Assembly: GCF_902832885.1 (NCBI RefSeq)
Contig: NZ_CADFDK010000004.1
Coordinates: forward strand, 157,655-221,654
Direction: 5' to 3'
Source of the DNA: Burkholderia seminalis DSM 23518
GTDB lineage: Bacteria > Pseudomonadota > Gammaproteobacteria > Burkholderiales > Burkholderiaceae
DNA length: 64,000 nt
Of the stretch, positions 1 through 64,000 are shown in pieces. A program made the position numbers and the translations under genes. The notes under the pieces were generated by a model, which was not told the origin of the DNA, ran no database searches, and was given only the letters and a program-made list of their open reading frames with translations. Each line of letters begins with the position of its first letter. The first letter of the stretch is position 1.

Positions 1-1861
1 CGCTGGAGAGGACGACGAGCCCGAGCCGGTGGCCGGCTTCCAGCTTGTAGTCGCGCGGCATGAACGTCAGCTTCAGGTCGTACGGCAGGCCGGGCAGCAC
101 GGGTTCCGTCAGCCACTCGGACAGCCGGTTGCGTGGGTCGGTCCAGGCACGCGTGACGATCGTGGCCGTGCCGTCCGGCGCGCGATCGACCAGCAGCGCC
201 GTCACGTTGGCGACGCCGGTGAAGGTCAGCCTGACGCGTGCGGTCGCGGTGCCGGACAGGCGCGCCGCGGCCGTCAGCGGCGCGGTTTCGAAGCGGCTGC
301 GGTTTTCGCCCGTCGACGTGTTCGCCAGCGTGAGCGCTGGAATGCGCGCATCGTCGGTGAAGCGCGCGAGCGGGCCGCCGCTCGGCAGCCGCAGCAGCGT
401 GCCGGTGCTTGCGCCGTCGCCGCCCGCGAAGTACGTGACCGGCGTCGCACGGCGCGCGGCCCAGTCGGCTTCCTTCAGCAGCGTGCCGTCGGCCTGCTCG
501 ATCACCGCGCGCGGATCGCGCTCGACGCCGTTGTTGTAGCCGATCAGGTAACGCGTGAACCAGCGGTTCACCTCGGCGGTCCACGCTTCGCCCATCGCCG
601 GCACGCGCGTCGGGTCGGTGTGCTTCAGGCGGTGCAGCCACAGCTGCGTCGGCACGCCCTGGCGCCGCATCGCGAGATACCACGATGTCGACTGGTCGAC
701 GCGCACGTTGTCGTCGGTGAGCCCCTGCGCGACGAGTGCCGGCGCGACCGCGAACCCCGTCGGGATGTCGCGCGCGGCCCAGAACGGCGAATAGTCGCCG
801 GTCTTGCGGTCTTCCTGCTGCAACGCTTCGTCGATCAGGTGCGTGCAGCGTTCCGGATGCGCGTTCGTCAGCAACGCCTTGATGTACACGTCGACGTCCT
901 CGCCCTGATAGCCTTCCGGCGCGCGCACGAGGCCGCCCGAGCGGTAGTAGCCGTACATGTTCGTCAGCCCGGCGATCGGCACGATCGCGTCGAGCCCGCG
1001 TGTGCGCAGGCTCGCGACCATCTTCGGCAGCGTGCCGTCGTACGACACGCCGTACATGCCGACGTGGCCCGTCGACCAGTTCGCGACGACCGTCTTGCCG
1101 TTCGCGTCCTTCGCGGTCGCGTCGCGGCCGAGCCAGCGGATCACCGACGCCATCGCGACCGATTCGTCGCGCGTCAGGATCGTCGGGCAGCCGTCCGAGC
1201 CGGCGGTGCCGAGCGAATCCGCGTAGACGATCGTGAAGCCGCGCGGCACGAAGTAGCTCTCGATCCACGAGCGGCCGGCGGCGGCCGCTTCGACCTGCTG
1301 CAGCATCCGCGACTGCGGCGCGGCGGCCAGGATGCGCGTGGATGCCGATGCCGGTGCGCCGGCGTTCGCGGCCGGATGCGGCGTGCCGTCGAGTTCGACG
1401 TCGACGTCGTGGTCGGGGCTGTCGGCGAGCCCCGCGTAGTACGGGCTCGCGAGCACGATGACGGGCGTGCGTGCGCCGTTCGCGGTTTCGGACGGCCGCA
1501 CGATGCGCACGTGGATGCGGTCGCGCGTGCCGTCGCCGTCGGAATCGACCGGCGTGTCGACCCACGCGTTTTCCTCGATCGTGCCGCCCGACAGCGACGG
1601 CTGCACCTGGCCGTTGCTGATCACCGGCTTGTAGCGTCCGTTGCTGGCCGGATTCGCGTACGGGACACCGGACGGCGACACGTGCGACGCCAGCGACTGC
1701 GCATCGGCCGCCGTTGCGGCGGCCCCCTCCTGTTGGCCCTGCGCGAGTGCGGATACCCCCGCCGCGCTGCCGCCGTCGTCGCCGCCGCACGCGGCGAGCG
1801 TCGCGGCTGCCACGAGCGCGGGCAGCCACGCGCGCCGGAATCCGGTTCGATGAATGTTCAT
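1..1861 (-). CDS. Xaa-Pro dipeptidyl-peptidase-like secreted lipoprotein (3' end outside window)
   Basis: The minus-strand frame is open from an ATG at 1861 to the window edge, so about 620 residues are visible and the C-terminus is missing. The N-terminus is a lipoprotein signal with a lipobox ending in Cys25 (L-A-A-C followed by GGDDGG), so the protein is probably anchored in the outer membrane or periplasm. The nucleophile elbow G-V-S-Y-D-G (Ser273) and the following alpha/beta-hydrolase region match the CocE/X-Pro dipeptidyl-peptidase (S15) family. The visible end reaches the jelly-roll C-terminal domain typical of that family. Family knowledge predicts cleavage of X-Pro dipeptides, but CocE relatives include other esterases, so the substrate is inferred. 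It is divergent from the gene at 2365. Confidence 0.85.
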   Translation of the reverse strand, partial: MNIHRTGFRRAWLPALVAAATLAACGGDDGGSAAGVSALAQGQQEGAAATAADAQSLASHVSPSGVPYANPASNGRYKPVISNGQVQPSLSGGTIEENAWVDTPVDSDGDGTRDRIHVRIVRPSETANGARTPVIVLASPYYAGLADSPDHDVDVELDGTPHPAANAGAPASASTRILAAAPQSRMLQQVEAAAAGRSWIESYFVPRGFTIVYADSLGTAGSDGCPTILTRDESVAMASVIRWLGRDATAKDANGKTVVANWSTGHVGMYGVSYDGTLPKMVASLRTRGLDAIVPIAGLTNMYGYYRSGGLVRAPEGYQGEDVDVYIKALLTNAHPERCTHLIDEALQQEDRKTGDYSPFWAARDIPTGFAVAPALVAQGLTDDNVRVDQSTSWYLAMRRQGVPTQLWLHRLKHTDPTRVPAMGEAWTAEVNRWFTRYLIGYNNGVERDPRAVIEQADGTLLKEADWAARRATPVTYFAGGDGASTGTLLRLPSGGPLARFTDDARIPALTLANTSTGENRSRFETAPLTAAARLSGTATARVRLTFTGVANVTALLVDRAPDGTATIVTRAWTDPRNRLSEWLTEPVLPGLPYDLKLTFMPRDYKLEAGHRLGLVVLSS

Positions 1862-2364
1862 TGGATCGACCTCGTCTCTTGTGATTGTCTGGAACCGGCG
1901 CGGCTCGCGATACGCCCCCTGCGGCCTGGCCGGGTACTGCATCGGATGAAGCGGAACTGCACCATCAAAAGCGGCGGGCGACGCGCACCGGCGTCTCGCC
2001 CCGAACGGAGCGCGAATGGCGCGTCAGCGCGGCGGCGGCACGGAATGAATGCAGGAGTGCGAATCAAACGCAGGCATGACCGGGCTTCCTTCAGGTTTCG
2101 GATGAAACGGAACGGCGCGATGCGGTGACGCGGGAATGTTGCGAACGGCGGTGCGGCAATGGCAGGAAAGCGCGAAACGAGCCGGCACGGCGGGCCGGAT
2201 TGCTTTCCGGAAGCTTGCGCAAAAGTTATCTCAGTGAAATGTCTGTGTCAAACTTTTTTAGCTTTAGTCAAACAAAGTTTGCATGTGTTGACGCGATACC
2301 GTCTCAACTTTCGTGGAATCCGTCCGTAAACCGTGAAAAACAGTCTGAAAGGAGAGAGAGGGCA
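1862..2364. promoter_or_regulatory. Divergent intergenic region with AT-rich tract and repeated GTCAAAC
   Basis: About 500 bases separate two divergent starts and I see no convincing gene. The part near 2220-2340 is distinctly AT-rich against the local background. It holds two direct GTCAAAC copies (2247-2253 and 2267-2273, 20 bp apart, two helical turns). An inverted pair CAAACTTT/AAAGTTTG spans 2249-2281. These are plausible regulator sites for the 2365 gene; no regulator is identified. Confidence 0.4.
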
Positions 2365-3174
2365 ATGACGATTTCGGTTACGGCTGCGGGCGGCCTGTCG
2401 CTCGCGCAGATGGCACAGGCGGCGCTCGACGGGCGCCAGGGCACGGATACGGCGGATTCCGGGAACCCGCCCGGCCAGCCGCTCACGGTCAGGGCGCTGG
2501 ATCCTGAAGCGATGCAGGCGGCGCTGACCAAACAGTTGTCGATGGTCGGCGACCTGACGATGAAGCTGCGCGGCGTGACCGACCCGCTCGCGGCGAGCAT
2601 GCAGGAGATCGTCGCGAAGCGGCCGGATCTGGCCGACGCGTCGTTCGACTTCACGACCGACAACGGGCAGATCAAGGTCGACTCGACGAGCCTGCCGGAG
2701 AGCGACCGCGCGTGGATCGAGTCGACGCTGAACGCGAATGCCGGCCTCGTGGCCGCGGTGAACGCGTTTCACGACCAGGCGGTCGACCTCGCCGCGCAGG
2801 GCGCGGCCGTGCGCGGCGACACGTTCACCGACAGCGACCGCGCGGCGGCCGGCCGGAACGCCGATGCGCGTTTTCATTTCATGAGCCTGCTCAACGCGTC
2901 CGTCGCGCGCAACCAGCCGCTGACGTCCGGCCAGCGCCTCGTCGCGGAAGACGGCACGCCGCTGACGGTCGGGCAGTCGGCCGGCACCGCGCGCGGCACG
3001 CTCGCGTTGCTGAATACCGTGCGCCAGTTGTCGTCGGGCACCGCGATCCTGGTCGACCCGTCAGGCCACGAGACGGCCGGCATGCGCGCGGAACTCGTCG
3101 ACGTCGGCCTCGACGTGCTCGCCGCCTACACGCCGGACGGCAGCCACAGCGTCGGCTTCCACGAGACCGCGTAA
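2365..3174 (+). CDS. Hypothetical protein, 269 aa
   Basis: I do not recognise this protein. The ATG at 2365 is chosen because an AAAGGAGAGAG ribosome site lies just upstream; the frame stays open further 5' but without such a site. There is no signal peptide or membrane segment. The sequence is Ala/Asp/Thr-rich and mostly helical in appearance. A Gly/Pro/Asp-rich linker lies near residues 25-40, and the C-terminus ends in a compact region with Asp-Gly turns. A cytoplasmic protein without export signal behind an AT-rich regulated promoter could be an effector-like or stress-induced protein, but nothing visible proves this. It converges on the LolC-like gene with 8 bases between stop codons. 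Confidence 0.7.
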   Translation: MTISVTAAGGLSLAQMAQAALDGRQGTDTADSGNPPGQPLTVRALDPEAMQAALTKQLSMVGDLTMKLRGVTDPLAASMQEIVAKRPDLADASFDFTTDNGQIKVDSTSLPESDRAWIESTLNANAGLVAAVNAFHDQAVDLAAQGAAVRGDTFTDSDRAAAGRNADARFHFMSLLNASVARNQPLTSGQRLVAEDGTPLTVGQSAGTARGTLALLNTVRQLSSGTAILVDPSGHETAGMRAELVDVGLDVLAAYTPDGSHSVGFHETA

Positions 3175-3182
3175 CGCGCGGC

Positions 3183-4451
3183 CTATTCGTCGCGCAACGC
3201 CTCGGCCGGCTGTACCCGGGCGGCGCGCCAGCTCGGGTACAGCGTCGCGGCGCACGACGTCAGGAAGGCGGCCGCGGCGATCTCGATCACGTCGATCGCC
3301 GACAGCTTCGACGGCAGCGAGCTGAGGAAGTACACGGACGGGGTGAGGAAGCGGATGCCGAGCACCTGCTCGATCGCCGGCAGCACCCACGGGATGCTCA
3401 CCGCGATCGCGCAGCCGGACGCGACGCCCGCGAGCGTGCCGGCGAGGCCGATCGTCATCCCCTGGATCGCGAAGATCTTCATGATCGAGCGCGGCGGCGC
3501 GCCGAGCGTGCGCAGGATCGCGATGTCGCCCTGTTTCTGCGTGACGGTCATCACGAGCGACGACACGAGATTGAACGCGGCGACCGCGACGATCAGCATC
3601 AGGATCAGCGACAGCATCCGTTTCTGCAGCCGTTCGGCTTCGAACCACGTGCGGTTCTGTCGCGTCCAGTCGCGGATGTACAGGTCGCCCGACAGCGTGC
3701 GCGACAGCGCGAGCGCGATCTCCGGCGCGCGCTGCAGGTCGTCGACGCGCAGCCGGACGCCGGTCGGCGCGGGCACGTTGAACAGCTTCCGCGCGTCGCG
3801 GATGTGGATGTACGCGAGCGCGCTGTCGTACTGGTAATGGCCGGACTCGAACGTGCCGACCACGTTGAACTGGCGGAACCGCGGCAGCGCCTCGCCGATG
3901 CGCGCGCCGTGGCCGGGCGCGAAGAACGTGATGCGGTCGCCGATCTTCACGTGCAGCGCATCGGCGAGCGCCGCGCCGAGCACGATGCCCATCTCGCCCG
4001 GCACGAGCGCGTCGAGGCGGCCGGTCTTCAGCTTGCGCGCGATTTCGGACACGCGCGGTTCGAGCACGGGGTCGATGCCGCGCAGCGCGACGCCCGTCAC
4101 GCTGCCCGCGTTCGTCAGCAGCGCCTGCGCGTCGACATAGGGCGCGACCGCGCGCACGGCCGGGTTCCGCAGCGATTCGTGCGCGGTCAGCCGCCAGTCC
4201 GGCATCGAACCGGTCGGCGAGAAGATTTCCACGTGCGCGAGCACCGACAGCATCCGGTCGCGCACCTCGGTGCGAAAACCGTTCATCACCGACAGCACGA
4301 CGATCAGCGCGGCGACGCCGAGCGAAATGCCGGCCATCGCGGCGCCGGCGATGAACGACACGAAGCCGTCGCCGGCCGAGCGCCGGCCGCCGCGCGCGTA
4401 GCGCAGCCCGATCTGCCATTCGAACGGGAGTTTCAAGCGGTTTCCTTTCAT
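3183..4451 (-). CDS. LolC/LolE-family lipoprotein-releasing ABC permease
   Basis: This 422-residue inner-membrane protein has the MacB/FtsX-type layout of lipoprotein release permeases. One transmembrane helix near residues 25-50 (ending in V-M-N-G-F) is followed by a periplasmic core domain of about 200 residues and then three C-terminal helices, with the conserved T-L-G-A-P stretch in the loop after the second helix. The family releases outer-membrane-directed lipoproteins to LolA, powered by the LolD ATPase. No lolD-like gene lies beside it in this window, which is unusual because lolC/E and lolD are commonly adjacent. The start ATG at 4451 gives M-K-G-N-R followed by the typical cytoplasmic W-Q-I-G-L-R-Y-A segment. 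Confidence 0.88.
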   Translation of the reverse strand: MKGNRLKLPFEWQIGLRYARGGRRSAGDGFVSFIAGAAMAGISLGVAALIVVLSVMNGFRTEVRDRMLSVLAHVEIFSPTGSMPDWRLTAHESLRNPAVRAVAPYVDAQALLTNAGSVTGVALRGIDPVLEPRVSEIARKLKTGRLDALVPGEMGIVLGAALADALHVKIGDRITFFAPGHGARIGEALPRFRQFNVVGTFESGHYQYDSALAYIHIRDARKLFNVPAPTGVRLRVDDLQRAPEIALALSRTLSGDLYIRDWTRQNRTWFEAERLQKRMLSLILMLIVAVAAFNLVSSLVMTVTQKQGDIAILRTLGAPPRSIMKIFAIQGMTIGLAGTLAGVASGCAIAVSIPWVLPAIEQVLGIRFLTPSVYFLSSLPSKLSAIDVIEIAAAAFLTSCAATLYPSWRAARVQPAEALRDE

Positions 4452-4742
4452 TTCGATTCGATCCTGCCGAGCCGCGCATTCTAGCGAACGCGGCGCGGCC
4501 GTGTCCCGAGGTCGGGGCGGAGAGCCGAAACCTGCCCGTCCGGCCGGTCGTCGGGCGGCGTTGCGCGCCGGCACACCGATATTTCCATCCTTTCGGGTCT
4601 GATCGATAATGGCGGCCAGCATCCGGTCGAACACAACATTCCAAGCATTACGGCGCAACCAGGGCCGCGCCGCCACAGACCGATAAATCTCGGGGAACGC
4701 CGCCGAAGCCGGCCGCACGTCCTTGAACAAGGAAATAACAAC
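4452..4742. promoter_or_regulatory. Divergent intergenic region lolC-like / alpha-2-macroglobulin
   Basis: About 290 bases lie between two divergent starts. No gene is supported here. A GATAAT hexamer near 4605-4610 could be a -10 element for the plus-strand operon, but I see no strong -35 partner. Confidence 0.3.
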
Positions 4743-7700
4743 ATGGATTTGCTGCGCTTCCTGCTGCTCCTGCCGATTCGCGTGGCGGGCTTCGTCTGGT
4801 GGCTGCTCGGCTGCGCGCTGCGGCCGCTGGTCGGCGACGTGTCGTGGACGGCGCCCGCGTGGATGGGCATCACCGCGGCGGCCGTGCGCCGCCGTCCGTG
4901 GCATGCCGGCGGCCTGGTGCTGCTCGCGGCCGCGCTCGGCTACGGCGGCTACTGGTTCAAGCATCGCCCGAAGCCGCCCGAGCCCGAAACCGTCGGCTTC
5001 ACCGTGAAGGCGCCGGCGATCACGACCTACGAGGTCGACGACACCGACAAGCCGAAGATCACCGTGCATCCGCTCGAAGTGGCGTTCGCGCAGTCGGCCG
5101 CGCCGATCGAGCGGGTCGGCAAGCCGGCCGGCGACGGCATCGAGATGACGCCCGCGCTGAAGGGCGCGTGGGAGTGGGTCGACGACAAGACGCTGCGCTT
5201 CACGCCGGCGGCCGACTGGCCGGTCGGCGCGCACGTCGAGGTGCGTTTCGCGGTGCACCGCGTGTTCGCGCCGCAGGTGATCATGCGCGACGATCGTTTC
5301 GCGTTCGACCTGCCGGCGTTCGCCGCCACCTTCGGCAACAACGAGTTCTACCAGAACCCCGACAACCCGGCGGAGAGGCAGGCCCTGCTGCAGTTGCGCT
5401 TCAACTACCCGGTCGATCCGGCCGAGTTCGAGAAGCGCATCGGCCTCGTGCTGGTCGGCCGCGACGGCAAGAGCGCGTCGCCGCTGCGCTACACGGTCAA
5501 CTACGACAAGATGAAGACGAGCGCGTGGGTCTACTCGCAGCCGCTCGAGATCCCGCGCGATCCGCTGTCGGTGCGGCTGGACGTCGACAAGGGCGTGAAG
5601 AGCGCGCGCGGCGGCAACGGCACGCCGGACGTGCTGCATGCGTCGGTCGGCGTGCCGGGGCTGTACAGCCTGTCGATCGGCAACGTCGCGCCGACCCTCG
5701 TCGACAACGAGCGCTACGAGCCCGAGCAGGTGCTCGTCGCCGAAACGTCCGACGGTGTGCGCAGCGCCGATCTCGCCGCGCGCGCGAAGGCGTGGGTGCT
5801 GCCGAAGCGCAAGCCGGGCGTCGAGCAGTCGGACGACGATCCGCCGTACGAATGGAACGTGGCCGACATCAGCGACGCGGTGCTGAAGCAGTCGAAGCCG
5901 CTGCCGCTCGAAGCGGTGCCGACCGAGAACGATTTCGCGACGCTGCAGAGCTTCAAGTACCACGCGACGCCGGGCGAGCGCGTCGTCGTGCGGGTCGAGG
6001 GCGACCTGAAGTCGGCCGGCGGCTACCTGCTCGGCAAGCCCGTGACGAGCGCGTTCACGGTGCCCGACTATCCGAAGCTGCTGCGTTTCATGGCGGACGG
6101 CTCGCTGCTGTCGATGAGCGGCAGCAAGCGGCTGTCGGTCGTGTCGCGCAACCTGCCGGGGATGAAGGTCGAGATCGGCCGCGTGCTGCCCGACCAGATC
6201 CAGCATCTCGTGAGCTTCAACAACGGCACGTACGCGCGGCCCGAGCTGTCCTATTCGTTCAGCGAGGATCACATCGTCGAGCGCTTCGTGCAGACGCGCG
6301 CGTTCCCGGCCGGCGAGCCCGGCAAGGCCCATTACGAAGGCATCGATCTCGGCCAGTACCTGAAGGGCGGCAAGCGCGGCGTGTTCCTGCTGCACCTGTC
6401 GAAGTTCGATCCGGCGGCCGCGAAGAAGCAGACCGACGACGCGAAGGATGACGATGCATCGTCCGCAGACGGCAGCCAGGATCAGTCCGACAACGCCGAT
6501 GCGGGCGACAGCAGCGGCAACGGCAATGGCGACGATGGCGACAGCGCGCTCGGCGACACGCGCCTGATCGTCGTGACCGATCTCGGGATGCTGGTCAAGA
6601 AGGCGCTGGATGGCAGCCAGGACGTGTTCATCCAGTCGATCCGCACCGGCAGGCCGGTTGCGGGCGCAACCGTGTCGGTGCTCGCGGTCAACGGCCAGGC
6701 ACTGTTCACGCAGACGACCAGCGCCGACGGCGTCGTGCATTTTCCCGCGTTCAAGGGGCTCGACCGCGAGAAGCGTCCGCAGCTGTATGTCGTGAAGAAG
6801 GACACCGACCTGTCGTTCCTGCCGGTGGCCGGGCGCGACCGTCAGCTCGACTTCTCGCGCTTCGACGTCGACGGCGAGCGCAACGCGACGGGCCAGGGGC
6901 AGCTGTCGGCGTACCTGTTCTCGGATCGCGGCCTGTACCGGCCCGGCGATCCGTTCCACATCGGCCTGATCGTGCGCGCGGCCAGCTGGGCGCGCAGCCC
7001 GGCCGGCGTGCCGCTGCAGGCGGAAATCGTCGACCCGCGCGGGATCACCGTCGAGCGCAAGCCGGTGACCGTCGATGCGACGGGCTTCACCGAACTCGGC
7101 TACACGACCGCCGAAACGGCGCCGACCGGCACGTGGACGGTCAACCTGTATATCGTGAAGGACGGCCAGCCGGGTGCCGAGCCGATCGGCAGCACGACCG
7201 TCCAGGTGAAGGAGTTCCTGCCCGACCGGATGAAGGTCGACGCGAAGCTGTCGCAGCAGGTCGTCGAAGGGTGGGTGAAGCCGAAGGGGCTGAAGGGCAT
7301 CGTCGATGCGCAGAACCTGTTCGGCACGCCGGCCGAGAAGCGCCGCGTCGCGGCGACGCTGACGCTGCGCCCCGTATGGCCGTCGTTCCGCAGCTGGCAG
7401 GGCTATCACTTCTTCGATGCGCGGCGCGCGAAGGAAGGCTACACGACGACGCTGCAGGACGGCACGACCGACGACAAGGGCCATGCCGAGTTCGACCTCG
7501 ATCTCGACAAGTACGCGGACGCGACCTACCAGCTGTACTTCCAGGCGAAGGCTTACGAAGCGGAGGGCGGGCGCAACGTCGCGGCGAACGCGCAGACGCT
7601 CGTGTCGAACAACGACTGGCTCGTCGGCTACAAGTCGGTCGACGATCTCGGCTACGTGAAGCGCGGCAGCCCGCGCTCGGTGCGGCTCGTCGCGATCGAT

Positions 7701-10700
7701 CCGGGCGCGAAGGCGATCGACGTGAAGGACCTGCGTGCGCAGCTCGTCGAGGAGCGCTACGTGTCGGTGCTGACCAAGCAGGATTCCGGCGCATACAAAT
7801 ACGATTCGCGGCTGAAGGAAGTACCGGTGGACGAGAAGCCGCTGTCGATTCCGGCCGCGGGGCTCGACTTCGCGCTGCGTACCGACAAGCCGGGCAGCTA
7901 CGCGCTCGTGATCCGCCGCGCGGACGGCACCGCGGTGAACCGGATCGAGTATTCGGTCACGGGCGCCGCGAACGTCACGCGCTCGCTCGACCGCAACGCC
8001 GAGCTGCAGGTGAGCCTCGCGAAGCACGACTTCAGGCCGGGCGAGCAGGTCGAGATCGCGATCCGCGCGCCTTATGCGGGCAGCGGGCTGATCACGATCG
8101 AGCGCGACAAGGTGTACGCGCACGCATGGTTCCATGCGGACACGACGAGCTCGATCCAGCACATCACGGTGCCGGCCGGTTTCGAAGGCAACGGCTACAT
8201 CAACGTGCAGTACATCCGCGATCCGTCGTCGGACGAGATCTTCATGAGCCCGCTGAGCTACGGCGTCGTGCCGTTCTCGGTGAATCTCGACGCGCGCCGC
8301 AACGCGGTGAGCGTCGAGGCGCCGGCGCTGGTGAAGCCGGGCGATACCGTCAACTTCACCGTGCATTCGGCGAAGCCGGCAAAGGTCGTCGTGTTCGCGG
8401 TCGACGAAGGCATCCTGCAGGTCGCGCGCTACAAGCTCGGCGATCCGCTGAAGTTCTTCTTCCGCAAGCGGATGCTCGAGGTCGGCACGTCGCAGATCCT
8501 CGACCTGATCCTGCCGGACTTCGAGAAGCTGATGGCGATGGCCGCGCCCGGCGGCGACGCCGACGACGCGATCGGCCGGCAGCTGAACCCGTTCAAGCGC
8601 AAGCGCGACAAGCCGGTCGTCTACTGGTCGGGGATCGTCGACGTGAACGGCGACACGCGCCTGAGCTACACGGTGCCCGACTACTTCAACGGCAAGCTGC
8701 GCGTGATGGCCGTGTCGGTGTCGCCGGACCTGGTCGGCACGTTCGAAGGCGCGACGACGGTGCGCGGCGATTTCGTGCTGTCGCCGAACGTGCCGACGAC
8801 GCTCGCGCCGGGCGACGAGGCCGACGTCAGCGTCGGCGTCGCGAACAACCTGACGGGCGTGGGCAACCAGCCGGTGCCGGTGGCGGTCACGCTGAAGACG
8901 GGCCCGCAGTTGCAGGTGATCGGTCCGGCGACGCAGAGCGTCGCGCTCGCGCCGCAGCACGAAGGCGTCGCGATGTTCCGCGTGAAGGCGACCGATACGC
9001 TCGGTTCGGGCACGCTGTCGTTCGGCGCGCGCTACGGCGCGAAGGGCGCGCAGCAGCGCGTCGACGTGTCGGTGCGGCCGGCCGCCGCGTTCCGCACGCA
9101 GCTCGACATCGCGCGCGTCGATCCGGGCAAGAAGGCGAGCGTGCCGAACCTGCGGTCGATGTACGACGCGTACGCGTCGCGCGACGCGAGCATCTCGACC
9201 GCGCCGCTCGTGCTGTCCGAGGGGCTGTCGTCGTATCTCGTGAACTTCGACCACGCCTGCAGCGAGCAGATGGTCAGCGCGGTCGTGCCGCGCGTGTTCG
9301 CGGCGAAGTGGCTGTCGGTGCGCGCGCTGACGAGCGCGATGCATGCGCCCGAAGCCGGCGCCGACGCGGCGAATGCGAGCGCGATCGCGCAGTTCCTCGG
9401 CGTGCTGCGCGGCCGGCAGAACGCGCAGGGCGGCTTCGGGCTGTGGAGCGCGACGCCCGACGCCGATCCGTTCGTGTCCGCGTATGCGATGCACGTGCTG
9501 CTCGATGCGCGCGATCGCGGCATCGCGGTGCCGAAGGACATGCTCGATGCCGGCAACGCCTATCTGCAGAAGCTCGCCGCGAACGATGCGCTCGGCTCGC
9601 TCGACCTGCTGCGGCAGCGCGCGTACGCGGTGTACCTGCTGACGCGTCAGGGCAACGTGACGACCAACAGCCTCGCGGCCGTGCAGAAGCGGTTGCAGGA
9701 TGCGTACCCGAAAGACTGGAAGAACGATCTCGCGGCCGCATGGCTCGCCGCGTCGTATCAGCTGCTGAAGCAGGACAAGGAAGCCGCCGCGCTGATCGCG
9801 GGCCCGCAGGCGTTGCTCGAACGCAAGCGCGCGTCGGACGGCGATTACGTGACGGGCTACTACATCGACCCGCTGACGCGCGACGCGAGCGTGCTGTACC
9901 TGCTCGCGAAGCACTTCCCCGAACGCGTGAGCAAGCTGTCGCCGCGCGCGATGGACAACCTCGCCGCGCCGCTCGTCGACAACCGCTACAACACGCTGTC
10001 GTCGGCGATGACGATTCTCGCGCTCGACGCATACGCGGCGTCGAACGCGGGCCAGCTCGACCGGCTCGCGATCGACGAGGTGCGTGCGGGTGCCGGCGCG
10101 AAGGACGTGTCGTCGATCCAGGCGGGCCTCGTGCGCTCGGGCACGTGGGCGGCCGGCGCGTCGCGCGTCGACTTCGTGAACGGCAGCACGCTGCCGGCGT
10201 GGTGGGTCGCGAGCCAGTCCGGCTACGACCGCGGCACGTCGACGAAGGCGATCAGGAACGGGCTGGAGATCGTGCGCGACTACACCGACACGAACGGCAA
10301 GCCGCTCGACAGGATCACGCTCGGCCAGGAGATCGACGTGCACCTGAAGATCCGCGCGACGGGTTCGGCGAACGTCGGCAACATCGCGATCGTCGACCTG
10401 CTGCCGGGCGGCTTCGATCCGGTGATCGCGCCGCCGCCCGCGACCGACACGCAGGATGGCGACGGCAACGGCGGCGCGTCGGCGCCGGTGGCCGATGCGC
10501 CGTGGCGGTCGCCGATCGGCGTGACGGGGTCGACCTGGCAGCCGCAGTTCGCGGATGTGCGCGAGGATCGCGTGGTGATCTACGGCACCGCGACGACCGA
10601 CGTGCGCGAATTCGTCTACCGCATCAAGGCGAGCAACGCGGGCCGCTTCGTCGCGCCGCCCGCGTACGGCGAGTCGATGTACGACCGCCGGGTGCAGGCG

Positions 10701-10745
10701 CAGGCGCCGGGCGGCACGGCGCTGACGGTGGAGCGCGCGCGATGA
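4743..10745 (+). CDS. Alpha-2-macroglobulin family protein with thioester (YfhM-like)
   Basis: This 2000-residue protein has an N-terminal hydrophobic stretch followed by a second membrane segment near residues 55-70, so it is probably anchored in the inner membrane and faces the periplasm. MG-type beta domains follow, including the bait-region neighbourhood. The thioester motif C-S-E-Q is at residues 1506-1509, followed by an alpha-helical thioester domain. Bacterial alpha-2-macroglobulins covalently trap attacking proteases in the periplasm. The next gene encodes PbpC, the classic partner, which repairs peptidoglycan after damage. An acidic low-complexity insert (Asp/Ser/Gly, about residues 565-605) is an oddity. 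The start has an AAGGAA site a few bases upstream. Confidence 0.95.
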   Translation: MDLLRFLLLLPIRVAGFVWWLLGCALRPLVGDVSWTAPAWMGITAAAVRRRPWHAGGLVLLAAALGYGGYWFKHRPKPPEPETVGFTVKAPAITTYEVDDTDKPKITVHPLEVAFAQSAAPIERVGKPAGDGIEMTPALKGAWEWVDDKTLRFTPAADWPVGAHVEVRFAVHRVFAPQVIMRDDRFAFDLPAFAATFGNNEFYQNPDNPAERQALLQLRFNYPVDPAEFEKRIGLVLVGRDGKSASPLRYTVNYDKMKTSAWVYSQPLEIPRDPLSVRLDVDKGVKSARGGNGTPDVLHASVGVPGLYSLSIGNVAPTLVDNERYEPEQVLVAETSDGVRSADLAARAKAWVLPKRKPGVEQSDDDPPYEWNVADISDAVLKQSKPLPLEAVPTENDFATLQSFKYHATPGERVVVRVEGDLKSAGGYLLGKPVTSAFTVPDYPKLLRFMADGSLLSMSGSKRLSVVSRNLPGMKVEIGRVLPDQIQHLVSFNNGTYARPELSYSFSEDHIVERFVQTRAFPAGEPGKAHYEGIDLGQYLKGGKRGVFLLHLSKFDPAAAKKQTDDAKDDDASSADGSQDQSDNADAGDSSGNGNGDDGDSALGDTRLIVVTDLGMLVKKALDGSQDVFIQSIRTGRPVAGATVSVLAVNGQALFTQTTSADGVVHFPAFKGLDREKRPQLYVVKKDTDLSFLPVAGRDRQLDFSRFDVDGERNATGQGQLSAYLFSDRGLYRPGDPFHIGLIVRAASWARSPAGVPLQAEIVDPRGITVERKPVTVDATGFTELGYTTAETAPTGTWTVNLYIVKDGQPGAEPIGSTTVQVKEFLPDRMKVDAKLSQQVVEGWVKPKGLKGIVDAQNLFGTPAEKRRVAATLTLRPVWPSFRSWQGYHFFDARRAKEGYTTTLQDGTTDDKGHAEFDLDLDKYADATYQLYFQAKAYEAEGGRNVAANAQTLVSNNDWLVGYKSVDDLGYVKRGSPRSVRLVAIDPGAKAIDVKDLRAQLVEERYVSVLTKQDSGAYKYDSRLKEVPVDEKPLSIPAAGLDFALRTDKPGSYALVIRRADGTAVNRIEYSVTGAANVTRSLDRNAELQVSLAKHDFRPGEQVEIAIRAPYAGSGLITIERDKVYAHAWFHADTTSSIQHITVPAGFEGNGYINVQYIRDPSSDEIFMSPLSYGVVPFSVNLDARRNAVSVEAPALVKPGDTVNFTVHSAKPAKVVVFAVDEGILQVARYKLGDPLKFFFRKRMLEVGTSQILDLILPDFEKLMAMAAPGGDADDAIGRQLNPFKRKRDKPVVYWSGIVDVNGDTRLSYTVPDYFNGKLRVMAVSVSPDLVGTFEGATTVRGDFVLSPNVPTTLAPGDEADVSVGVANNLTGVGNQPVPVAVTLKTGPQLQVIGPATQSVALAPQHEGVAMFRVKATDTLGSGTLSFGARYGAKGAQQRVDVSVRPAAAFRTQLDIARVDPGKKASVPNLRSMYDAYASRDASISTAPLVLSEGLSSYLVNFDHACSEQMVSAVVPRVFAAKWLSVRALTSAMHAPEAGADAANASAIAQFLGVLRGRQNAQGGFGLWSATPDADPFVSAYAMHVLLDARDRGIAVPKDMLDAGNAYLQKLAANDALGSLDLLRQRAYAVYLLTRQGNVTTNSLAAVQKRLQDAYPKDWKNDLAAAWLAASYQLLKQDKEAAALIAGPQALLERKRASDGDYVTGYYIDPLTRDASVLYLLAKHFPERVSKLSPRAMDNLAAPLVDNRYNTLSSAMTILALDAYAASNAGQLDRLAIDEVRAGAGAKDVSSIQAGLVRSGTWAAGASRVDFVNGSTLPAWWVASQSGYDRGTSTKAIRNGLEIVRDYTDTNGKPLDRITLGQEIDVHLKIRATGSANVGNIAIVDLLPGGFDPVIAPPPATDTQDGDGNGGASAPVADAPWRSPIGVTGSTWQPQFADVREDRVVIYGTATTDVREFVYRIKASNAGRFVAPPAYGESMYDRRVQAQAPGGTALTVERAR

Positions 10746-10799
10746 CGAGGCGGGTGCCGCGGCGTTGCGCGCCACGTCGAAAGCGGGGAGTGCTCGCGC

Positions 10800-13211
10800 G
10801 TGGCTGAAGCCTCTGCCGTCCGGCGCGCGCTGCACGGTGCCGGCCGCTGGCTGCACCGCTGGCAGAACTGGCTCGTGGGCGTGCTGCTCGTGGTCGGCGC
10901 GCTGGTTGCGTGCCGGCTGTGGCCGCATCCGCCGCTGCGCGACTGGAAGCCGTCGTCGGTCGCGGTGACGGACGCGCGGGGCCGGTTGCTGCGCCTGACG
11001 CTCGCGAAGGACGAGCGCTACCGGCTATGGGTGCCGCTCGACCGGATGTCGCCGCAGCTCGTCGAAGCCGTGATGCTGCACGAGGACCGCTGGTTCTGGT
11101 GGCATCCGGGTTTCAACCCGTACGGGCTCGCGCGCGGCGCGTGGATCACGTACGTGCGCGGCGGCAATCCGCAGGGCGGGTCGACGCTGACGATGCAGCT
11201 CGCACGCTCGCTGTGGAAGCTGAACACGCGCACGCCGGCCGGCAAGCTCGCGCAGGTCGCGCGTGCGCTGCAGCTCGAGCTGTTCTATTCGAAGCGGCAG
11301 ATCCTCGAAGCCTATCTGAACGACGCGCCATACGGGCGCAACGTCGAAGGCGCGGGCACCGCGAGCGTCGTCTATTTCGACCGGATGCCCGATGCGCTGA
11401 CGTTGCCCGAAGCGCTCGCGCTCGCGGTGATTCCGCAGGACCCGGCGCGGCGCGTGCGCGGCGGGCAGGACGAGATCAACCGCGCGCTGGCCGCGTCGCG
11501 CAACCGGCTGTTTGCGCGCTGGCTGACGACGCATCCCGGCGATGCTGCGCTGAAGCCGCTGTTCGCGTTGCCGCTCGCGATGCGGCCGCTGTCCGCGCTG
11601 CCGTTCGACGCGCCGCATGCGGTCGACCAGGCGCTCGCCGCGCGCGGCGCGTGGCGCACGACGTCGGGCGGTGCGGCGGACGACAGCGATGCCGGCGCGC
11701 GGCTCGTGACGACGCTCGATCTCGACCTGCAGCGCACGCTCGAACGACAGGTTGCACGCTATGTCGCGCGCAACGACACGCGCGGCGTGCGCAACGCGGC
11801 GGCGATCCTCGTCGATACGCGCGACATGGGCGTGAAGGCGCTGGTCGGCTCCGCGAACTTCTTCGATCGCACGATCGACGGGCAGGTGAACGGCACGCTC
11901 GCGCGGCGCTCGCCGGGCTCGACGCTCAAGCCGTTCATCTATGCGCTCGGCTTCGACCAGGGCGTGCTGCATCCGCAGACGGTGCTGCGCGACGTGCCGA
12001 CGTCGTTCGGCCCGTACGCGCCGGAGAATTTCGACGGCCATTTCCTCGGGCCGATCACCGCGACCGACGCACTGAACCGCAGCCGCAACGTGCCGGCCGT
12101 ATGGGTCGCGTCGCAGCTCAAGTCGCCGGATCTGTACCGGTTCCTGCAGGAAGCCGGCGTGCGCCGCCTCGCGAGCGCGCAGCACTACGGGCTCGCGCTC
12201 GTGCTCGGCGGCGGCGAAGTGACGATGCAGGATCTCGCGGCGCTGTACGCGATGCTCGCGAATCGCGGCGAGTTCCGGCCGCTGCGATTGCGCGCGGACG
12301 AGCCGGCGCGGCCCGCCCGGCGCCTGCTGAGCGCCGACGCGAGCTACGTGACGATGGACATGCTGCGCCAGCACCTGCGCCCCGACGAGACGAGCGGCGC
12401 GCAGCCGTCGAGCGTGCCCGTGTACTGGAAGACCGGCACGTCATGGTCGTTCCGCGATGCGTGGACGGCCGGCGTGTTCGGCCCGTACGTGCTGGTCGTG
12501 TGGGTCGGCAATTTCGACAATTCGGCCAATACGGCCTTCGTCGGCGTCGATGCGGCCGCGCCGCTGTTCTTCCAGGTCGTCGATGCGATGAACGCCGAGC
12601 GCCCGCTCGCCGAACCGCCACGCGCGATGCCGCCGCGGCTGAAGCGCGTGCGGATCTGTCTCGCGAGCGGCGATCTGCCGAACGAATGGTGTCCGCAACA
12701 GGGCTGGACGTGGTTCATTCCGGGCACGTCGCCGATTCGCGTGAGCAACGTGCACCGGCCCGTCGTGATCGACGATGCGACGGGGAAGGCCGCGTGTCCG
12801 CCGTACGACGGCAAGCGCACGCATACGGAGATCTTCGAGTTCTGGCCGTCGGACCTGCAGCAGGTGTTCGCGCAGGCCGGTATTCCACGCAGGCGGCCGC
12901 CGCAGAATGCGGACTGCCGCGATGCGGGGCAGGTGGAGGGCGACCCGCCGCGGATCACGTCGCCGCTGCGCGGCAGTACGTATGCGATGCGGGTGACGCG
13001 CACCGGGGAGACGCGCATCGCGTTCAACGCGACGGCCGATGCGAGCGCGCATGCGTTGTACTGGTTCGTCAACGATGCGTATGTCGGCCGCAGTACGCCG
13101 GGCGACGCGCTGTTCTGGCAGCCGGGGACGGCCGGCAGCTATACGGTGCGGGTGGTCGACGATCACGGGCGCAGCGATCAGCGGCCGCTGGGAGTGGGGC
13201 TGGAGCAATAG
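10800..13211 (+). CDS. pbpC: Penicillin-binding protein 1C, bifunctional glycosyltransferase/transpeptidase
   Basis: 803 residues, starting at a GTG 54 bases after the macroglobulin stop. A single membrane anchor near residues 22-42 is followed by a GT51 glycosyltransferase domain with catalytic Glu95 (H-E-D-R-W-F). The transpeptidase domain carries S374-T-L-K377, S428-R-N430 and K544-T-G-T. A C-terminal BiPBP_C beta domain of about 90 residues matches the PBP1C family. It polymerises and crosslinks peptidoglycan at the periplasmic face. Co-occurrence with the protease-trapping macroglobulin is well known in enterobacteria and indicates a joint defence/repair role, probably from one transcript. 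PBP1C is generally a dispensable paralogue of PBP1A/1B. Confidence 0.95.
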   Translation: MAEASAVRRALHGAGRWLHRWQNWLVGVLLVVGALVACRLWPHPPLRDWKPSSVAVTDARGRLLRLTLAKDERYRLWVPLDRMSPQLVEAVMLHEDRWFWWHPGFNPYGLARGAWITYVRGGNPQGGSTLTMQLARSLWKLNTRTPAGKLAQVARALQLELFYSKRQILEAYLNDAPYGRNVEGAGTASVVYFDRMPDALTLPEALALAVIPQDPARRVRGGQDEINRALAASRNRLFARWLTTHPGDAALKPLFALPLAMRPLSALPFDAPHAVDQALAARGAWRTTSGGAADDSDAGARLVTTLDLDLQRTLERQVARYVARNDTRGVRNAAAILVDTRDMGVKALVGSANFFDRTIDGQVNGTLARRSPGSTLKPFIYALGFDQGVLHPQTVLRDVPTSFGPYAPENFDGHFLGPITATDALNRSRNVPAVWVASQLKSPDLYRFLQEAGVRRLASAQHYGLALVLGGGEVTMQDLAALYAMLANRGEFRPLRLRADEPARPARRLLSADASYVTMDMLRQHLRPDETSGAQPSSVPVYWKTGTSWSFRDAWTAGVFGPYVLVVWVGNFDNSANTAFVGVDAAAPLFFQVVDAMNAERPLAEPPRAMPPRLKRVRICLASGDLPNEWCPQQGWTWFIPGTSPIRVSNVHRPVVIDDATGKAACPPYDGKRTHTEIFEFWPSDLQQVFAQAGIPRRRPPQNADCRDAGQVEGDPPRITSPLRGSTYAMRVTRTGETRIAFNATADASAHALYWFVNDAYVGRSTPGDALFWQPGTAGSYTVRVVDDHGRSDQRPLGVGLEQ

Positions 13212-13232
13212 GCGCGGCCCGCACGCCCCGGT

Positions 13233-14639
13233 TCAGACGCTGTAGCCGATTCGCAGGACGCCCCACGGCCGTGCGCCGACGACGATCGGCGCGGAGACGT
13301 CCTTCATCAGCGCGAACTGGCCGTTGCCCATGTCGCGGCGATAGGTCTGCAGCAGGAACGGCTTGTCATGCGATACCGACATGCGCGCCGTCCGGTCCGT
13401 GTAGATCCGGCGGTTCCGGCAATTCGCGGCGTTCCAGGCGGCGTCCGCGCGCTGCGGCAGCGAGAACTTCCGGTTGTGGGTCGGCAGGTAGCACTGCCGG
13501 TCGAAGCTCGCGCAGTAGACGATGCGTTCGTCGAGGGCGAGGACCGGCTCCTGGACGGCCGGCAGCACGCGATCGGTGAATGCCGTGAAGCGTGTCATGA
13601 ACTGTTGCGGGTCGGTGCCCGGAATCGGTTCGTAGTGCGTGTCGAACAGCGCGTCGAGTGCGATATCGCCGCGGCTTACCGCTTCCTCGAAGAGTTTGCC
13701 GATCGCGGCGGCCGTGCTCCGCGCGGTGTCGATCAGGCGCGTGTCGGGCGATTCGATGCCGGTCGCGGCGGTGAGCTCGATGAGCGTCTCGGAAACGGAG
13801 AGCAGATTGCCGAGCCGGTCCTTGGCCTGCGAGAAATTGTCGGCCGAGTTCTCGACGCCGGACGCCATCTCGCCTACCTGCTCGTCGAGTCGGTGGCACT
13901 GCGCCTCGATCTCGTCCGTCAGCGACGCGATCTGTTCGGCCCCGCCGGCAAGCTCGGTGATCGCGTGCCCGGTCGCGTGCACGACCTCGCCGATCGTGCG
14001 CGTGCCCTCGCGCACGCGATGCGCGCGCGCGGCGTTGTCGGTGCCTTCCGCGAGCAGGCGCTCGGTCTGCTCGGCGAGCCGCGCGAGGGTCGTCTCGATC
14101 TGAGCCGTCGCCTGCCCGGTTTTCGCGGACAGGTTCTTGACCTCGGCCGCGACGACCGCGAAGCTGCGGCCCGACTCGCCGGCCCGCGCGGCCTCGATCG
14201 CGGCGTTCAGCGCGAGCAGGTGGGTCTGGCGCGCGATGACGGAGATTTCCTCGGACACGGCCCGCACGTGATCGAGCGCGTCACGCAGCGCGCCCATCTG
14301 GTCGCCGATCGTGGTGACGCCCTCGACGAGGCCGTGAATGTCCGCGAGCGATGCCTCGATCGTCTGCTGCGACTGCCGGACCGCATTCGACGCATTGGCG
14401 CTGACGTCGCGCACCTGCTGCGCGGCCTCGGCGATCCGGTGGTTGCCGCGCAGCGTGAGGGCGGCCGATTCGCGCAGCGTATGGCATACCTCGGCCTGCC
14501 GGGCGACGCGGGCCGCGACTTCCTCGACGTGGCCCGATACGTCGCAGATCTCGATGCCGAGCCTGCCGGCCTGTTCGGCGATGTCGCCGACGAGCGCGCT
14601 CGTCGAACGGCGGCCGCGGCCGATTCCGAAGAAGTTCAC
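13233..14639 (-). CDS. Soluble methyl-accepting chemotaxis protein
   Basis: 468 residues. The GTG at 14639 is preferred over upstream frame extensions because a GGAGA site sits about 8 bases upstream and the protein then begins V-N-F-F-G. No transmembrane segment is seen, so this is a cytoplasmic receptor. Residues about 60-300 form the coiled-coil signalling domain with the hairpin region (T-H-L-L-A-L-N-A-A-I-E-A-A-R-A-G). The C-terminal 150 residues form a separate sensory domain with several Cys residues and a conserved R-N-R-R-I-Y-T-D-R segment, resembling the Cache/PAS-like tails of other soluble receptors. The ligand is unknown. It lies downstream of the porin gene on the same strand but is separated by a strong hairpin. 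Confidence 0.9.
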   Translation of the reverse strand: MNFFGIGRGRRSTSALVGDIAEQAGRLGIEICDVSGHVEEVAARVARQAEVCHTLRESAALTLRGNHRIAEAAQQVRDVSANASNAVRQSQQTIEASLADIHGLVEGVTTIGDQMGALRDALDHVRAVSEEISVIARQTHLLALNAAIEAARAGESGRSFAVVAAEVKNLSAKTGQATAQIETTLARLAEQTERLLAEGTDNAARAHRVREGTRTIGEVVHATGHAITELAGGAEQIASLTDEIEAQCHRLDEQVGEMASGVENSADNFSQAKDRLGNLLSVSETLIELTAATGIESPDTRLIDTARSTAAAIGKLFEEAVSRGDIALDALFDTHYEPIPGTDPQQFMTRFTAFTDRVLPAVQEPVLALDERIVYCASFDRQCYLPTHNRKFSLPQRADAAWNAANCRNRRIYTDRTARMSVSHDKPFLLQTYRRDMGNGQFALMKDVSAPIVVGARPWGVLRIGYSV

Positions 14640-14844
14640 GTGGGTGGGTCTCCTTGAAAGACGCGCGCCGGGTTCCCGGCGGAGGTTGGGCGTGCGTTCC
14701 TGACTTGACGGCCGCCCGGCCGCGGACTTGAGGTCGGGTAAACATCGAGATCGGCGTGCCGGACGACCGGACCGGCACCGGGCGGGGCGCGTTTGCGTCG
14801 GGTTTGCGCCGCGTTGCCGTGCCGGCCTTGCCGACTTGCGCAGC

Positions 14845-14876
14845 CGAACGGGCGGCGCGTGCCGGCCGCCCGTTCG
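14845..14876 (-). terminator. Perfect 12-bp hairpin after the porin gene
   Basis: CGAACGGGCGGC and GCCGCCCGTTCG pair perfectly around an 8-base loop, beginning about 11 bases past the porin stop codon. There is no clear U-run on either strand, so it may act as a terminator or as an mRNA 3'-stabilising structure. Confidence 0.6.
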
Positions 14877-14887
14877 CGAGCGCTGCG

Positions 14888-15958
14888 TCAGAACACGTGG
14901 CGGATGCCGGCGTTGACGCCGACCGTCGTGCCCGGCAACCCGTACAACGCGCCGCCCGTGATGCCGAGGCCGGTATTCATCGCGCCGTGGTTGTTGACGA
15001 CGCCGACCTGCGCATACAGGCCGGTTCGTTTCGACAGACTGTAGTCGGCGCCGACCGCGGCAAGCAGCGAGTGATTGTGCGAATCGTTGCGGTCGGTCGT
15101 GTACCACGCGCCGGTATTCAGGTCGAGGGCCGGCGTGACGCGATAGTCGAGGCCGGCGCTATACACGTTGTTGCTGAACGAGCCGGCGACCTTGTAGCTC
15201 GTGAACGACGCCTTGCCGGTCACGGGGCCGAACGTATAGGCGGCACCGATCGTGCGGCCGACGAACGCGACCGTGCTCGCAACCGGCGTCGGGGACGTGC
15301 CGCCGTTGCCGTCGTAGAGCGCCGCGTTGAGCATGAAGCCGCCGCTCGTATAGGTGACGCTTCCGGAATACTGGCGTCCTGCCTGGAAGTCGCCGGCCTT
15401 TCCGCCGAAGCCGAACATCGCGCTGGCCGTCAGCCCGGCGATCGTCGGGCTCGTATACGAAATCGCGTTCGGGTTGAAGAGGCCCGTGACGAGCACGTTG
15501 TCGACGTACGGCACCAGTGCTGCGCCGAAGTGGGAGACGTTGCGCGGGTCCGATCCGAGTATCGCGAGCACGAACGGCGAGAACTGCAGGCCGACCTTCG
15601 TTTCGCCGAATCCGCCGTCGATCCCGACCCACGCCTGGCGGCCGAAGAAGTTGCCGTTCGAATGGCCGAATGCGCCATCCGTGACGTTGAAGCCGCTCTC
15701 CAGCTTGAACTTCGCGTGCAGCCCGCCGCCGAGATCCTCGCTTCCGGTGATGCCGAAGTTGGTCGGCGTCATGCCCGTGTCGGTCAGCGCGAACTGGCGC
15801 CCGGCGTTGCCGCCGGTTGCCGAATCGAGCGATCGGCTCGTATAGAGCAAGGCGGCGTCGAGGTCGCCGTACAGCGTGACACTGCTCTGCGCGAAACCGC
15901 TCGTGCTTGCCGCCGCGCCGAGCAGCGCCGTGCAAATCGTCCATGTCCTGCTCTTCAT
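14888..15958 (-). CDS. Gram-negative porin (OmpC-like, Burkholderiales type)
   Basis: 356 residues with a typical signal peptide ending near residue 24 (G-F-A-Q-S-S-V-T-L-Y-G). The mature protein starts with the first beta strand as in Burkholderia porins. Alternating hydrophobic strands and Gly/Asn loops continue to a C-terminal aromatic residue (H-V-F), the beta-barrel assembly signal. It should form a trimeric 16-strand diffusion channel in the outer membrane. The start at 15958 has a CGGAGA site. A palindromic operator candidate lies upstream at 15985-15998. Confidence 0.93.
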   Translation of the reverse strand: MKSRTWTICTALLGAAASTSGFAQSSVTLYGDLDAALLYTSRSLDSATGGNAGRQFALTDTGMTPTNFGITGSEDLGGGLHAKFKLESGFNVTDGAFGHSNGNFFGRQAWVGIDGGFGETKVGLQFSPFVLAILGSDPRNVSHFGAALVPYVDNVLVTGLFNPNAISYTSPTIAGLTASAMFGFGGKAGDFQAGRQYSGSVTYTSGGFMLNAALYDGNGGTSPTPVASTVAFVGRTIGAAYTFGPVTGKASFTSYKVAGSFSNNVYSAGLDYRVTPALDLNTGAWYTTDRNDSHNHSLLAAVGADYSLSKRTGLYAQVGVVNNHGAMNTGLGITGGALYGLPGTTVGVNAGIRHVF

Positions 15959-15984
15959 CGTCTGTCTCCGTTTTTTTGAGTGTT

Positions 15985-15998
15985 GTAATACGTATTAC
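15985..15998. promoter_or_regulatory. Perfect 14-bp palindrome upstream of porin
   Basis: GTAATACGTATTAC reads identically on both strands, sits 27 bases before the porin ATG, and lies in a short AT-rich patch. Its position suits an operator overlapping the transcription start. The regulator is not identifiable from this window. Confidence 0.5.
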
Positions 15999-16318
15999 TA
16001 ATTAAAAGCGCCGTAACGGAATCGATGTGAGCCGCCTGCATGCCGTGCCGTCGGGGAACGCACGGCGATGCTTGTTGCCGGCGCGAATGTGATTCCTGAC
16101 GGCGCTCGGGAAAATGCAACATGCATGCCAGGCGCGCGACCGGTGCGTGCAGGCGGGGAAAGCCGCGACAGCCGGGCGCGTGGCGAACCACCTGGTCGAC
16201 CCAGTGACATCGCGGACGGTAACGCGACACGAGGAAGCGTTCAGAAATGCAGCAGATCGTGTTGCAGTCCTGATCAGTTTTCGTGCGAGCGGAATGATGG
16301 TCGCCCGGCGCGGCCGCG
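15999..16318. other. Non-coding stretch between porin and sigma-factor gene
   Basis: About 320 bases. Apart from the AT-rich start that belongs to the porin promoter, I see no gene, strong hairpin or repeat here. Confidence 0.4.
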
Positions 16319-18176
<1,858 letters not shown>

Positions 18177-18193
<17 letters not shown>

Positions 18194-18491
18194 AGACGTT
18201 GCACCAGCCTTCGGCGGCAACCGCCTTGCCCGCGAACATCGGGCACGTACCGAAGGATTCGCCCGCGGCAGCCTTGTAGAAGCGGCAGTTCGAACACGTC
18301 TGGCCGGCCTGGTACTTCGGGAACTTGCCTGCGTCGACGGTCGTCGCCTTTGCGCGGTAGCCGAGCGTCTTCGCTGCCGCGTCGTTTTCGTCGACGGGCG
18401 GTGCGGCGGCGAATGCGCGCGTGCCGGCCGCGAGCGCGGCGCACAGGCCGGCAGCCTGAACGAAGAAGGTCCGGCGATGGCGGGAGATCAT
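18177..18491 (-). CDS. High-potential iron-sulfur protein (HiPIP), Tat-exported
   Basis: 104 residues. The N-terminus S-R-H-R-R-T-F-F is a twin-arginine signal followed by a hydrophobic stretch ending near A-F-A-A-A (residue 29). Four Cys residues (66, 69, 83 and 97) with the spacing C-x2-C-x13-C-x13-C and flanking aromatics fit a 4Fe-4S HiPIP cluster. HiPIPs are soluble periplasmic one-electron carriers to terminal oxidases or reaction centres. Its place downstream of a PQQ dehydrogenase and a cytochrome domain suggests that it takes part in that electron chain, which is inference. Its last 17 bases overlap the sigma-factor start. Confidence 0.92.
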
Positions 18492-18516
18492 GATGTCGTC
18501 CTGAATGAAATGAAGG

Positions 18517-18557
18517 AAAAAAGTCCGGCCCGCGCGCCGGGCGTGCATCCCGGCGCG
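18517..18557 (-). terminator. Competing hairpins with U-run between cytochrome-fusion and HiPIP genes
   Basis: Read on the minus strand, a 9-bp hairpin (arms 18549-18557 and 18533-18541) overlaps a second, shorter hairpin CCGGC/GCCGG (18536-18540 and 18525-18529). The second is followed by AC and six U residues (18522-18517). The two cannot form together. This is the arrangement of an intrinsic terminator with an alternative fold and could attenuate read-through into the HiPIP and sigma genes. Confidence 0.45.
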
Positions 18558-18589
18558 ACGGTCGATCGAAGCGAAGGTGGGCGGGGAGC

Positions 18590-19795
18590 TTACTTGCGCG
18601 GCCCGGCGATGAGCGGCGCCTTCGAGGCGTTGGCGATATCGGCGGTCAGCTTGCTCTTCGACGTGTCGTAGCCGTTCGAGTAAAGCAGGAACGCCATCAG
18701 GTCCTCGTATTCCTCCGCGGTCAGCTTGCCGGGGCGATCGGCCGGCATGTTGCTCGACATGTACAGGAAGATGCCGCCGACGGTGATGTGCGACTTGCCC
18801 TCGGGAGCGAACGCCTCCCCGCTCAGCGCGGGCGCGGTATTGCCCTCTAGCTGGTCGCCGTGGCATTTCGCGCACGCATCGGCGTACAGCTTCTTGCCGT
18901 GCTGCACCTGCGTCTGGTCGAACGACGGGACGCCGCTGCCTTCGCCCGTCGACACCTTGATGAAACCGCTCCTTGCCGGCCGCTGCGCGGACGCGAGCGC
19001 GCCGTCGAGAAACCGGCCGGGCGCGGTCGTGGCAGCGGCTTGCGCGATGTCGTCGGGAAGCGTCCAGCCGCGCGTGAGCGATGCGAGACGACCGTTACCG
19101 CTCATCTGCGACAGCGCGGCGTCGATGCGCTTCTGCAGCGCGTCCTTGCCCGGCCCGAAGGCGAACGACAGTTGCCAGTCGGAGTATGGCGACGACGTCG
19201 CCGCAACCTGGAACCGTTGTTTCGGATGCGCGCGCGCATAGGCGACGACGCTCGGATACCAGACGATCGCGCGCTGCGCGCGGCCGGCGGCGAGCGCGCC
19301 GATCGTTTGCTCGCTCGTGTTCTCGAGGTCGAAGCGGGCGTTCGCCTGCTGCGCGGCGATCAGCTGCGACGGGCTGCCGTACGTGGCCGCGATCGTTTCC
19401 TTCGTGCCGGCCGGTGCGTGCGCATCGCGCAGCGACACGCTGACGTAGCCGGAGCGCAGATAGCCCTGCGAGAACGTCATTTTCGATCCCGACGCATCGG
19501 CGATCGCCGAACGCGGGAAGCCGGCGATCACGTCGCAGTCGCGTTCGAGCGACTTCGTCAGCTCGCTGGCGGAGATGCCGTCGTCGTCGCCATTGTCGTC
19601 GACGCCGCGTTTGTTGAAGGTCGCGGCGATGCCCGCGGTGCGGAACACTTCGCGCGCAACGGCGCGGTCGAGCGCCGTGGTCGGACTGCCGGGCAGCGTG
19701 CAGACGCGCACGCCGGCCGACGCGGCTGCCGGTGTCAGCGCCACGCCCACGGCGAGCAGACTGGCGACGGTAACGGAGGTGAGACGAGTATTCAT
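18590..19795 (-). CDS. XoxJ-like periplasmic binding protein fused to cytochrome c
   Basis: 401 residues with an N-terminal signal peptide (cleavage near A-S-A-G, residue 28). Residues about 29-275 resemble the solute-binding-protein-like component associated with quinoprotein dehydrogenases (XoxJ/MxaJ type). After a short linker comes a class I cytochrome c domain with C308-A-K-C-H312 and a likely axial Met in S-S-N-M-P. In methylotrophs XoxJ and cytochrome XoxG are separate proteins, whereas here both roles sit in one chain. The adjacent dehydrogenase makes it the probable physiological electron acceptor and maturation/activation partner. It is separated from the dehydrogenase by 80 bases that contain a strong hairpin. 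Confidence 0.85.
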   Translation of the reverse strand: MNTRLTSVTVASLLAVGVALTPAAASAGVRVCTLPGSPTTALDRAVAREVFRTAGIAATFNKRGVDDNGDDDGISASELTKSLERDCDVIAGFPRSAIADASGSKMTFSQGYLRSGYVSVSLRDAHAPAGTKETIAATYGSPSQLIAAQQANARFDLENTSEQTIGALAAGRAQRAIVWYPSVVAYARAHPKQRFQVAATSSPYSDWQLSFAFGPGKDALQKRIDAALSQMSGNGRLASLTRGWTLPDDIAQAAATTAPGRFLDGALASAQRPARSGFIKVSTGEGSGVPSFDQTQVQHGKKLYADACAKCHGDQLEGNTAPALSGEAFAPEGKSHITVGGIFLYMSSNMPADRPGKLTAEEYEDLMAFLLYSNGYDTSKSKLTADIANASKAPLIAGPRK

Positions 19796-19825
19796 GGTCG
19801 TGTGTCCGGTTGAGGCGGGTGGGGC

Positions 19826-19858
19826 GTCGCGCCCGCATCGGGCGCATGCGGGCGCGAC
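19826..19858 (-). other. Perfect 13-bp stem in the dehydrogenase-cytochrome intergenic gap
   Basis: GTCGCGCCCGCAT (19826-19838) pairs perfectly with 19846-19858 around a 7-base loop. No U-run follows on the minus strand. It probably stabilises the upstream dehydrogenase mRNA or lowers expression of the downstream fusion gene, giving unequal enzyme and acceptor levels. Confidence 0.6.
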
Positions 19859-19875
19859 TCGGGGCTGGCGCGCGT

Positions 19876-21597
19876 TCAGTCGAGCGCGAACACGTAGAGC
19901 GTGCCGCCGCGCGGAACGTCCTTCGCGATGTCGGCCATCGGGCCGCCCCAGATCGGGTTCGCGCCGCCGTAGCCGGCGAGCACGGCGACATACTCCTTGC
20001 CGTCGACCTCGTACACCGACGGTTGCGAAATGATGCCGCTCGCCAGTTGCGGGCTTTCCCACAGCACCTTGCCGGTCGCCGTGTCGAACGCGTACAGGTG
20101 GCCGTCGAGCGAGCCGCTGAACGCGAGGCCGCTCGCCGTGGTCGCGACGCCGCCGTTCCACGGCTTCTTCGACCAGTGGCTCCACAGCTTCTTGCCGGTG
20201 TTCACATCGATGGCCGTCAGTTCGCCGTAGCCTTCGCTGCCCGGTTCGGGCTTGATCTCGAAGCCTTCGCCGAGATACGGCAGGCCTTCCATGTAGCTGA
20301 CCGACTTGCCGGTCAGGCTCATGCACGCGTGCAGTGCCGGCACGACCGCGATGTTGCGTTCCTGGTCGTACGAGATCGACCACCAGTTCTTGCCGCCGAG
20401 GAAGCTCGGGCACGTTTCGATCGTCGTGCCGGCCTTCGGGAACTTCGATGCGTCCTGGATCGGTTTGCCGTCGGCCGTGTAGCCGGTGACCGACAACGCC
20501 TTCACGAACGGCGTCGCGTAGATCAGCTTGCCGGTCGTGCGGTCGATCGCGTGGAAGAAGCCGTTGCGGTCCGCGTGGATGATCGCGTCGTAGTCCTTGC
20601 CCTTGTACTTGATGTCCGCGAGGACGGCCGCATTCACGCCGTCGTAGTCCCACGTGTCGTTGTTCGTGTACTGGTAGTGCCACTTCAGGTTGCCGTTCTT
20701 CGCGTCGAGCGCGAGCAGCGAGTCGGAATACAGGTTGTCGCCGGGGCGCAGCGCGGCGAGCCACGGGCCGGGGTTGCCGACCCCCCAGTACAGCGTGCGG
20801 GACGCGGCGTCGTACGTGCCGGTGAGCCACGCGGCGCCGCCGCCGTGGCTTTGCATGCCGTCGGGCCAGGTTTCCGCGCCCTTTTCGCCGGCGGCGGGAA
20901 TCGTGTAGCGCTTCCAGACCTGCGAGCCGTCCTCCGGGTTCAGCGCGGCGATGTAGCCGCGAATGCCGTATTCGCCGCCGGACGTGCCGACGACGATCGC
21001 GCCGTCGATCGCGAGCGGCGCGAGCGAGAACGCGTAGCCGAGGCCCGGCTCGAACATCTGCTTCTTCCACACGAGATTGCCGGTCTGCGCGTCGAGCGCC
21101 GCGATTTCACCGCTCAGCATCGCGATGTAGACGTTCTTGCCGTACAGCGCGACGCCGCGGTTGACGACGTCGCAGCACGCGGTCTTGAACGAGGCCGCGC
21201 CGAGCTTCGGCTCGTATTTCCACAGCTGGCGGCCCGTTTTCGCGTCGAACGCGTAGACGTTGTCCTTCGGCGTCGTCACGAACAGATAGTTGCCGTTGAC
21301 GATTGGCGTGGCTTCGAAACCCTGCTTCAGGTCGGCGGGGAACTTGTACGCCCAGACCTGCTTGAGATCCTTCGCGTTCGACGTGTCGATCTGCTTGAGC
21401 GGCGAATGCGAGCGGCCGTCGTAGGTGCGGTAGTAGGTCAGCCAGCCGGGGTCGCCGTGTGCATCGGTCAGGCGCTGGTAGGTCACGGCCGGGTAGTCCG
21501 CGGCCGCTTCGACGAGGCCGGGGTTCAGTGCGATGGCGGCGGCCACCGCGACTACGGTCGTCGCCAGCCGGCTCGCTGAAGCCGAGAGTTTCTTCAT
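19876..21597 (-). CDS. PQQ-dependent alcohol dehydrogenase, predicted lanthanide type
   Basis: 573 residues with a cleavable signal peptide (about 32 residues). The repeated beta-propeller motifs (for example G-R-Q-L-W-K-Y and G-K-V-L-W-E-S) and the adjacent Cys141-Cys142 pair that stacks on PQQ identify the methanol/ethanol dehydrogenase family. The catalytic segment is W316-D317-Y318-D319. An Asp two residues after the catalytic Asp is the known extra lanthanide ligand of XoxF/ExaF/PedH enzymes; calcium-type MxaF/ExaA/PedE have Ala or Ser there. The protein is therefore probably Ln-dependent and oxidises primary alcohols in the periplasm. The substrate cannot be read from sequence. The start has an AGGAGA site, and a sigma-54 promoter lies about 93 bases upstream. 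Confidence 0.93.
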   Translation of the reverse strand: MKKLSASASRLATTVVAVAAAIALNPGLVEAAADYPAVTYQRLTDAHGDPGWLTYYRTYDGRSHSPLKQIDTSNAKDLKQVWAYKFPADLKQGFEATPIVNGNYLFVTTPKDNVYAFDAKTGRQLWKYEPKLGAASFKTACCDVVNRGVALYGKNVYIAMLSGEIAALDAQTGNLVWKKQMFEPGLGYAFSLAPLAIDGAIVVGTSGGEYGIRGYIAALNPEDGSQVWKRYTIPAAGEKGAETWPDGMQSHGGGAAWLTGTYDAASRTLYWGVGNPGPWLAALRPGDNLYSDSLLALDAKNGNLKWHYQYTNNDTWDYDGVNAAVLADIKYKGKDYDAIIHADRNGFFHAIDRTTGKLIYATPFVKALSVTGYTADGKPIQDASKFPKAGTTIETCPSFLGGKNWWSISYDQERNIAVVPALHACMSLTGKSVSYMEGLPYLGEGFEIKPEPGSEGYGELTAIDVNTGKKLWSHWSKKPWNGGVATTASGLAFSGSLDGHLYAFDTATGKVLWESPQLASGIISQPSVYEVDGKEYVAVLAGYGGANPIWGGPMADIAKDVPRGGTLYVFALD

Positions 21598-21689
21598 GGT
21601 TGTCTCCTGAGTCATTGTGGTCGCACCGCCGCGAACGATTCGTCGCGCCGGCACGGTTGGGGTGTCCGGGCCGAGTGCACTGCCCTTTA

Positions 21690-21705
21690 CGCAAGTCGCA
21701 TGCCA
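21690..21705 (-). promoter_or_regulatory. Sigma-54 (-24/-12) promoter of the PQQ dehydrogenase
   Basis: On the minus strand TGGCATGCGACTTGCG matches TGGCACR-N4-TTGCW with exact GG-N10-GC spacing. It points at the dehydrogenase gene, with about 93 bases to the ATG. Confidence 0.75.
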
Positions 21706-21791
21706 TCGCGGCGGGATGCCGGTGCGGCGCGGTGCACCGGCGGATCGCGGGTGATGTGCCGATCGGCGAGACGCGCCATGACGTCGACGCA

Positions 21792-21844
21792 GGTGTTGCA
21801 TTCAGGTACACCGTCGCGCGCGAAGTGTTGCCAAACATGACAGG
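21792..21844. promoter_or_regulatory. Two candidate enhancer dyads shared by divergent sigma-54 promoters
   Basis: The first dyad (21792-21812) is GGTGT-N11-ACACC. The second (21824-21844) keeps the core TGT-N11-ACA but has weaker outer bases. They are 32 bp apart (three turns) and lie about 120-126 bases from each of the two divergent -24/-12 promoters. The same 21-bp form recurs upstream of pqqA. They are probable binding sites for the sigma-54 activator encoded at 25727. Confidence 0.6.
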
Positions 21845-21937
21845 TGGCGCAGTCCGCGGTGCAGCGGGCCGCCGGTTGCACGCATGCCGTTCCGCAGCGA
21901 TGCGCGGCGCGGCACGCTGCGCTCGTCCGCGCTGCGC

Positions 21938-21953
21938 TGGCACGGTTCTCGCA
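21938..21953 (+). promoter_or_regulatory. Sigma-54 (-24/-12) promoter of the TonB-dependent receptor
   Basis: TGGCACGGTTCTCGCA matches TGGCACR-N4-TTGCW with one change and exact GG-N10-GC spacing, 76 bases before the receptor ATG. Confidence 0.7.
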
Positions 21954-22029
21954 CGCCCGCTTCGCGACAACTCGTCGCCGCACGGTGCATCGCCCGCGCC
22001 GGCGGAATAGGAATGCGGAGACAACGTAA

Positions 22030-24360
22030 ATGATCAGGAGACCAAAGGCCGCCGGGTGTGACGGCGCGACACGACGTGGCCGGCGTGCGCGATGCGTCGG
22101 CACGACCCTCGGCGCGCTCGCGCTGTTCGGCTTGCCGCCCGGCGGCGTGCGCGCGCAGCAGCAGCCGGACGCCGCCGCGATCGTGCCGCCCGCGCCGGCC
22201 GTCATGCTGCCTGCGGTGGTGGTGGTCGGCACCACGCCGCTGCTCGGGATCGGCACGCCGCTGTCGAAGGTGCCGGCGAACGTGCAGACGGTGCGCGCGG
22301 CGGAACTCGAGATCCAGCACCGCGCGACGCTCGCCGATTTCTTCGCCGCGAACCTGCAGAGCGTGACGATCTCGGATGCGCAGGGCAATCCGTATCAGAC
22401 GGACGTCAACTATCGCGGCTTCACCGCGTCGCCGCTCCTCGGCACGCCGCAGGGATTGTCGGTGTTTGTCGACGGCGTGCGCATGAACGAGCCGTTCGGC
22501 GACGTCGTGAACTGGGACATCCTGCCGGTGCAGGCGATCGACCGCGTGCAGCTGATTCCGGGCTCCAACCCGGTGTACGGGCTCAACACGCTCGGCGGCG
22601 CGCTCGCGATCACGACGAAGAACGGCAAATCGAGCCCGGGAGGCGAGGCGGAGGTGTCGGGCGGCGCGTGGGGCCGCAAGACCGCGAGCATCGAGCAGGG
22701 CGGCACGATCGGCCCGAACCTCGACTACTATGCGACCGCGAACCTCGCGAACGACAGCGGCTGGGCGGACCATAACGCGAGCCGCGTGCGGCAGGCGTTC
22801 GGCAAGCTGCGCTATACCGATGCGGACACGACGCTGTCGATCGCCGCAGGCGGCGCGGACAACACGCTGTCCGGCACCCAGACGATCCCGCGCTCGTTCG
22901 TCGACAACCCGAAGCAGGCGTATACGTATCCGGACCGGAACCACAACAGCGCCGGCTACCTGACGCTGTCGGGCGATCGCTTTTTCGGCGAGAACGTCGA
23001 GCTGAGCGGCAACGCATACTACCGGCACCTGCGCAACGCGAACACGAGCAGCAACAACAATACGGATTATGGTTCGGTGAACGACGACGGAACGGTCGAC
23101 ACGGTGCAGGGCAGCAACGCGCAATCGACGATCGTCACCGACAGCTACGGCGGCAGCGTGCAGCTCACGCTGCTCGGCAAGCTCGGCGGAATGGCGAACC
23201 GGCTGGTCGCGGGCGTCTCGGCCGATGTCGCGAACTCGAGCTACGTCGCGTCGTCGCAGGACGCATCGTTCACCGATGCGCGCGAGGCGATCGGCATCGG
23301 CGATTTCGTCCGGCAGACCAGCGCGAAGACGCGCAACGCGAGCGTCGGTGCATACCTGAGCGATGCGCTGTCGCTGACGCCGCACTGGACGCTCACGCTG
23401 TCGGGCCGCTACGACTGGTCGAAAGCGCGAATCGGCGACGAGAGCGGCGTGCAGCCGCTGCTCGACGGCAACCATGTATTCTCGCGCTTCAACCCGGCGG
23501 TCGGGCTCAACTGGAATCCGGTCGCGGGATTCACCGCGTATGCAACCTACAACGAGGGCATGCGGTCGCCGACCGCGATCGAGCTCGCGTGCGCGGACCC
23601 GTCCGCGCCGTGTTCGCTGCCCAACGACTTCATCGCCGACCCGGCGCTCAAGCCCGTGATTTCGAAGACGTTCGAAGCCGGCGTGCGCGGCCGCGTCGGC
23701 GCGGCGACGACCTGGAGCGCCGCGGCCTATCGCACGACACTGAGCGACGACATTCAGTTCATCAGCAGCCCGGCCAGCGCGCAGGGCTATTTCCGCAACG
23801 TCGGCGATACGCGGCGGCAGGGGATCGAGCTCGCCGGCCGCACGCGGTTCGGCCCGCTCGGTGTCGGGCTGTCGTACAGCCATGTCGAGGCGACCTACCG
23901 GTCTTCGTGGACCGAACACAGCCCGGCGAATTCGGCGGCCGACGCGAACGGCAACGTGACGGTCAAGCCGCGCGACCGCATCCCCGGCATTCCCGCGCAT
24001 ACGGTGAAGCTGCGGCTCGACTACGCGGCGACGTCCGCGTGGGACATCGGTACGAACGTAACGTGGCGCAGCGGCGTGTATGCGCGCGGCGACGAGAACA
24101 ACGAGGACGTCAACGGCCGGATCGCAGGTTACGTGCTGGTCGATCTCGACATGCGTTACCGGATCACGAAGCGGTTCGAGGTGTTCGCGAGCGTGACGAA
24201 CCTGTTCGACAGGCGCTACGCGAGCTTCGGCGCACTGGGCCAGAATTTCTTCAACGGGCCGAACCACACCTTCGACGGCGCGAATCCGGTGAACGAGCAG
24301 TTCGTCGGGCCCGGCGCACCGCGCGGCGCATGGGTCGGCGTGCGCTACGCGTGGGATTGA
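22030..24360 (+). CDS. TonB-dependent outer-membrane receptor
   Basis: 776 residues. The signal peptide ends near V-R-A-Q. The plug domain (about residues 60-200) contains V-N-Y-R-G-F and L-S-V-F-V-D-G-V-R-M-N-E-P-F-G, followed by L-N-T-L-G-G-A-L. A 22-strand barrel ends in W-V-G-V-R-Y-A-W-D, with the penultimate aromatic slightly displaced. The family imports scarce ligands using TonB energy. Divergence from a predicted lanthanide dehydrogenase, with shared enhancer sites, makes a lanthanide-chelate or PQQ the most attractive ligands. An iron-siderophore role cannot be excluded, and no Fur-like site was recognised nearby. The start has a GGAGA site 10 bases upstream. Confidence 0.9.
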   Translation: MIRRPKAAGCDGATRRGRRARCVGTTLGALALFGLPPGGVRAQQQPDAAAIVPPAPAVMLPAVVVVGTTPLLGIGTPLSKVPANVQTVRAAELEIQHRATLADFFAANLQSVTISDAQGNPYQTDVNYRGFTASPLLGTPQGLSVFVDGVRMNEPFGDVVNWDILPVQAIDRVQLIPGSNPVYGLNTLGGALAITTKNGKSSPGGEAEVSGGAWGRKTASIEQGGTIGPNLDYYATANLANDSGWADHNASRVRQAFGKLRYTDADTTLSIAAGGADNTLSGTQTIPRSFVDNPKQAYTYPDRNHNSAGYLTLSGDRFFGENVELSGNAYYRHLRNANTSSNNNTDYGSVNDDGTVDTVQGSNAQSTIVTDSYGGSVQLTLLGKLGGMANRLVAGVSADVANSSYVASSQDASFTDAREAIGIGDFVRQTSAKTRNASVGAYLSDALSLTPHWTLTLSGRYDWSKARIGDESGVQPLLDGNHVFSRFNPAVGLNWNPVAGFTAYATYNEGMRSPTAIELACADPSAPCSLPNDFIADPALKPVISKTFEAGVRGRVGAATTWSAAAYRTTLSDDIQFISSPASAQGYFRNVGDTRRQGIELAGRTRFGPLGVGLSYSHVEATYRSSWTEHSPANSAADANGNVTVKPRDRIPGIPAHTVKLRLDYAATSAWDIGTNVTWRSGVYARGDENNEDVNGRIAGYVLVDLDMRYRITKRFEVFASVTNLFDRRYASFGALGQNFFNGPNHTFDGANPVNEQFVGPGAPRGAWVGVRYAWD

Positions 24361-24386
24361 GCGCGGCGCGTTCGCTCGTGTCGTCG

Positions 24387-24403
24387 CGCGGCGTCATGCC
24401 GCG
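24387..24403. terminator. Short hairpin between convergent receptor and peptidase genes
   Basis: CGCGGC-GTCAT-GCCGCG gives a 6-bp perfect stem in the 59-base gap between two convergent stop codons. It may serve both strands but has no U-run. Confidence 0.35.
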
Positions 24404-24419
24404 AGCGGGCGCGGGGCCG

Positions 24420-25409
24420 TCAGGTCAACGGCACCGTCGCGAACATCGCATGCGCGGCGCGTGCGACGCTGCGCGCCAGTGCCGGGTCGCTGGCCAGATG
24501 CCCGGCCCGCACGCGTTCGATTTTCGCCTCGGGTACGGCCCGCGCGAGGCGCTCGACGTTGCGGACCGGGCAAACGGGATCGTGTATCCCGTGCGCGGCG
24601 AACAGCGGCACCTGGGCCTGGGCGGCGCGTCGCGCGAGCGCGAGCACGCGGCGCTCGCCGAGCCAGCAATCGCGTTGCAGGTAGTGCGCCTGGATCCGGT
24701 ATTTGTCGATCAGCCGCCCGACGGTCTCGTTCGACCGGATCGTGCGGACGGGCGAGCGGCGCGTGCGCGCCGATGCGAGGAGGGCGTTTTCATAGGCGTG
24801 CCACGCGAGCGCCACCGCGCGCTGTCGGGCTGCGCTTGCGCCGCGGCGCAGCCGCTGCGCGCAGCGCGCCAGCAGGCGTTCCGGCTGGCCGCCGCCGGCT
24901 GCCGCATGCAGGCGGCGCCATTCGCGCGGGGCACGTGTGCGGGACGTCACGAAGAGGCCGCGGACTTCGCGTCGCGACGTCAGGAACAGGCCGCGCAGCA
25001 CGACCCCGGTCACCCGCTCCGGATGCGTGCCCGCATACGCGAGCGCGAGCGCGGCGCCCCACGATCCGCCGACGACGCCCCAGCGTGCAATGCCGAGCTG
25101 CGCGCGTACCGCCTCGAGATCCGCGATCAGCCGCGCGGTGTGGTTGTGACGCGTGCCGCCGCGCGGCCCCGACGCGCCCGCGCCGCGCTGGTCGACGAGC
25201 ACCACGCGCATGCGCGCGAGGTCGAACAGCCGCAGGATGCCGGCCTGGCTGCCGCTGCCGGGCCCGCCGTGCAGCACGACGACCGGGTGGCCCTGCGGGG
25301 CGCCGGCCACGGCGAACGCGATCGATTGCGCGTCGCGATGCAGGCGCCGGCGAACGGGCATGGCCGGCGAGGCGGGCGATGGCGTGGAGCGAAGCGGGCG
25401 GCGTGTCAT
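24420..25409 (-). CDS. Proline iminopeptidase-like alpha/beta hydrolase
   Basis: 329 residues from the ATG at 25409; longer and shorter starts are possible because no clear ribosome site is seen. The oxyanion region V-V-V-L-H-G-G-P-G-S-G, the D-Q-R-G-A-G-A-S motif, the nucleophile elbow G-G-S-W-G-A-A-L and a late G-H-L (catalytic His) match the S33 prolyl aminopeptidase family. These enzymes remove N-terminal Pro from peptides in the cytoplasm. The protein is unusually Arg-rich in its cap region. It lies inside a PQQ locus that has no pqqF protease gene, so a role in trimming the PqqA precursor is conceivable but is only a guess. Confidence 0.8.
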   Translation of the reverse strand: MTRRPLRSTPSPASPAMPVRRRLHRDAQSIAFAVAGAPQGHPVVVLHGGPGSGSQAGILRLFDLARMRVVLVDQRGAGASGPRGGTRHNHTARLIADLEAVRAQLGIARWGVVGGSWGAALALAYAGTHPERVTGVVLRGLFLTSRREVRGLFVTSRTRAPREWRRLHAAAGGGQPERLLARCAQRLRRGASAARQRAVALAWHAYENALLASARTRRSPVRTIRSNETVGRLIDKYRIQAHYLQRDCWLGERRVLALARRAAQAQVPLFAAHGIHDPVCPVRNVERLARAVPEAKIERVRAGHLASDPALARSVARAAHAMFATVPLT

Positions 25410-25655
25410 GTCGATGGGGTTCGCGCGGAATAGGAACGGTAACCGTCGGCGGCCGGGCAGTCGCCAGGCCTGCCCTGCGACCAAGCGAGAAGCGAGCCAG
25501 CGGCGCGCCGGCCGCGAAGATCCGGATTCGCACGGGTAGTCACGCGGCGGGAAATCACGGTATCACGCAGGCAGGCCGTCGCGCGACGCGACACGCCCGG
25601 CCGTGCCCGGACGACTGATTACATTGTCCTTTCATGAGGTTGAGCGGCGTCGGCG
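25410..25655. other. Intergenic region between peptidase and activator
   Basis: Together with the promoter that follows this forms a divergent gap of about 317 bases. No gene or TGT-N11-ACA dyad was found in this part. Confidence 0.4.
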
Positions 25656-25671
25656 TGGCCCGATGCTTGCT
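25656..25671 (+). promoter_or_regulatory. Sigma-54 (-24/-12) promoter of the activator gene
   Basis: TGGCCCGATGCTTGCT differs from TGGCACR-N4-TTGCW at one base and has exact GG-N10-GC spacing, 55 bases before the activator ATG. This suggests autoregulation. Confidence 0.6.
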
Positions 25672-25726
25672 TGCAATGACGGCAAAGAGTCCGGCAGTTG
25701 ACCGGAAGGATCCCCCGGAGGAGACA

Positions 25727-27757
25727 ATGCGCGATGACGTAGAGCAGGCGGCCGGGTCACGGGCCGTGCATCCCGCTGGCTGGCCCGCGCCGTCGATCCA
25801 GAAGGCCCATGAGCGCTCGGAGACATTCGGCCTGCAGGTATCGGCGCGGCCCGATTACGACGTGCTGTCGACCTCGGCGCTGGTGCTCAAGCGCGAGCAG
25901 AGCCGGGTGCTGTGCGTGCACGCGATGCCGGTGATGGAGACGCTGCACGAACAGATCGTCAATACGCAGAGCATGATCGTGCTCACCGATGCGGAGGGGC
26001 TGATCCTGCACTCGATCGGCGACGACGATTTCCTGCGCCGCGCGGAAAAGGTCGCGCTGCGCCCGGGCGCGAACTGGGCGGAGAACCGGCAGGGCACCAA
26101 CGCGATCGGCACGGCACTGGCCGAGCTGTGCCCGATGGTCGTCCACGGCGACCAGCACTTCCTGGCCGCGAACCGCTTCCTGACCTGTTCGAGCGTGCCG
26201 ATTCTCGATCCGTACGGGGATGCGATCGGCGTGCTCGACGTGACGGGCGATCACCGCAGCTATCACCAGCACACGATGGCGCTCGCGAAGATGTCGGTGC
26301 AGATGATCGAGAATCACCTGTTTACGACGACGTTTCAGGAAACGCTGCAGGTATCGTTCCATGGCCGCCCCGAGTTCCTCGGCACGCTGATGGAGGGGAT
26401 CGTCGCGTTTACCGCCGACGGGCGCTTCCTGTCGGCCAATCGCAGCGCGCAGTTCCAGCTCGGCATGCCGCTCGCCGTGCTGCGCGCGCACACGCTGTCG
26501 TCGCTGTTCGACGTCACCAGCGCGCAGTTGATCGACCGCATGCGCGCGAGCACCGACCGGCACCTGATGCTCAATCTCGGCAACGGCGCGGTGGTCTGCG
26601 CGCGCGTGCACTTTCGCCGCGCGACGCTCGCCGAAGGCAGCCGGCCGACGGACGTTCACGATGCGGGGGCGCCGGCCGCGCGCGCGAACGCGGTGCCCGC
26701 GCCGGCGGCGGGCACGTCGGCCGGCCTGTCGCGGCTCAACTATCTCGACACCGGCGATGCGCAGGTCGCCAGCGTGATCGCGAAAGTGCGCAAGGTGATC
26801 GGCAAGGACATTCCGATCCTGATCACCGGCGAGACCGGCACCGGCAAGGAACTGCTCGCGCAGGCGATCCACAACGACTCGCCGCGCCGCGACGCGCCGT
26901 TCGTCGCGGTCAATTGCGCGTCGATTCCGGAGACGCTGATCGAGTCCGAGCTGTTTGGCTACGAGGAGGGGGCGTTCACCGGCGCGCGCCGCAAGGGGGC
27001 GATCGGCAAGCTGCTGCAGGCGAACGGCGGCACGCTGTTTCTCGACGAGATCGGCGACATGCCGTATCCGCTGCAGGTGCGGCTGCTGCGCGTGCTGCAG
27101 GAGCGCCTCGTCAACCCGCTCGGCTCGACGAAGACGATCGCCGTGGATATCGCGATCATCTGCGCGACGCACCGCGACTTGCGCGACATGATCGCGCAGA
27201 ACCGTTTCCGCGAGGATCTCTACTACCGGTTGAACGGCCTTGTGGTGCGCCTGCCGCCGTTGCGCGACCGCACGGATCTCGCGGTCGTCGTGCAGAAGAT
27301 GCTGCAGCGCGAAGCGTTCGCGGGCCCGGGGCGTCCGCCCTTGTCCGTCGCGCCGGACGTGATGGCGCTGTTCGTGCGCTGCACGTGGCCTGGCAACTTC
27401 CGCCAGCTCGGCAACCTGCTGCGTACGGCGGCGGCCATGGTCGACGACGACGGCGAAATCCGCCGCGAGCACCTGCCGGACGACTTCTTCGACGACCTGC
27501 GGCGTGGCGATGCGCAGGCCGTGCAGGCCGCGCCCGATTCGTCCGCCGCGGCGGGCGCCGGGCCCTGTATCGCGGATGCGTTGCCGGCCGCCGACGCGCG
27601 GCTGCAGGACGTCGCCGCGTCCGCGATCGCCGCCGCGCTCGCCCGTCACGGCGGCAACGTGTCCGCCGCGGCGCGCGCGCTCGGCGTCTCGCGCAACACG
27701 ATCTACCGGAAGATGCCGGCAGCCGACGCGGGGCGCCCGCCGTCGGACGAAAGCTGA
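25727..27757 (+). CDS. Sigma-54-dependent activator, AcoR-like (GAF-AAA-Fis)
   Basis: 676 residues from the ATG at 25727, which follows GGAGGAG; the frame is open further upstream but without a comparable site. The N-terminal sensory region includes a GAF-like domain (about residues 60-200, with N-R-Q-G-T-N-A-I-G-T-A) and a PAS-like part. The central AAA+ domain has Walker A G368-E-T-G-T-G-K-E, the sigma-54 contact loop G415-A-F-T-G-A and Walker B F-L-D-E-I-G-D. A Fis-type helix-turn-helix (G-N-V-S-A-A-A-R-A-L-G-V-S-R-N-T) ends the protein. Relatives such as AcoR and ethanol-oxidation regulators respond to small alcohols or ketones. It probably controls the four sigma-54 promoters found around it. 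Confidence 0.92.
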   Translation: MRDDVEQAAGSRAVHPAGWPAPSIQKAHERSETFGLQVSARPDYDVLSTSALVLKREQSRVLCVHAMPVMETLHEQIVNTQSMIVLTDAEGLILHSIGDDDFLRRAEKVALRPGANWAENRQGTNAIGTALAELCPMVVHGDQHFLAANRFLTCSSVPILDPYGDAIGVLDVTGDHRSYHQHTMALAKMSVQMIENHLFTTTFQETLQVSFHGRPEFLGTLMEGIVAFTADGRFLSANRSAQFQLGMPLAVLRAHTLSSLFDVTSAQLIDRMRASTDRHLMLNLGNGAVVCARVHFRRATLAEGSRPTDVHDAGAPAARANAVPAPAAGTSAGLSRLNYLDTGDAQVASVIAKVRKVIGKDIPILITGETGTGKELLAQAIHNDSPRRDAPFVAVNCASIPETLIESELFGYEEGAFTGARRKGAIGKLLQANGGTLFLDEIGDMPYPLQVRLLRVLQERLVNPLGSTKTIAVDIAIICATHRDLRDMIAQNRFREDLYYRLNGLVVRLPPLRDRTDLAVVVQKMLQREAFAGPGRPPLSVAPDVMALFVRCTWPGNFRQLGNLLRTAAAMVDDDGEIRREHLPDDFFDDLRRGDAQAVQAAPDSSAAAGAGPCIADALPAADARLQDVAASAIAAALARHGGNVSAAARALGVSRNTIYRKMPAADAGRPPSDES

Positions 27758-27794
27758 CGCGCAGCCGTCGCGCCGGGCGCGGCCTGTCACAGCC

Positions 27795-27836
27795 GGTGTG
27801 TCAAGTTGCAACACCGGTGTTCAACGATTCAACACC
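27795..27836. promoter_or_regulatory. Two abutting 21-bp enhancer dyads upstream of pqqA
   Basis: The dyads 27795-27815 and 27816-27836 both have the form GGTGT-N11-ACACC and abut directly, so they are exactly two helical turns apart. They lie about 140-180 bases upstream of the pqqA -24 element, a standard distance for a sigma-54 activator site. Confidence 0.65.
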
Positions 27837-27972
27837 TGTCACCACTCGCGGACATCGCGCCGCCGGGGTGGCGGCCCGCATTCGCACGAATCGTGTCGGC
27901 CATTCGTAAGGATTGCGCCCCGATGGCCGGACGAGGGCCGTCTGCCGCCGCCGCACCGCCGAAATACGGCTT

Positions 27973-27988
27973 CGGCACGCTCCTTGCT
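27973..27988 (+). promoter_or_regulatory. Sigma-54 (-24/-12) promoter of pqqABCDE
   Basis: CGGCACGCTCCTTGCT matches TGGCACR-N4-TTGCW except for the first base, with exact GG-N10-GC spacing. It lies 83 bases before pqqA. The rest of the 27758-28071 gap holds no gene. Confidence 0.75.
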
Positions 27989-28071
27989 GAAGAGTAACCG
28001 ACCGCGCGATTGCCGCGGTCGTTCGACTCATCCGGCAACGCATCAATCCTCAACTCGACAGGAGACACACC

Positions 28072-28146
28072 ATGCAGTGGACGACACCGTCTTACACCGA
28101 CCTGCGCTTCGGCTTCGAAATCACGATGTACATCGCCAACCGCTGA
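28072..28146 (+). CDS. pqqA: Coenzyme PQQ precursor peptide
   Basis: A 24-residue peptide ending I-A-N-R. Glu16 and Tyr20, spaced E-x3-Y, are the residues that PqqE crosslinks and that become the PQQ skeleton. A strong AGGAGA site lies 6 bases before the ATG. It heads the pqq operon behind the sigma-54 promoter and is separated from pqqB by a hairpin, which suits the need for much more PqqA than enzymes. Confidence 0.96.
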
Positions 28147-28158
28147 TCGCCGCGCGTG

Positions 28159-28189
28159 CCGCCCGCTTCGCCGTGGTCGGCGCGGGCGG
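28159..28189 (+). other. Hairpin between pqqA and pqqB
   Basis: CCGCCCGC (28159-28166) pairs with GCGGGCGG (28182-28189), and a smaller GCC/GGC pair nests in the loop. It probably dampens transcription or stabilises the pqqA message, raising the pqqA to pqqBCDE ratio. Confidence 0.5.
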
Positions 28190-28207
28190 TCTCGGGAGCT
28201 GACGCCC

Positions 28208-29131
28208 ATGAAGATCAAGATACTCGGCTCGGGAGCCGGCGGCGGCCTGCCGCAATGGAACTGCAATTGTGCGAACTGCCGCCGTGCGCGCAGCGGAAGC
28301 GGCCACGTGCTGTCGCGCACGCAGTCGTCGATCGCGGTCAGCGACGACGGCATCGACTGGGTTCTGGTCAACGCGTCGCCCGACATTCTTTCCCAGTTGC
28401 GCGCGGCGCCGGACCTGCAACCGGCGCGCGCGATCCGCGACAGCGGCATCGCCGCCGTCGTGCTGTGCGACGCGCAGATCGATCACGTGACGGGCCTGCT
28501 GATGCTGCGCGAGCGCTCGACGCCGCTGCCGCTCTACGCGAGCGCGCCGGTACTCGACGACCTGTCGACCGGCTTGCCGCTCGTGCCGCTGCTCGGCCAT
28601 TACTGCGGCGTTGCCGCGCACACGATCGTGCCCGGCGAGCCGTTTGCGGTGCCGGCGGCGAGCGGGATCCGTTTCACCGCGATTGCCGTCGACAGCAAGC
28701 CGCCGCCTTATTCGCCGCGGCGCGCGTCGGCCGCGCCCGGCGACAACATCGCGCTGTCGATCGAAGACGTCGCGAGCGGGCGGCGCGCCTTCTATGCGCC
28801 GGGACTCGCGTCGGTCACCGACGACGTACGCGCGGCAATGGACGGCGCCGATCTCGTGCTGGTGGACGGCACCTTCTGGACCGGGACCGAGATGATCGAT
28901 CTCGGCCTGTCGGGCAAGCACGCGTCCGACATGGGACATCTCGCGCAGTGCGCGGAACACGGGCGGCCCGGCATGATCGACTGGCTCGACAGGTTGCCCG
29001 CGCGAACGCGCAAGGTGCTCACGCACATCAACAACACGAACCCGATTCTCGATCCGCATTCCGTCGAACACGCGCACCTGCGCGCGCATGGCATCGATGT
29101 CGCGCACGACGGCATGCAATTCCAGGTCTGA
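28208..29131 (+). CDS. pqqB: PQQ biosynthesis hydroxylase PqqB
   Basis: 307 residues, the usual length. The start [18 protein letters not shown] and the Cys-rich C-N-C-A-N-C motif are typical of PqqB, a metallo-beta-lactamase-fold protein. Family work assigns hydroxylation of the tyrosine part of the crosslinked intermediate. The conserved D-x-H-V-T-G-L (near residue 97) and D-M-G-H (near 242) segments carry the metal ligands. It lies 61 bases after pqqA and 2 bases before pqqC. Confidence 0.96.
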
Positions 29132-29133
29132 CG

Positions 29134-29853
29134 ATGAACGCACCGATCCCCGCTACGGCGTTGCACGCGACGCCCTGGACCGCGACCGAATTCGAGGCGC
29201 GCCTGCGTGCGCTCGAATCGCGCTATCACATCCATCATCCGTTCAACCGGCGGCTCAACGGCGGCGCCTGTTCGCCCACGCAGATTCGCGGCTGGGTCGC
29301 GAACCGCTTCTACTACCAGATCTGCATCCCGCTCAAGGATGCGGCGATCCTGTCGAACTGCCCGGATCGCGAGACGCGGCGCCGCTGGATCCAGCGGCTG
29401 ATCGACCACGACGGGCAGGGCGACAACGCAGGCGGCATCGAGGCGTGGGTGCGTCTCGGCGAGGCATGCGGTCTCGAGCGAGACGAACTGTGGTCGCTCG
29501 AACACGTGCTGCCCGGCGTGCGTTTCGCGGTGGATGCGTACGTAAACTTCGCGCGGCGCGCGCCATGGCAGGAGGCGGTGTGCTCGTCGCTGACCGAGAT
29601 GTTCGCGCCGCAGATCCATCTCGACCGGCTCGCGGGCTGGCCGTCGCATTACCCGTGGATCGAGCCGGCCGGGCTGCATTACTTCCGCAGTCGCGTGCCG
29701 CTCGCGCAGCGCGACGTCGAGCACGGGCTCGCGGTCACGCTCGCGCATTTCACGACACCGGAAGCGCAGCAGCGCGCGCTCGGCATTCTGCAATTCAAGC
29801 TCGACATCCTGTGGTCGATGCTCGACGCCGTCGAAAAGGCCTACCCGTTATGA
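29134..29853 (+). CDS. pqqC: Pyrroloquinoline-quinone synthase PqqC
   Basis: 239 residues, all-helical fold of the TenA/haem-oxygenase type. Segments [22 protein letters not shown] and H-Y-F-R-S-R are diagnostic. PqqC carries out the final ring closure and oxidation to PQQ in the cytoplasm. Its last four bases overlap the pqqD start, indicating translational coupling. Confidence 0.97.
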
Positions 29854-30131
29854 ATGCGATCGAAGCCGCCAGCGGCGTGCCGCTGCGCCCCTGCCTCAGG
29901 GGCATGTACCGCCTGCAATGGGAGGCGGCCCAGGAGGCGTACGTGCTGCTCTATCCGGAGGGCATGGTCAAGCTGAACCCGAGTGCGGGCGAGATCCTCG
30001 CGCGCTGCGACGGCACGCGCGAACTGGACGACATCATCGGCGAGCTCGAGCGCCTGTTCATGCAATCGGATCTCGCGACCGACGTCTACCGTTTCCTCGA
30101 TCATGCGCGACTGCGCGGCTGGCTCGACTGA
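29850..30131 (+). CDS. pqqD: PQQ precursor peptide chaperone PqqD
   Basis: 93 residues, starting within the ATGA overlap with pqqC. The winged-helix recognition element features [19 protein letters not shown] and C-D-G-T-R match PqqD, which binds PqqA and presents it to PqqE. It ends one base before the pqqE start. Confidence 0.96.
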
Positions 30132-30132
30132 C

Positions 30133-31272
30133 ATGACGTCCGACACTTCCCGTCCGTCCGCGCCGCTGTGGCTGCTCGCGGAACTCACGTACCGCTGTCC
30201 GCTGCACTGCGCGTTCTGCTACAACCCGGTCGACTTCGCGACGCACGGCGCGGAACTCGACACCGACACGTGGCGCACGGTCATCAGCGATGCGCGCGCG
30301 CTCGGCGCCGCGCAAATCGGGTTCTCGGGCGGCGAGCCGCTGCAGCGCGGCGACCTCGAGACGCTCGTCGCGCATGCGCGCGGGCTCGGCTTCTATACGA
30401 ACCTGATCACGTCGGGCATCGGGCTGAACGTCGCGCGCATCGAGCGGCTCAAGGCCGCCGGGCTCGACCACATCCAGTTGTCGCTGCAGGATTCGACGCG
30501 CGAGCTGAACGATTTCCTGACCAGCACGCGCACGTTCGAACTGAAGCGCGACGTGGCGCGGCTGATCAAGGCGCACGGTTACCCGATGGTGCTCAACTGC
30601 GTGCTGCATCGCTACAACCTGCCGCACGTGGGACAGATCATCGAGATGGCGCTCGACCTCGGCGCCGATTACCTGGAGCTCGCGAACACGCAGTACTACG
30701 GCTGGGCGATGCTCAATCGCGACCAGTTGATGCCGACCGTCGAGCAGGTGCGCGAGGCCGAGGATACGGTCAACCGCTATCGCAAGCTGATCGGAGAGCG
30801 CTGCAAGATCCTGTTCGTCGTGCCCGACTATTTCGAGCGCCGCCCGAAGGCCTGCATGAACGGCTGGGGTTCGGTGTTTCTCGGCGTCGCGCCGGACGGC
30901 ACCGCGCTGCCGTGCCATGCCGCGCGGTCGCTGCCGGGGCTCGCGTTGCCGAACGTGCGTGACCGGTCACTGCGGGAAATCTGGTACGACAGCGACGCGT
31001 TCAACGCGTTTCGAGGCGACGACTGGATGCGCGAAACGTGTCGCACGTGCGACGAGCGGCATGCGGATCACGGCGGTTGCCGGTGTCAGGCATACCTGCT
31101 GACGGGTGATCCGAACGAGGCCGATCCGGTGTGCGAGAAGTCCGCCCATCACGGCCAGGTCGAACAGGCCGTGCAGTTCGCGCGACGTCGCGCGCCGCGC
31201 GACGAACGACCGCTGGTGTTTCGCAGCAAGGAGAATTCGCTCGCGCAAGGCGGCGCGGCGTGCGACGGCTGA
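30133..31272 (+). CDS. pqqE: Radical SAM PqqA peptide cyclase PqqE
   Basis: 379 residues. The radical SAM cluster motif C22-P-L-H-C26-A-F-C29 is followed by G-F-S-G-G-E-P-L. A C-terminal SPASM domain has Cys residues in C-R-T-C-D-E-R and G-G-C-R-C-Q-A for auxiliary Fe-S clusters. It forms the Glu-Tyr carbon-carbon bond in PqqA. A basic C-terminal tail of about 45 residues is normal for Burkholderia and Pseudomonas forms. No pqqF or pqqG protease gene follows. Confidence 0.97.
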   Translation: MTSDTSRPSAPLWLLAELTYRCPLHCAFCYNPVDFATHGAELDTDTWRTVISDARALGAAQIGFSGGEPLQRGDLETLVAHARGLGFYTNLITSGIGLNVARIERLKAAGLDHIQLSLQDSTRELNDFLTSTRTFELKRDVARLIKAHGYPMVLNCVLHRYNLPHVGQIIEMALDLGADYLELANTQYYGWAMLNRDQLMPTVEQVREAEDTVNRYRKLIGERCKILFVVPDYFERRPKACMNGWGSVFLGVAPDGTALPCHAARSLPGLALPNVRDRSLREIWYDSDAFNAFRGDDWMRETCRTCDERHADHGGCRCQAYLLTGDPNEADPVCEKSAHHGQVEQAVQFARRRAPRDERPLVFRSKENSLAQGGAACDG

Positions 31273-31406
31273 CGGGGCGCGGTCAGGACGAGCGCGGGTG
31301 AGGCAGTGCGACGCAATGGATGTCTGAACGATCGATACGCAGTCCTCCGGATATATCTGGCGCAATTTCGCGCGCAACGAAGGCTGAACGCGGGACGGAG
31401 TGCGTG

Positions 31407-32183
31407 ATGCGTGCGGCTGATGCGGGTATTCGAAGGATGAACGGGGCGCGCGGCGCCCTCCACGATCGCGTCGACCCTGGCGGCGTGCGTATCGCGTTGG
31501 CGATCGCCGCGACCTGTGTGCTGCATGTGGGCGTATTGATCCTGCTCGCCCGCGAACCGGCCGTGCGCGGCGTGACCGTGCAACGCCGGGTGATGGTGGC
31601 GACGCTGATTGCGCCGGCACCGGCAGTGCCGACGGCGGCGGCTGCCGCGGCGAATTCGAGGGCTGCGTCGCACGCGATGCATCGCACGGTGTCCGCGCCT
31701 CGCTCGCCGATGAGCAGCAAGCTGCCGACGATCCAACCCGCCGCACCGGATCGAACCCGGCCGCCGGCACGCGATGCGGCGGCGCCGTCGCCGCCCGTGC
31801 CGTCCGCGACGGCAAGCGAGCGAAGCGTCACGCCGCACGACGACGCGCGTCCCGACACCAGGCAGGCACGATCCGAATCGCAGACCTTACCGGCGCCCGC
31901 GACGCCGCGCTTCGTCGCGCATCCCGACTGTGCGCTGGCCACCCCCGGCTACCCGCCGCAGTCGTTGCGTACGGGCGAGCACGGCACCGTACTCGTCGAA
32001 CTGGTAACCGATGCGGCCGGCCGGGTGGTCGCTGCGCGTGTCGTGACCGGCAGCGGTTTTCCGCGCCTCGATGCGGCGGCGCGCGACGCGGTGCTGGAGA
32101 GCCGCTGCGCTGCGCAGGTCGAGAACGGCACGCCGCTGCCGATGCGGGCGCGCGTGCCGATCACGTTCACTCTCGATGAATGA
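31407..32183 (+). CDS. TonB-family energy transducer
   Basis: 258 residues from the ATG at 31407, which has a GGAG site; ATG 31437 is an alternative. An N-terminal membrane anchor (V-R-I-A-L-A-I-A-A-T-C-V-L-H-V-G-V-L) is followed by a Pro/Ala-rich periplasmic linker. The C-terminal TonB domain contains Y-P-P-Q-S-L-R-T-G-E-H-G-T-V-L-V-E and a V-x-x-S-G-F-x-x-L-D-A-A-A motif. The protein energises TonB-dependent receptors. It begins 135 bases after pqqE and may be co-transcribed; the nearby receptor at 22030 is the natural partner. exbB/exbD are not in the window. Confidence 0.88.
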   Translation: MRAADAGIRRMNGARGALHDRVDPGGVRIALAIAATCVLHVGVLILLAREPAVRGVTVQRRVMVATLIAPAPAVPTAAAAAANSRAASHAMHRTVSAPRSPMSSKLPTIQPAAPDRTRPPARDAAAPSPPVPSATASERSVTPHDDARPDTRQARSESQTLPAPATPRFVAHPDCALATPGYPPQSLRTGEHGTVLVELVTDAAGRVVAARVVTGSGFPRLDAAARDAVLESRCAAQVENGTPLPMRARVPITFTLDE

Positions 32184-32201
32184 CCGGGCACTCTGGCGAC
32201 A

Positions 32202-32540
32202 TCACCCGTCATCCGCCTTCGCCTGCAAATCCTTCAGCCCCTGGATCACGACCAGCAGCGCGCGCCCGTGCTCGTCCGACCCGTCCCACGCGTCGACGAT
32301 CGCGTCGCGCAGCAGGTCGTTGTAGCGCCGGCGCGACGGCTCCGTATCGACGCCATAGAAACTGCATAGCTTGTTGAATGGCGCGCTGCGGCGCAGCCGC
32401 CGTCCGTTCGACAGCCGCAGGCGCGACACGGTCGGCTGGCTGACCCCGGAAAGTCGCGCTATTTCGCTGGACGAGCGTGTGTCTGCCAGCAGGCGGCGCA
32501 ACAGGTCTTGAACGGGAAAATCTTGGTCCGGGGCTTCCAT
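32202..32540 (-). CDS. Small helix-turn-helix DNA-binding protein
   Basis: 112 residues from the ATG at 32540. The segment S-S-E-I-A-R-L-S-G-V-S-Q-P-T-V-S-R-L-R (residues about 27-45) is a clear XRE/LacI-like helix-turn-helix. The remainder is helical with no obvious ligand domain. It is divergent from the 299-residue unknown gene at 32619, which it may regulate. A near-consensus promoter places the transcription start at or next to the ATG, so the mRNA may be leaderless. The ATG at 32549 would overlap the -10 hexamer and is less likely. Confidence 0.75.
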   Translation of the reverse strand: MEAPDQDFPVQDLLRRLLADTRSSSEIARLSGVSQPTVSRLRLSNGRRLRRSAPFNKLCSFYGVDTEPSRRRYNDLLRDAIVDAWDGSDEHGRALLVVIQGLKDLQAKADDG

Positions 32541-32547
32541 GCGATGC

Positions 32548-32576
32548 ATTATACCTATACAGTTACGGCTGTTGAA
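32548..32576 (-). promoter_or_regulatory. Sigma-70-type promoter giving a possibly leaderless transcript
   Basis: On the minus strand TTCAAC (32576-32571) is separated by 17 bases from a perfect TATAAT (32553-32548). The expected +1, about 7 bases on, coincides with the ATG at 32540. Confidence 0.55.
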
Positions 32577-32618
32577 TGGGCTTGCTGTCACCAGCGAGGC
32601 TGTATCCCGAGAAAGTTG

Positions 32619-33518
32619 ATGACACTGAAACACCTCCCTCCCACGTTCTGCTGGACCAAGATCGGTACCGAGTCCGGCGAGGAACTGCCGACCGTCGTGC
32701 TCCGCAAGGAATGGGAGCGCCGGCTCGGGGGCGGGCGTTTTCTGTGGGGCATCAACCAGCCGCTCGGCAGCAGCGCGCAAGTCGCCGCGCATCGCACGGG
32801 CTCGTTGCTCGCGTTGTTTTCGCCGGTCGCGTCGCGCCCGCGCGCGGGCGAGCGCAAGGACGCGCTGCTGTGGAATGCATGGGTCGACGCAAGCGGGCAG
32901 GTGCGGCCGTTGCCGCCGCATACGTTCATCGCCAGCCGCTCGACGTTGCCGTCGGGCCGTCGCCGCGAACAGCACTACGCACTCGTGTGTGCGTCGTCCA
33001 CCGCGCTGACGGTCGGCACGCAGTTGCGCGTGTTTCCCGATCATCTGCGCAGCGTGAGCACCGGCAAGCCGCTCGGCGCCGCACAGGGTGCGGCCGTGGT
33101 CGATTGCGTCGGGCGGGCGAGGGAGCAGACGGGCAAGAGTTATCCGCTCGCGTTGTCGGTCGAGCTCGAAGCGCCGTATTTCGTGCGGCTCGCGCAGCCG
33201 TGCGTGCTGAAGGCGCGCGATCTCGCGGAAGTGAACAAGGCCACGCGCGCGGGCGATTTCGATCGCTTCGTCGAGCTCGTCGCGCGCCTGCGCGGCCGTT
33301 CGCCGACGGACGCCGTGCGCGGCGTCACGCGCGATCTGTTCGACGTGCCGCCGATCGAAACGGCGGCCGCGTATGTTGCGCCCGCCCATGTGGCGCGTAT
33401 GCGCAACCGGCCGGCCGTCGAGCATCCGCGCGATCTCACCGGCGATCTGTTCGACCTGTCGCCGGGCGACGCGGCTGCGTTTGCAGGGCTTGCGCATCCG
33501 CGTATCGGGCGCGCGTGA
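32619..33518 (+). CDS. Hypothetical protein, 299 aa, divergent from HTH gene
   Basis: I do not recognise a named family. The start M-T-L-K-H-L-P-P-T-F-C-W-T-K-I-G-T-E-S-G is chosen over longer starts because those would run into the divergent promoter. There is no signal peptide or membrane helix. Aromatic- and Gly-containing segments (F-C-W-T-K-I, F-L-W-G-I-N) in the first 60 residues look like a folded nucleic-acid- or nucleotide-binding core. The last 70 residues contain two similar D-L-F-D-V/L-P/S motifs, suggesting a small internal repeat or peptide docking sites. Only a weak ribosome site is visible. The HTH neighbour suggests an accessory or phage-related pair. Confidence 0.65.
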   Translation: MTLKHLPPTFCWTKIGTESGEELPTVVLRKEWERRLGGGRFLWGINQPLGSSAQVAAHRTGSLLALFSPVASRPRAGERKDALLWNAWVDASGQVRPLPPHTFIASRSTLPSGRRREQHYALVCASSTALTVGTQLRVFPDHLRSVSTGKPLGAAQGAAVVDCVGRAREQTGKSYPLALSVELEAPYFVRLAQPCVLKARDLAEVNKATRAGDFDRFVELVARLRGRSPTDAVRGVTRDLFDVPPIETAAAYVAPAHVARMRNRPAVEHPRDLTGDLFDLSPGDAAAFAGLAHPRIGRA

Positions 33519-33725
33519 CGCCAGGCGCGCGGCAGGCCGCGCAAGAATTTGTTGCAATCTCGCCGTGGCGGATCGGCGAGCGCAGAGGGACAATCGGCAC
33601 GAAGCGCGCTGCGCGGCGGCCGATGCGTCGATACGCGATGGGTCGTGGTTCACGCCACCGACATGCGCACCACGTACACTGAGCGTCGGCGTGCTTCACA
33701 CTGCAATCCTGAGGGAGGAGTGTCG

Positions 33726-33956
33726 ATGTCGACCCACATCTGTTCGCGGGAAGCGCAGGCCGCACAGCGCTTCGTCGAAGCCACGCGCAACGTCGATCAG
33801 GCGTTTCGCGCGGTGCGCGGCGAAAGCGACGACGACGGTTCGTCGGCCGAATACGCACGTGCGATGTCGCGCCTCGATCGCGCGCTCGACGAACTGGCGC
33901 GTGCACAGGAATGCTTCGATCGCGTCGTCGGCGCGGACGCCACGCACGGCAACTGA
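33726..33956 (+). CDS. Small hypothetical protein, 76 aa
   Basis: M-S-T-H-I-C-S-R-E-A-Q-A starts after a strong GGGAGGAG site; the upstream frame extension lacks one. The protein is acidic, helical and probably coiled-coil (two helices with regular Ala/Leu/Arg spacing), with two Cys residues. No family was recognised. It converges on a LysR fragment. Confidence 0.65.
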   Translation: MSTHICSREAQAAQRFVEATRNVDQAFRAVRGESDDDGSSAEYARAMSRLDRALDELARAQECFDRVVGADATHGN

Positions 33957-34032
33957 CCGATTCGTCTCCGCCGTTGTCCTCGCACGCCGGGCCGCGTGCG
34001 TACCGCTTCATGCGAGCGGGTTGCCCGGCCTG

Positions 34033-34149
34033 TCAATCCATCATCGTGTAACCGAGTGCCGATTGCGGCACGCCGAGTCGGGCGGCCGCACGCGTGAAGC
34101 TGCGCTCGCGCGCGACGGCGACGAAGACAGGCAGGCCTGCCGGGTTGTC
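34033..34149 (-). pseudogene. LysR-family regulator N-terminal remnant
   Basis: The minus frame encodes about 38 residues (L-P-V-F-V-A-V-A-R-E-R-S-F-T-R-A-A-A-R-L-G-V) that match the first helix-turn-helix of LysR regulators almost perfectly. The frame then stops (T-M-M-D-stop), and there is no in-frame ATG before it. The effector domain is absent. It lies just past the end of the esterase gene and is best read as a decayed regulator gene. Confidence 0.8.
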
Positions 34150-34163
34150 GCGCGGCGCGTGCG

Positions 34164-35042
34164 TCAGCCCGCGCGCGTCATGCCCGGCGCGGCAGGCGCG
34201 GGGCGGTACGCGTAGCCGCGATGCTGGAACGACGTCGCGAAGAACCGCATCTGGTAGCGGATCGCGTTCGCCCAGTAATCCCAGGTATGACCGCCGGGCC
34301 GTTCCGTATAGTCGTGAGGCACGCCGAGCGCGACGAGCCGTTCGTGCAGCGTGCGGTTCGAGTCGACGAATGAATCGTCGCGGCCGCAATCGATCGTCAG
34401 GTCGAGATGCGCACGGACGAACGCGCGCGCGCTTTCGACGATCACGTTGCGGTTCCAGAACGACGGATGGCGCACGGGATCGCCGAACACGTGGTCGATG
34501 CCCGGCTCGTCCGCGCAGCAGCGCGGATCGACCGCGCCGCTGATGCTGCCGACCGCGCCGAACGTGTCGGGCCGGTCGAGTGCGATGCGCAGCGCGCCGA
34601 AGCCGCCCATGCTGAGCCCGGTGATCGCGCGCGCGTGCTGCGTCGCGATCGTGCGGAAATGCAGATCGACGTAGGACACGACTTCGTCGCCGATGAAGGT
34701 TTCGTAGCGGCTGCCCGAATCGAACGGACTGTCGATGTACCAGCTTTCGTGTCCGCCGTCGGGCATCACGAGGATCGCGTGATAGCGGTCGGCCAGCGCG
34801 GCGATGCGCGTGTTCGACGTCCAGTCGGTATGGTCGCCGCCGGAGCCGTGCAGCAGATAGACGACCGGATAGCGTTCGTCGCCGCGGTTGCCGTGCGTGT
34901 AATCGTCGGGCAGCACGACGGTCGCCTTCAGCGTCTCGTGCATCGCGGCGCTCGGGATCGCGACGACCCGCGCGTGAAACGCGAACGCAGGGCTCGTGAC
35001 GGCGAGCAGCAGAAGCAGCCAGAAGGTACGTGCCAGGTTCAT
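34164..35042 (-). CDS. Secreted esterase of the esterase-D / S-formylglutathione hydrolase fold
   Basis: 292 residues. The ATG at 35042 has a GAGGA site; the signal peptide ends at A-F-A-F (residue about 19). The motifs V-V-Y-L-L-H-G-S-G-G and G-L-S-M-G-G-F-G-A-L (nucleophile Ser) and a C-terminal G-G-H-T-W (catalytic His) match PF00756-type esterases. Export suggests an acyl- or feruloyl-ester substrate outside the cytoplasm rather than S-formylglutathione. The specific substrate is unknown. The gene once had a LysR gene downstream, now a remnant. Confidence 0.85.
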   Translation of the reverse strand: MNLARTFWLLLLLAVTSPAFAFHARVVAIPSAAMHETLKATVVLPDDYTHGNRGDERYPVVYLLHGSGGDHTDWTSNTRIAALADRYHAILVMPDGGHESWYIDSPFDSGSRYETFIGDEVVSYVDLHFRTIATQHARAITGLSMGGFGALRIALDRPDTFGAVGSISGAVDPRCCADEPGIDHVFGDPVRHPSFWNRNVIVESARAFVRAHLDLTIDCGRDDSFVDSNRTLHERLVALGVPHDYTERPGGHTWDYWANAIRYQMRFFATSFQHRGYAYRPAPAAPGMTRAG

Positions 35043-35152
35043 CGATCCTCGCATGTGTCGACTCGGTCCGGCGCCGGGCACCGGGAAAACCCTGTTCAGG
35101 CGACTCTAGCAACCGTGCCTTTCAGACAAATTTCGGTGAATCCTACGGGTTG

Positions 35153-35893
35153 TCAGGTGGGCGGCGCGGCGACGATGCGCTCGATGGCGGCGCGAAACGC
35201 ATCGGGCTGCTCGGCCGCGATCAGGTGACCGCAGCCTGCGATCGTGTCGAAGCCCGCACAGCGCGCGAGCGCCCAGTCGGGCACGTGCCAGCCCGCGCGC
35301 GAGCGTTCGCCGGCGACCAGCCAGACGCCGTGACGCTCGAAGACTTGCGCGAGCGCCTGCAGGTAGCCGGGAGCGCCGGTAGTCGCGACCACCGAGCGGC
35401 CCATCGCGCGCAGCGTCGATGCCGGCTGATGCGCGAGCCAGCGGCGTGCGGCGTCGAGCTGGCTCGGCGACGGTGCGTCGATCGCGCCGCGCAGCCAGTC
35501 GAGCGGGGCGGCGCGCAGGCCGTCGAGCATCGCGTCGGCCTCGTCGGGCGTCATGCGGCCGACCGCCGCCGACCAGAACGCATCGTCGAGCGTGAAGTTG
35601 CCTTCGACGTTGACGACATGCCGCACGCATTCAGGATGTGCATGCGCGAACAGCATCGCGATCGCGCCGCCGACCGAATGGCCGACGATATCGACCGGCT
35701 GCGCGCCGAAATGCGTGGCGACGGTCCGGCGCACGTGTTCGACCTGTGCGGCAAGCGAGATCGCATCGAACGGGGTTGCGCGATGCGCGCCGTAGCCGAG
35801 CAGGTCGGGCGCGAGATGCGGGCCGTTCCATCCGCGCACGTCGAACGTGCCGATGAAACCGTGAATGAAGACGACGGGCGCGGGCTGGGTCAT
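35153..35893 (-). CDS. Alpha/beta-fold hydrolase
   Basis: 246 residues, starting M-T-Q-P-A-P-V-V-F-I-H-G-F. It has a G-H-S-V-G-G nucleophile elbow and a late G-C-G-H-L with catalytic His, with no signal peptide. It resembles the BioH/MhpC group but specific function is not readable. Its ATG overlaps the stop codon of the upstream DinB-like gene (35890-35893), so the two form an operon controlled by the inverted repeat at 36710-36746. Confidence 0.85.
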   Translation of the reverse strand: MTQPAPVVFIHGFIGTFDVRGWNGPHLAPDLLGYGAHRATPFDAISLAAQVEHVRRTVATHFGAQPVDIVGHSVGGAIAMLFAHAHPECVRHVVNVEGNFTLDDAFWSAAVGRMTPDEADAMLDGLRAAPLDWLRGAIDAPSPSQLDAARRWLAHQPASTLRAMGRSVVATTGAPGYLQALAQVFERHGVWLVAGERSRAGWHVPDWALARCAGFDTIAGCGHLIAAEQPDAFRAAIERIVAAPPT

Positions 35894-36696
35894 TCGGCGG
35901 ATACGGAGGGCAGGGGCGGCAACGCGAGTTCGGCGAGCAGTTCGTCGAGTTCGAGCATGTGCGTGCGGTCGTGGTCGAGCAGTTCGCGCACGAGTTCGTC
36001 GAGCGACATCCGGCGGATCCCGTCGCGCAGCCCGCAGCGCGCGCGTTGCGACGGTTCCAGCGCGGCGGCCGTGGCGCACAGCGCGGCGCGACCCGATCGG
36101 AATGCGTCGACCGCGGGGGCGAGCGGCTGCGCAAGATAGTCGCGCTGCGCGGCGAGGGCGGTACCGTCGACCGACTCGATCACGGGCAATTCGGCCGTAC
36201 GCACGACGTCGATGCGCTCGGCGAACACGGCGTCGAGGTCGCGCAGGTGGTACGCGTGTTCGACGAGCGAGAAGCCGGTACCGGTCGGGCGGCGCGTGCG
36301 CAGCGCGACCGGCACCCGCGCGGCATACGCGGCGAGCCGGTCGGGCATGCGGGCCAGCGCGGCGACGACGTCGGCGAACGGCAGCCGCCGCGGAAACGGG
36401 CTGAACACCGCACCGTAGCTGAACAGCGCGCCGCCGAGCCGCCCGCGCGCCTGCACGACCTCGTGACCGTGACGGCGCATGACTTCCGCGACCATCGCGC
36501 CGCAGAACTGGCGAGCCGTCGTGTCCGCTTCGATTTCGGGGAATTTGCGCGCGATCTCGTCCTGGATCGCGCCGATCGCGGCGACGCCGACGCGCGACAG
36601 CGCGGCGAACTCGAGATAGCGCTCGGGCTGTTCGATCAACGCTTCGAGCTGGGCGCCGAGCGCGGTCGTGCGGAAACGGTCGAAACGGGAATGCAT
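35890..36696 (-). CDS. DinB-like / unknown protein, 268 aa
   Basis: The C-terminal half contains T-G-F-S-L-V-E-H-A-Y-H-L-R-D-L-D and a later H-D-R-T-H-M-L-E-L, the spaced His residues of DinB/YfiT-type metal-binding four-helix bundles. The first 110 residues form a distinct N-terminal domain with no recognised match. DinB-fold enzymes include thiol-dependent transferases. Its pairing with an alpha/beta hydrolase suggests a small-molecule detoxification module. The start at 36696 lies 14 bases from a very strong palindromic operator. Confidence 0.65.
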   Translation of the reverse strand: MHSRFDRFRTTALGAQLEALIEQPERYLEFAALSRVGVAAIGAIQDEIARKFPEIEADTTARQFCGAMVAEVMRRHGHEVVQARGRLGGALFSYGAVFSPFPRRLPFADVVAALARMPDRLAAYAARVPVALRTRRPTGTGFSLVEHAYHLRDLDAVFAERIDVVRTAELPVIESVDGTALAAQRDYLAQPLAPAVDAFRSGRAALCATAAALEPSQRARCGLRDGIRRMSLDELVRELLDHDRTHMLELDELLAELALPPLPSVSAE

Positions 36697-36709
36697 GACG
36701 AACGGGTTT

Positions 36710-36746
36710 CGATTAGTAACGTATCAAAACGATACGTTACTAATCG
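36710..36746. promoter_or_regulatory. 37-bp palindromic operator with perfect 16-bp arms
   Basis: CGATTAGTAACGTATC (36710-36725) and its exact reverse complement (36731-36746) flank the 5-base spacer AAAAC. The core GTAACGTATC-N5-GATACGTTAC is the size and symmetry of a TetR-type operator. It sits directly before the DinB-like gene and would block its promoter. The cognate regulator is not adjacent. Confidence 0.75.
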
Positions 36747-36801
36747 GGTGCTCGTCAACCGGCGTCTCCGGACACGCGCGAGGCGCGTGCCCGCCTGCTG
36801 C

Positions 36802-37233
36802 TCAGGACTTCTGCCGCGCGTCGACTTCCGCGCGCATCCGCGCTTCCTGTTCCTTCAGTTCGGGGGTGAGCGCGTCGCCGAAATCCTCGGCTTCGAACAG
36901 CGGGCGGATCTCGATGTCGGAGTCGCCCGGCATCGGGTTCGGGCAGCGCTTCACCCATTCGACGGCTTCTTCCATCGATTTCACCTGCCATAGCCAGTAG
37001 CCGGCGACGAGTTCCTTCGTTTCGGCGAACGGGCCGTCGACGACGGAGCGATGCGTGCCGGAGAAATGCACACGCTTGCCGTGGCTGCTGGGGCGCAGCC
37101 CGTCCGCGTCGAGGAGGATGCCGGCCTTGACCAGTTCCTCATTGAAGCGACCCATTTCGGCCATGCTTTCGGTGTCGGGCATCCGGCCGGACTCGGAATC
37201 GGCGGTGGCTTTGACGATGACCATGACGCGCAT
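36802..37233 (-). CDS. YCII/DGPF-domain protein
   Basis: 143 residues, starting M-R-V-M-V-I-V-K-A-T after an AGGAGA site. The signature V-V-D-G-P-F-A-E-T-K-E-L-V-A-G-Y-W matches the DGPF/YCII-related family, small cytoplasmic proteins of unclear role often found with ECF sigma factors. None is adjacent here. Confidence 0.9.
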   Translation of the reverse strand: MRVMVIVKATADSESGRMPDTESMAEMGRFNEELVKAGILLDADGLRPSSHGKRVHFSGTHRSVVDGPFAETKELVAGYWLWQVKSMEEAVEWVKRCPNPMPGDSDIEIRPLFEAEDFGDALTPELKEQEARMRAEVDARQKS

Positions 37234-37440
37234 TGTCGTATCTCCTGAAAAATGAATGAGGGAACCGCCGGCCGCATCGACGGCAAAACGATCGGTTACG
37301 ACAACACGACGTACGAGAAGGACGCGTATCGACAGCGCGCGCGAAGCATTTTCCGCGAAGGGCGAACTGGCGGCCGCCGCCGCGGAGCGCATCACCAAAA
37401 CTGGTATGCTGATCTTCACCACGTTGACGCGGAGGGTGCC

Positions 37441-37671
37441 ATGGCTGCTAAGGAAGTCTCGAAGAAGAAGTACCTGAAGATCCTGAACAAGCGCCTGCGT
37501 GCGGAACCGGCCGCGCCGGCCGGCGCGTCGTTTGTGTTTTTCCCGCTGGGTGCGAAGGCGAAGCACGCGACCGGTGTCGTGTCCGGCGACACGCGCAGCA
37601 AGCGCGAACTGGCCGTGATGGCCGCGGTCCAGCGCAAGGCGGCCGAAGAGTTCGTCGTCGCCGGTGCCTGA
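37441..37671 (+). CDS. Small basic hypothetical protein, 76 aa
   Basis: The ATG at 37441 follows GGAGGG and gives M-A-A-K-E-V-S-K-K-K-Y-L-K-I-L-N, a Lys-rich N-terminus; an upstream in-frame start would overlap the divergent leader. There is no signal peptide. The protein is basic and may bind nucleic acid. The stop codon lies in the loop of a 9-bp perfect hairpin. Function unknown. Confidence 0.65.
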   Translation: MAAKEVSKKKYLKILNKRLRAEPAAPAGASFVFFPLGAKAKHATGVVSGDTRSKRELAVMAAVQRKAAEEFVVAGA

Positions 37672-37682
37672 CCGGCACCGGC
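37660..37682 (+). terminator. Hairpin enclosing the stop codon of the small basic gene
   Basis: GCCGGTGCC and GGCACCGGC pair around TGACC, which includes the stop codon. No U-run follows, so termination is uncertain. The remaining gap to 37952 shows no gene. Confidence 0.4.
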
Positions 37683-37952
37683 CGCACCCTCATCGTTGAA
37701 TTGCCGCCTCCGCGGCTTACGCGGCGGCGGCTTCGCAGTGCGCGATCGTCGCGCCGGGTATCGGCAGGAAGAGGCCGAGATCGGGTGCCGGGATCCGCCG
37801 CGGCGCGTTCGCCACGTGCGCGAGCGACGGCAGGTCGTCCGGGCGCCGGATCGATTCGAGGATGACCGGCCACGGGCGCGAAGCCTGACGGTTGACGCAG
37901 CGGCCGGGAACGGCGCTGAACGCGTTCCCGGCCTGAAAGCGAACCCCGGCGA

Positions 37953-39377
37953 TCACGACACCTTGTCCGCCGCCGCCGCCGGATACCGGCCGCTGCCCCC
38001 GGCCGCGTCGCCGGCCGCCAGTTGTTCCAGCGCGAGGCCCTTCGTCTCGATCCCGAGCGTCCACACGGCGATCGCCGCCGCGACGAACGACAGCGCGCCG
38101 AGCGTGAACACGCCGCCCTGGCCGAAGATCGGCAGCACGATACCGACCACGTAAGGCCCGATCAGCGAACCGACGCGTCCGATCGCCGACGCGAAGCCCG
38201 ACCCCGTCGCGCGCGCGCCGGTGCCGTACAGTTCGGGCGTGTACGTGTACAGCGCGGCCCACATCCCGAACAGGAAGAACTGCATCGCGAGGCCCGTGAC
38301 GATCAGCAGCGTCGTGCTGCCGCCGTACAGCGCGCTCTGGCCGTAGGCATACGCCATCGCGCCGCCGCCGATCAGCGACGCGATGCAGGTCGGCTTGCGC
38401 CCCCAGCGCTCGACGAGCCATGCGGCGCACAGGAACCCCGGCACGCCGCCCAGCGAGATCAGTACCGTATAGAACACCGATTTCGTGACTTCGAAGCCGG
38501 CTTGCTGCAGCAGGGCGCCGAGCCACGACGTGAGGCCGTAGAAGCCGAGCAGCGCGAAGAACCACAGCAGCCACACCATCACCGTGCGGCGACGGTACAC
38601 GCCGCTCCAGATCTCGCGCAGCGCGCCGTGGCCGCGTGCGACGACCGGTTCCGCGAGTCGCGACGGCGGCGGCAGCGTCGTGACGCCGGCCGAGCGCATC
38701 ACTTTCGCCTCGATCGCGTGCATCACCGTGTCGGCTTCCGCGTGCCGGCCCGCGTGCTCGAGCCAGCGCGGCGATTCGGGCACGATGCGGCGCACGACGA
38801 GCACGAATACCGCGGGAATCGCGAGCAGCGCGAACACGGTGCGCCAGCCGAACTGCGGCAGCACGAAGTACGCGACGACGCCGGCCGTGATGAAGCCGAG
38901 CGGCCAGAAGCCGTCCATCAGCGCGATCAGGCGGCCGCGCTTCTCGGTCGGCACGAACTCGGACAGCAGCGTCTGCGCGACCGGGAATTCCATGCCCATC
39001 CCGATGCCGAGCAGCACGCGGTAGACGATCAGCGCGTCGACGCTCTGCGCGGTCGAGCACAGGTACGACGCGGCACCCCACAGCACCATGCTCCACTGGA
39101 ACACGGGCCGGCGGCCGAAGCGGTCGGCGAGCAGGCCGGCGACGGCCGCGCCGAGCACCATCCCGAAGAAGCTCGCGCTCGCGACGAGGCCGGCGGCCGC
39201 GGTCGACAGCCCGAACTCCTTGCGGATCGAGCCGAGCACGAACGTCATCGTGCCGAGGTCGACCGAGTCGAAGAAGAACGCGATCGCGATGATGAAGAAG
39301 ATGCGCTTGTGATAGCCGGAGAACGGCAGGCGTTCGAGCCGGGCGGCGGCGGAGACGGGAGCGGTGGCGGCGGGCAT
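37953..39377 (-). CDS. MFS transporter, sugar-porter/NiaP-like
   Basis: 474 residues with 12 predicted membrane helices. The region F-F-D-S-V-D-L-G-T-M-T-F-V-L-G in helix 1 and the loop motif D-R-F-G-R-R-P between helices 2 and 3 mark a major facilitator, as does the second-half motif E-R-W-G-R-K-P. Overall it resembles the proton-driven importers of aromatic acids and niacin. The substrate cannot be fixed. It lies downstream of a two-gene ABC exporter on the same strand but 152 bases away, so it is probably separately expressed. Confidence 0.88.
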   Translation of the reverse strand: MPAATAPVSAAARLERLPFSGYHKRIFFIIAIAFFFDSVDLGTMTFVLGSIRKEFGLSTAAAGLVASASFFGMVLGAAVAGLLADRFGRRPVFQWSMVLWGAASYLCSTAQSVDALIVYRVLLGIGMGMEFPVAQTLLSEFVPTEKRGRLIALMDGFWPLGFITAGVVAYFVLPQFGWRTVFALLAIPAVFVLVVRRIVPESPRWLEHAGRHAEADTVMHAIEAKVMRSAGVTTLPPPSRLAEPVVARGHGALREIWSGVYRRRTVMVWLLWFFALLGFYGLTSWLGALLQQAGFEVTKSVFYTVLISLGGVPGFLCAAWLVERWGRKPTCIASLIGGGAMAYAYGQSALYGGSTTLLIVTGLAMQFFLFGMWAALYTYTPELYGTGARATGSGFASAIGRVGSLIGPYVVGIVLPIFGQGGVFTLGALSFVAAAIAVWTLGIETKGLALEQLAAGDAAGGSGRYPAAAADKVS

Positions 39378-39529
39378 GGCGTCCTCTGAAATGAAAAAGG
39401 GGCCGCGCAGCGCATGCTCCAGGGCCCCGATGCTTCACGTTCAGTAGACGCGACCACAAACTGCCGCATCAGAGGAAAAACGCCGCCTGCTTGCCCAAAT
39501 GCGTCATCGGCGCGGCGGCGCGTGCGCCG

Positions 39530-40291
39530 TCAATTCTTCAGCTTGTATCCGGTGCGGAACATCCACGCGACGATCGCGAGCAGGATCACGAGGAACAGCC
39601 CGGTCGCGGCGAGGCTGATCCACACGTGCACGTCGGCCAGCCCGTAGAACGACCAGCGGAAGCCGCTGATCAGGTAGACGATCGGGTTGAACAGCGTGAC
39701 GACGCGCCATGCGGGCGGCAGCATGTCGACCGAGTAGAAGCTGCCGCCGAGGAACGTGAGCGGCGTGATGATCAGCAACGGCACGAGCTGCAGTTTCTCG
39801 AAGCTGTCGGCCCAGATGCCGATCACGAAGCCGAACAGGCTGAACGTGATCGCCGTCAGCACGAGGAACAGCACCATCCAGAACGGATGCAGGATGTGCA
39901 GCGGCACGAACAGGCCGGCCGTGGCGAGGATGATCACGCCGAGCAGCATCGACTTCGACGCGGCCGCGCCGACGTAGGCGATCACGATCTCCCAGTACGA
40001 CACGGGCGCGGACAGGATCTCGTAGATCGTGCCGGTGAAGCGCGGGAAGTAGATGCCGAACGATGCGTTCGAGATGCTCTGCGACAGCAGCGACAGCATC
40101 ACGAGCCCCGGCACGATGAACGACCCGTAGCCGATCCCGTTCACGTCGCTGATGCGCGAGCCGATCGCGGAGCCGAACACGACGAAATACAGCGACGTCG
40201 AGATCACCGGCGCGATGATGCTCTGCATCAGCGTACGGCGCGTGCGGGCCATTTCTGCGCGGTAGATCGCGCGGATTCCATGCCAGTTCAT
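39530..40291 (-). CDS. ABC-2 type transporter permease (YadH-like)
   Basis: 253 residues with six membrane helices and an ABC-2 signature region near [17 protein letters not shown]. The short length and the [10 protein letters not shown] start are typical of YadH/NodJ exporters. It starts 3 bases after the stop codon of the ATPase gene, so both form one transporter. The substrate is unknown. Confidence 0.92.
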
Positions 40292-40294
40292 GCG

Positions 40295-41239
40295 TCAGGC
40301 TCCTTGCACGCCGTTGCGGCGGTTGTCGATCAGGCTGACGAAGATGTCCTCGAGCGAACTCTGCGTCGTGTGCAGGTCGCGAAAGCCGATGCCGGCCGAG
40401 CCGAGCGCGCCGATCAGTTTCGCGATGCTCGCGTCGTCGCGCTGCGAGTCGTACGTGTAGACGAGCGCGGCGCCGTCGTCCGCGCGTTCGAGCCCGAACG
40501 GCGCGAGCGCGGGCGGCACCTCCGCGAGCGGGTGCTCGAGTTGCACGGTCAGCTGCTTCTTGCCGAGCTTGCGCATCAGCTCGCGTTTTTCCTCGACGAG
40601 CACGAGCTCGCCGCCGAGGATGATGCCGATCCGGTCGGCCATCTCTTCGGCTTCCTCGATGTAGTGCGTGGTCAGCAGGATCGTCACGCCGCTTTCGCGC
40701 AGCGAATCGACGAGCTTCCACATGTCGCGGCGCAACTCGACGTCGACGCCGGCCGTCGGCTCGTCGAGGAACAGGATGCGCGGCTCGTGCGACAGCGCCT
40801 TCGCGATCATCACGCGGCGCTTCATGCCGCCCGACAGCGTCATCAGCTTGTTGTCGCGCTTGTCCCACAGCGACAACGCCTTCAGCGTCTTCTCGATATA
40901 CGCGGGATCGGGCGCCTTGCCGAACAGCCCGCGGCTGAACGACACGGTCGCCCAGACGCTTTCGAACGCGTCGGTGGTCAGCTCCTGCGGCACGAGGCCG
41001 ATCATTTCGCGGGCCGCGCGGTATTGATCGCGGATGTCGTGACCGCCGACCGTCACGCGGCCTTCGGTCGGCGTGACGATGCCGCAGATCGAGCCGATCA
41101 GCGTGGTCTTGCCGGCGCCGTTCGGCCCGAGCAGCGCGAAGATTTCGCCGGGGCGGATGTCGAGGGTCACGTGCTTCAGCGCCTGGAAGCCGGACGCGTA
41201 AGTCTTGGAGAGGTCGGAGACGGAAAGGATCGGTTGCAT
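40295..41239 (-). CDS. ABC transporter ATP-binding protein (YadG-like)
   Basis: 314 residues. Walker A G-P-N-G-A-G-K-T, signature L-S-G-G-M-K-R-R and Walker B I-L-F-L-D-E-P are present, with an H-loop T-T-H-Y. The C-terminal 80 residues form the extension seen in ABC-2 exporters. The start at 41239 is chosen from homology to the family; its ribosome site is weak. Partner of the permease immediately downstream. Confidence 0.93.
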
Positions 41240-41659
41240 GCTCACGGATGGTACGGCCGGCCGGCGCGACGCCGCGCCGCGCGTGCCCGGCGTCGCCGCC
41301 GCTGCGAAGCGGCCGGGACCGGGGACGGCATGGCGGTCGGGCGTCATGTCGAACGACGTTGTGGTGCGGGATCGCAGGACCGCCATATTAGCAATCGGTA
41401 GATCGAAATGCATTCCGGTGGAAAGGCCGCGTATTGCCGGCGCCGGATTTGCATGAATCGGCCGTACATCGATCAGCAAATACGTGTTTTATTTAAATTG
41501 AGCGAACAATTTGCCGTATTTCTCATGATTCCCGCCGCGACCGTGGTTCCGCCGTTGCGGCACGTCGACTGTGCTGCCGGAAGACCCTTGCGCCGTACCG
41601 GGACGGCACGCATCGCGCTCGCGATAATGCGTTCCTTTCATCGTTCATGGAGCGGGCGC
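41240..41659. other. Divergent intergenic region ABC exporter / cupin
   Basis: 420 bases. An AT-rich block near 41440-41530 probably carries the promoters. I could not assign -10/-35 elements with confidence and no gene is supported. Confidence 0.35.
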
Positions 41660-41956
41660 ATGTCTTTGGTCGATTTCAAGTCCGTGGCCGCCGCGCAGGC
41701 CGCCGCATGGAAATCCACGATCGTCGGCGAGGTCGGGCCGGCCCGGATCAAGGTACTGCGCATGGATGCGCAGCCGTACGACGCGGAAGTGCACGACTAC
41801 AACGAGGGGCTGCTGGTGCTCGACGGCACGCTGATGCTCGAGGTTGACGGTGAGACGGTGGTGGTCGGGGCCGGGCAGATGTATCTCGCGCGCGCCGGGA
41901 TACGTCACGCGGTGCTGCCCGGCAGCCACGGCACGCTCGCGATCATCGACGTTTGA
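41660..41956 (+). CDS. Small cupin-domain protein
   Basis: 98 residues starting after a GGAG site. A single cupin barrel is shown by L-V-L-D-G-T-L-M-L-E-V-D-G and G-A-G-Q-M-Y-L-A-R-A-G-I-R-H-A-V. The first cupin motif lacks the usual His pair (it has V-H-D-Y-N-E-G), while a His is kept in the second, so metal binding may be altered. Cytoplasmic, function unknown. Confidence 0.85.
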   Translation: MSLVDFKSVAAAQAAAWKSTIVGEVGPARIKVLRMDAQPYDAEVHDYNEGLLVLDGTLMLEVDGETVVVGAGQMYLARAGIRHAVLPGSHGTLAIIDV

Positions 41957-42576
41957 GGTTGCGCCGCAACATGCGTGCGGGCCGCTGAAGGCCGCCTGGC
42001 CTGGCTCGGCGCGGATTGCGCGAGTGCCGTTCAAACGCGTGTTCCACAGCCCGGGTATTTGTCTGAGCAAATAAAATGAAGGCTGTTTGAAAATCTGTTA
42101 AATACCGTGTAAACGCTAGGATCGCGCGGGTTCATTCGTTTGGAACTCTGCATCCATTTACTTGTTTGAATGGTCCGATCATAGTCTCGACAAACGACGC
42201 ATCACGATAACGAATCAAGCGTACGTATGGAGACCACACCATGAGACGCCCATCCGCGGGGCCAGCCGGACTGCCGTTTCCCGATTTTTCGCTGCATGCA
42301 GGCGCGACGCAGGTCGCGTGCCTGCGTCGTCACCTCGCCGTGTAGCGCGGCGAACCACTTTCCGTTCCGATCGTTCCGACGGCGCCGTGCCGCATGACGG
42401 CGCTGCGGGACCGCGCTTGTCTGCCGCCGCGGCGTGTGCCGCACATGCCTGACCGGCATCGCGGCCGTCTGGCGCGCATTGTCATGCGCCGCGCGTTCGG
42501 GCGGCGGCGCGATACCAACCGGCGGGCCATGCAGCCTGGCCGGACGAGACTTGTCGTACCTCAAAAGGAGGGGTTG
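41957..42576. other. Long leader upstream of the lipoprotein cluster
   Basis: 620 bases. An AT-rich stretch at 42040-42200 probably contains the promoter of the following genes. It includes a possible short reading frame (42241-42345) and a bulged hairpin at 42298-42325 (GCAGGC-GCGAC paired with GTCGC-GT-GCCTGC), suggesting a structured 5' leader. Confidence 0.4.
42241..42345 (+). CDS. Possible 34-aa leader peptide
   Basis: M-R-R-P-S-A-G-P-A-G-L-P-F-P-D-F-S-L-H-A follows a GGAGA site 9 bases upstream. No relative is known. The hairpin at 42298-42325 lies inside it. It may be a leader peptide or simply chance. Confidence 0.25.
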   Translation: MRRPSAGPAGLPFPDFSLHAGATQVACLRRHLAV

Positions 42577-44190
42577 ATGATTTGCATTCCTGAATGGCGG
42601 AAGGCGATCCTGTCGTGCGCGGTGCTGGTGCTGCCGTTCGTCGCCGGTTGCGGCGGCGGCGACGATCCGGGGCCGATCAACGTGCCGCAGTGCTCGGGCA
42701 GCGCCTGCGGACCGAGCGGCGCCGAAACGACGCCGCCCGTCGTGGCGAAGCTGTGTCCGGACGCGCTCGATTACATGACGACGTATACGGGCGGCGCCGG
42801 CAGCGGCGAGTACGTGAAGGTGAAGTTCGACACGACGAAGCTCACCTACCAGATGCAGTTCATCGAATCGTCGGTGCCGACGTCGGCAGGGCAAGTCAAC
42901 AACACGCGCGCGGGCCTGACGATCAGCGGCGCGTTCCATCATCCGACCAACCTCCCGACGGCCGAGCAGAACCGCTGCGCGTTCGTGCTCGACAGCGGCG
43001 CGACGAGCGACGGCGCGTATGCGGTGACGATCAATCGCGCCGATCCGCCGATGCTGTTCGTCGGCAATGGTGTCGTGGGCGGCGGGATTCCGGGGGCGAC
43101 GATCGCGTTCAAGGGCATCGACCTCGGCGCTCCGTTGCCCATCGGCTACGTGCCGTCGCGCACGTTCGATTTCTATCCGTTCATCGGCTTCATCGAAACG
43201 GAAACCGATTTTTCGAAGGTTGCGGGCAATTACAACGAGGTAGGCATCCATCTGTCGCCGCTCGGCGGGGGCGGGCAGAGCGCGCCCGGGCCAATCGGCT
43301 GGGAACCGGACGTCGTCAACTGGAACCAGACGCTCAATGCGGACGGTTCGTGCACGATCACCCCGGGCAGCGACTACTCGTGCCAGACGACCGGGACGCC
43401 GTGGACGCTGCGCAAGAATGCGGACGGGTCGGCCGACAACGTGTTCGTGAGCAACGGGCTGCCGAACGCGTTTGGCGTGCTCTCGTATCCGATCGCGGGG
43501 CAGGGGTCGTCGCTCATCCTTCTTGCGTCGAGCCAGGCCAAAGGCATCATGATCGTCGGCAAGCTGAATGGCGTACGGATACCGGTCGTGATTCGCGTCG
43601 GCTACACGTATGTCGATGCGACCAATCTGCTCGCCTCCGTCGCCGATGCCGAAGTCGGTATCTCGATGCTGTCGTCGACCACCGCGATCGCCGCGAATTC
43701 GCTGAAAGGCGGCTACATCGGCGCGACCAGCGCCTCCGCCTGCGGCATCGTGACGTCTCCCGGCACGACGACCTTCTTCCCGACGGCGGGCCCGAGCTTC
43801 AATCCGAACGTGCCGCATCCGGAGCTGCCCGGCAGTTTCGTCAACGGCACCTTCCTGACGGAAGCGGGCACCTGCAACGACGGTACCGCCGTGTCGACGC
43901 TGGCTGCGAACTATACGTCCACGCTGTTCCAGGGCAATACCGCGGCATTCATCGATCCGCAGACGTCGTCGGTCACCTCGCAGTTCGCGCTCGACTATAC
44001 GCAGGCCACGCCCGGCAAGATCAAGGTGACCGCCACGCAGGACTTCAACGCGAAGGGCGCGAACGGCAACGTGGCGATCTTCAGCAAGGGCGACACCGGC
44101 TGGCTCGTGACGGCCGGCAACGTCTACGCGATGGTCGTCAACAACAACAAGGTCAACCCGTTCTTCACGGTCGGCGCGTTCGTCCAGTAA
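42577..44190 (+). CDS. Lipoprotein, DUF2957-type, 537 aa
   Basis: The ATG at 42577 follows AAAAGGAGGGG. The lipobox V-A-G-C ends at Cys25, followed by GGGDD, so this is an exported lipoprotein. The body is rich in beta-prone Thr/Ser/Gly segments and ends N-P-F-F-T-V-G-A-F-V-Q. The same ending and several internal blocks (T-Y-T-G-G-A-G-S-G-E-Y-V-K-V near residue 70, I-V-G-K-L) recur in the next gene, so the two are paralogues. From memory this is the Burkholderia DUF2957 family, of unknown function. The neighbouring OmpW-like and PraB-like genes suggest a cell-surface assembly. Confidence 0.8.
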   Translation: MICIPEWRKAILSCAVLVLPFVAGCGGGDDPGPINVPQCSGSACGPSGAETTPPVVAKLCPDALDYMTTYTGGAGSGEYVKVKFDTTKLTYQMQFIESSVPTSAGQVNNTRAGLTISGAFHHPTNLPTAEQNRCAFVLDSGATSDGAYAVTINRADPPMLFVGNGVVGGGIPGATIAFKGIDLGAPLPIGYVPSRTFDFYPFIGFIETETDFSKVAGNYNEVGIHLSPLGGGGQSAPGPIGWEPDVVNWNQTLNADGSCTITPGSDYSCQTTGTPWTLRKNADGSADNVFVSNGLPNAFGVLSYPIAGQGSSLILLASSQAKGIMIVGKLNGVRIPVVIRVGYTYVDATNLLASVADAEVGISMLSSTTAIAANSLKGGYIGATSASACGIVTSPGTTTFFPTAGPSFNPNVPHPELPGSFVNGTFLTEAGTCNDGTAVSTLAANYTSTLFQGNTAAFIDPQTSSVTSQFALDYTQATPGKIKVTATQDFNAKGANGNVAIFSKGDTGWLVTAGNVYAMVVNNNKVNPFFTVGAFVQ

Positions 44191-44261
44191 CCCTGCATTG
44201 AACACGTAACACCGGCGGCGCATGCGTCGCCGCCGGCGAATCGAATTTCAAGAGGATTCCT

Positions 44262-45515
44262 ATGAATGTGAAGCAATGGATGGCCGCGGCATCGCTCGCG
44301 CCCGTGCTGGCCGCATGCGGCGGCGACGGCGACCCGCCGCCCGCGCCGGTGGTCCGGCTGTGTCCGCAGACGATCGACTACAACACGGTATTCATCGGCG
44401 GGTCGGGGTCGGGCGAGCTCGTGAAGGTGCAGCTCGACACGACGAAGATGACGTACCGGATGACCTACCTCGCGTCGCCGGTGCCGACCACCACCGGCAC
44501 CGTGCAGCCGACGCGCGACACGGCGCCCGCCAATGTGGTCGACGGCACGCTGGCCGACGAAACGGGGCTGCCGACGGTGAAGCTGAACCAGTGCACGTTC
44601 CGGATGCAGAACGCGAGCCTCGACCCGAGCCGGCCCGCGCGGCTGTTCCTCGGCGAAGGCGTGCTGGGCGGCGCGATTCCCGGCGCGACGATCCAGTTCG
44701 ACGGCGTGATCGGCGTCGGCAAGATCCCGAAGACGACGTTCCCGTATTACCCGTTCATCAGCTTCTCGTCGCTGGAAACCGACCTGACGAAGATCGCCGG
44801 CACGTACAACCAGCTCGGCTATCACCAGGTGCCGTCGCAGAACTTCCAGCCGGTGGCGCTCGACCAGAAGGTGACGATCAACGCGGACGGCAGTTATACG
44901 GAAACCGACAACTTCGGCAAGAAGAACGGCGGGTTGCCGCTCGCGTCGAGCGCGACCGTGAACCAGCCGTTCACGCTGCGCCCCGATGCGCCGGCGTTCC
45001 AGTCGCTCAACTATCAGCCGCAGATTCCGCCGACGCTCGCCGCGCTCGATCCGGCGAAGGCCGGCAAGGGAATCCTGATCGTCGGCAAGCTGCGCAACCA
45101 GCTCGTGCCGATCTTCATCCGCACCGGCGCCGCGAACGCGGACCTCACGCAAGGCCCGCCGAGCGCGGACGACGAATCGGGCATCTCGTTCCTGAGCCCG
45201 CAGACGGCGATCGCGCAGGGCTCGCAGGACGGCGAGTACACGGGCGTCGACAGCGCGTTCAACTACCGCGCGACCGCGCTCGTCGGCGCGCAGGCCACGC
45301 TGCTCGATCCGTTCAACGCGTCGCAGGCCGCGCTCACGCGCGCGCTGAACCTCGACTACACGCAGAAGGTGCCGGGCGTCGTGACGACCGTGCACGCGGA
45401 TGCGGCGTCGGGGCCGGCAACCGGCAAGTTCGTGTTCACCGGCGGCGTGTTCGGGTTCCTCGACATGGCCGATACGAGCAACCCGTACTTCACGGTCGGC
45501 GCGTTCGTGCAGTGA
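44262..45515 (+). CDS. Lipoprotein paralogue, DUF2957-type, 417 aa
   Basis: Starts after an AGAGGA site, with lipobox L-A-A-C ending at Cys19. It shares with the upstream gene the opening F-I-G-G-S-G-S-G-E-L-V-K-V block, the G-V-L-G-G-A-I-P-G-A-T segment and the ending N-P-Y-F-T-V-G-A-F-V-Q. It is about 120 residues shorter, having lost internal segments. The 71-base gap implies the same transcript. Function unknown. Confidence 0.82.
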   Translation: MNVKQWMAAASLAPVLAACGGDGDPPPAPVVRLCPQTIDYNTVFIGGSGSGELVKVQLDTTKMTYRMTYLASPVPTTTGTVQPTRDTAPANVVDGTLADETGLPTVKLNQCTFRMQNASLDPSRPARLFLGEGVLGGAIPGATIQFDGVIGVGKIPKTTFPYYPFISFSSLETDLTKIAGTYNQLGYHQVPSQNFQPVALDQKVTINADGSYTETDNFGKKNGGLPLASSATVNQPFTLRPDAPAFQSLNYQPQIPPTLAALDPAKAGKGILIVGKLRNQLVPIFIRTGAANADLTQGPPSADDESGISFLSPQTAIAQGSQDGEYTGVDSAFNYRATALVGAQATLLDPFNASQAALTRALNLDYTQKVPGVVTTVHADAASGPATGKFVFTGGVFGFLDMADTSNPYFTVGAFVQ

Positions 45516-45589
45516 CGCACGCCTGGATGGAGACACGGTGGCGCCGCGCGCGGATGCGCGGCGCCCCGACAGAACGAGGGGGAGACTTC

Positions 45590-46414
45590 ATGAAGAAGCT
45601 GATTGTCGCGGGTGTCGCCGCAGTCGCGTCGACGCTCGCATCGGCCCAGCAGGCGGGCGACAACGTCGCGACGCTGGGCTGGCTGCACATCATGCCGCAG
45701 GATTCGACCAACGGGTTGACGACGAATCTCGCGAGCATGCCGATCAACGGGCCGCTTCGCCTGCCTGGCTCGTTCACGTCGCCGGGCACGAGCCTGACGG
45801 TCAACAATGCCGATACGGTCGGCCTCACGCTCACGCACTTCTTCACCGACCACATCGCGGTGACGTCGGTGCTCGGCGTGCCGCCCGAGTTCACGCTGAC
45901 CGGCCACGGCGTGATCAAGCCGCCGGGCCCGGCCGGCGCGCTTGGCAACGTCGACATGGACAAGTCGGCGAACCAGCCGGCCGTGAAGAACGCGCGGCAG
46001 TGGAGCCCGACGATCATCCTGCAGTACTACTTCAATGCGCCGACGGCGAAGTTCCGCCCGTTCGTCGGGATCGGTGTGGCCTACAGCTGGTTCAGCAACA
46101 TCGAACTGAACGGCAACTTCGCGAAGGACATCAACGAGAACCTCGGCAGCGTGCTCGCGGCCGGCGCCGGCAAGCCGGGCGCGACGTCGGTGGAGGGCAA
46201 GGCGTCGTCGTCGTTCACGCCGGTCTACAACGTCGGCGCGAGCTATGCGATCGACAAGCACTGGGGGCTGACGGCGACGCTGACCTATATGCCGCTGAAG
46301 ACCTACTCGTCGCTCGTGATCAAGGCGGCCGACGGCTCGACGCTCGCGACCACGCGCACGCGGCTGAAGGCCGATCCGCTGATCACGTTCGTCGGGATTT
46401 CCTACAAGTTCTGA
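45590..46414 (+). CDS. OmpW-family outer-membrane protein
   Basis: 274 residues. The ATG at 45590 follows GGGGGAGA; the signal peptide ends at L-A-S-A-Q. An eight-stranded barrel pattern is visible, with Y-Y-F-N-A-P-T-A-K-F-R-P-F-V-G-I-G-V-A-Y and a terminal aromatic (I-S-Y-K-F). OmpW relatives are linked to uptake of small hydrophobic compounds. It lies in the same strand series as the two lipoproteins and the PraB-like genes. Confidence 0.9.
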   Translation: MKKLIVAGVAAVASTLASAQQAGDNVATLGWLHIMPQDSTNGLTTNLASMPINGPLRLPGSFTSPGTSLTVNNADTVGLTLTHFFTDHIAVTSVLGVPPEFTLTGHGVIKPPGPAGALGNVDMDKSANQPAVKNARQWSPTIILQYYFNAPTAKFRPFVGIGVAYSWFSNIELNGNFAKDINENLGSVLAAGAGKPGATSVEGKASSSFTPVYNVGASYAIDKHWGLTATLTYMPLKTYSSLVIKAADGSTLATTRTRLKADPLITFVGISYKF

Positions 46415-46535
46415 GCCGACCGGCGCGCATGACGCGTGCCGGCGGTTTCCTGCGCCCGGCTGGCCGGATCGTTCCGGCCGGAAGGTCGCGTTCCTGGCGG
46501 CGTGCCGCCATTTGTGAAGAGAGGGGGCAGTTCAA

Positions 46536-47039
46536 ATGAGCATTCGCAAAATCGTATCGCTTGTTGCTGCAGTGGCTTTCACCGCGGTTTCGGCCGCGCC
46601 TGTTTTCGCCGTCACCGTTTCGCGTGCCGACGGCCAGCCGATGAATCCGAACGGCGAGCCGTTCTCGGCGTCGGGGCTGACGGCGCTGGCCAAGGGGTCG
46701 ATCAACGCGAACTGCAACGCGACCTTCAACGGCACGATCACGTCGACCGGCATCGTCAACATCACGTCGACGACGTTCTCGGGCGGCGCGACGTGCGGCC
46801 TGATCAGCGGCAGCGCGAGCAGCACGTCGCCGTGGACGGGCCAGGCCGACAGCACGACGCAGTTGTCGATCAACAACGTGAAGGTGAACGTCACGTTGCT
46901 CGGTACCTGCGGGCCGAGCAAGGTCGTGACGGCGTGGAGCGATTCGAACTCGTCGCTGACCTTCGACAAGTCCGCGCTGACGCCGGATTGCACGGTGAGC
47001 GGCACGGTCGCCACGTCGCCGAAGTTCCACGTGCAGTAA
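46536..47039 (+). CDS. PraB-like secreted protein, copy 1
   Basis: 167 residues with a signal peptide ending at V-F-A-V-T. The mature protein has Gly/Thr/Ser-rich beta strands and Cys residues at the start and end of the repeat-like core (I-N-A-N-C-N-A-T-F-N-G-T-I, G-G-A-T-C-G-L-I, D-C-T-V-S-G-T). It resembles the PraA/PraB proteins linked to alkane oxidation and biofilm fibres in Pseudomonas; this is a moderate-confidence match. A close tandem paralogue follows. Confidence 0.75.
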   Translation: MSIRKIVSLVAAVAFTAVSAAPVFAVTVSRADGQPMNPNGEPFSASGLTALAKGSINANCNATFNGTITSTGIVNITSTTFSGGATCGLISGSASSTSPWTGQADSTTQLSINNVKVNVTLLGTCGPSKVVTAWSDSNSSLTFDKSALTPDCTVSGTVATSPKFHVQ

Positions 47040-47218
47040 ACGCCGGGCGATCGAAGCGGAACCCGCCGCGCACGAGGGCCGTGCGGCATGTGCGGCGGGT
47101 TTCCGCGGCTTCGATGGGTTCGTGCCGTCGCGTGTATCGGCGCGGCGGCCGGATTCATTCGGCGGCGCGGTCGTTTCTGCCGGTGTGCCGCCATTCATAT
47201 CAAAAAAGAGAGAGGGCA

Positions 47219-47728
47219 ATGCAGATGAACATTCGTCCAATCGCATCGCGTGTCGCTGCCGTGGTGTTCACCGCGGTTTTGGCCGCGCCCGCCTTTGCCG
47301 TGACGGTTTCTCGCGCGGACGGTCAGCCGATGAATCCGAACGGCGAACCGTTCTCCGCGACGGGAATGACCACGCTCGGCAAGAAGGCGATCAACACCAA
47401 CTGCGCGGTGACGTTCAACGGAACGATCACGCCGGCGGGCGTGATCCGCATCACGTCGGCGCAGTTCGGCGGAGGCAACTGGTGCCCGCTGATCAGCAGT
47501 ACGGCGAGCAGCGCCGCGCCGTGGACGGGGCAGGTGGACAGCGCGACACAGCTGTCGATCAACGATGCGCAGGTGACCTTCACGCTGCTGGGTTCTTGCG
47601 GTCCCGACAAGCTCGTGGCGGCGTGGAACGATTCGAACGCGTCGCTGACCTTCAACCAGGCCGAATGGGCGCCGGACTGCAGGTTGGCCGGCACGCTCGT
47701 CGCGTCGCCGAAGCTCCACGTGCAGTAA
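47219..47728 (+). CDS. PraB-like secreted protein, copy 2
   Basis: 169 residues. The ATG at 47219 follows GAGAGAGGGC; M at 47225 is an alternative. It is clearly a tandem duplicate of the upstream gene: the mature start V-T-V-S-R-A-D-G-Q-P-M-N-P-N-G-E-P-F is identical and the C-terminus is S-P-K-L-H-V-Q against S-P-K-F-H-V-Q. Divergence in the middle suggests the copies have specialised. The gap between copies is 179 bases, so separate promoters are possible. Confidence 0.77.
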   Translation: MQMNIRPIASRVAAVVFTAVLAAPAFAVTVSRADGQPMNPNGEPFSATGMTTLGKKAINTNCAVTFNGTITPAGVIRITSAQFGGGNWCPLISSTASSAAPWTGQVDSATQLSINDAQVTFTLLGSCGPDKLVAAWNDSNASLTFNQAEWAPDCRLAGTLVASPKLHVQ

Positions 47729-47937
47729 CCGTCGCGGAGCGCCAGCCGTGCGCGAGGATCGTGCGGTTCGCACGCGGCCATGTTCGCTTCCTCGATGTAT
47801 TCGCGTCGTCGCGCTTATCCGCGTGCCGGCCGAGCCGCCCGTGTCGCGATCCGGCATGGGCGGACCCGCGGGGCGGGCGTGACGTACTGCGCTTCCCCGA
47901 TTCGATCGAAACAAAACGATTCCAATTGGCCGGAACC

Positions 47938-49059
47938 ATGCTTACCGATCCAGCAAAGTATGGCGATGCCCGCGACGCGACGCCCGACCGGCTGCGCACC
48001 GCCGCGTGGCTGCAATACCTGATCGACCATCTCGACACGGCGTCCTGCACGATGACCGCGCGCGATGCCGGCGACACGGCCGTCGCCGCGTCGTACACGA
48101 CGCGCGCGGGAACCGGCACGCGCCTGTCGCGCGAAGCGGCGGCCGCGCTCCACCGGCTCGTCCCGTGGAGCGCGTCGGACGGCGGCGGCTGCGCGTGCGA
48201 CCCGGCCGATCCGCTCGGCGCGTGCTCGCATGTGCCTTCCGTCCGTCAACTCGCCGAGGCCGAACGTTGCTGCCCGGGCTCGCGTGCCGTATTCGACTCC
48301 GCGCACGGCGTGATCGAGGCGTGCGCATTCGACGATCCCGACATCGGCTGGGCCGCGCTCGAACGCATTGCCGGCGGCGTCGAACGCCACGGCGAAGACG
48401 CGCGAGAACGCGTCGCGAACCCACCTGACGGGCCGCGCGAGATGCCGCCTGCGAAGAACCCGAGAGAAAGGCTGACCGCTATCGCGGCAGCGAACGGGGA
48501 AACGCCGACCCACCCCGGTGCCGTCATCGACGCGATCGTGCTGCGCGCATGCGGCCCGCGAGACGACGCGGCGCGCATCGACGAGATGGCCGCGCTCGCG
48601 ATGTTCTCGGCCGGGCTCGCGGCCGGCAACGGCGTGTCGGTTCAGGCGTACGGCGGGCAGCACAATCTCGTCGCGCGGGCGATCCGTACGCATCGCGCCG
48701 ATCTCGCGTCGATGGACGGGCTGCTTGCCGCGCTCGCCGTTTGCCGGCTCGATCGACTCGTCGGCGCGGGCAGCTTCTGGGCCTGCTACCTGCTGGCGGG
48801 CATCGCGATCGCCGCACCGGATACGGTGCGGGAAATCGGCGGTCGCTTCCACGGCGATACCTGGCAGGCGTGGCTCGACCACGTGCTCGCGTGGCCGGCG
48901 GTCAGCCGCTTCGGGTCGACGGAGGATATCGCGTTCGACCGCCTGCGCGACGCGATGAGCCTGACGTCGCGCTGGAATCCGATCGTCCGCGGCAAGCGGG
49001 TGCGCACGCGGGGCGTGACGATTTCCCGCTCAGGCGAAGACGGGAGCAAGGCCGGCTGA
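47938..49059 (+). CDS. Hypothetical Cys-rich protein, 373 aa
   Basis: No family is recognised. The start at 47938 has only a weak ribosome site. There is no signal peptide. Clusters of Cys (G-G-G-C-A-C-D-P-A-D-P-L-G-A-C near residue 85 and R-C-C-P near 110) could bind metal. The second half contains long helices with an F-W-A-C-Y-L-L-A-G-I-A-I-A stretch that could be buried rather than membrane-spanning. Function unknown; it converges on betA. Confidence 0.65.
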   Translation: MLTDPAKYGDARDATPDRLRTAAWLQYLIDHLDTASCTMTARDAGDTAVAASYTTRAGTGTRLSREAAAALHRLVPWSASDGGGCACDPADPLGACSHVPSVRQLAEAERCCPGSRAVFDSAHGVIEACAFDDPDIGWAALERIAGGVERHGEDARERVANPPDGPREMPPAKNPRERLTAIAAANGETPTHPGAVIDAIVLRACGPRDDAARIDEMAALAMFSAGLAAGNGVSVQAYGGQHNLVARAIRTHRADLASMDGLLAALAVCRLDRLVGAGSFWACYLLAGIAIAAPDTVREIGGRFHGDTWQAWLDHVLAWPAVSRFGSTEDIAFDRLRDAMSLTSRWNPIVRGKRVRTRGVTISRSGEDGSKAG

Positions 49060-49258
49060 CGGGGGGCTTGGCCTGGATGAAACGGCCGGCACCGCCTCGC
49101 GCGCAGGCGCTCGCCCCGGGGCGACATCCCGGGCCGCGTTGGCACGTGCGGGCGCGGCGTCACGCCATGGGCCGCGTCGTGCGACCGCACGACTGCCGCG
49201 CCGACCGGCCGCGCAACGCCTCGGTTCCGCGCTCCATCGACCGGACGCAGTATGTGAT

Positions 49259-49283
49259 GCCGCCGACCATCGCGATCGGCGGC
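49259..49283. terminator. 8-bp hairpin between convergent genes
   Basis: GCCGCCGA (49259-49266) pairs with TCGGCGGC (49276-49283) around 9 bases in the 270-base gap between the Cys-rich gene and betA. On the plus strand GTTTCATC follows. It could end transcription from either side. Confidence 0.4.
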
Positions 49284-49329
49284 GTTTCATCAGGACACCA
49301 TCCAGGTTCGGGCAGCGCGCCCGCCGTCG

Positions 49330-51030
49330 TCAGACCGTCTCGGGCTGCCGCACGGCCTTCGCGACGTTTCTCGCCATCGCGCCGTTCGCGACGAAGTAAG
49401 GGACGTCGACCCGCGCGAGCGGCTGGCGGCCGCGGATCTTGTCGGCAATCTTCTCGGCGATCATGATCGTCGGCGCGTTCAGGTTGCCGGTCGTGATGAT
49501 CGGCATGATCGACGCATCGACCACACGCAGCCCTTCGAGCCCGTGGACGCGGCCTTCTTCATCGACCACGGCCATGTCGTCGTAACCCATCTTGCACGAG
49601 CACGACGGATGGAACGCGGTCTCCGCGCGGGCGCGCACGAACGCGTCGAGTTCCTTGTCGCTCTTGCAGTCGGCACCCGGGTTCAGCTCGCGGCCGCGAT
49701 AGCGGTCGAGCGCGGGCTGGCGCATGATCTCGCGCGTCGCGCGGATCGCGTCGCGGAACTCGCGCCAGTCGAGCGCTTCGGCCATGTAGTTGAACAGGAT
49801 GCTCGGATGGTCGTTCGGGTCGCGCGAGCGCAGCTTCACGCGGCCGCGGCTCGGCGAGCGCATCGAGCCGACGTGCGCCTGGAAGCCGTGCATCTCGATC
49901 GCGTTCGAGCCGTTGTAGTTGATCGCCACCGGCAGGAAGTGATACTGGATGTTCGGCCAGAGGTCGTCGTCGCGCGTGCGGATGAAGCCGCCCGCCTCGA
50001 AGTGGTTGCTCGCGCCGAGGCCCGTGCCGTTCAGCATCCATTCGAGGCCGATCTTCGGCTGGTTCCACCACTTGAGCGCCGGGTACAGCGAGACGGGCTC
50101 CGTGCACTCGTACTGGATGTACATCTCCAGGTGGTCCTGCAGGTTCTGGCCGACACCCGGCAGGTCGAGCACGACCGGGATGTCCAGTTCCTTCAGCCAC
50201 GCGCCGGGGCCGACGCCCGAGCGTTGCAGCAGCTGCGGCGACGCGATCGCGCCGCTGCACACGAGCACTTCGCGGCGTGCATGCGCGCTCGCGCGCTCGC
50301 TGCCGCGCAGGTACGTGACGCCCGACGCGCGCTTGCCGTCGAACAGGATGCGGTCGGCGAGCGCATGCGTGACGATCTCGAGGTTCGGCCGCACCTTCGC
50401 CTGGTCGAGGTAGCCGCGCGCGGTGCTCGCGCGGCGGCCCTTCGGCGTGACCGTGCGGTCCATCGGGCCGAAGCCTTCCTGCTGGTAACCGTTCAGGTCG
50501 TCGGTGCGCGGATAGCCGGCCTGCACACCCGCATCGACCATCGCCTCGAACAGCGGGTTCACGCCCGGCTTGCTGGTCGTGACCGACACGGGGCCGCTGC
50601 CGCCGTGATAGTCGTTCGGGCCGACGTCGCGCGTCTCGGCTTTCTTGAAGTACGGCAGGCAGTCGAGATACGTCCAGTTCTCGAGGCCCTTGTGCGTCGA
50701 CCAGTTGTCGTAGTCGAGCGCGTTGCCGCGGATGTAGCACATCCCGTTGATCAGCGACGAGCCGCCGAGCCCCTTGCCGCGGCCGCATTCCATCCGGCGG
50801 TTGTCCATGTGCGGCTCGGGGTCGGTCTCGTACGCCCAGTTGTAGCGGCGGCCCTGCAGCGGGTAGGCGAGGGCGGCCGGCATCTGCGTGCGGAAGTCGA
50901 AGCGGTAGTCGGGGCCACCGGCTTCGAGCAGCAGCACCGTGACGTCCGGATCTTCCGTCAGGCGCGTTGCGAGCACGTTGCCCGCGGAACCGGCGCCGCA
51001 GATGATGTAGTCGTATTCGCGTGTCGTCAT
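49330..51030 (-). CDS. betA: Choline dehydrogenase
   Basis: 566 residues. The ATG at 51030 ([11 protein letters not shown]) follows AAGGAGA. The FAD-binding G-A-G-S-A-G and L-E-A-G-G-P-D-Y, the GMC signature segments [14 protein letters not shown] and C-K-M-G, and a conserved H-P-S-C-S near the C-terminus identify BetA. It oxidises choline to betaine aldehyde at the inner membrane. It is the last gene of betIBA, 25 bases after betB. Confidence 0.97.
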
Positions 51031-51055
51031 GACGGTCAATCTCCTTTCGTGATCC

Positions 51056-52525
51056 TCAAAACACCGGGTTGTAGCGGCCGAGCTCGACCTGCACCGACTT
51101 GATTCGAGTGTAGTGCTCGAGCGTCGTGATGCCGTTCTCGCGTCCGACACCGGATTGCTTGTATCCGCCAACCGGCATTTCGGCCGGCGATTCGCCCCAC
51201 GTGTTGATCCAGCAGATGCCGGCTTCGAGGCGATGGATCGTGCGGTGCGCGCGCGACAGGTTCTCGGTCACGACGCCGGCCGCGAGGCCGTAGTGCGTGT
51301 CGTTCGCGCGGGCGATCACTTCGTCTTCCGATTCGAAATCGAGGATGCTCATCACCGGCCCGAAGATTTCCTCGCGCACGATCCTCATGTCGTCGCGGCA
51401 ATCGCCGAACACGGTCGGCGCGACGTACTGGCCGTTCGCGAAGTGGCCGTCGGTCAGGCGGGTGCCGCCCGCGAGCAGCTTCGCGCCTTCGGCCTTGCCG
51501 CTCTCGATGAAGCCGAGCACCTTGTCGAGCTGCGCGGCCGACACGAGCGGGCCGAAGTTGGTGTCGGCATCGGTCGGCTTGCCGACGCGGATGCGCTTCA
51601 CGCGTTCGAGCACCTTTTGCGTGAACGCATCCTTGATCGAGCGGTGCACGAACACGCGCGTGCCGTTCGTGCAGACCTGGCCCGAGCTGAAGAAGTTGGC
51701 GGTCACGGCGATGTCGGCCGCACGATCGAGGTCCGCATCGTCGAACACGATCAGCGGCGACTTGCCGCCGAGTTCCATCGTCACTTCCTTCAGCGACGAG
51801 GCGCCGGCCAGCGACATCACTTTCTTGCCCGTCTCGACGCCGCCCGTGAACGACACCTTCGCGATGTCCGGGTGGCCCGTCAGCAGCGCGCCGACCGAGC
51901 CGTCGCCCTGCACGACGTTGAACACGCCGGCCGGCACGCCGGCTTCCGTATAGATTTCCGCGAGCTTCAGCGCGGTCAGCGGCGTGACCTCGCTCGGCTT
52001 GAACACCATCGCATTGCCGGCCGCGAGCGCGGGCGCGGTCTTCCAGCACGCGATCTGGATCGGGTAGTTCCACGCGCCGATGCCCGCGCACACGCCCAGC
52101 GGCTCGCGGCGCGTGTAGACGAACGACTCGGCGCGCAGCGGCACCTGCAGCCCCTCGATCGCGGTCGCGAGGCCCGCGTAGTACTCGATCACGTCCGCGC
52201 CGGTGACGATGTCGACCGCGAGCGTCTCGCCGATCGGCTTGCCGGTGTCGCGCGTTTCGATCGCCGCGAGTTCGTCGTTGCGTTCGCGCAGCAGGTCGAC
52301 CGCGCGGCGCAGGATGCGCGAGCGCTGCATCGCGGTCATCGCGGCCCATTCGCGCTGGCCTTCCTGCGCGGACGCGACGGCGCGCTCGACGTCGGCCGCG
52401 CTTGCCTGCTGCACCTGGGCGAGCAGTTCGCCGGTGGCGGGATCGAAGGTGTCGAAAGTCTTGCCGCTCGTGGCGTCGACGTAACCGCCGCCGATGTAGA
52501 GGCGCTGCAAACCGTATACGGACAT
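51056..52525 (-). CDS. betB: Betaine aldehyde dehydrogenase
   Basis: 489 residues, standard length. E-L-G-G-K-S-P contains the general base Glu, and G-Q-V-C-T-N-G contains the catalytic Cys; G-F-T/F-T-G-G type NAD-binding residues are present. It converts betaine aldehyde to glycine betaine using NAD+ in the cytoplasm. The start [10 protein letters not shown] follows AGGAGAT. Middle gene of betIBA, 32 bases after betI. Confidence 0.97.
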
Positions 52526-52557
52526 GAGGATCTCCTGGTAGGCGACTGCGTGACGCG

Positions 52558-53142
52558 TCAGGCGGACGCGAGCAGCAGGTCGATGTAATCGTGGGCGAGC
52601 TTCAGTGCAGCCCGGGTGTCGATCGGGCCGCCGGCGAGCGCGCCGCGCAGCCACAGGCCGTCGATCAGCGCGGCGAGGCCGCTGGCGGCTTCGCGCGCTT
52701 TCGTGCGCGGCAAGGCCTTCGCGAACTCGGCGCACAGGTTCGAATGGAGGCGCCGCGTGTTGACGTGCTGCAGGCGCTTGAGCATCGGGTCGTGCATGCT
52801 CTGCGACCAGAACGCGAGCCACGTCTTCATCACGGGGGCGCTGACCTGCGTATCGTCGAAGTTCGCGGCGACGATCGCGCGCAGCCGCGAACGCGGATCC
52901 TTGCGCGCGGCCGTGCGGCGGCGCGTGGTGGCCGACCACAGGTCGCGCAGCACGTGCCGCATCGTCGCTTCGAGCAGGCCGTCCTTGTCGCCGAAGTAGT
53001 GGCTGACGATGCCCGTCGAGATGTTCGCGCGTTGCGCGACCGAGGCGAGCGTCGTGCCGGGCAGGCCCGCTTCGTCGATCGAGCGCAGCGTGGCATCGAT
53101 CAACTGCGCGCGGCGGATCTCCCGCATTCCGACTTTCGGCAT
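52558..53142 (-). CDS. betI: TetR-family repressor of choline catabolism
   Basis: 194 residues. The ATG at 53142 ([11 protein letters not shown]) follows AAGGGAG and gives the canonical BetI N-terminus; the ATG at 53175 is an in-frame alternative. The TetR helix-turn-helix is [20 protein letters not shown]. The C-terminal ligand domain has [10 protein letters not shown], typical of choline-sensing BetI. It represses betIBA until choline is present. Confidence 0.95.
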
Positions 53143-53202
53143 CGCGACTCCCTTCGCCCGGACGGGGCCGTTCATGGAAGTCGAAAGCTTAGCGGTTTTT
53201 TA

Positions 53203-53218
53203 TTGATCGTTCAATCAA
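53203..53218. promoter_or_regulatory. BetI operator candidate
   Basis: TTGATCGTTCAATCAA lies 61 bases before the betI ATG in an AT-rich promoter patch. It has inverted TTGAT/ATCAA ends and contains GTTCAA, resembling described BetI boxes. Confidence 0.6.
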
Positions 53219-53864
53219 CAAAAAATCAGGGTCCGACGGCGAAACAGCACGCCGCGACGGGTGCCGCGTCGCCTCCGCGGTCATGTGCGGGTGCGGAAAA
53301 ATGCATTGAAAGAAGGTTAATTAAATTGAAATCTGTTTAAAACGGATTCCGAAAAGATGACGCAATGCGAGGGAAAATTTCCACTTCCTGTGCATTACAA
53401 AACGAAAGAGTGTCGAAATATGTAAGATTATTCGCAATGTGAAATCGTCAATTCGGATCGTGAATACGTGCAGCTTTCATGAAACCGTTTTAATCAGGCG
53501 ATTAAAACATATTATGTATTTGAATTAAAACAAGAATATCGATTTTTCGAGCGCTTCTCCGGATTGCTCGCAAACGATTGCGTCCGCCCGCGTGGAGAAT
53601 CCGCATACCATAGAAATTGACGAAAAAATTTGAATCATGGGCATTTTCTAACAGAGTAGAGGGGATCGTTGGAATGACTTGAGTAAGTAATATCGACCGT
53701 ATTAGTATGGCGCCGCACCATCAGGAATCAATGAGCGCCGCCGGCATTTGCCGCGGTGCGTCGGCAATGGGCGCGATGACGGATCGCGCACGGGGCCGTC
53801 ACCTGTCATTGCGCACCTGCAGCATGCCGCGACGTCGAGACGCCGCATCCACCGGAGAACGACG
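53219..53864. promoter_or_regulatory. AT-rich divergent region upstream of rhlA
   Basis: 646 bases with strikingly low GC between about 53290 and 53720 and no credible gene. A perfect 9-bp inverted repeat GTTTTAATC-AGGC-GATTAAAAC lies at 53487-53508, and its half ATTAAAAC recurs at 53524-53531. The composition suits curved DNA and silencer (H-NS-like) binding. It probably holds the promoters of both betI and rhlA. Confidence 0.55.
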
Positions 53865-54767
53865 ATGCCGACCGAAAAACACGTAGTCCCGCTACCGAAT
53901 GGCCTGAAGGTCTACGTCGAACGGAACGTGTTCGACCCGGCGTTCGACACCGCGATGCTCGTCAACGGCGCGCTCGCGACGACGGCGTCGTTCGGGCAGA
54001 CCGTCCAGTACCTCGGCGAGCGGATGAACACGATCTGCTTCGACCTGCCGTATGCGGGCCAGTCGCGTCAGTACAACCCGGGTTGCTGCATCCTGACCAA
54101 GGACGACGAAGCCGCGATTCTCCAGTACCTGGTCGAGCATTTCGCGCCGGCGTTCCTCGTGTCGGTGTCGTGGGGCGGCGTCGCGTCGCTGTTCGCGCTC
54201 GCGCGCGGCTGCCCGAGCGTGCGTCGCGCGGCGATCTGCTCGTTCTCGCCGTTCCTGAACGACGCGATGGTCGACTACGTGACGCGTGCCCGCGATCACA
54301 TCGCGGCCGGCGAGAACCTGAAGGCCGCGCAGCTGCTGAACGACACCGTCGGCCGCTACCTGCCGCGCATCATGAAGCTGTACAACTACCGGTATCTCAC
54401 GCGCCTGCCGCGCGACGAGCAGGACCAGGTCGCGTTCCACGTCGACCAGATCCTGTCGCTGCGGCCCGAGCGCTACTTCAGCGAGTTTTCGAACATCGGC
54501 TGCGAGCTGCTGTTCCTGAACGGCGAGCGCGACGAATACACGACGCCGGCCGACGTGCGCCAGCTCGGCGCGCACGTGTCGCGCGCACGGTTCGCGACGG
54601 TGCCGGACGCCGGCCATTTCCTCGACATCGAAGGCCGCGCGCAGCGCGAATGCACGCGCACGGCGCTGCTCGAGTTCTTCTGCGGCGATGCGAGCGTCGC
54701 GGCCGGCATGGCGCGCGCCGCCGCGCATGCGTGCGTGCCCGCGCCGATGCACGCGCTGTCGTCGTGA
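53865..54767 (+). CDS. rhlA: RhlA, 3-(3-hydroxyalkanoyloxy)alkanoate synthase
   Basis: 300 residues. The ATG at 53865 follows CCGGAGAA; the upstream open frame has no such site. An alpha/beta-hydrolase core with S-V-S-W-G-G-V-A-S (Ser102) and a late D-A-G-H-F matches RhlA. The enzyme dimerises 3-hydroxyacyl chains to form the lipid part of rhamnolipids, drawing on fatty-acid intermediates. It heads the rhl cluster. Burkholderia enzymes typically prefer C14 chains, but chain length is not readable here. Confidence 0.95.
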   Translation: MPTEKHVVPLPNGLKVYVERNVFDPAFDTAMLVNGALATTASFGQTVQYLGERMNTICFDLPYAGQSRQYNPGCCILTKDDEAAILQYLVEHFAPAFLVSVSWGGVASLFALARGCPSVRRAAICSFSPFLNDAMVDYVTRARDHIAAGENLKAAQLLNDTVGRYLPRIMKLYNYRYLTRLPRDEQDQVAFHVDQILSLRPERYFSEFSNIGCELLFLNGERDEYTTPADVRQLGAHVSRARFATVPDAGHFLDIEGRAQRECTRTALLEFFCGDASVAAGMARAAAHACVPAPMHALSS

Positions 54768-54834
54768 CGCCAACCGTCGTGCACCGGGTTCGCCCCGCAC
54801 ATCCGAATTCCCATCCCAACGAGGCAGGCCAGCC

Positions 54835-55404
54835 GTGAATATCGTTCAGACCATCGCCATCGTCGTTCCGTGGGCCGCATGGCTCGCTTACTGGATCGCC
54901 ACGTCGCAGGGCGTGAAGACGACCGTGCGCAAGGAAGCGTCGCGCTCGCGTACGCTGCAGTCGATTCCGCTGATCGTCGGCGGCGCGCTGATCATCCTGC
55001 CCGATCCGTCGTGGCAGGCGCTCGTGCCCGACTGGCAGCGCTTCGGGCTGCAGGCGCAGTGCGGGCTTGCGGTGCTGGCGGCCGGTCTGTTGTTCTCGGT
55101 GTGGGCGCGGTTGCATCTCGGCACCAACTGGAGCGTGTCGGTCACGCTGAAGGAGAACCACGAGCTCGTCCGCACGGGGCCGTACGCGTTGGTGCGCCAC
55201 CCGATCTATACGGGCTGCCTGGTCGCGCTCGCCGGCGCCGCGCTGATCGGCGGCGAATGGCGCGGTGCGGTCGGCGTGCTGCTCGTGTTCGCGTCGCTCG
55301 CGTACAAGGTGCGCGTCGAGGAGAGCTGGCTCACCGGTCATTTCGGGCCGGCGTACACGCAGTACCGCCGCGAAGTGGCGGCGCTGATCCCCGGTTTCTA
55401 CTGA
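54835..55404 (+). CDS. ICMT-family membrane methyltransferase in rhl cluster
   Basis: 189 residues starting at a GTG. Four or five membrane helices are predicted. The C-terminal segment G-P-Y-A-L-V-R-H-P-I-Y-T-G and the closing E-E-S-W-L-T-x-H-F-G-P-A-Y-x-x-Y match the isoprenylcysteine carboxyl methyltransferase family. These enzymes methylate carboxylates or other groups using S-adenosylmethionine. Its place between rhlA and rhlB suggests modification of the rhamnolipid or its precursor, for example as a methyl ester. That is inference. Confidence 0.8.
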   Translation: MNIVQTIAIVVPWAAWLAYWIATSQGVKTTVRKEASRSRTLQSIPLIVGGALIILPDPSWQALVPDWQRFGLQAQCGLAVLAAGLLFSVWARLHLGTNWSVSVTLKENHELVRTGPYALVRHPIYTGCLVALAGAALIGGEWRGAVGVLLVFASLAYKVRVEESWLTGHFGPAYTQYRREVAALIPGFY

Positions 55405-55421
55405 CCTCCGCGAGGCGCGCG

Positions 55422-56705
55422 ATGGCGAAGATGATCGTGACCGCGATCGGCTCGGCGGGCGACGTGCATCCGCTGCTCGGTGTCGCGCGCACGCTCGCGG
55501 CGCGCGGTCACGACGTGGTGTTCTGCACGCACGCGCCGTTCGAGGCGGCCGTGCGCCGCTGCGGCTTCGCGTTCGTGCCGGTCGGTACCGCGGCCGAATA
55601 CGACGCCGCGATGGAGAACCCGGCACTGTGGGATCCGCGCGCGTCGTTCCGCACGCTGTGGCAGGTGATCGCGCCGACGCTGCGCCCGCATTACGACGCG
55701 CTGCATGCGCTGACCGATGCCGACACGGTGCTCGTCGGCACGCTGTGGGCGTTCTCCGCGCGCTTCATGCAGGAACTGCATGGCACGCCTTACGTGTCGG
55801 TGCAGGTGTCGCCGTCGACGCTGCTGTCCGCGCATGCGCCGCCGACGCACCCGCGCCTGACGATTCCCGCGCGCTGGCCGCTGCCGGTGAAATCGGCGCT
55901 GATGACGCTGATCGAGCGCCAGGTGCTCGATCGTGTGTGCGGCCCGGCGCTCGACGCGGTGCGCCGCGAGCTCGGGCTCGCGCCCGCGCGGCGCGTGCTC
56001 GGCCGCTGGCTGCATTCCACCGACGGCGTGCTGTGCCTGTTTCCCGCCTGGTTCGCGCCGCCGCAGCCCGATTGGCCGTCGAACCATCTGCAGAGCGGTT
56101 TTCCGCTGTTCAACGATATTGCGACGCCCGACGATGATGTGGCACTCGATGCGTTTCTCGCGGCCGGCGAGCCCCCGGTCGTGTTCACGGCCGGTTCGAC
56201 ACGCGTCGATCACGCGGCCTACGCGCGCGCGGTGGCGGACGCGCTGCGCGCGACCGGCGCGCGCGGGATCCTGCTGACGCCGCACGATGCGGCGCCGGGC
56301 GACGAGCGGCTGCTCGTGCGCCGCTTCGTGCCGATGCGTACGCTGCTGCCGCGTTGCCGCGCGCTCGTGCATCACGGCGGGATCGGCACCGCGGCGCTCG
56401 CGTGCGAGGCGGGGATCGTGCAGGTCGTCACGCCGTTCGCGCACGACCAGTTCGACAACGCGCAACGCGTCGTCGCGAACGGCTGCGGCGTGCGCGTCGA
56501 CGGCCCGGTCGACGGTGCGCGGCTCGGCGCGGCGCTCGCGCGCGCGCTCGACGAACCGGCGTTCGCGGTGCATGCGAAGCGCACGCGCGCGCTGCTCGCG
56601 GCCGCGCCGGACGGTTGCGAGGCGGCTGCCGATTTCATCGAACGATTCGTGCCGAAGCGCGGCCGGCTGGCCGCGCGGGCCGATCTCGCGGCGGCCGGCG
56701 CATGA
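55422..56705 (+). CDS. rhlB: RhlB rhamnosyltransferase 1
   Basis: 427 residues. The GT1/GT-B fold is shown by an N-terminal A-I-G-S-A-G-D-V-H-P-L-L-G-V-A motif and a C-terminal nucleotide-sugar motif V-H-H-G-G-I-G-T-A-A-L-A-C-E-A-G. It adds the first rhamnose from dTDP-rhamnose to the RhlA product at the inner membrane. Its last four bases overlap the MFS start (ATGA at 56702-56705). Confidence 0.94.
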   Translation: MAKMIVTAIGSAGDVHPLLGVARTLAARGHDVVFCTHAPFEAAVRRCGFAFVPVGTAAEYDAAMENPALWDPRASFRTLWQVIAPTLRPHYDALHALTDADTVLVGTLWAFSARFMQELHGTPYVSVQVSPSTLLSAHAPPTHPRLTIPARWPLPVKSALMTLIERQVLDRVCGPALDAVRRELGLAPARRVLGRWLHSTDGVLCLFPAWFAPPQPDWPSNHLQSGFPLFNDIATPDDDVALDAFLAAGEPPVVFTAGSTRVDHAAYARAVADALRATGARGILLTPHDAAPGDERLLVRRFVPMRTLLPRCRALVHHGGIGTAALACEAGIVQVVTPFAHDQFDNAQRVVANGCGVRVDGPVDGARLGAALARALDEPAFAVHAKRTRALLAAAPDGCEAAADFIERFVPKRGRLAARADLAAAGA

Positions 56706-58297
56706 GCACCGCGTCGCCGCTTCACGACGGGCCGGTCGCGCCGTCCGCGTTCGACACGCCCGCGCCCGCGCCGGCCGCGCAGCCGGTGCGCGGCATCCGC
56801 CTCGCGCTGCTGACGTTCGCGCTGTCGCTCGCGACCTTCATCGAGGTGCTCGATTCGACCGTGACGAACGTCGCGGTGCCGGCGATCTCCGGCAGTCTCG
56901 GCGTATCGAACAGCCAGGGTACGTGGGTGATCAGCTCGTACTCGGTCGCGGCGGCGATCGCGGTGCCGCTGACGGGCTGGCTCGCGCGCCGCGTCGGCGA
57001 GCTGCGGCTGTTCGTCGGCGCGGTGCTGCTGTTCACGCTCACGTCCCTGCTGTGCGGGCTGGCGCGCGACCTGCACGTGCTGGTGATCTGCCGCGCGCTG
57101 CAGGGGCTGTGTTCCGGGCCGATGGTGCCGCTGTCGCAGACGATCCTGCTGCGCACGTTCCCGCCGGACAAGCGCACGATCGCGCTCGCGCTGTGGGCGA
57201 TGACCGTGCTGCTCGCGCCGATCTTCGGGCCGGTGGTCGGCGGCTGGATCGTCGACAACTTCTCGTGGCCGTGGATCTTCCTGATCAACCTGCCGATCGG
57301 GCTGTTCTCGTTCGCGGTGTGCACCGCGATGCTGCGCCCCGATGCGCAACGCGGCGCGGCCGGTCCGATCGACGTGCCGGGCATCGTGCTGCTCGTGATC
57401 GGCGTCGGTTCGCTGCAGGCGATGCTCGACCTCGGCCACGACCGCGGCTGGTTCGATTCGCCGCTGATCGTCACGCTGGCGGTGGTCGCGACGCTCGCGA
57501 TCGTGTCGCTGCTGATCTGGGAAGCGGGCGAGGCGCACCCCGTCGTCGATCTCAGCCTGTTTCGCGACCGCACGTTCTCGTTCTGCGTGCTGATCATCTC
57601 GCTGGGGATGATGAGCTTCTCGGTGGTCGGTGTCGTGTTCCCGCTGTGGATGCAGGCCGTGATGGGCTACAACGCGTTTCATGCGGGGCTCGCGACCGCG
57701 TCGCTCGGCGTGCTCGCGCTCGTGTTCTCGATTCTCGTCGGGATTCACGCGCACCGCTTCGACGCGCGCGTGCTCGCGACCTTCGGCTTCCTCGTGTTCG
57801 CGGCCGTACTCGCGTGGGATGCGCACTTCACGCTGAAGATGACGTTCGCGCAGATCGCGGCGCCGGGGCTGATCCAGGGGATCGGGCTGCCGTGCTTCTT
57901 CATTCCGCTGACCGCGGCGACGCTGTCGCGCATTCCGGACGACCGGCTCGCCGCCGCGTCGAGCCTGTCGAACTTCCTGCGCACGCTGTCCGCCGCGTTC
58001 GGCACCGCGATGAGCGTCACGCTGTGGGAAAACCGCGCGACCTATCACTACGACACCGTGTCGCAATCGGTCACGCACGCGTCGGCGAACACGCAGCGCT
58101 TCGTGCACGCGCTGAACGCGATGGGCGTGGACGGCGTGCGCGAGTTGTCCACGCTGCACCACGTCGTGATGCAGCAGGCGTACATGATGGCGACCAACGA
58201 CATGTTCTGGATGGCGAGCATGACGTGTCTCGCACTCGCGGCGATGATGTGGCTGACGCGGCCGAAGCGCGGCGCGGCCGCGTCGTTCGGGCATTGA
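56702..58297 (+). CDS. EmrB/QacA-type MFS exporter of the rhl cluster
   Basis: 531 residues with 14 predicted helices. Motif C (L-A-P-I-F-G-P-V-V-G-G) and the DHA2 motif L-D-S-T-V-T-N-V-A mark a DHA2 drug/proton antiporter. Together with the NodT-like and EmrA-like genes downstream it can form a tripartite pump. Co-translation with rhlB argues for rhamnolipid export. Confidence 0.93.
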   Translation: MSTASPLHDGPVAPSAFDTPAPAPAAQPVRGIRLALLTFALSLATFIEVLDSTVTNVAVPAISGSLGVSNSQGTWVISSYSVAAAIAVPLTGWLARRVGELRLFVGAVLLFTLTSLLCGLARDLHVLVICRALQGLCSGPMVPLSQTILLRTFPPDKRTIALALWAMTVLLAPIFGPVVGGWIVDNFSWPWIFLINLPIGLFSFAVCTAMLRPDAQRGAAGPIDVPGIVLLVIGVGSLQAMLDLGHDRGWFDSPLIVTLAVVATLAIVSLLIWEAGEAHPVVDLSLFRDRTFSFCVLIISLGMMSFSVVGVVFPLWMQAVMGYNAFHAGLATASLGVLALVFSILVGIHAHRFDARVLATFGFLVFAAVLAWDAHFTLKMTFAQIAAPGLIQGIGLPCFFIPLTAATLSRIPDDRLAAASSLSNFLRTLSAAFGTAMSVTLWENRATYHYDTVSQSVTHASANTQRFVHALNAMGVDGVRELSTLHHVVMQQAYMMATNDMFWMASMTCLALAAMMWLTRPKRGAAASFGH

Positions 58298-58307
58298 GGA
58301 GAAGACC

Positions 58308-59246
58308 ATGACGACACTCGGCGCACTCGTGATCCTGTATCACCCGAGCGATGCGCAGCTCGACGCGCTTCGCGCGTGGCGGCACGCGTGCGATGCGCTG
58401 CTCGTCGTCGACAACACGCCGCGGCCCGATGCGCGGGCGCGCGCGCTGTGCGACAGGGAAGGCATCGCGCTGCTGCATCACGGCAATCGCGGCGGGATCG
58501 CGGGCGCTTACAACGCGGGGCTCGCGGCGCTGTTTCGCGATCGCATCGACGCCGTCGCGCTGTTCGACCAGGATTCGTCGGTGCCGGCCGCCTATTTCCC
58601 GGCGATGCGCGACGTCTGTGCGGGGCTCGCGGGGCGCGCGTTCCTGGCCGGCCCGCGCATCTTCGACGAAAACGCGCGCAGCTTCCTGCCCGAACTCGCG
58701 ACGAACGGCATCGGCCTGCGCCGCCTGCGCATCGAGCCAGGCGCGCCGCTGCAGCGCTGCGCGTTCCTGATCTCGTCGGGCTGCGTCGTGTCGCGCGACG
58801 CGTTCGACCTGCTCGGCCGCTTCGACGAGACGCTGTTCATCGATCACGTCGACACCGAATACAGTTTCCGCGCGCTGTCGCGCAACGTGCCGCTCTATGT
58901 CGTGCCGTCGCTGGTGCTGCCGCACCGGATCGGCGCGAAGCAGCGGCACGCGATCGGCCCTTTTGAAATGACGTCGATGAATCATTCGTGGCAACGGCGC
59001 TACTACAGCGCACGCAATGCGGTGCAGCTCGGGATGCAGTACGGGCTGCGCTTTCCGGTGGCGATCGTGCCGAACCTGCTGACCGTGTGGCAGGTCGTGC
59101 AGATCGCGCTCGTCGAGCGCGACAAGCGCGCGAAGCTGGCCGGCATCCTGTTCGGCGTCGCGGACGGCCTGTTCGGCCGGCTCGGCCCGCTCGAACGCAC
59201 GCGGCCGCGTCTGGCCGCGCGTGCGCAGCGCGTTCGGCAGGGGTGA
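58308..59246 (+). CDS. rhlC: RhlC rhamnosyltransferase 2
   Basis: 312 residues starting after GAGGAGAAG. The GT2 fold has V-V-D-N-T near residue 33, G-N-R-G-G-I-A-G-A-Y-N-A-G and D-Q-D-S-S, the metal/nucleotide-binding acidic motif. It adds the second rhamnose to make di-rhamnolipid. The following gene begins 2 bases after its stop. Confidence 0.94.
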   Translation: MTTLGALVILYHPSDAQLDALRAWRHACDALLVVDNTPRPDARARALCDREGIALLHHGNRGGIAGAYNAGLAALFRDRIDAVALFDQDSSVPAAYFPAMRDVCAGLAGRAFLAGPRIFDENARSFLPELATNGIGLRRLRIEPGAPLQRCAFLISSGCVVSRDAFDLLGRFDETLFIDHVDTEYSFRALSRNVPLYVVPSLVLPHRIGAKQRHAIGPFEMTSMNHSWQRRYYSARNAVQLGMQYGLRFPVAIVPNLLTVWQVVQIALVERDKRAKLAGILFGVADGLFGRLGPLERTRPRLAARAQRVRQG

Positions 59247-59248
59247 CG

Positions 59249-61063
59249 ATGCGGCGTTCGAGGAAAGCGGCGGGACCGGCGCGCGGCGTGAGGGGCGGCG
59301 CGACGATCGCGGCGGCCGCCGCGCTGCTCGCGTTGAGCGGATGCGTGCCGTCGGGGTTCCTGCCTTCGCTGTCGCTGCGTGCGCCGGCCGACGACGCGCT
59401 CGCGCATACGGCCGGGCCCGGTGCGAACGGCGCATGGCCGGCACCGGACTGGGTGAAGCAGCTCCAGGATCCGCAGCTCGACGAGCTGGTGGCCGAGGCG
59501 TCGCGGAACAGTCCCGATGTGCAGGTCGCACAGGCGCGGTTGCGGATCGCACAGGCACAGCTTCAGCAATTCGATTCGCTGACCGGGTTGACGGGCACGG
59601 CCGGCGCCACGATCAGCCGCGCGCGGATGCCGAAGCCGGGCGACATCGCCGACGTGACGGCCGGCGGCTATCGCGTGCCGGTGCAGATCTTCGGCGATCC
59701 GAACGTATCGCCGTCGTCGATCTTCGTCGGGCTGAACTACCAGCTCGACCTGTGGGGCAAGAACCGCGCGGCGACCAGGAGCCTGATGTCGCTGCGCGAC
59801 GCGGCTGGCGTCGAAGCGGAGCAGGTGCGGCTGACGCTCGCCGTCGCGATCGTCACCGTGTACTGCCAGCTCGACCAGGCGTACGCGGTGCGCGACCTGT
59901 TGCAGCAGAAGCTCGCGATCAGCCAGCGCGTGACGGCCGTGCTGCGCGAGCGCACCGCGCGCGGCCTCGACAACGCGTACGACGCGAGCGACGCGTCGAT
60001 CAAGCGCAGCCGCCTGCTCGAACAGATCGCGCTGAACGACGAGCAGATCAAGCTCGCGCAACTGCAGCTCGGCGTGTTGTCGGGTCGCGGCCCGGAGCGC
60101 GGGCTCGCGCTGCAGCGGCCGCGCGTCGGCGCGTTCGCGGGCGGCGCCGTGCCCGCCAAGCTGCCGGCCGATCTGCTCGGCCGCCGGCCCGACATCGTCG
60201 CCGCGCGGCTGCGCGTCGAAGCCGCGTTCGCGAATGCCGATTCGACGCGCGCGCAGTTCTATCCAGACGTGAACCTCGTCGCGCTCGGCGGCGTGTTCGC
60301 GCTGACGCCCGCGTCGCTGTTCTCGCGCGATTCGCTCGCGGGCTCCGTCGGCCCGGCGATCTCGCTGCCGATCTTCGATCGCGGCCGGCTGAAGGCGAAG
60401 CTTGGCGCGGACGTCGCGCAGGCCGACGTCGCGATCGGGCTGTACAACAAGACCGTCGACGACGCGCTCGGGCAGGTCGCGCAGCTCGTCACGTCGTTGC
60501 AGACGTCGCAGACGCTCGTCGCGCAGCAACAGGACGCGGTCGCGGCCGCGCAGAAGATCGTGCAGATCGCGGCCGACCGCCACCGGCGCGGCGTGCTGAT
60601 GCAGAAGGACGTCGATGTCGCGGATCTCACGCTGATCGACGAGCGCACGCAGATGATCGCGTTGCTCGGCCGGCAGCGGGCGTTGCGCGTCGGTCTGATC
60701 GGCGCGCTCGGCGGCGGGTTCGATGCGGGCGCAACGGTGGCGCAGGCGCCGGCCGTGCATCGGGCGCGCAGCGGGGCGGCCAGGCGCGGGGCGCCGGCTC
60801 CGGTGGCGTCTGCCGCGGCGGGCGCACCGTCGAGCGATGCGCGTACGGGGAGCGCGTCCCCGTCGCCGGCCGCTACCGTCGCAAGTGTCGCAAGTGTCGC
60901 GGCCGTGCCTGCAACCGCACCCGTGCGGCGTGACGACGCGGCGTTGCGCGGCACGCCGGTTCTGGCGCGCACGGCAGCGACGAACTCGGCGCCGGCCCCG
61001 TCGGTTACCCAGCCGATCCCCTTGTTCCAGCACGATCGACTGATCGTTACGCAAAGCGACTGA
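59249..61063 (+). CDS. NodT-family outer-membrane efflux lipoprotein with long tail
   Basis: 604 residues. Lipobox L-S-G-C ends at Cys32. The TolC-like body has two OEP domains with N-Y-Q-L-D-L-W-G-K-N and A-D-L-L-G-R-R-P-D-I-V-A-A-R. After about residue 490 the protein carries an unusual tail of roughly 115 residues rich in Ala, Pro, Ser and Val, which normal family members lack. It should provide the outer-membrane channel for the EmrA/EmrB-like pump. It overlaps the next start by one base. Confidence 0.92.
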   Translation: MRRSRKAAGPARGVRGGATIAAAAALLALSGCVPSGFLPSLSLRAPADDALAHTAGPGANGAWPAPDWVKQLQDPQLDELVAEASRNSPDVQVAQARLRIAQAQLQQFDSLTGLTGTAGATISRARMPKPGDIADVTAGGYRVPVQIFGDPNVSPSSIFVGLNYQLDLWGKNRAATRSLMSLRDAAGVEAEQVRLTLAVAIVTVYCQLDQAYAVRDLLQQKLAISQRVTAVLRERTARGLDNAYDASDASIKRSRLLEQIALNDEQIKLAQLQLGVLSGRGPERGLALQRPRVGAFAGGAVPAKLPADLLGRRPDIVAARLRVEAAFANADSTRAQFYPDVNLVALGGVFALTPASLFSRDSLAGSVGPAISLPIFDRGRLKAKLGADVAQADVAIGLYNKTVDDALGQVAQLVTSLQTSQTLVAQQQDAVAAAQKIVQIAADRHRRGVLMQKDVDVADLTLIDERTQMIALLGRQRALRVGLIGALGGGFDAGATVAQAPAVHRARSGAARRGAPAPVASAAAGAPSSDARTGSASPSPAATVASVASVAAVPATAPVRRDDAALRGTPVLARTAATNSAPAPSVTQPIPLFQHDRLIVTQSD

Positions 61064-62253
61064 TGCACCACGACAACCTTCATACCGCCGCGCCGCCGGC
61101 CGCACCGACCGATCCGGCCCTCGATGCGCGCCGCGCGACGCGCCGCAAGCGCTTCACGGTGTTCTTCGCGATCGTGCTGCTGGCCGCGATCGCGTGGATC
61201 GCTTACTGGCTGTTGAGCGACCGCTACTACGAAGACACCGACGACGCATACGTCGCGGGCAGCATCGTGCAGGTTGCCGCGCAGATCCCGGGCGCGGTGA
61301 CCGACGTGCTGGTGGCCGATACGCAGGCCGTGCGTGCCGGGCAGACGCTCGTGAAGCTCGACGACACCGAAGCGTCCGTCGCGTTCGCGCAGGCGAAGGC
61401 GCAGCTCGCGCAGGCCGTGCGGCAGGTTGCGAACGCGAGGATTTCGAACACGATGTACGTCGAGGCCGTGAATGCGCGGCGCGCCGATCTGTCGCTCGCG
61501 CAGCGCGCGCTTGCCGCCCGCTCGGGCGCGTCGGTCGAGATCGTTGCGCCCGAGGAACTCGCGCGTGCGCGCGCGGCGGTGGCCGGCGCGCAGGCGAACC
61601 TCGCGGCCGCGCAGGCCCAGCTCGACGCGGCGCGCGCGCTCGGCAGCAAGCTGCCCGTCGACGAAAGCCCGGCCGTCGTGCAGGCGGCCGCGCAGTTCAA
61701 GCTCGCGTACCGCAACCTGAAGCGCACGACGATCGTCGCGCCCGTCGACGGTACGATCGGGCAGCGCTCGGTACAGGTCGGCCAGCAGGTCGGGCCCGGC
61801 GTGCCGCTGATGTCGATTGTGCAACTCAACCGGCTGTGGATCGAGGCGAATTTCAAGGAAGGGCAGATCCGCCACATGCGCGTTGGCCAGCCGGTCGAGG
61901 TCGTGTCGGATCTCTACGGCTCGCGGATCACTTATCGCGGCCGCGTGCAGGGCTTCTCGGCCGGTACGGGCAGCGCTTTCTCGATGCTGCCGTCGCAGAA
62001 CGCGGCCGGCAACTGGATCAAGGTCGTGCAGCGCGTGCCGGTCGTGATCGCGCTCGATGCCCGCGATCTCGCCGCGCATCCGCTGCGCGTCGGGCTGTCG
62101 ATGCGTGCGACGGTCGACACGCACGACCGCAACGGCCATGCGCTCGACAGCGAGCCGCCGACGCCGGCCGTCAGCACGCGCGTGCACGATGGCGTCGCGA
62201 GCGACGCGGAGGCGGCGGCCGCTTCGATCGTCCGCGAGAATCTGGGCGGGTAG
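61063..62253 (+). CDS. EmrA-like membrane fusion protein
   Basis: 396 residues with one N-terminal membrane helix (residues about 28-48), then D-T-D-D-A-Y-V-A-G at the start of the lipoyl half. A coiled-coil hairpin of about 90 residues and a V-A-P-V-D-G-T-I-G second lipoyl half complete it, typical of HlyD/EmrA adaptors. It links the MFS pump to the NodT channel. It is the last gene of the rhl operon. Confidence 0.93.
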   Translation: MHHDNLHTAAPPAAPTDPALDARRATRRKRFTVFFAIVLLAAIAWIAYWLLSDRYYEDTDDAYVAGSIVQVAAQIPGAVTDVLVADTQAVRAGQTLVKLDDTEASVAFAQAKAQLAQAVRQVANARISNTMYVEAVNARRADLSLAQRALAARSGASVEIVAPEELARARAAVAGAQANLAAAQAQLDAARALGSKLPVDESPAVVQAAAQFKLAYRNLKRTTIVAPVDGTIGQRSVQVGQQVGPGVPLMSIVQLNRLWIEANFKEGQIRHMRVGQPVEVVSDLYGSRITYRGRVQGFSAGTGSAFSMLPSQNAAGNWIKVVQRVPVVIALDARDLAAHPLRVGLSMRATVDTHDRNGHALDSEPPTPAVSTRVHDGVASDAEAAAASIVRENLGG

Positions 62254-62377
62254 CGCCCGTCGCGGAAAGGGGTAGAGCCGGCCGCGAGGGCCGGTCCGAC
62301 CCCCGCGCGTCTGGTCCGGATCCTGCCCGGCGGTTCCCGTCCGACTTTCGTATTTCCGCCATCGATGTCGGCGTCGA

Positions 62378-62398
62378 TCAAACGCATGTCGCGTTTGA
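62378..62398. promoter_or_regulatory. Perfect 8-bp inverted repeat upstream of fdhA
   Basis: TCAAACGC and GCGTTTGA flank ATGTC. A further CGATGTC/GACATCG pair lies outside it (62363-62369 and 62399-62405). The site is about 108 bases before fdhA and could bind a regulator of formaldehyde or betaine catabolism. Confidence 0.5.
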
Positions 62399-62505
62399 GA
62401 CATCGGCGCCCCTGCCTCCGGGACTACTCTCGAACAGCACGTCGCGCGTGCGCCGCACGAGCCGGCGCGCCGCGGCGTCATCCAACGAGACATGGAGACA
62501 ATACG

Positions 62506-63702
62506 ATGAGCAGCAATCGAGGTGTCGTCTATCTTGGACCGGGCCAGGTCGAAGTCCAGAAAATCGATTATCCGAAAATGGTCGACCCGAGCGGCCGCGC
62601 GATCGGCCACGGCGTGATCCTGAAAGTCGTCAGCACGAACATCTGCGGCTCCGACCAGCACATGGTGCGCGGCCGCACGACCGCACCGGTCGGCCTCGTG
62701 CTCGGTCACGAGATCACCGGCGAAGTGGTCGAGGTGGGCCGCGACGTCGAGACGCTGAAGCTCGGCGATCTCGTGTCGGTGCCGTTCAACGTGGCCTGCG
62801 GCCGCTGCGCGATGTGCAAGGACACGCATACGGGCGTGTGCCTGAACGTGAACCCGTCGCGCGCCGGCGGCGCTTACGGCTACGTCGACATGGGCGGCTG
62901 GATCGGCGGCCAGGCCGAGTACGTGCTCGTGCCGTACGCCGATTTCAACCTGCTGAAATTCCCGGACCGCGACCAGGCGATGGCGAAGATCCGCGACCTG
63001 ACCTGCCTGTCCGACATTCTGCCGACCGGTTATCACGGTGCGGTGAGCGCGGGCGTGAAGCCGGGCTCGACGGTCTATATCGCGGGCGCGGGCCCGGTCG
63101 GCATGGCCGCTGCGGCGTCGGCCCGCCTGCTCGGCGCGGCCGTCACGATCGTCGGCGACATGAACGCGGAACGGCTCGCGCATGCGCGCGCGATGGGCTT
63201 CGAGACGGTCGACCTGTCGAAGGACGCATCGCTCGGCGAGCAGATCGAGCAGATCCTCGGCGTGCCCGAGATCGACTGCGCGGTCGACTGCGTCGGCTTC
63301 GAGGCGCACGGCCACGGTTCGTCGGGCCACGCGGAGGAAGCGCCCGCGACGGTGCTGAACTCGCTGATGGAAATCACGCGGCCGGCCGGCGCGATCGGCA
63401 TCCCGGGCCTGTACGTGACGGACGATCCGGGCGCGAAGGACAAGGCCGCGCAGCACGGCAGCCTGAGCATCCGTTTCGGCCTCGGCTGGGCGAAGTCGCA
63501 CTCGTTCTTCACGGGCCAGACGCCGGTGCTGAAGTACAACCGCAACCTGATGCAGGCGATCCTGTTCGACCGGCTGCCGATCGCGAAGATCGTCAACGTC
63601 GAGGTGATTTCGCTCGACCAGGCGCCGGAAGGCTACAAGAAGTTCGACGGCGGCGCGCCGCGCAAATTCGTCATCGACCCGCACGGGTTGCTGGCGGCCT
63701 GA
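62506..63702 (+). CDS. fdhA: Glutathione-independent formaldehyde dehydrogenase
   Basis: 398 residues. Zinc-type alcohol dehydrogenase layout: catalytic Cys47 in N-I-C-G-S-D-Q-H and L-G-H-E-I-T-G-E-V, the structural zinc lobe C-G-R-C-A-M-C-K-x7-C, and the NAD-binding G-A-G-P-V-G-M-A. Close resemblance to Pseudomonas FdhA supports NAD-linked oxidation of formaldehyde without glutathione. It is known in glycine betaine/sarcosine demethylation and could also clear formaldehyde from alcohol oxidation. It has its own promoter region and terminator. Confidence 0.93.
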   Translation: MSSNRGVVYLGPGQVEVQKIDYPKMVDPSGRAIGHGVILKVVSTNICGSDQHMVRGRTTAPVGLVLGHEITGEVVEVGRDVETLKLGDLVSVPFNVACGRCAMCKDTHTGVCLNVNPSRAGGAYGYVDMGGWIGGQAEYVLVPYADFNLLKFPDRDQAMAKIRDLTCLSDILPTGYHGAVSAGVKPGSTVYIAGAGPVGMAAAASARLLGAAVTIVGDMNAERLAHARAMGFETVDLSKDASLGEQIEQILGVPEIDCAVDCVGFEAHGHGSSGHAEEAPATVLNSLMEITRPAGAIGIPGLYVTDDPGAKDKAAQHGSLSIRFGLGWAKSHSFFTGQTPVLKYNRNLMQAILFDRLPIAKIVNVEVISLDQAPEGYKKFDGGAPRKFVIDPHGLLAA

Positions 63703-63734
63703 TGCGCTAGCGTTCGTTCGCTGCGCATCGAAGG

Positions 63735-63769
63735 AAACGGGCGGCTCCGGAAACGGGCCGCCCGTTTTT
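63735..63769 (+). terminator. Intrinsic terminator of fdhA
   Basis: AAACGGGCGGC (63735-63745) pairs perfectly with GCCGCCCGTTT (63757-63767), and the T-run reaches 63769. This is the clearest factor-independent terminator in the window. Confidence 0.85.
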
Positions 63770-63850
63770 GTTGCGGGCCCGAGGCGATCGAGGGGGGCGG
63801 AAGATCGGTTCGGAACGCGAATCGTCCAGCGCGAGCGACGAGGCCCGCGC

Positions 63851-64000
63851 TCAGTGGCCGCGATAGAGTTTCGCGATCTCGGCGTGGCCGGATGCGGTGT
63901 ACCGCCGGTGGCGAACAGGCAGGCTCACGCGACGCATCGGATGCGTGCGATGCGCGGCATCGCGGCTGCTTTTCCAGTCCGCCACGCGAACCGTGTCGGC
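63851..64000 (-). CDS. C-terminal fragment of an unidentified gene (runs off the window)
   Basis: The last 49 codons of a minus-strand frame end in K-L-Y-R-G-H-stop. The sequence is basic and Arg/His-rich and no family was recognised. Only an edge fragment is visible, so it may be a chance open frame. Confidence 0.35.
   Translation of the reverse strand, partial: ADTVRVADWKSSRDAAHRTHPMRRVSLPVRHRRYTASGHAEIAKLYRGH

Follow-up and report, generated by a model that had tools for sequence, protein, structure and literature searches.

The PQQ-linked gene cluster described here most likely forms a sigma-54 regulon for periplasmic, PQQ-dependent and probably lanthanide-dependent alcohol oxidation; taken as a whole mechanism, we give this reading a probability of about 85%. 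The cluster lies in the window, the whole 64,000-nt stretch of Burkholderia seminalis DSM 23518 that was analysed. The first-pass annotation had described it as a four-promoter sigma-54 regulon. Conserved sites, a candidate operator, gene linkage and RpoN genes all argue for such a regulon. The count of four did not hold, however, because a site at a porin gene had been missed, which brings the promoters to at least five, and a site at a hydrolase gene is a possible sixth.

Sigma-54 elements in the window

Both strands of the window were scored with a sigma-54 matrix that is approximate rather than trained, and 200 dinucleotide-preserving shuffles formed the comparison set. The two strands hold 1,332 GG-N10-GC sites. 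The four -24/-12 elements that had been annotated were each present at the expected place and spacing, and occupy ranks 3 to 6: that of the TonB receptor gene is third (21938..21953, plus strand, TGGCACGGTTCTCGCA), of the activator gene fourth (25656..25671, plus strand, TGGCCCGATGCTTGCT), of pqqA fifth (27973..27988, plus strand, CGGCACGCTCCTTGCT) and of the dehydrogenase operon sixth (21690..21705, minus strand, TGGCATGCGACTTGCG, 93 nt before the ATG). Six sites in the window reach a score of 13.29 or more, whereas the shuffles hold 1.39 such sites on average and 5 at most. The earlier judgement that four such matches were unlikely by chance thus agrees both with the comparison to shuffled sequence that had been suggested as its check and with the recurrence of the same cores in relatives. 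A sigma-70 consensus scan of 14800-28300 gave one site, the same as in shuffles, and RpoN is represented in the genome by two Sigma54_DBD genes, both matches over the cut-off. From these observations we infer that the promoters depend on sigma-54.

The two best-scoring sites were absent from the first-pass annotation. Rank 1 (16115..16130, minus strand, TGGCATGCATGTTGCA) precedes a general porin gene by about 157 nt (14888..15958, minus strand; 35.8 bits to the PorB model, well under its cut-off). Ten relatives were scanned for the porin-promoter site: nine have one that scores at least 13, and the stretch from the tenth ends short of the place. For seven of the nine the retrieved sequence stops before the porin gene, whose presence is assumed. 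Seven porin matches could be scored, three of which have the site, and the other four, porins 30-60% identical, have none of at least 11. The rank-2 site (26346-26361, minus strand) was set aside as a chance match on account of its antisense position inside the activator gene.

Rank 7 is a weaker candidate element (25484..25499, minus strand, TGGCTCGCTTCTCGCT) for an alpha/beta hydrolase gene (24420..25409, minus strand), whose product is prolyl-aminopeptidase-like (TIGR01249, 213.3 bits; cut-off 259.75). Fifteen of 27 divergent loci, window included, have a site of at least 11 on the hydrolase strand; the 14 relatives, from the best 80 of 561, are all Burkholderia.

Conservation of the putative promoters and their genes

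Relatives were the best 80 of 561 activator-locus relatives and are hence closely related; the totals of 81 and of 68 dehydrogenase regions include the window. Among these relatives, Paraburkholderia xenovorans LB400 (L045), a non-pathogenic laboratory strain, carries sites for the dehydrogenase, the activator and pqqA. Promoter statistics were restricted to genes whose match starts in the first 60 residues and that have at least 120 nt upstream. In this set, a site scoring at least 9 precedes the dehydrogenase in 67/68 regions, the activator in 70/81 and pqqA in 68/69, compared with 8.4, 7.0 and 8.2% of the corresponding shuffles. Raising the threshold to at least 13 leaves 62, 68 and 38 regions, and 1.4, 1.0 and 1.2% of shuffled copies. 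By the matrix the pqqA sites are the weaker ones (38/69 at this threshold); the best site of each region falls 61-93 nt from the start in 69/69 regions. TGGCA and TTGC are invariant in the 67 best dehydrogenase sites of this set, as are GGCA and TTGC in the 68 best pqqA sites, while flanking sequence drifts. Sites of at least 11 were found upstream of the fused cytochrome gene in 0/67 regions and upstream of pqqE in 0/46; pqqB has them in 41/44, mostly the pqqA promoter itself.

These counts bear on the idea that GC-rich sequence has produced the elements by chance. Upstream regions of 350 nt do yield a match of at least 9 in 7 to 8% of cases when shuffled, but chance would not be expected to place the same core on the same strand at a similar position in nearly all of the best 80 of 561 relatives, and we regard it as a far-fetched explanation.

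The activator gene (25727..27757, plus strand) encodes GAF, AAA+ (sigma-54 interaction) and Fis-type HTH domains, and the GAFTGA motif that had been noted in an AcoR-like activator in the middle of the cluster is indeed there; it recurs in 79/80 relatives (best 80 of 561). We call the protein AcoR-like, not AcoR, because no acetoin catabolism genes were found among the scanned window neighbours and 67/80 activator loci carry the dehydrogenase instead. Its promoter site, scoring at least 11, lies 45-90 nt from the start in 68/81 regions, window included, and at 299 nt in one further locus (L036). The 12 regions that score below 11 comprise nine loci without the dehydrogenase and three with it (L017, L028 and L032). 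Three of the 13 loci lacking the dehydrogenase (L008, L020 and L078) are short or edge contigs with activator and pqqA sites.

On the TonB side, 23 of 30 divergent dehydrogenase/TonB loci (window included; best 80 of 561 relatives) have a site of at least 11 beside the receptor gene. Of the other seven, five have a gap of more than 2.5 kb and a site some 2 kb away from the receptor gene; the remaining two have a C-terminal TonB match only and no site. The window receptor (22030..24360, plus strand; PF00593, PF07715) had no match in a PDB sequence search at 1e-5. One candidate identity was PqqU, the PQQ receptor of E. coli, likewise a TonB receptor tied to PQQ use. PqqU is reported to require an aromatic residue at position 99 and to be syntenic with PQQ synthesis genes in four Burkholderiales genomes (PMC12124388); Arg at 304 and at 365 are further marks of such receptors. 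We rejected this identity on position 99, the stretch that the alignments covered: the aromatic residue (Y, F or W) aligns with Leu, Val or Met in the receptors of these loci, as read in a weak, low-identity pairwise alignment with the motif located in 23/30 receptor frames.

The 24-residue pqqA (28072..28146, plus strand) had no family match and was named by its sequence and its position before pqqB (28208..29131, plus strand; TIGR02108, 393.7 bits, over cut-off). A putative stem-loop (27999..28021, plus strand) starts at the predicted +1 of its mRNA. The pattern CCGC-N(4-16)-GCGG occurs at +3 to +5 in 65/68 pqqA leaders of the best 80 of 561 relatives, and in 0/67 dehydrogenase and 0/71 activator leaders. 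RNAalifold returned no consensus structure for the pqqA leaders, so that support for the hairpin comes from pattern counts and single folds. When 14800-31400 was searched against Rfam, the one match scored under its gathering threshold.

The predicted dehydrogenase operon and a candidate operator

The dehydrogenase (19876..21597, minus strand; TIGR03075, 561.6 bits, over cut-off) is a PQQ-dependent alcohol dehydrogenase of PedH-like type with a DYD metal motif. In lanthanide-dependent PQQ alcohol dehydrogenases a second metal-site Asp is the distinguishing mark. The window enzyme has this residue two positions past the first, in agreement with PedH, where ExaA has Ser, and the Asp-Tyr-Asp motif is present in 67/67 dehydrogenases read among the best 80 of 561 relatives. 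By this motif, the enzyme is probably of the lanthanide type. The first-pass annotation had not remarked on the motif. An enzyme that is calcium-dependent despite it, within an ordinary ExaA-like ethanol oxidation regulon, seems unlikely to us given the uniform second Asp. Metal use is not certain from sequence, and ExaA (1flg) is among the best structure matches; the best PDB sequence match is PedH (6zcw).

Downstream in the predicted operon lie three genes on the minus strand. The first (18590..19795) encodes a fused periplasmic protein with a MoxJ/XoxJ-like substrate-binding domain and a single-haem cytochrome c (Cytochrome_CBB3, 45.7 bits; TIGR03871 and TIGR03872 at 24.4 and 26.7 bits, both far below cut-off). 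A single CxxCH was read in 47/48 of its frames among the best 80 of 561 relatives, two of the 48 being short. A high-potential iron-sulfur protein (HiPIP; 18177..18491; PF01355, 78.3 bits) follows, and its stop is overlapped by the start of a gene for an RpoD-like sigma-70 family factor (16319..18193; RpoD model 438.7 bits, cut-off 555), which has a relative in 17/80 of the loci.

Two other genera contain a distant PedH-like clade (clade B), with about 40% identity, in which 16/16 genes carry the sigma-54 site and 16/16 genomes a related activator (58-61% identity); pqqA was located at 12 clade-B loci, and its site scores only 9.7 in every one of them. Calcium-type dehydrogenase genes had the site in 0/6 cases, and the two of their genomes without a PedH-like gene had no related activator at E<=1e-200. 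The metal motif was read in 7/16 clade-B and 2/6 calcium-type genes, the others being placed by similarity. No sigma-54 site was found at a 42% identical gene with WDYD (G087) or at a gene of another family with an Asp-x-Asp motif (G463).

A candidate 17-bp operator, TGT-N8-GCAACA, precedes the dehydrogenase/TonB and pqqA promoters at a distance of 100-180 bp. Two boxes are common to the divergent dehydrogenase and TonB promoters (21794..21810, TGTACCTGAATGCAACA; 21826..21842, TGTCATGTTTGGCAACA; both minus strand) and two precede pqqA (27797..27813, TGTGTCAAGTTGCAACA; 27818..27834, TGTTCAACGATTCAACA; both plus strand). Upstream of the porin promoter is an operator-like box with one degenerate half-site (16260..16276, minus strand, TGATCAGGACTGCAACA). 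The pattern matches 24 times in the 7.97-Mb genome, versus 12 for the reversed pattern. Three of the 24 fall in the cluster's two intergenic regions, and for these three alone does a sigma-54 site lie 104-176 bp away in a fitting orientation. Three other matches (L113, L123 and L124) have a site of at least 11 within 300 bp, overlapping or in other geometry. Upstream of a 53% identical paralog (C4:364017) there is an operator-like box at C4:366155, but the sole sigma-54 site with it is the weak, overlapping one of L124. As a spacing control, the pattern with 18-bp spacing gave 52 matches versus 66 for its control pattern; 30 of the 52 became loci, and sigma-54-like sites lay within 300 bp at one (L088). 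The exact operator half-site occurs in 38/67 dehydrogenase, 36/68 pqqA and 14/18 TonB regions of the best 80 of 561 relatives. In the window, no copy of the operator was found near the promoter of the activator or that of the hydrolase, and exact TGCAACAC occurs in only 4/71 activator and 0/16 hydrolase regions of the same relatives.

The sigma-54 promoters could be real and yet answer mainly to another enhancer-binding protein, for example a CbrB-like regulator of nitrogen or carbon status, with the AcoR-like protein controlling only some of them. Another activator could act here because the genome holds 25 matches to the activator's domains at E<=1e-20, itself included, and the lack of an operator at the activator's own promoter points the same way. 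Against this, both clades combine the activator and the sites with a PedH-like gene. In addition, of the ten loci that lack a dehydrogenase and are not short or edge contigs (best 80 of 561 relatives), 0/10 have the site of the activator promoter in the usual position. We consider a different main activator improbable, and prefer control by the AcoR-like protein.

Proposed mechanism and related systems

In the regulon that we propose, the AcoR-like activator, with GAF as its sensor, most likely responds to an alcohol or its aldehyde. It would bind paired 17-bp operators 100-180 bp upstream of the -24/-12 promoters and, once bound, drive RNA polymerase-sigma-54 there. One operator pair would serve both the divergent TonB receptor gene and the dehydrogenase operon, consisting of the dehydrogenase, the fused XoxJ-like/cytochrome c protein, HiPIP and the sigma-70-like factor; the second pair would serve pqqA and the PQQ synthesis genes. 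The porin promoter would also belong to the regulon, and the activator and hydrolase genes probably do too. Control of the activator's own promoter is less clear, with a conserved -24/-12 element and no operator copy found.

Promden et al. 2009 reportedly described three quinoprotein alcohol dehydrogenase promoters in Pseudomonas putida HK5, one of them of -24/-12 type near an acoR gene. Sigma-54 control of a PQQ-dependent alcohol dehydrogenase is already known in Azospirillum: exaA of A. brasilense is reportedly under the control of sigma-54 together with EraR, a regulator of the LuxR type (Singh et al. 2017, doi 10.1128/JB.00035-17; PMC12826043, PMC6115532). The Burkholderia cluster differs in that its activator is an AcoR-like AAA+ protein for which there is a candidate operator, and in that the promoter type extends to pqqA and to the TonB and porin genes. 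BmoR of Thauera butanivorans (PMC8899819, PMC8784404) is an alcohol-responsive sigma-54 activator that works from an upstream site at the PBMO promoter; its target is an alkane monooxygenase, 193 bp separate its site from the promoter boxes, and we liken it by description. P. putida KT2440, with PedS2/PedR2, CbrAB and PedH, shares the enzyme type, PedH being the closest solved structure to the Burkholderia dehydrogenase, whereas its lanthanide switch is a two-component system (PMC6115532, PMC12997753). A literature search limited in library and terms, for lanthanide use or sigma-54 regulation at genes of this kind, found no account of the present system.

Rare-earth-dependent alcohol oxidation outside the methylotrophs is best known from Pseudomonas, where it is under two-component control. 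Somewhat short of even odds, we suggest that in the Burkholderiaceae a sigma-54/AcoR-like switch is ancestral and family-wide for lanthanide-type alcohol oxidation, replacing the Pseudomonas two-component lanthanide switch. One operator would then couple the enzyme, its electron carriers, entry through TonB receptor and porin, and PQQ synthesis, and the TonB receptor may import lanthanide chelates. A different form of control that unites enzyme, cofactor synthesis and envelope genes would provide a defined gene set, with an uncharacterised TonB receptor and a fused electron carrier among its members, for tests of lanthanide uptake and use in Burkholderia relatives, and the operator and promoter maps render the regulon directly testable.

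Sigma-54 sites around the PQQ alcohol oxidation genes

All four -24/-12 elements proposed in the first-pass annotation were found as described, ahead of the PQQ-dependent alcohol dehydrogenase gene (site 21690-21705, minus strand; gene 19876..21597), the TonB receptor gene (21938-21953, plus), the AcoR-like activator gene (site 25656-25671, plus; gene 25727..27757) and pqqA (27973-27988, plus). Scored with an approximate sigma-54 matrix, they rank third to sixth among the 1,332 GG-N10-GC sites of the window. Six window sites reach at least the lowest score of the four; in 200 shuffles the number of such sites averaged 1.39 and never exceeded 5. That list was incomplete, however: it missed the best sigma-54-like site in the window (16115-16130, minus), ~157 nt ahead of a porin gene.

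Conservation was assessed in the best 80 of 561 loci encoding activator relatives, with flanks of 10 kb wherever the contig was long enough; the closest named relatives of the activator were Burkholderia species, B. cenocepacia and B. anthina among them. With the window included, sites scoring at least 9 lay upstream of the dehydrogenase in 67/68 regions, the activator in 70/81 and pqqA in 68/69, compared with 8.4, 7.0 and 8.2 per cent of shuffled copies. At score 13 the numbers for the same regions were 62, 68 and 38, and the shuffled rates 1.4, 1.0 and 1.2 per cent. The dehydrogenase sites had invariant TGGCA and TTGC (67/67), and invariant too were GGCA and TTGC at the pqqA sites (68/68), partly by construction because the compared sites were picked as best-scoring; site position and strand are not fixed by this selection. 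Information was much lower in the 30 bases preceding the site, save for a few bases nearest the dehydrogenase and pqqA sites. In the same set, the pqqA site lay 61-93 nt from the start in 69/69, and 68 activator sites lay at 45-90 nt. No site at score 11 was found upstream of the fused cytochrome gene (0/67) or pqqE (0/46) in these loci.

The TonB site was present in 23 of 30 divergent loci, the remaining seven having a large gap or a C-terminal match only. The porin site recurred in 9/10 relatives scanned, although in seven of the nine the downstream porin is assumed from position because that gene lies beyond the fetched stretch. A weaker site precedes a prolyl-aminopeptidase-like hydrolase gene (24420-25409, minus) divergent from the activator. 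Of 27 divergent loci examined, 15 show it: 14 from Burkholderia, plus the window itself. This hydrolase could be a PqqA-processing peptidase.

Of the best 80 activator loci, 67 contain the dehydrogenase and fused cytochrome genes. In three of the other 13 (L008, L020 and L078) the contig is short or the locus sits at its edge, and the activator and pqqA sites are retained; the other ten had no activator-promoter site at the usual place (0/10). Twelve activator regions among the best 80 scored below 11, nine from loci lacking the dehydrogenase and three (L017, L028, L032) from loci with it. Sequence, conservation and linkage, all shown directly, support a probable sigma-54 regulon.

A candidate operator

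Alignment of 27 loci upstream of the dehydrogenase revealed two boxes, cTGTCatgTTtgGCAACAc and TGTacctgaaTGCAACAc, and the window pqqA region carries two of the same kind. Three of the four window boxes match TGT-N8-GCAACA and the fourth comes close to it. All are similar to the dyad TGTTGC-N5-GCAACA, which occurs in perfect form immediately 3' of the activator-relative gene in two loci without the dehydrogenase (L036 and L037). The exact pattern has 24 matches in the 7.97 Mb genome; the reversed pattern has 12. Three of the 24 fall in this cluster's two intergenic regions, each with a sigma-54 site 104-176 bp away in fitting orientation, which none of the other matches has. A single operator pair lies between the divergent dehydrogenase and TonB promoters. 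Among the best 80 of 561 loci, the exact half-site TGCAACAC was present in dehydrogenase (38/67), pqqA (36/68), TonB (14/18) and porin (2/4) regions, and was scarce in activator (4/71) and hydrolase (0/16) regions.

Dehydrogenase type and neighbouring genes

The second Asp of the metal-site motif is a mark of lanthanide enzymes. At this place the window dehydrogenase, which matches TIGR03075 over the cut-off, reads WDYDGVN, PedH (6zcw) WDFDGVN and ExaA (1flg) WDFSGNN. The window motif was retained in all 67 relatives read from the best 80 of 561 loci.

Downstream, a MoxJ/XoxJ-like domain is fused to a single-haem cytochrome c (18590-19795, minus). The substrate-binding match of this protein is weak. 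Among 48 frames of relatives read from the best 80 loci, two of them short, 47 have one CxxCH. A high-potential iron-sulfur protein (HiPIP) gene also lies downstream, followed directly by an RpoD-like sigma-70 factor gene (16319-18193, minus) whose start overlaps the preceding stop; relatives of this factor occur in 17 of the best 80 loci. Its place within a probable sigma-54 operon suggests a sigma cascade. PqqU was considered as the identity of the TonB receptor and judged unlikely: in a low-identity pairwise alignment, Leu, Val or Met stands where PqqU needs an aromatic residue (position 99).

A stem-loop (27999-28021) starts at the predicted +1 of the pqqA mRNA and matched no Rfam family. 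Among the best 80 loci, 65 of 68 pqqA leaders have CCGC-N-GCGG at +3 to +5 with variable loop length, and the remaining three fold with altered stems.

Spread across the family and proposed control

Among 150 sampled genomes of the family, 16, belonging to two other genera, carry dehydrogenases of a PedH-like clade ~40 per cent identical to the one here; all seven genes read have WDFDGVN. Every gene (16/16) has a strong sigma-54 site, 65-69 nt ahead of the start in 14. Every genome (16/16) also encodes an activator of 58-61 per cent identity, whose gene is itself preceded by a sigma-54 site. An operator-like box precedes the dehydrogenase in 11/11 members of one genus, seven beginning TGC, not TGT. 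The pqqA site was poor (9.7) in all 12 clade loci where pqqA was found. In 11 loci of one genus (L172, L174, L175, L178-L183, L185, L186) an operator box lies between activator and pqqA, ~650 bp before pqqA; since the sigma-54-like site is poor there (9.7 bits), pqqA control may differ in these loci. In loci L188 and L189 another paralog of the activator, 53% identical, lies close to a further pqqA-like frame that has a strong sigma-54 site.

None of six calcium-type genes, all from one genus, had a site scoring 9 in the 500 bp searched; the two of these genes that were read carry WDYTSTQ, and the two of their genomes lacking a PedH-like gene had no activator at E<=1e-200. Two dehydrogenases without a sigma-54 site, WDYDAMS in genome G087 and WDYDGAN in G463 of another family, count against a simple rule tying motif to site. 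Among 369 sampled genomes of the class, G463 was the only one besides G000 with dehydrogenase relatives at 1e-150.

The literature searched gave no account of an AcoR-like activator and candidate operator for such genes, of joint control of the dehydrogenase with pqqA and outer-membrane genes, or of a link, across two deep clades, between such control and enzymes of the lanthanide type. Precedent for a PQQ alcohol dehydrogenase under sigma-54 control comes from Azospirillum (cited in PMC12826043 and PMC6115532), and BmoR is described as an alcohol-responsive sigma-54 activator (PMC8899819). We infer operator binding, inducer, metal and transcription, with the following as the likeliest account. 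The AcoR-like activator of a probable lanthanide enzyme system would sense an alcohol-related signal, bind the paired operators and, through sigma-54 polymerase, switch on the promoters of the dehydrogenase, TonB, pqqA and porin genes, possibly feeding back on its own gene.
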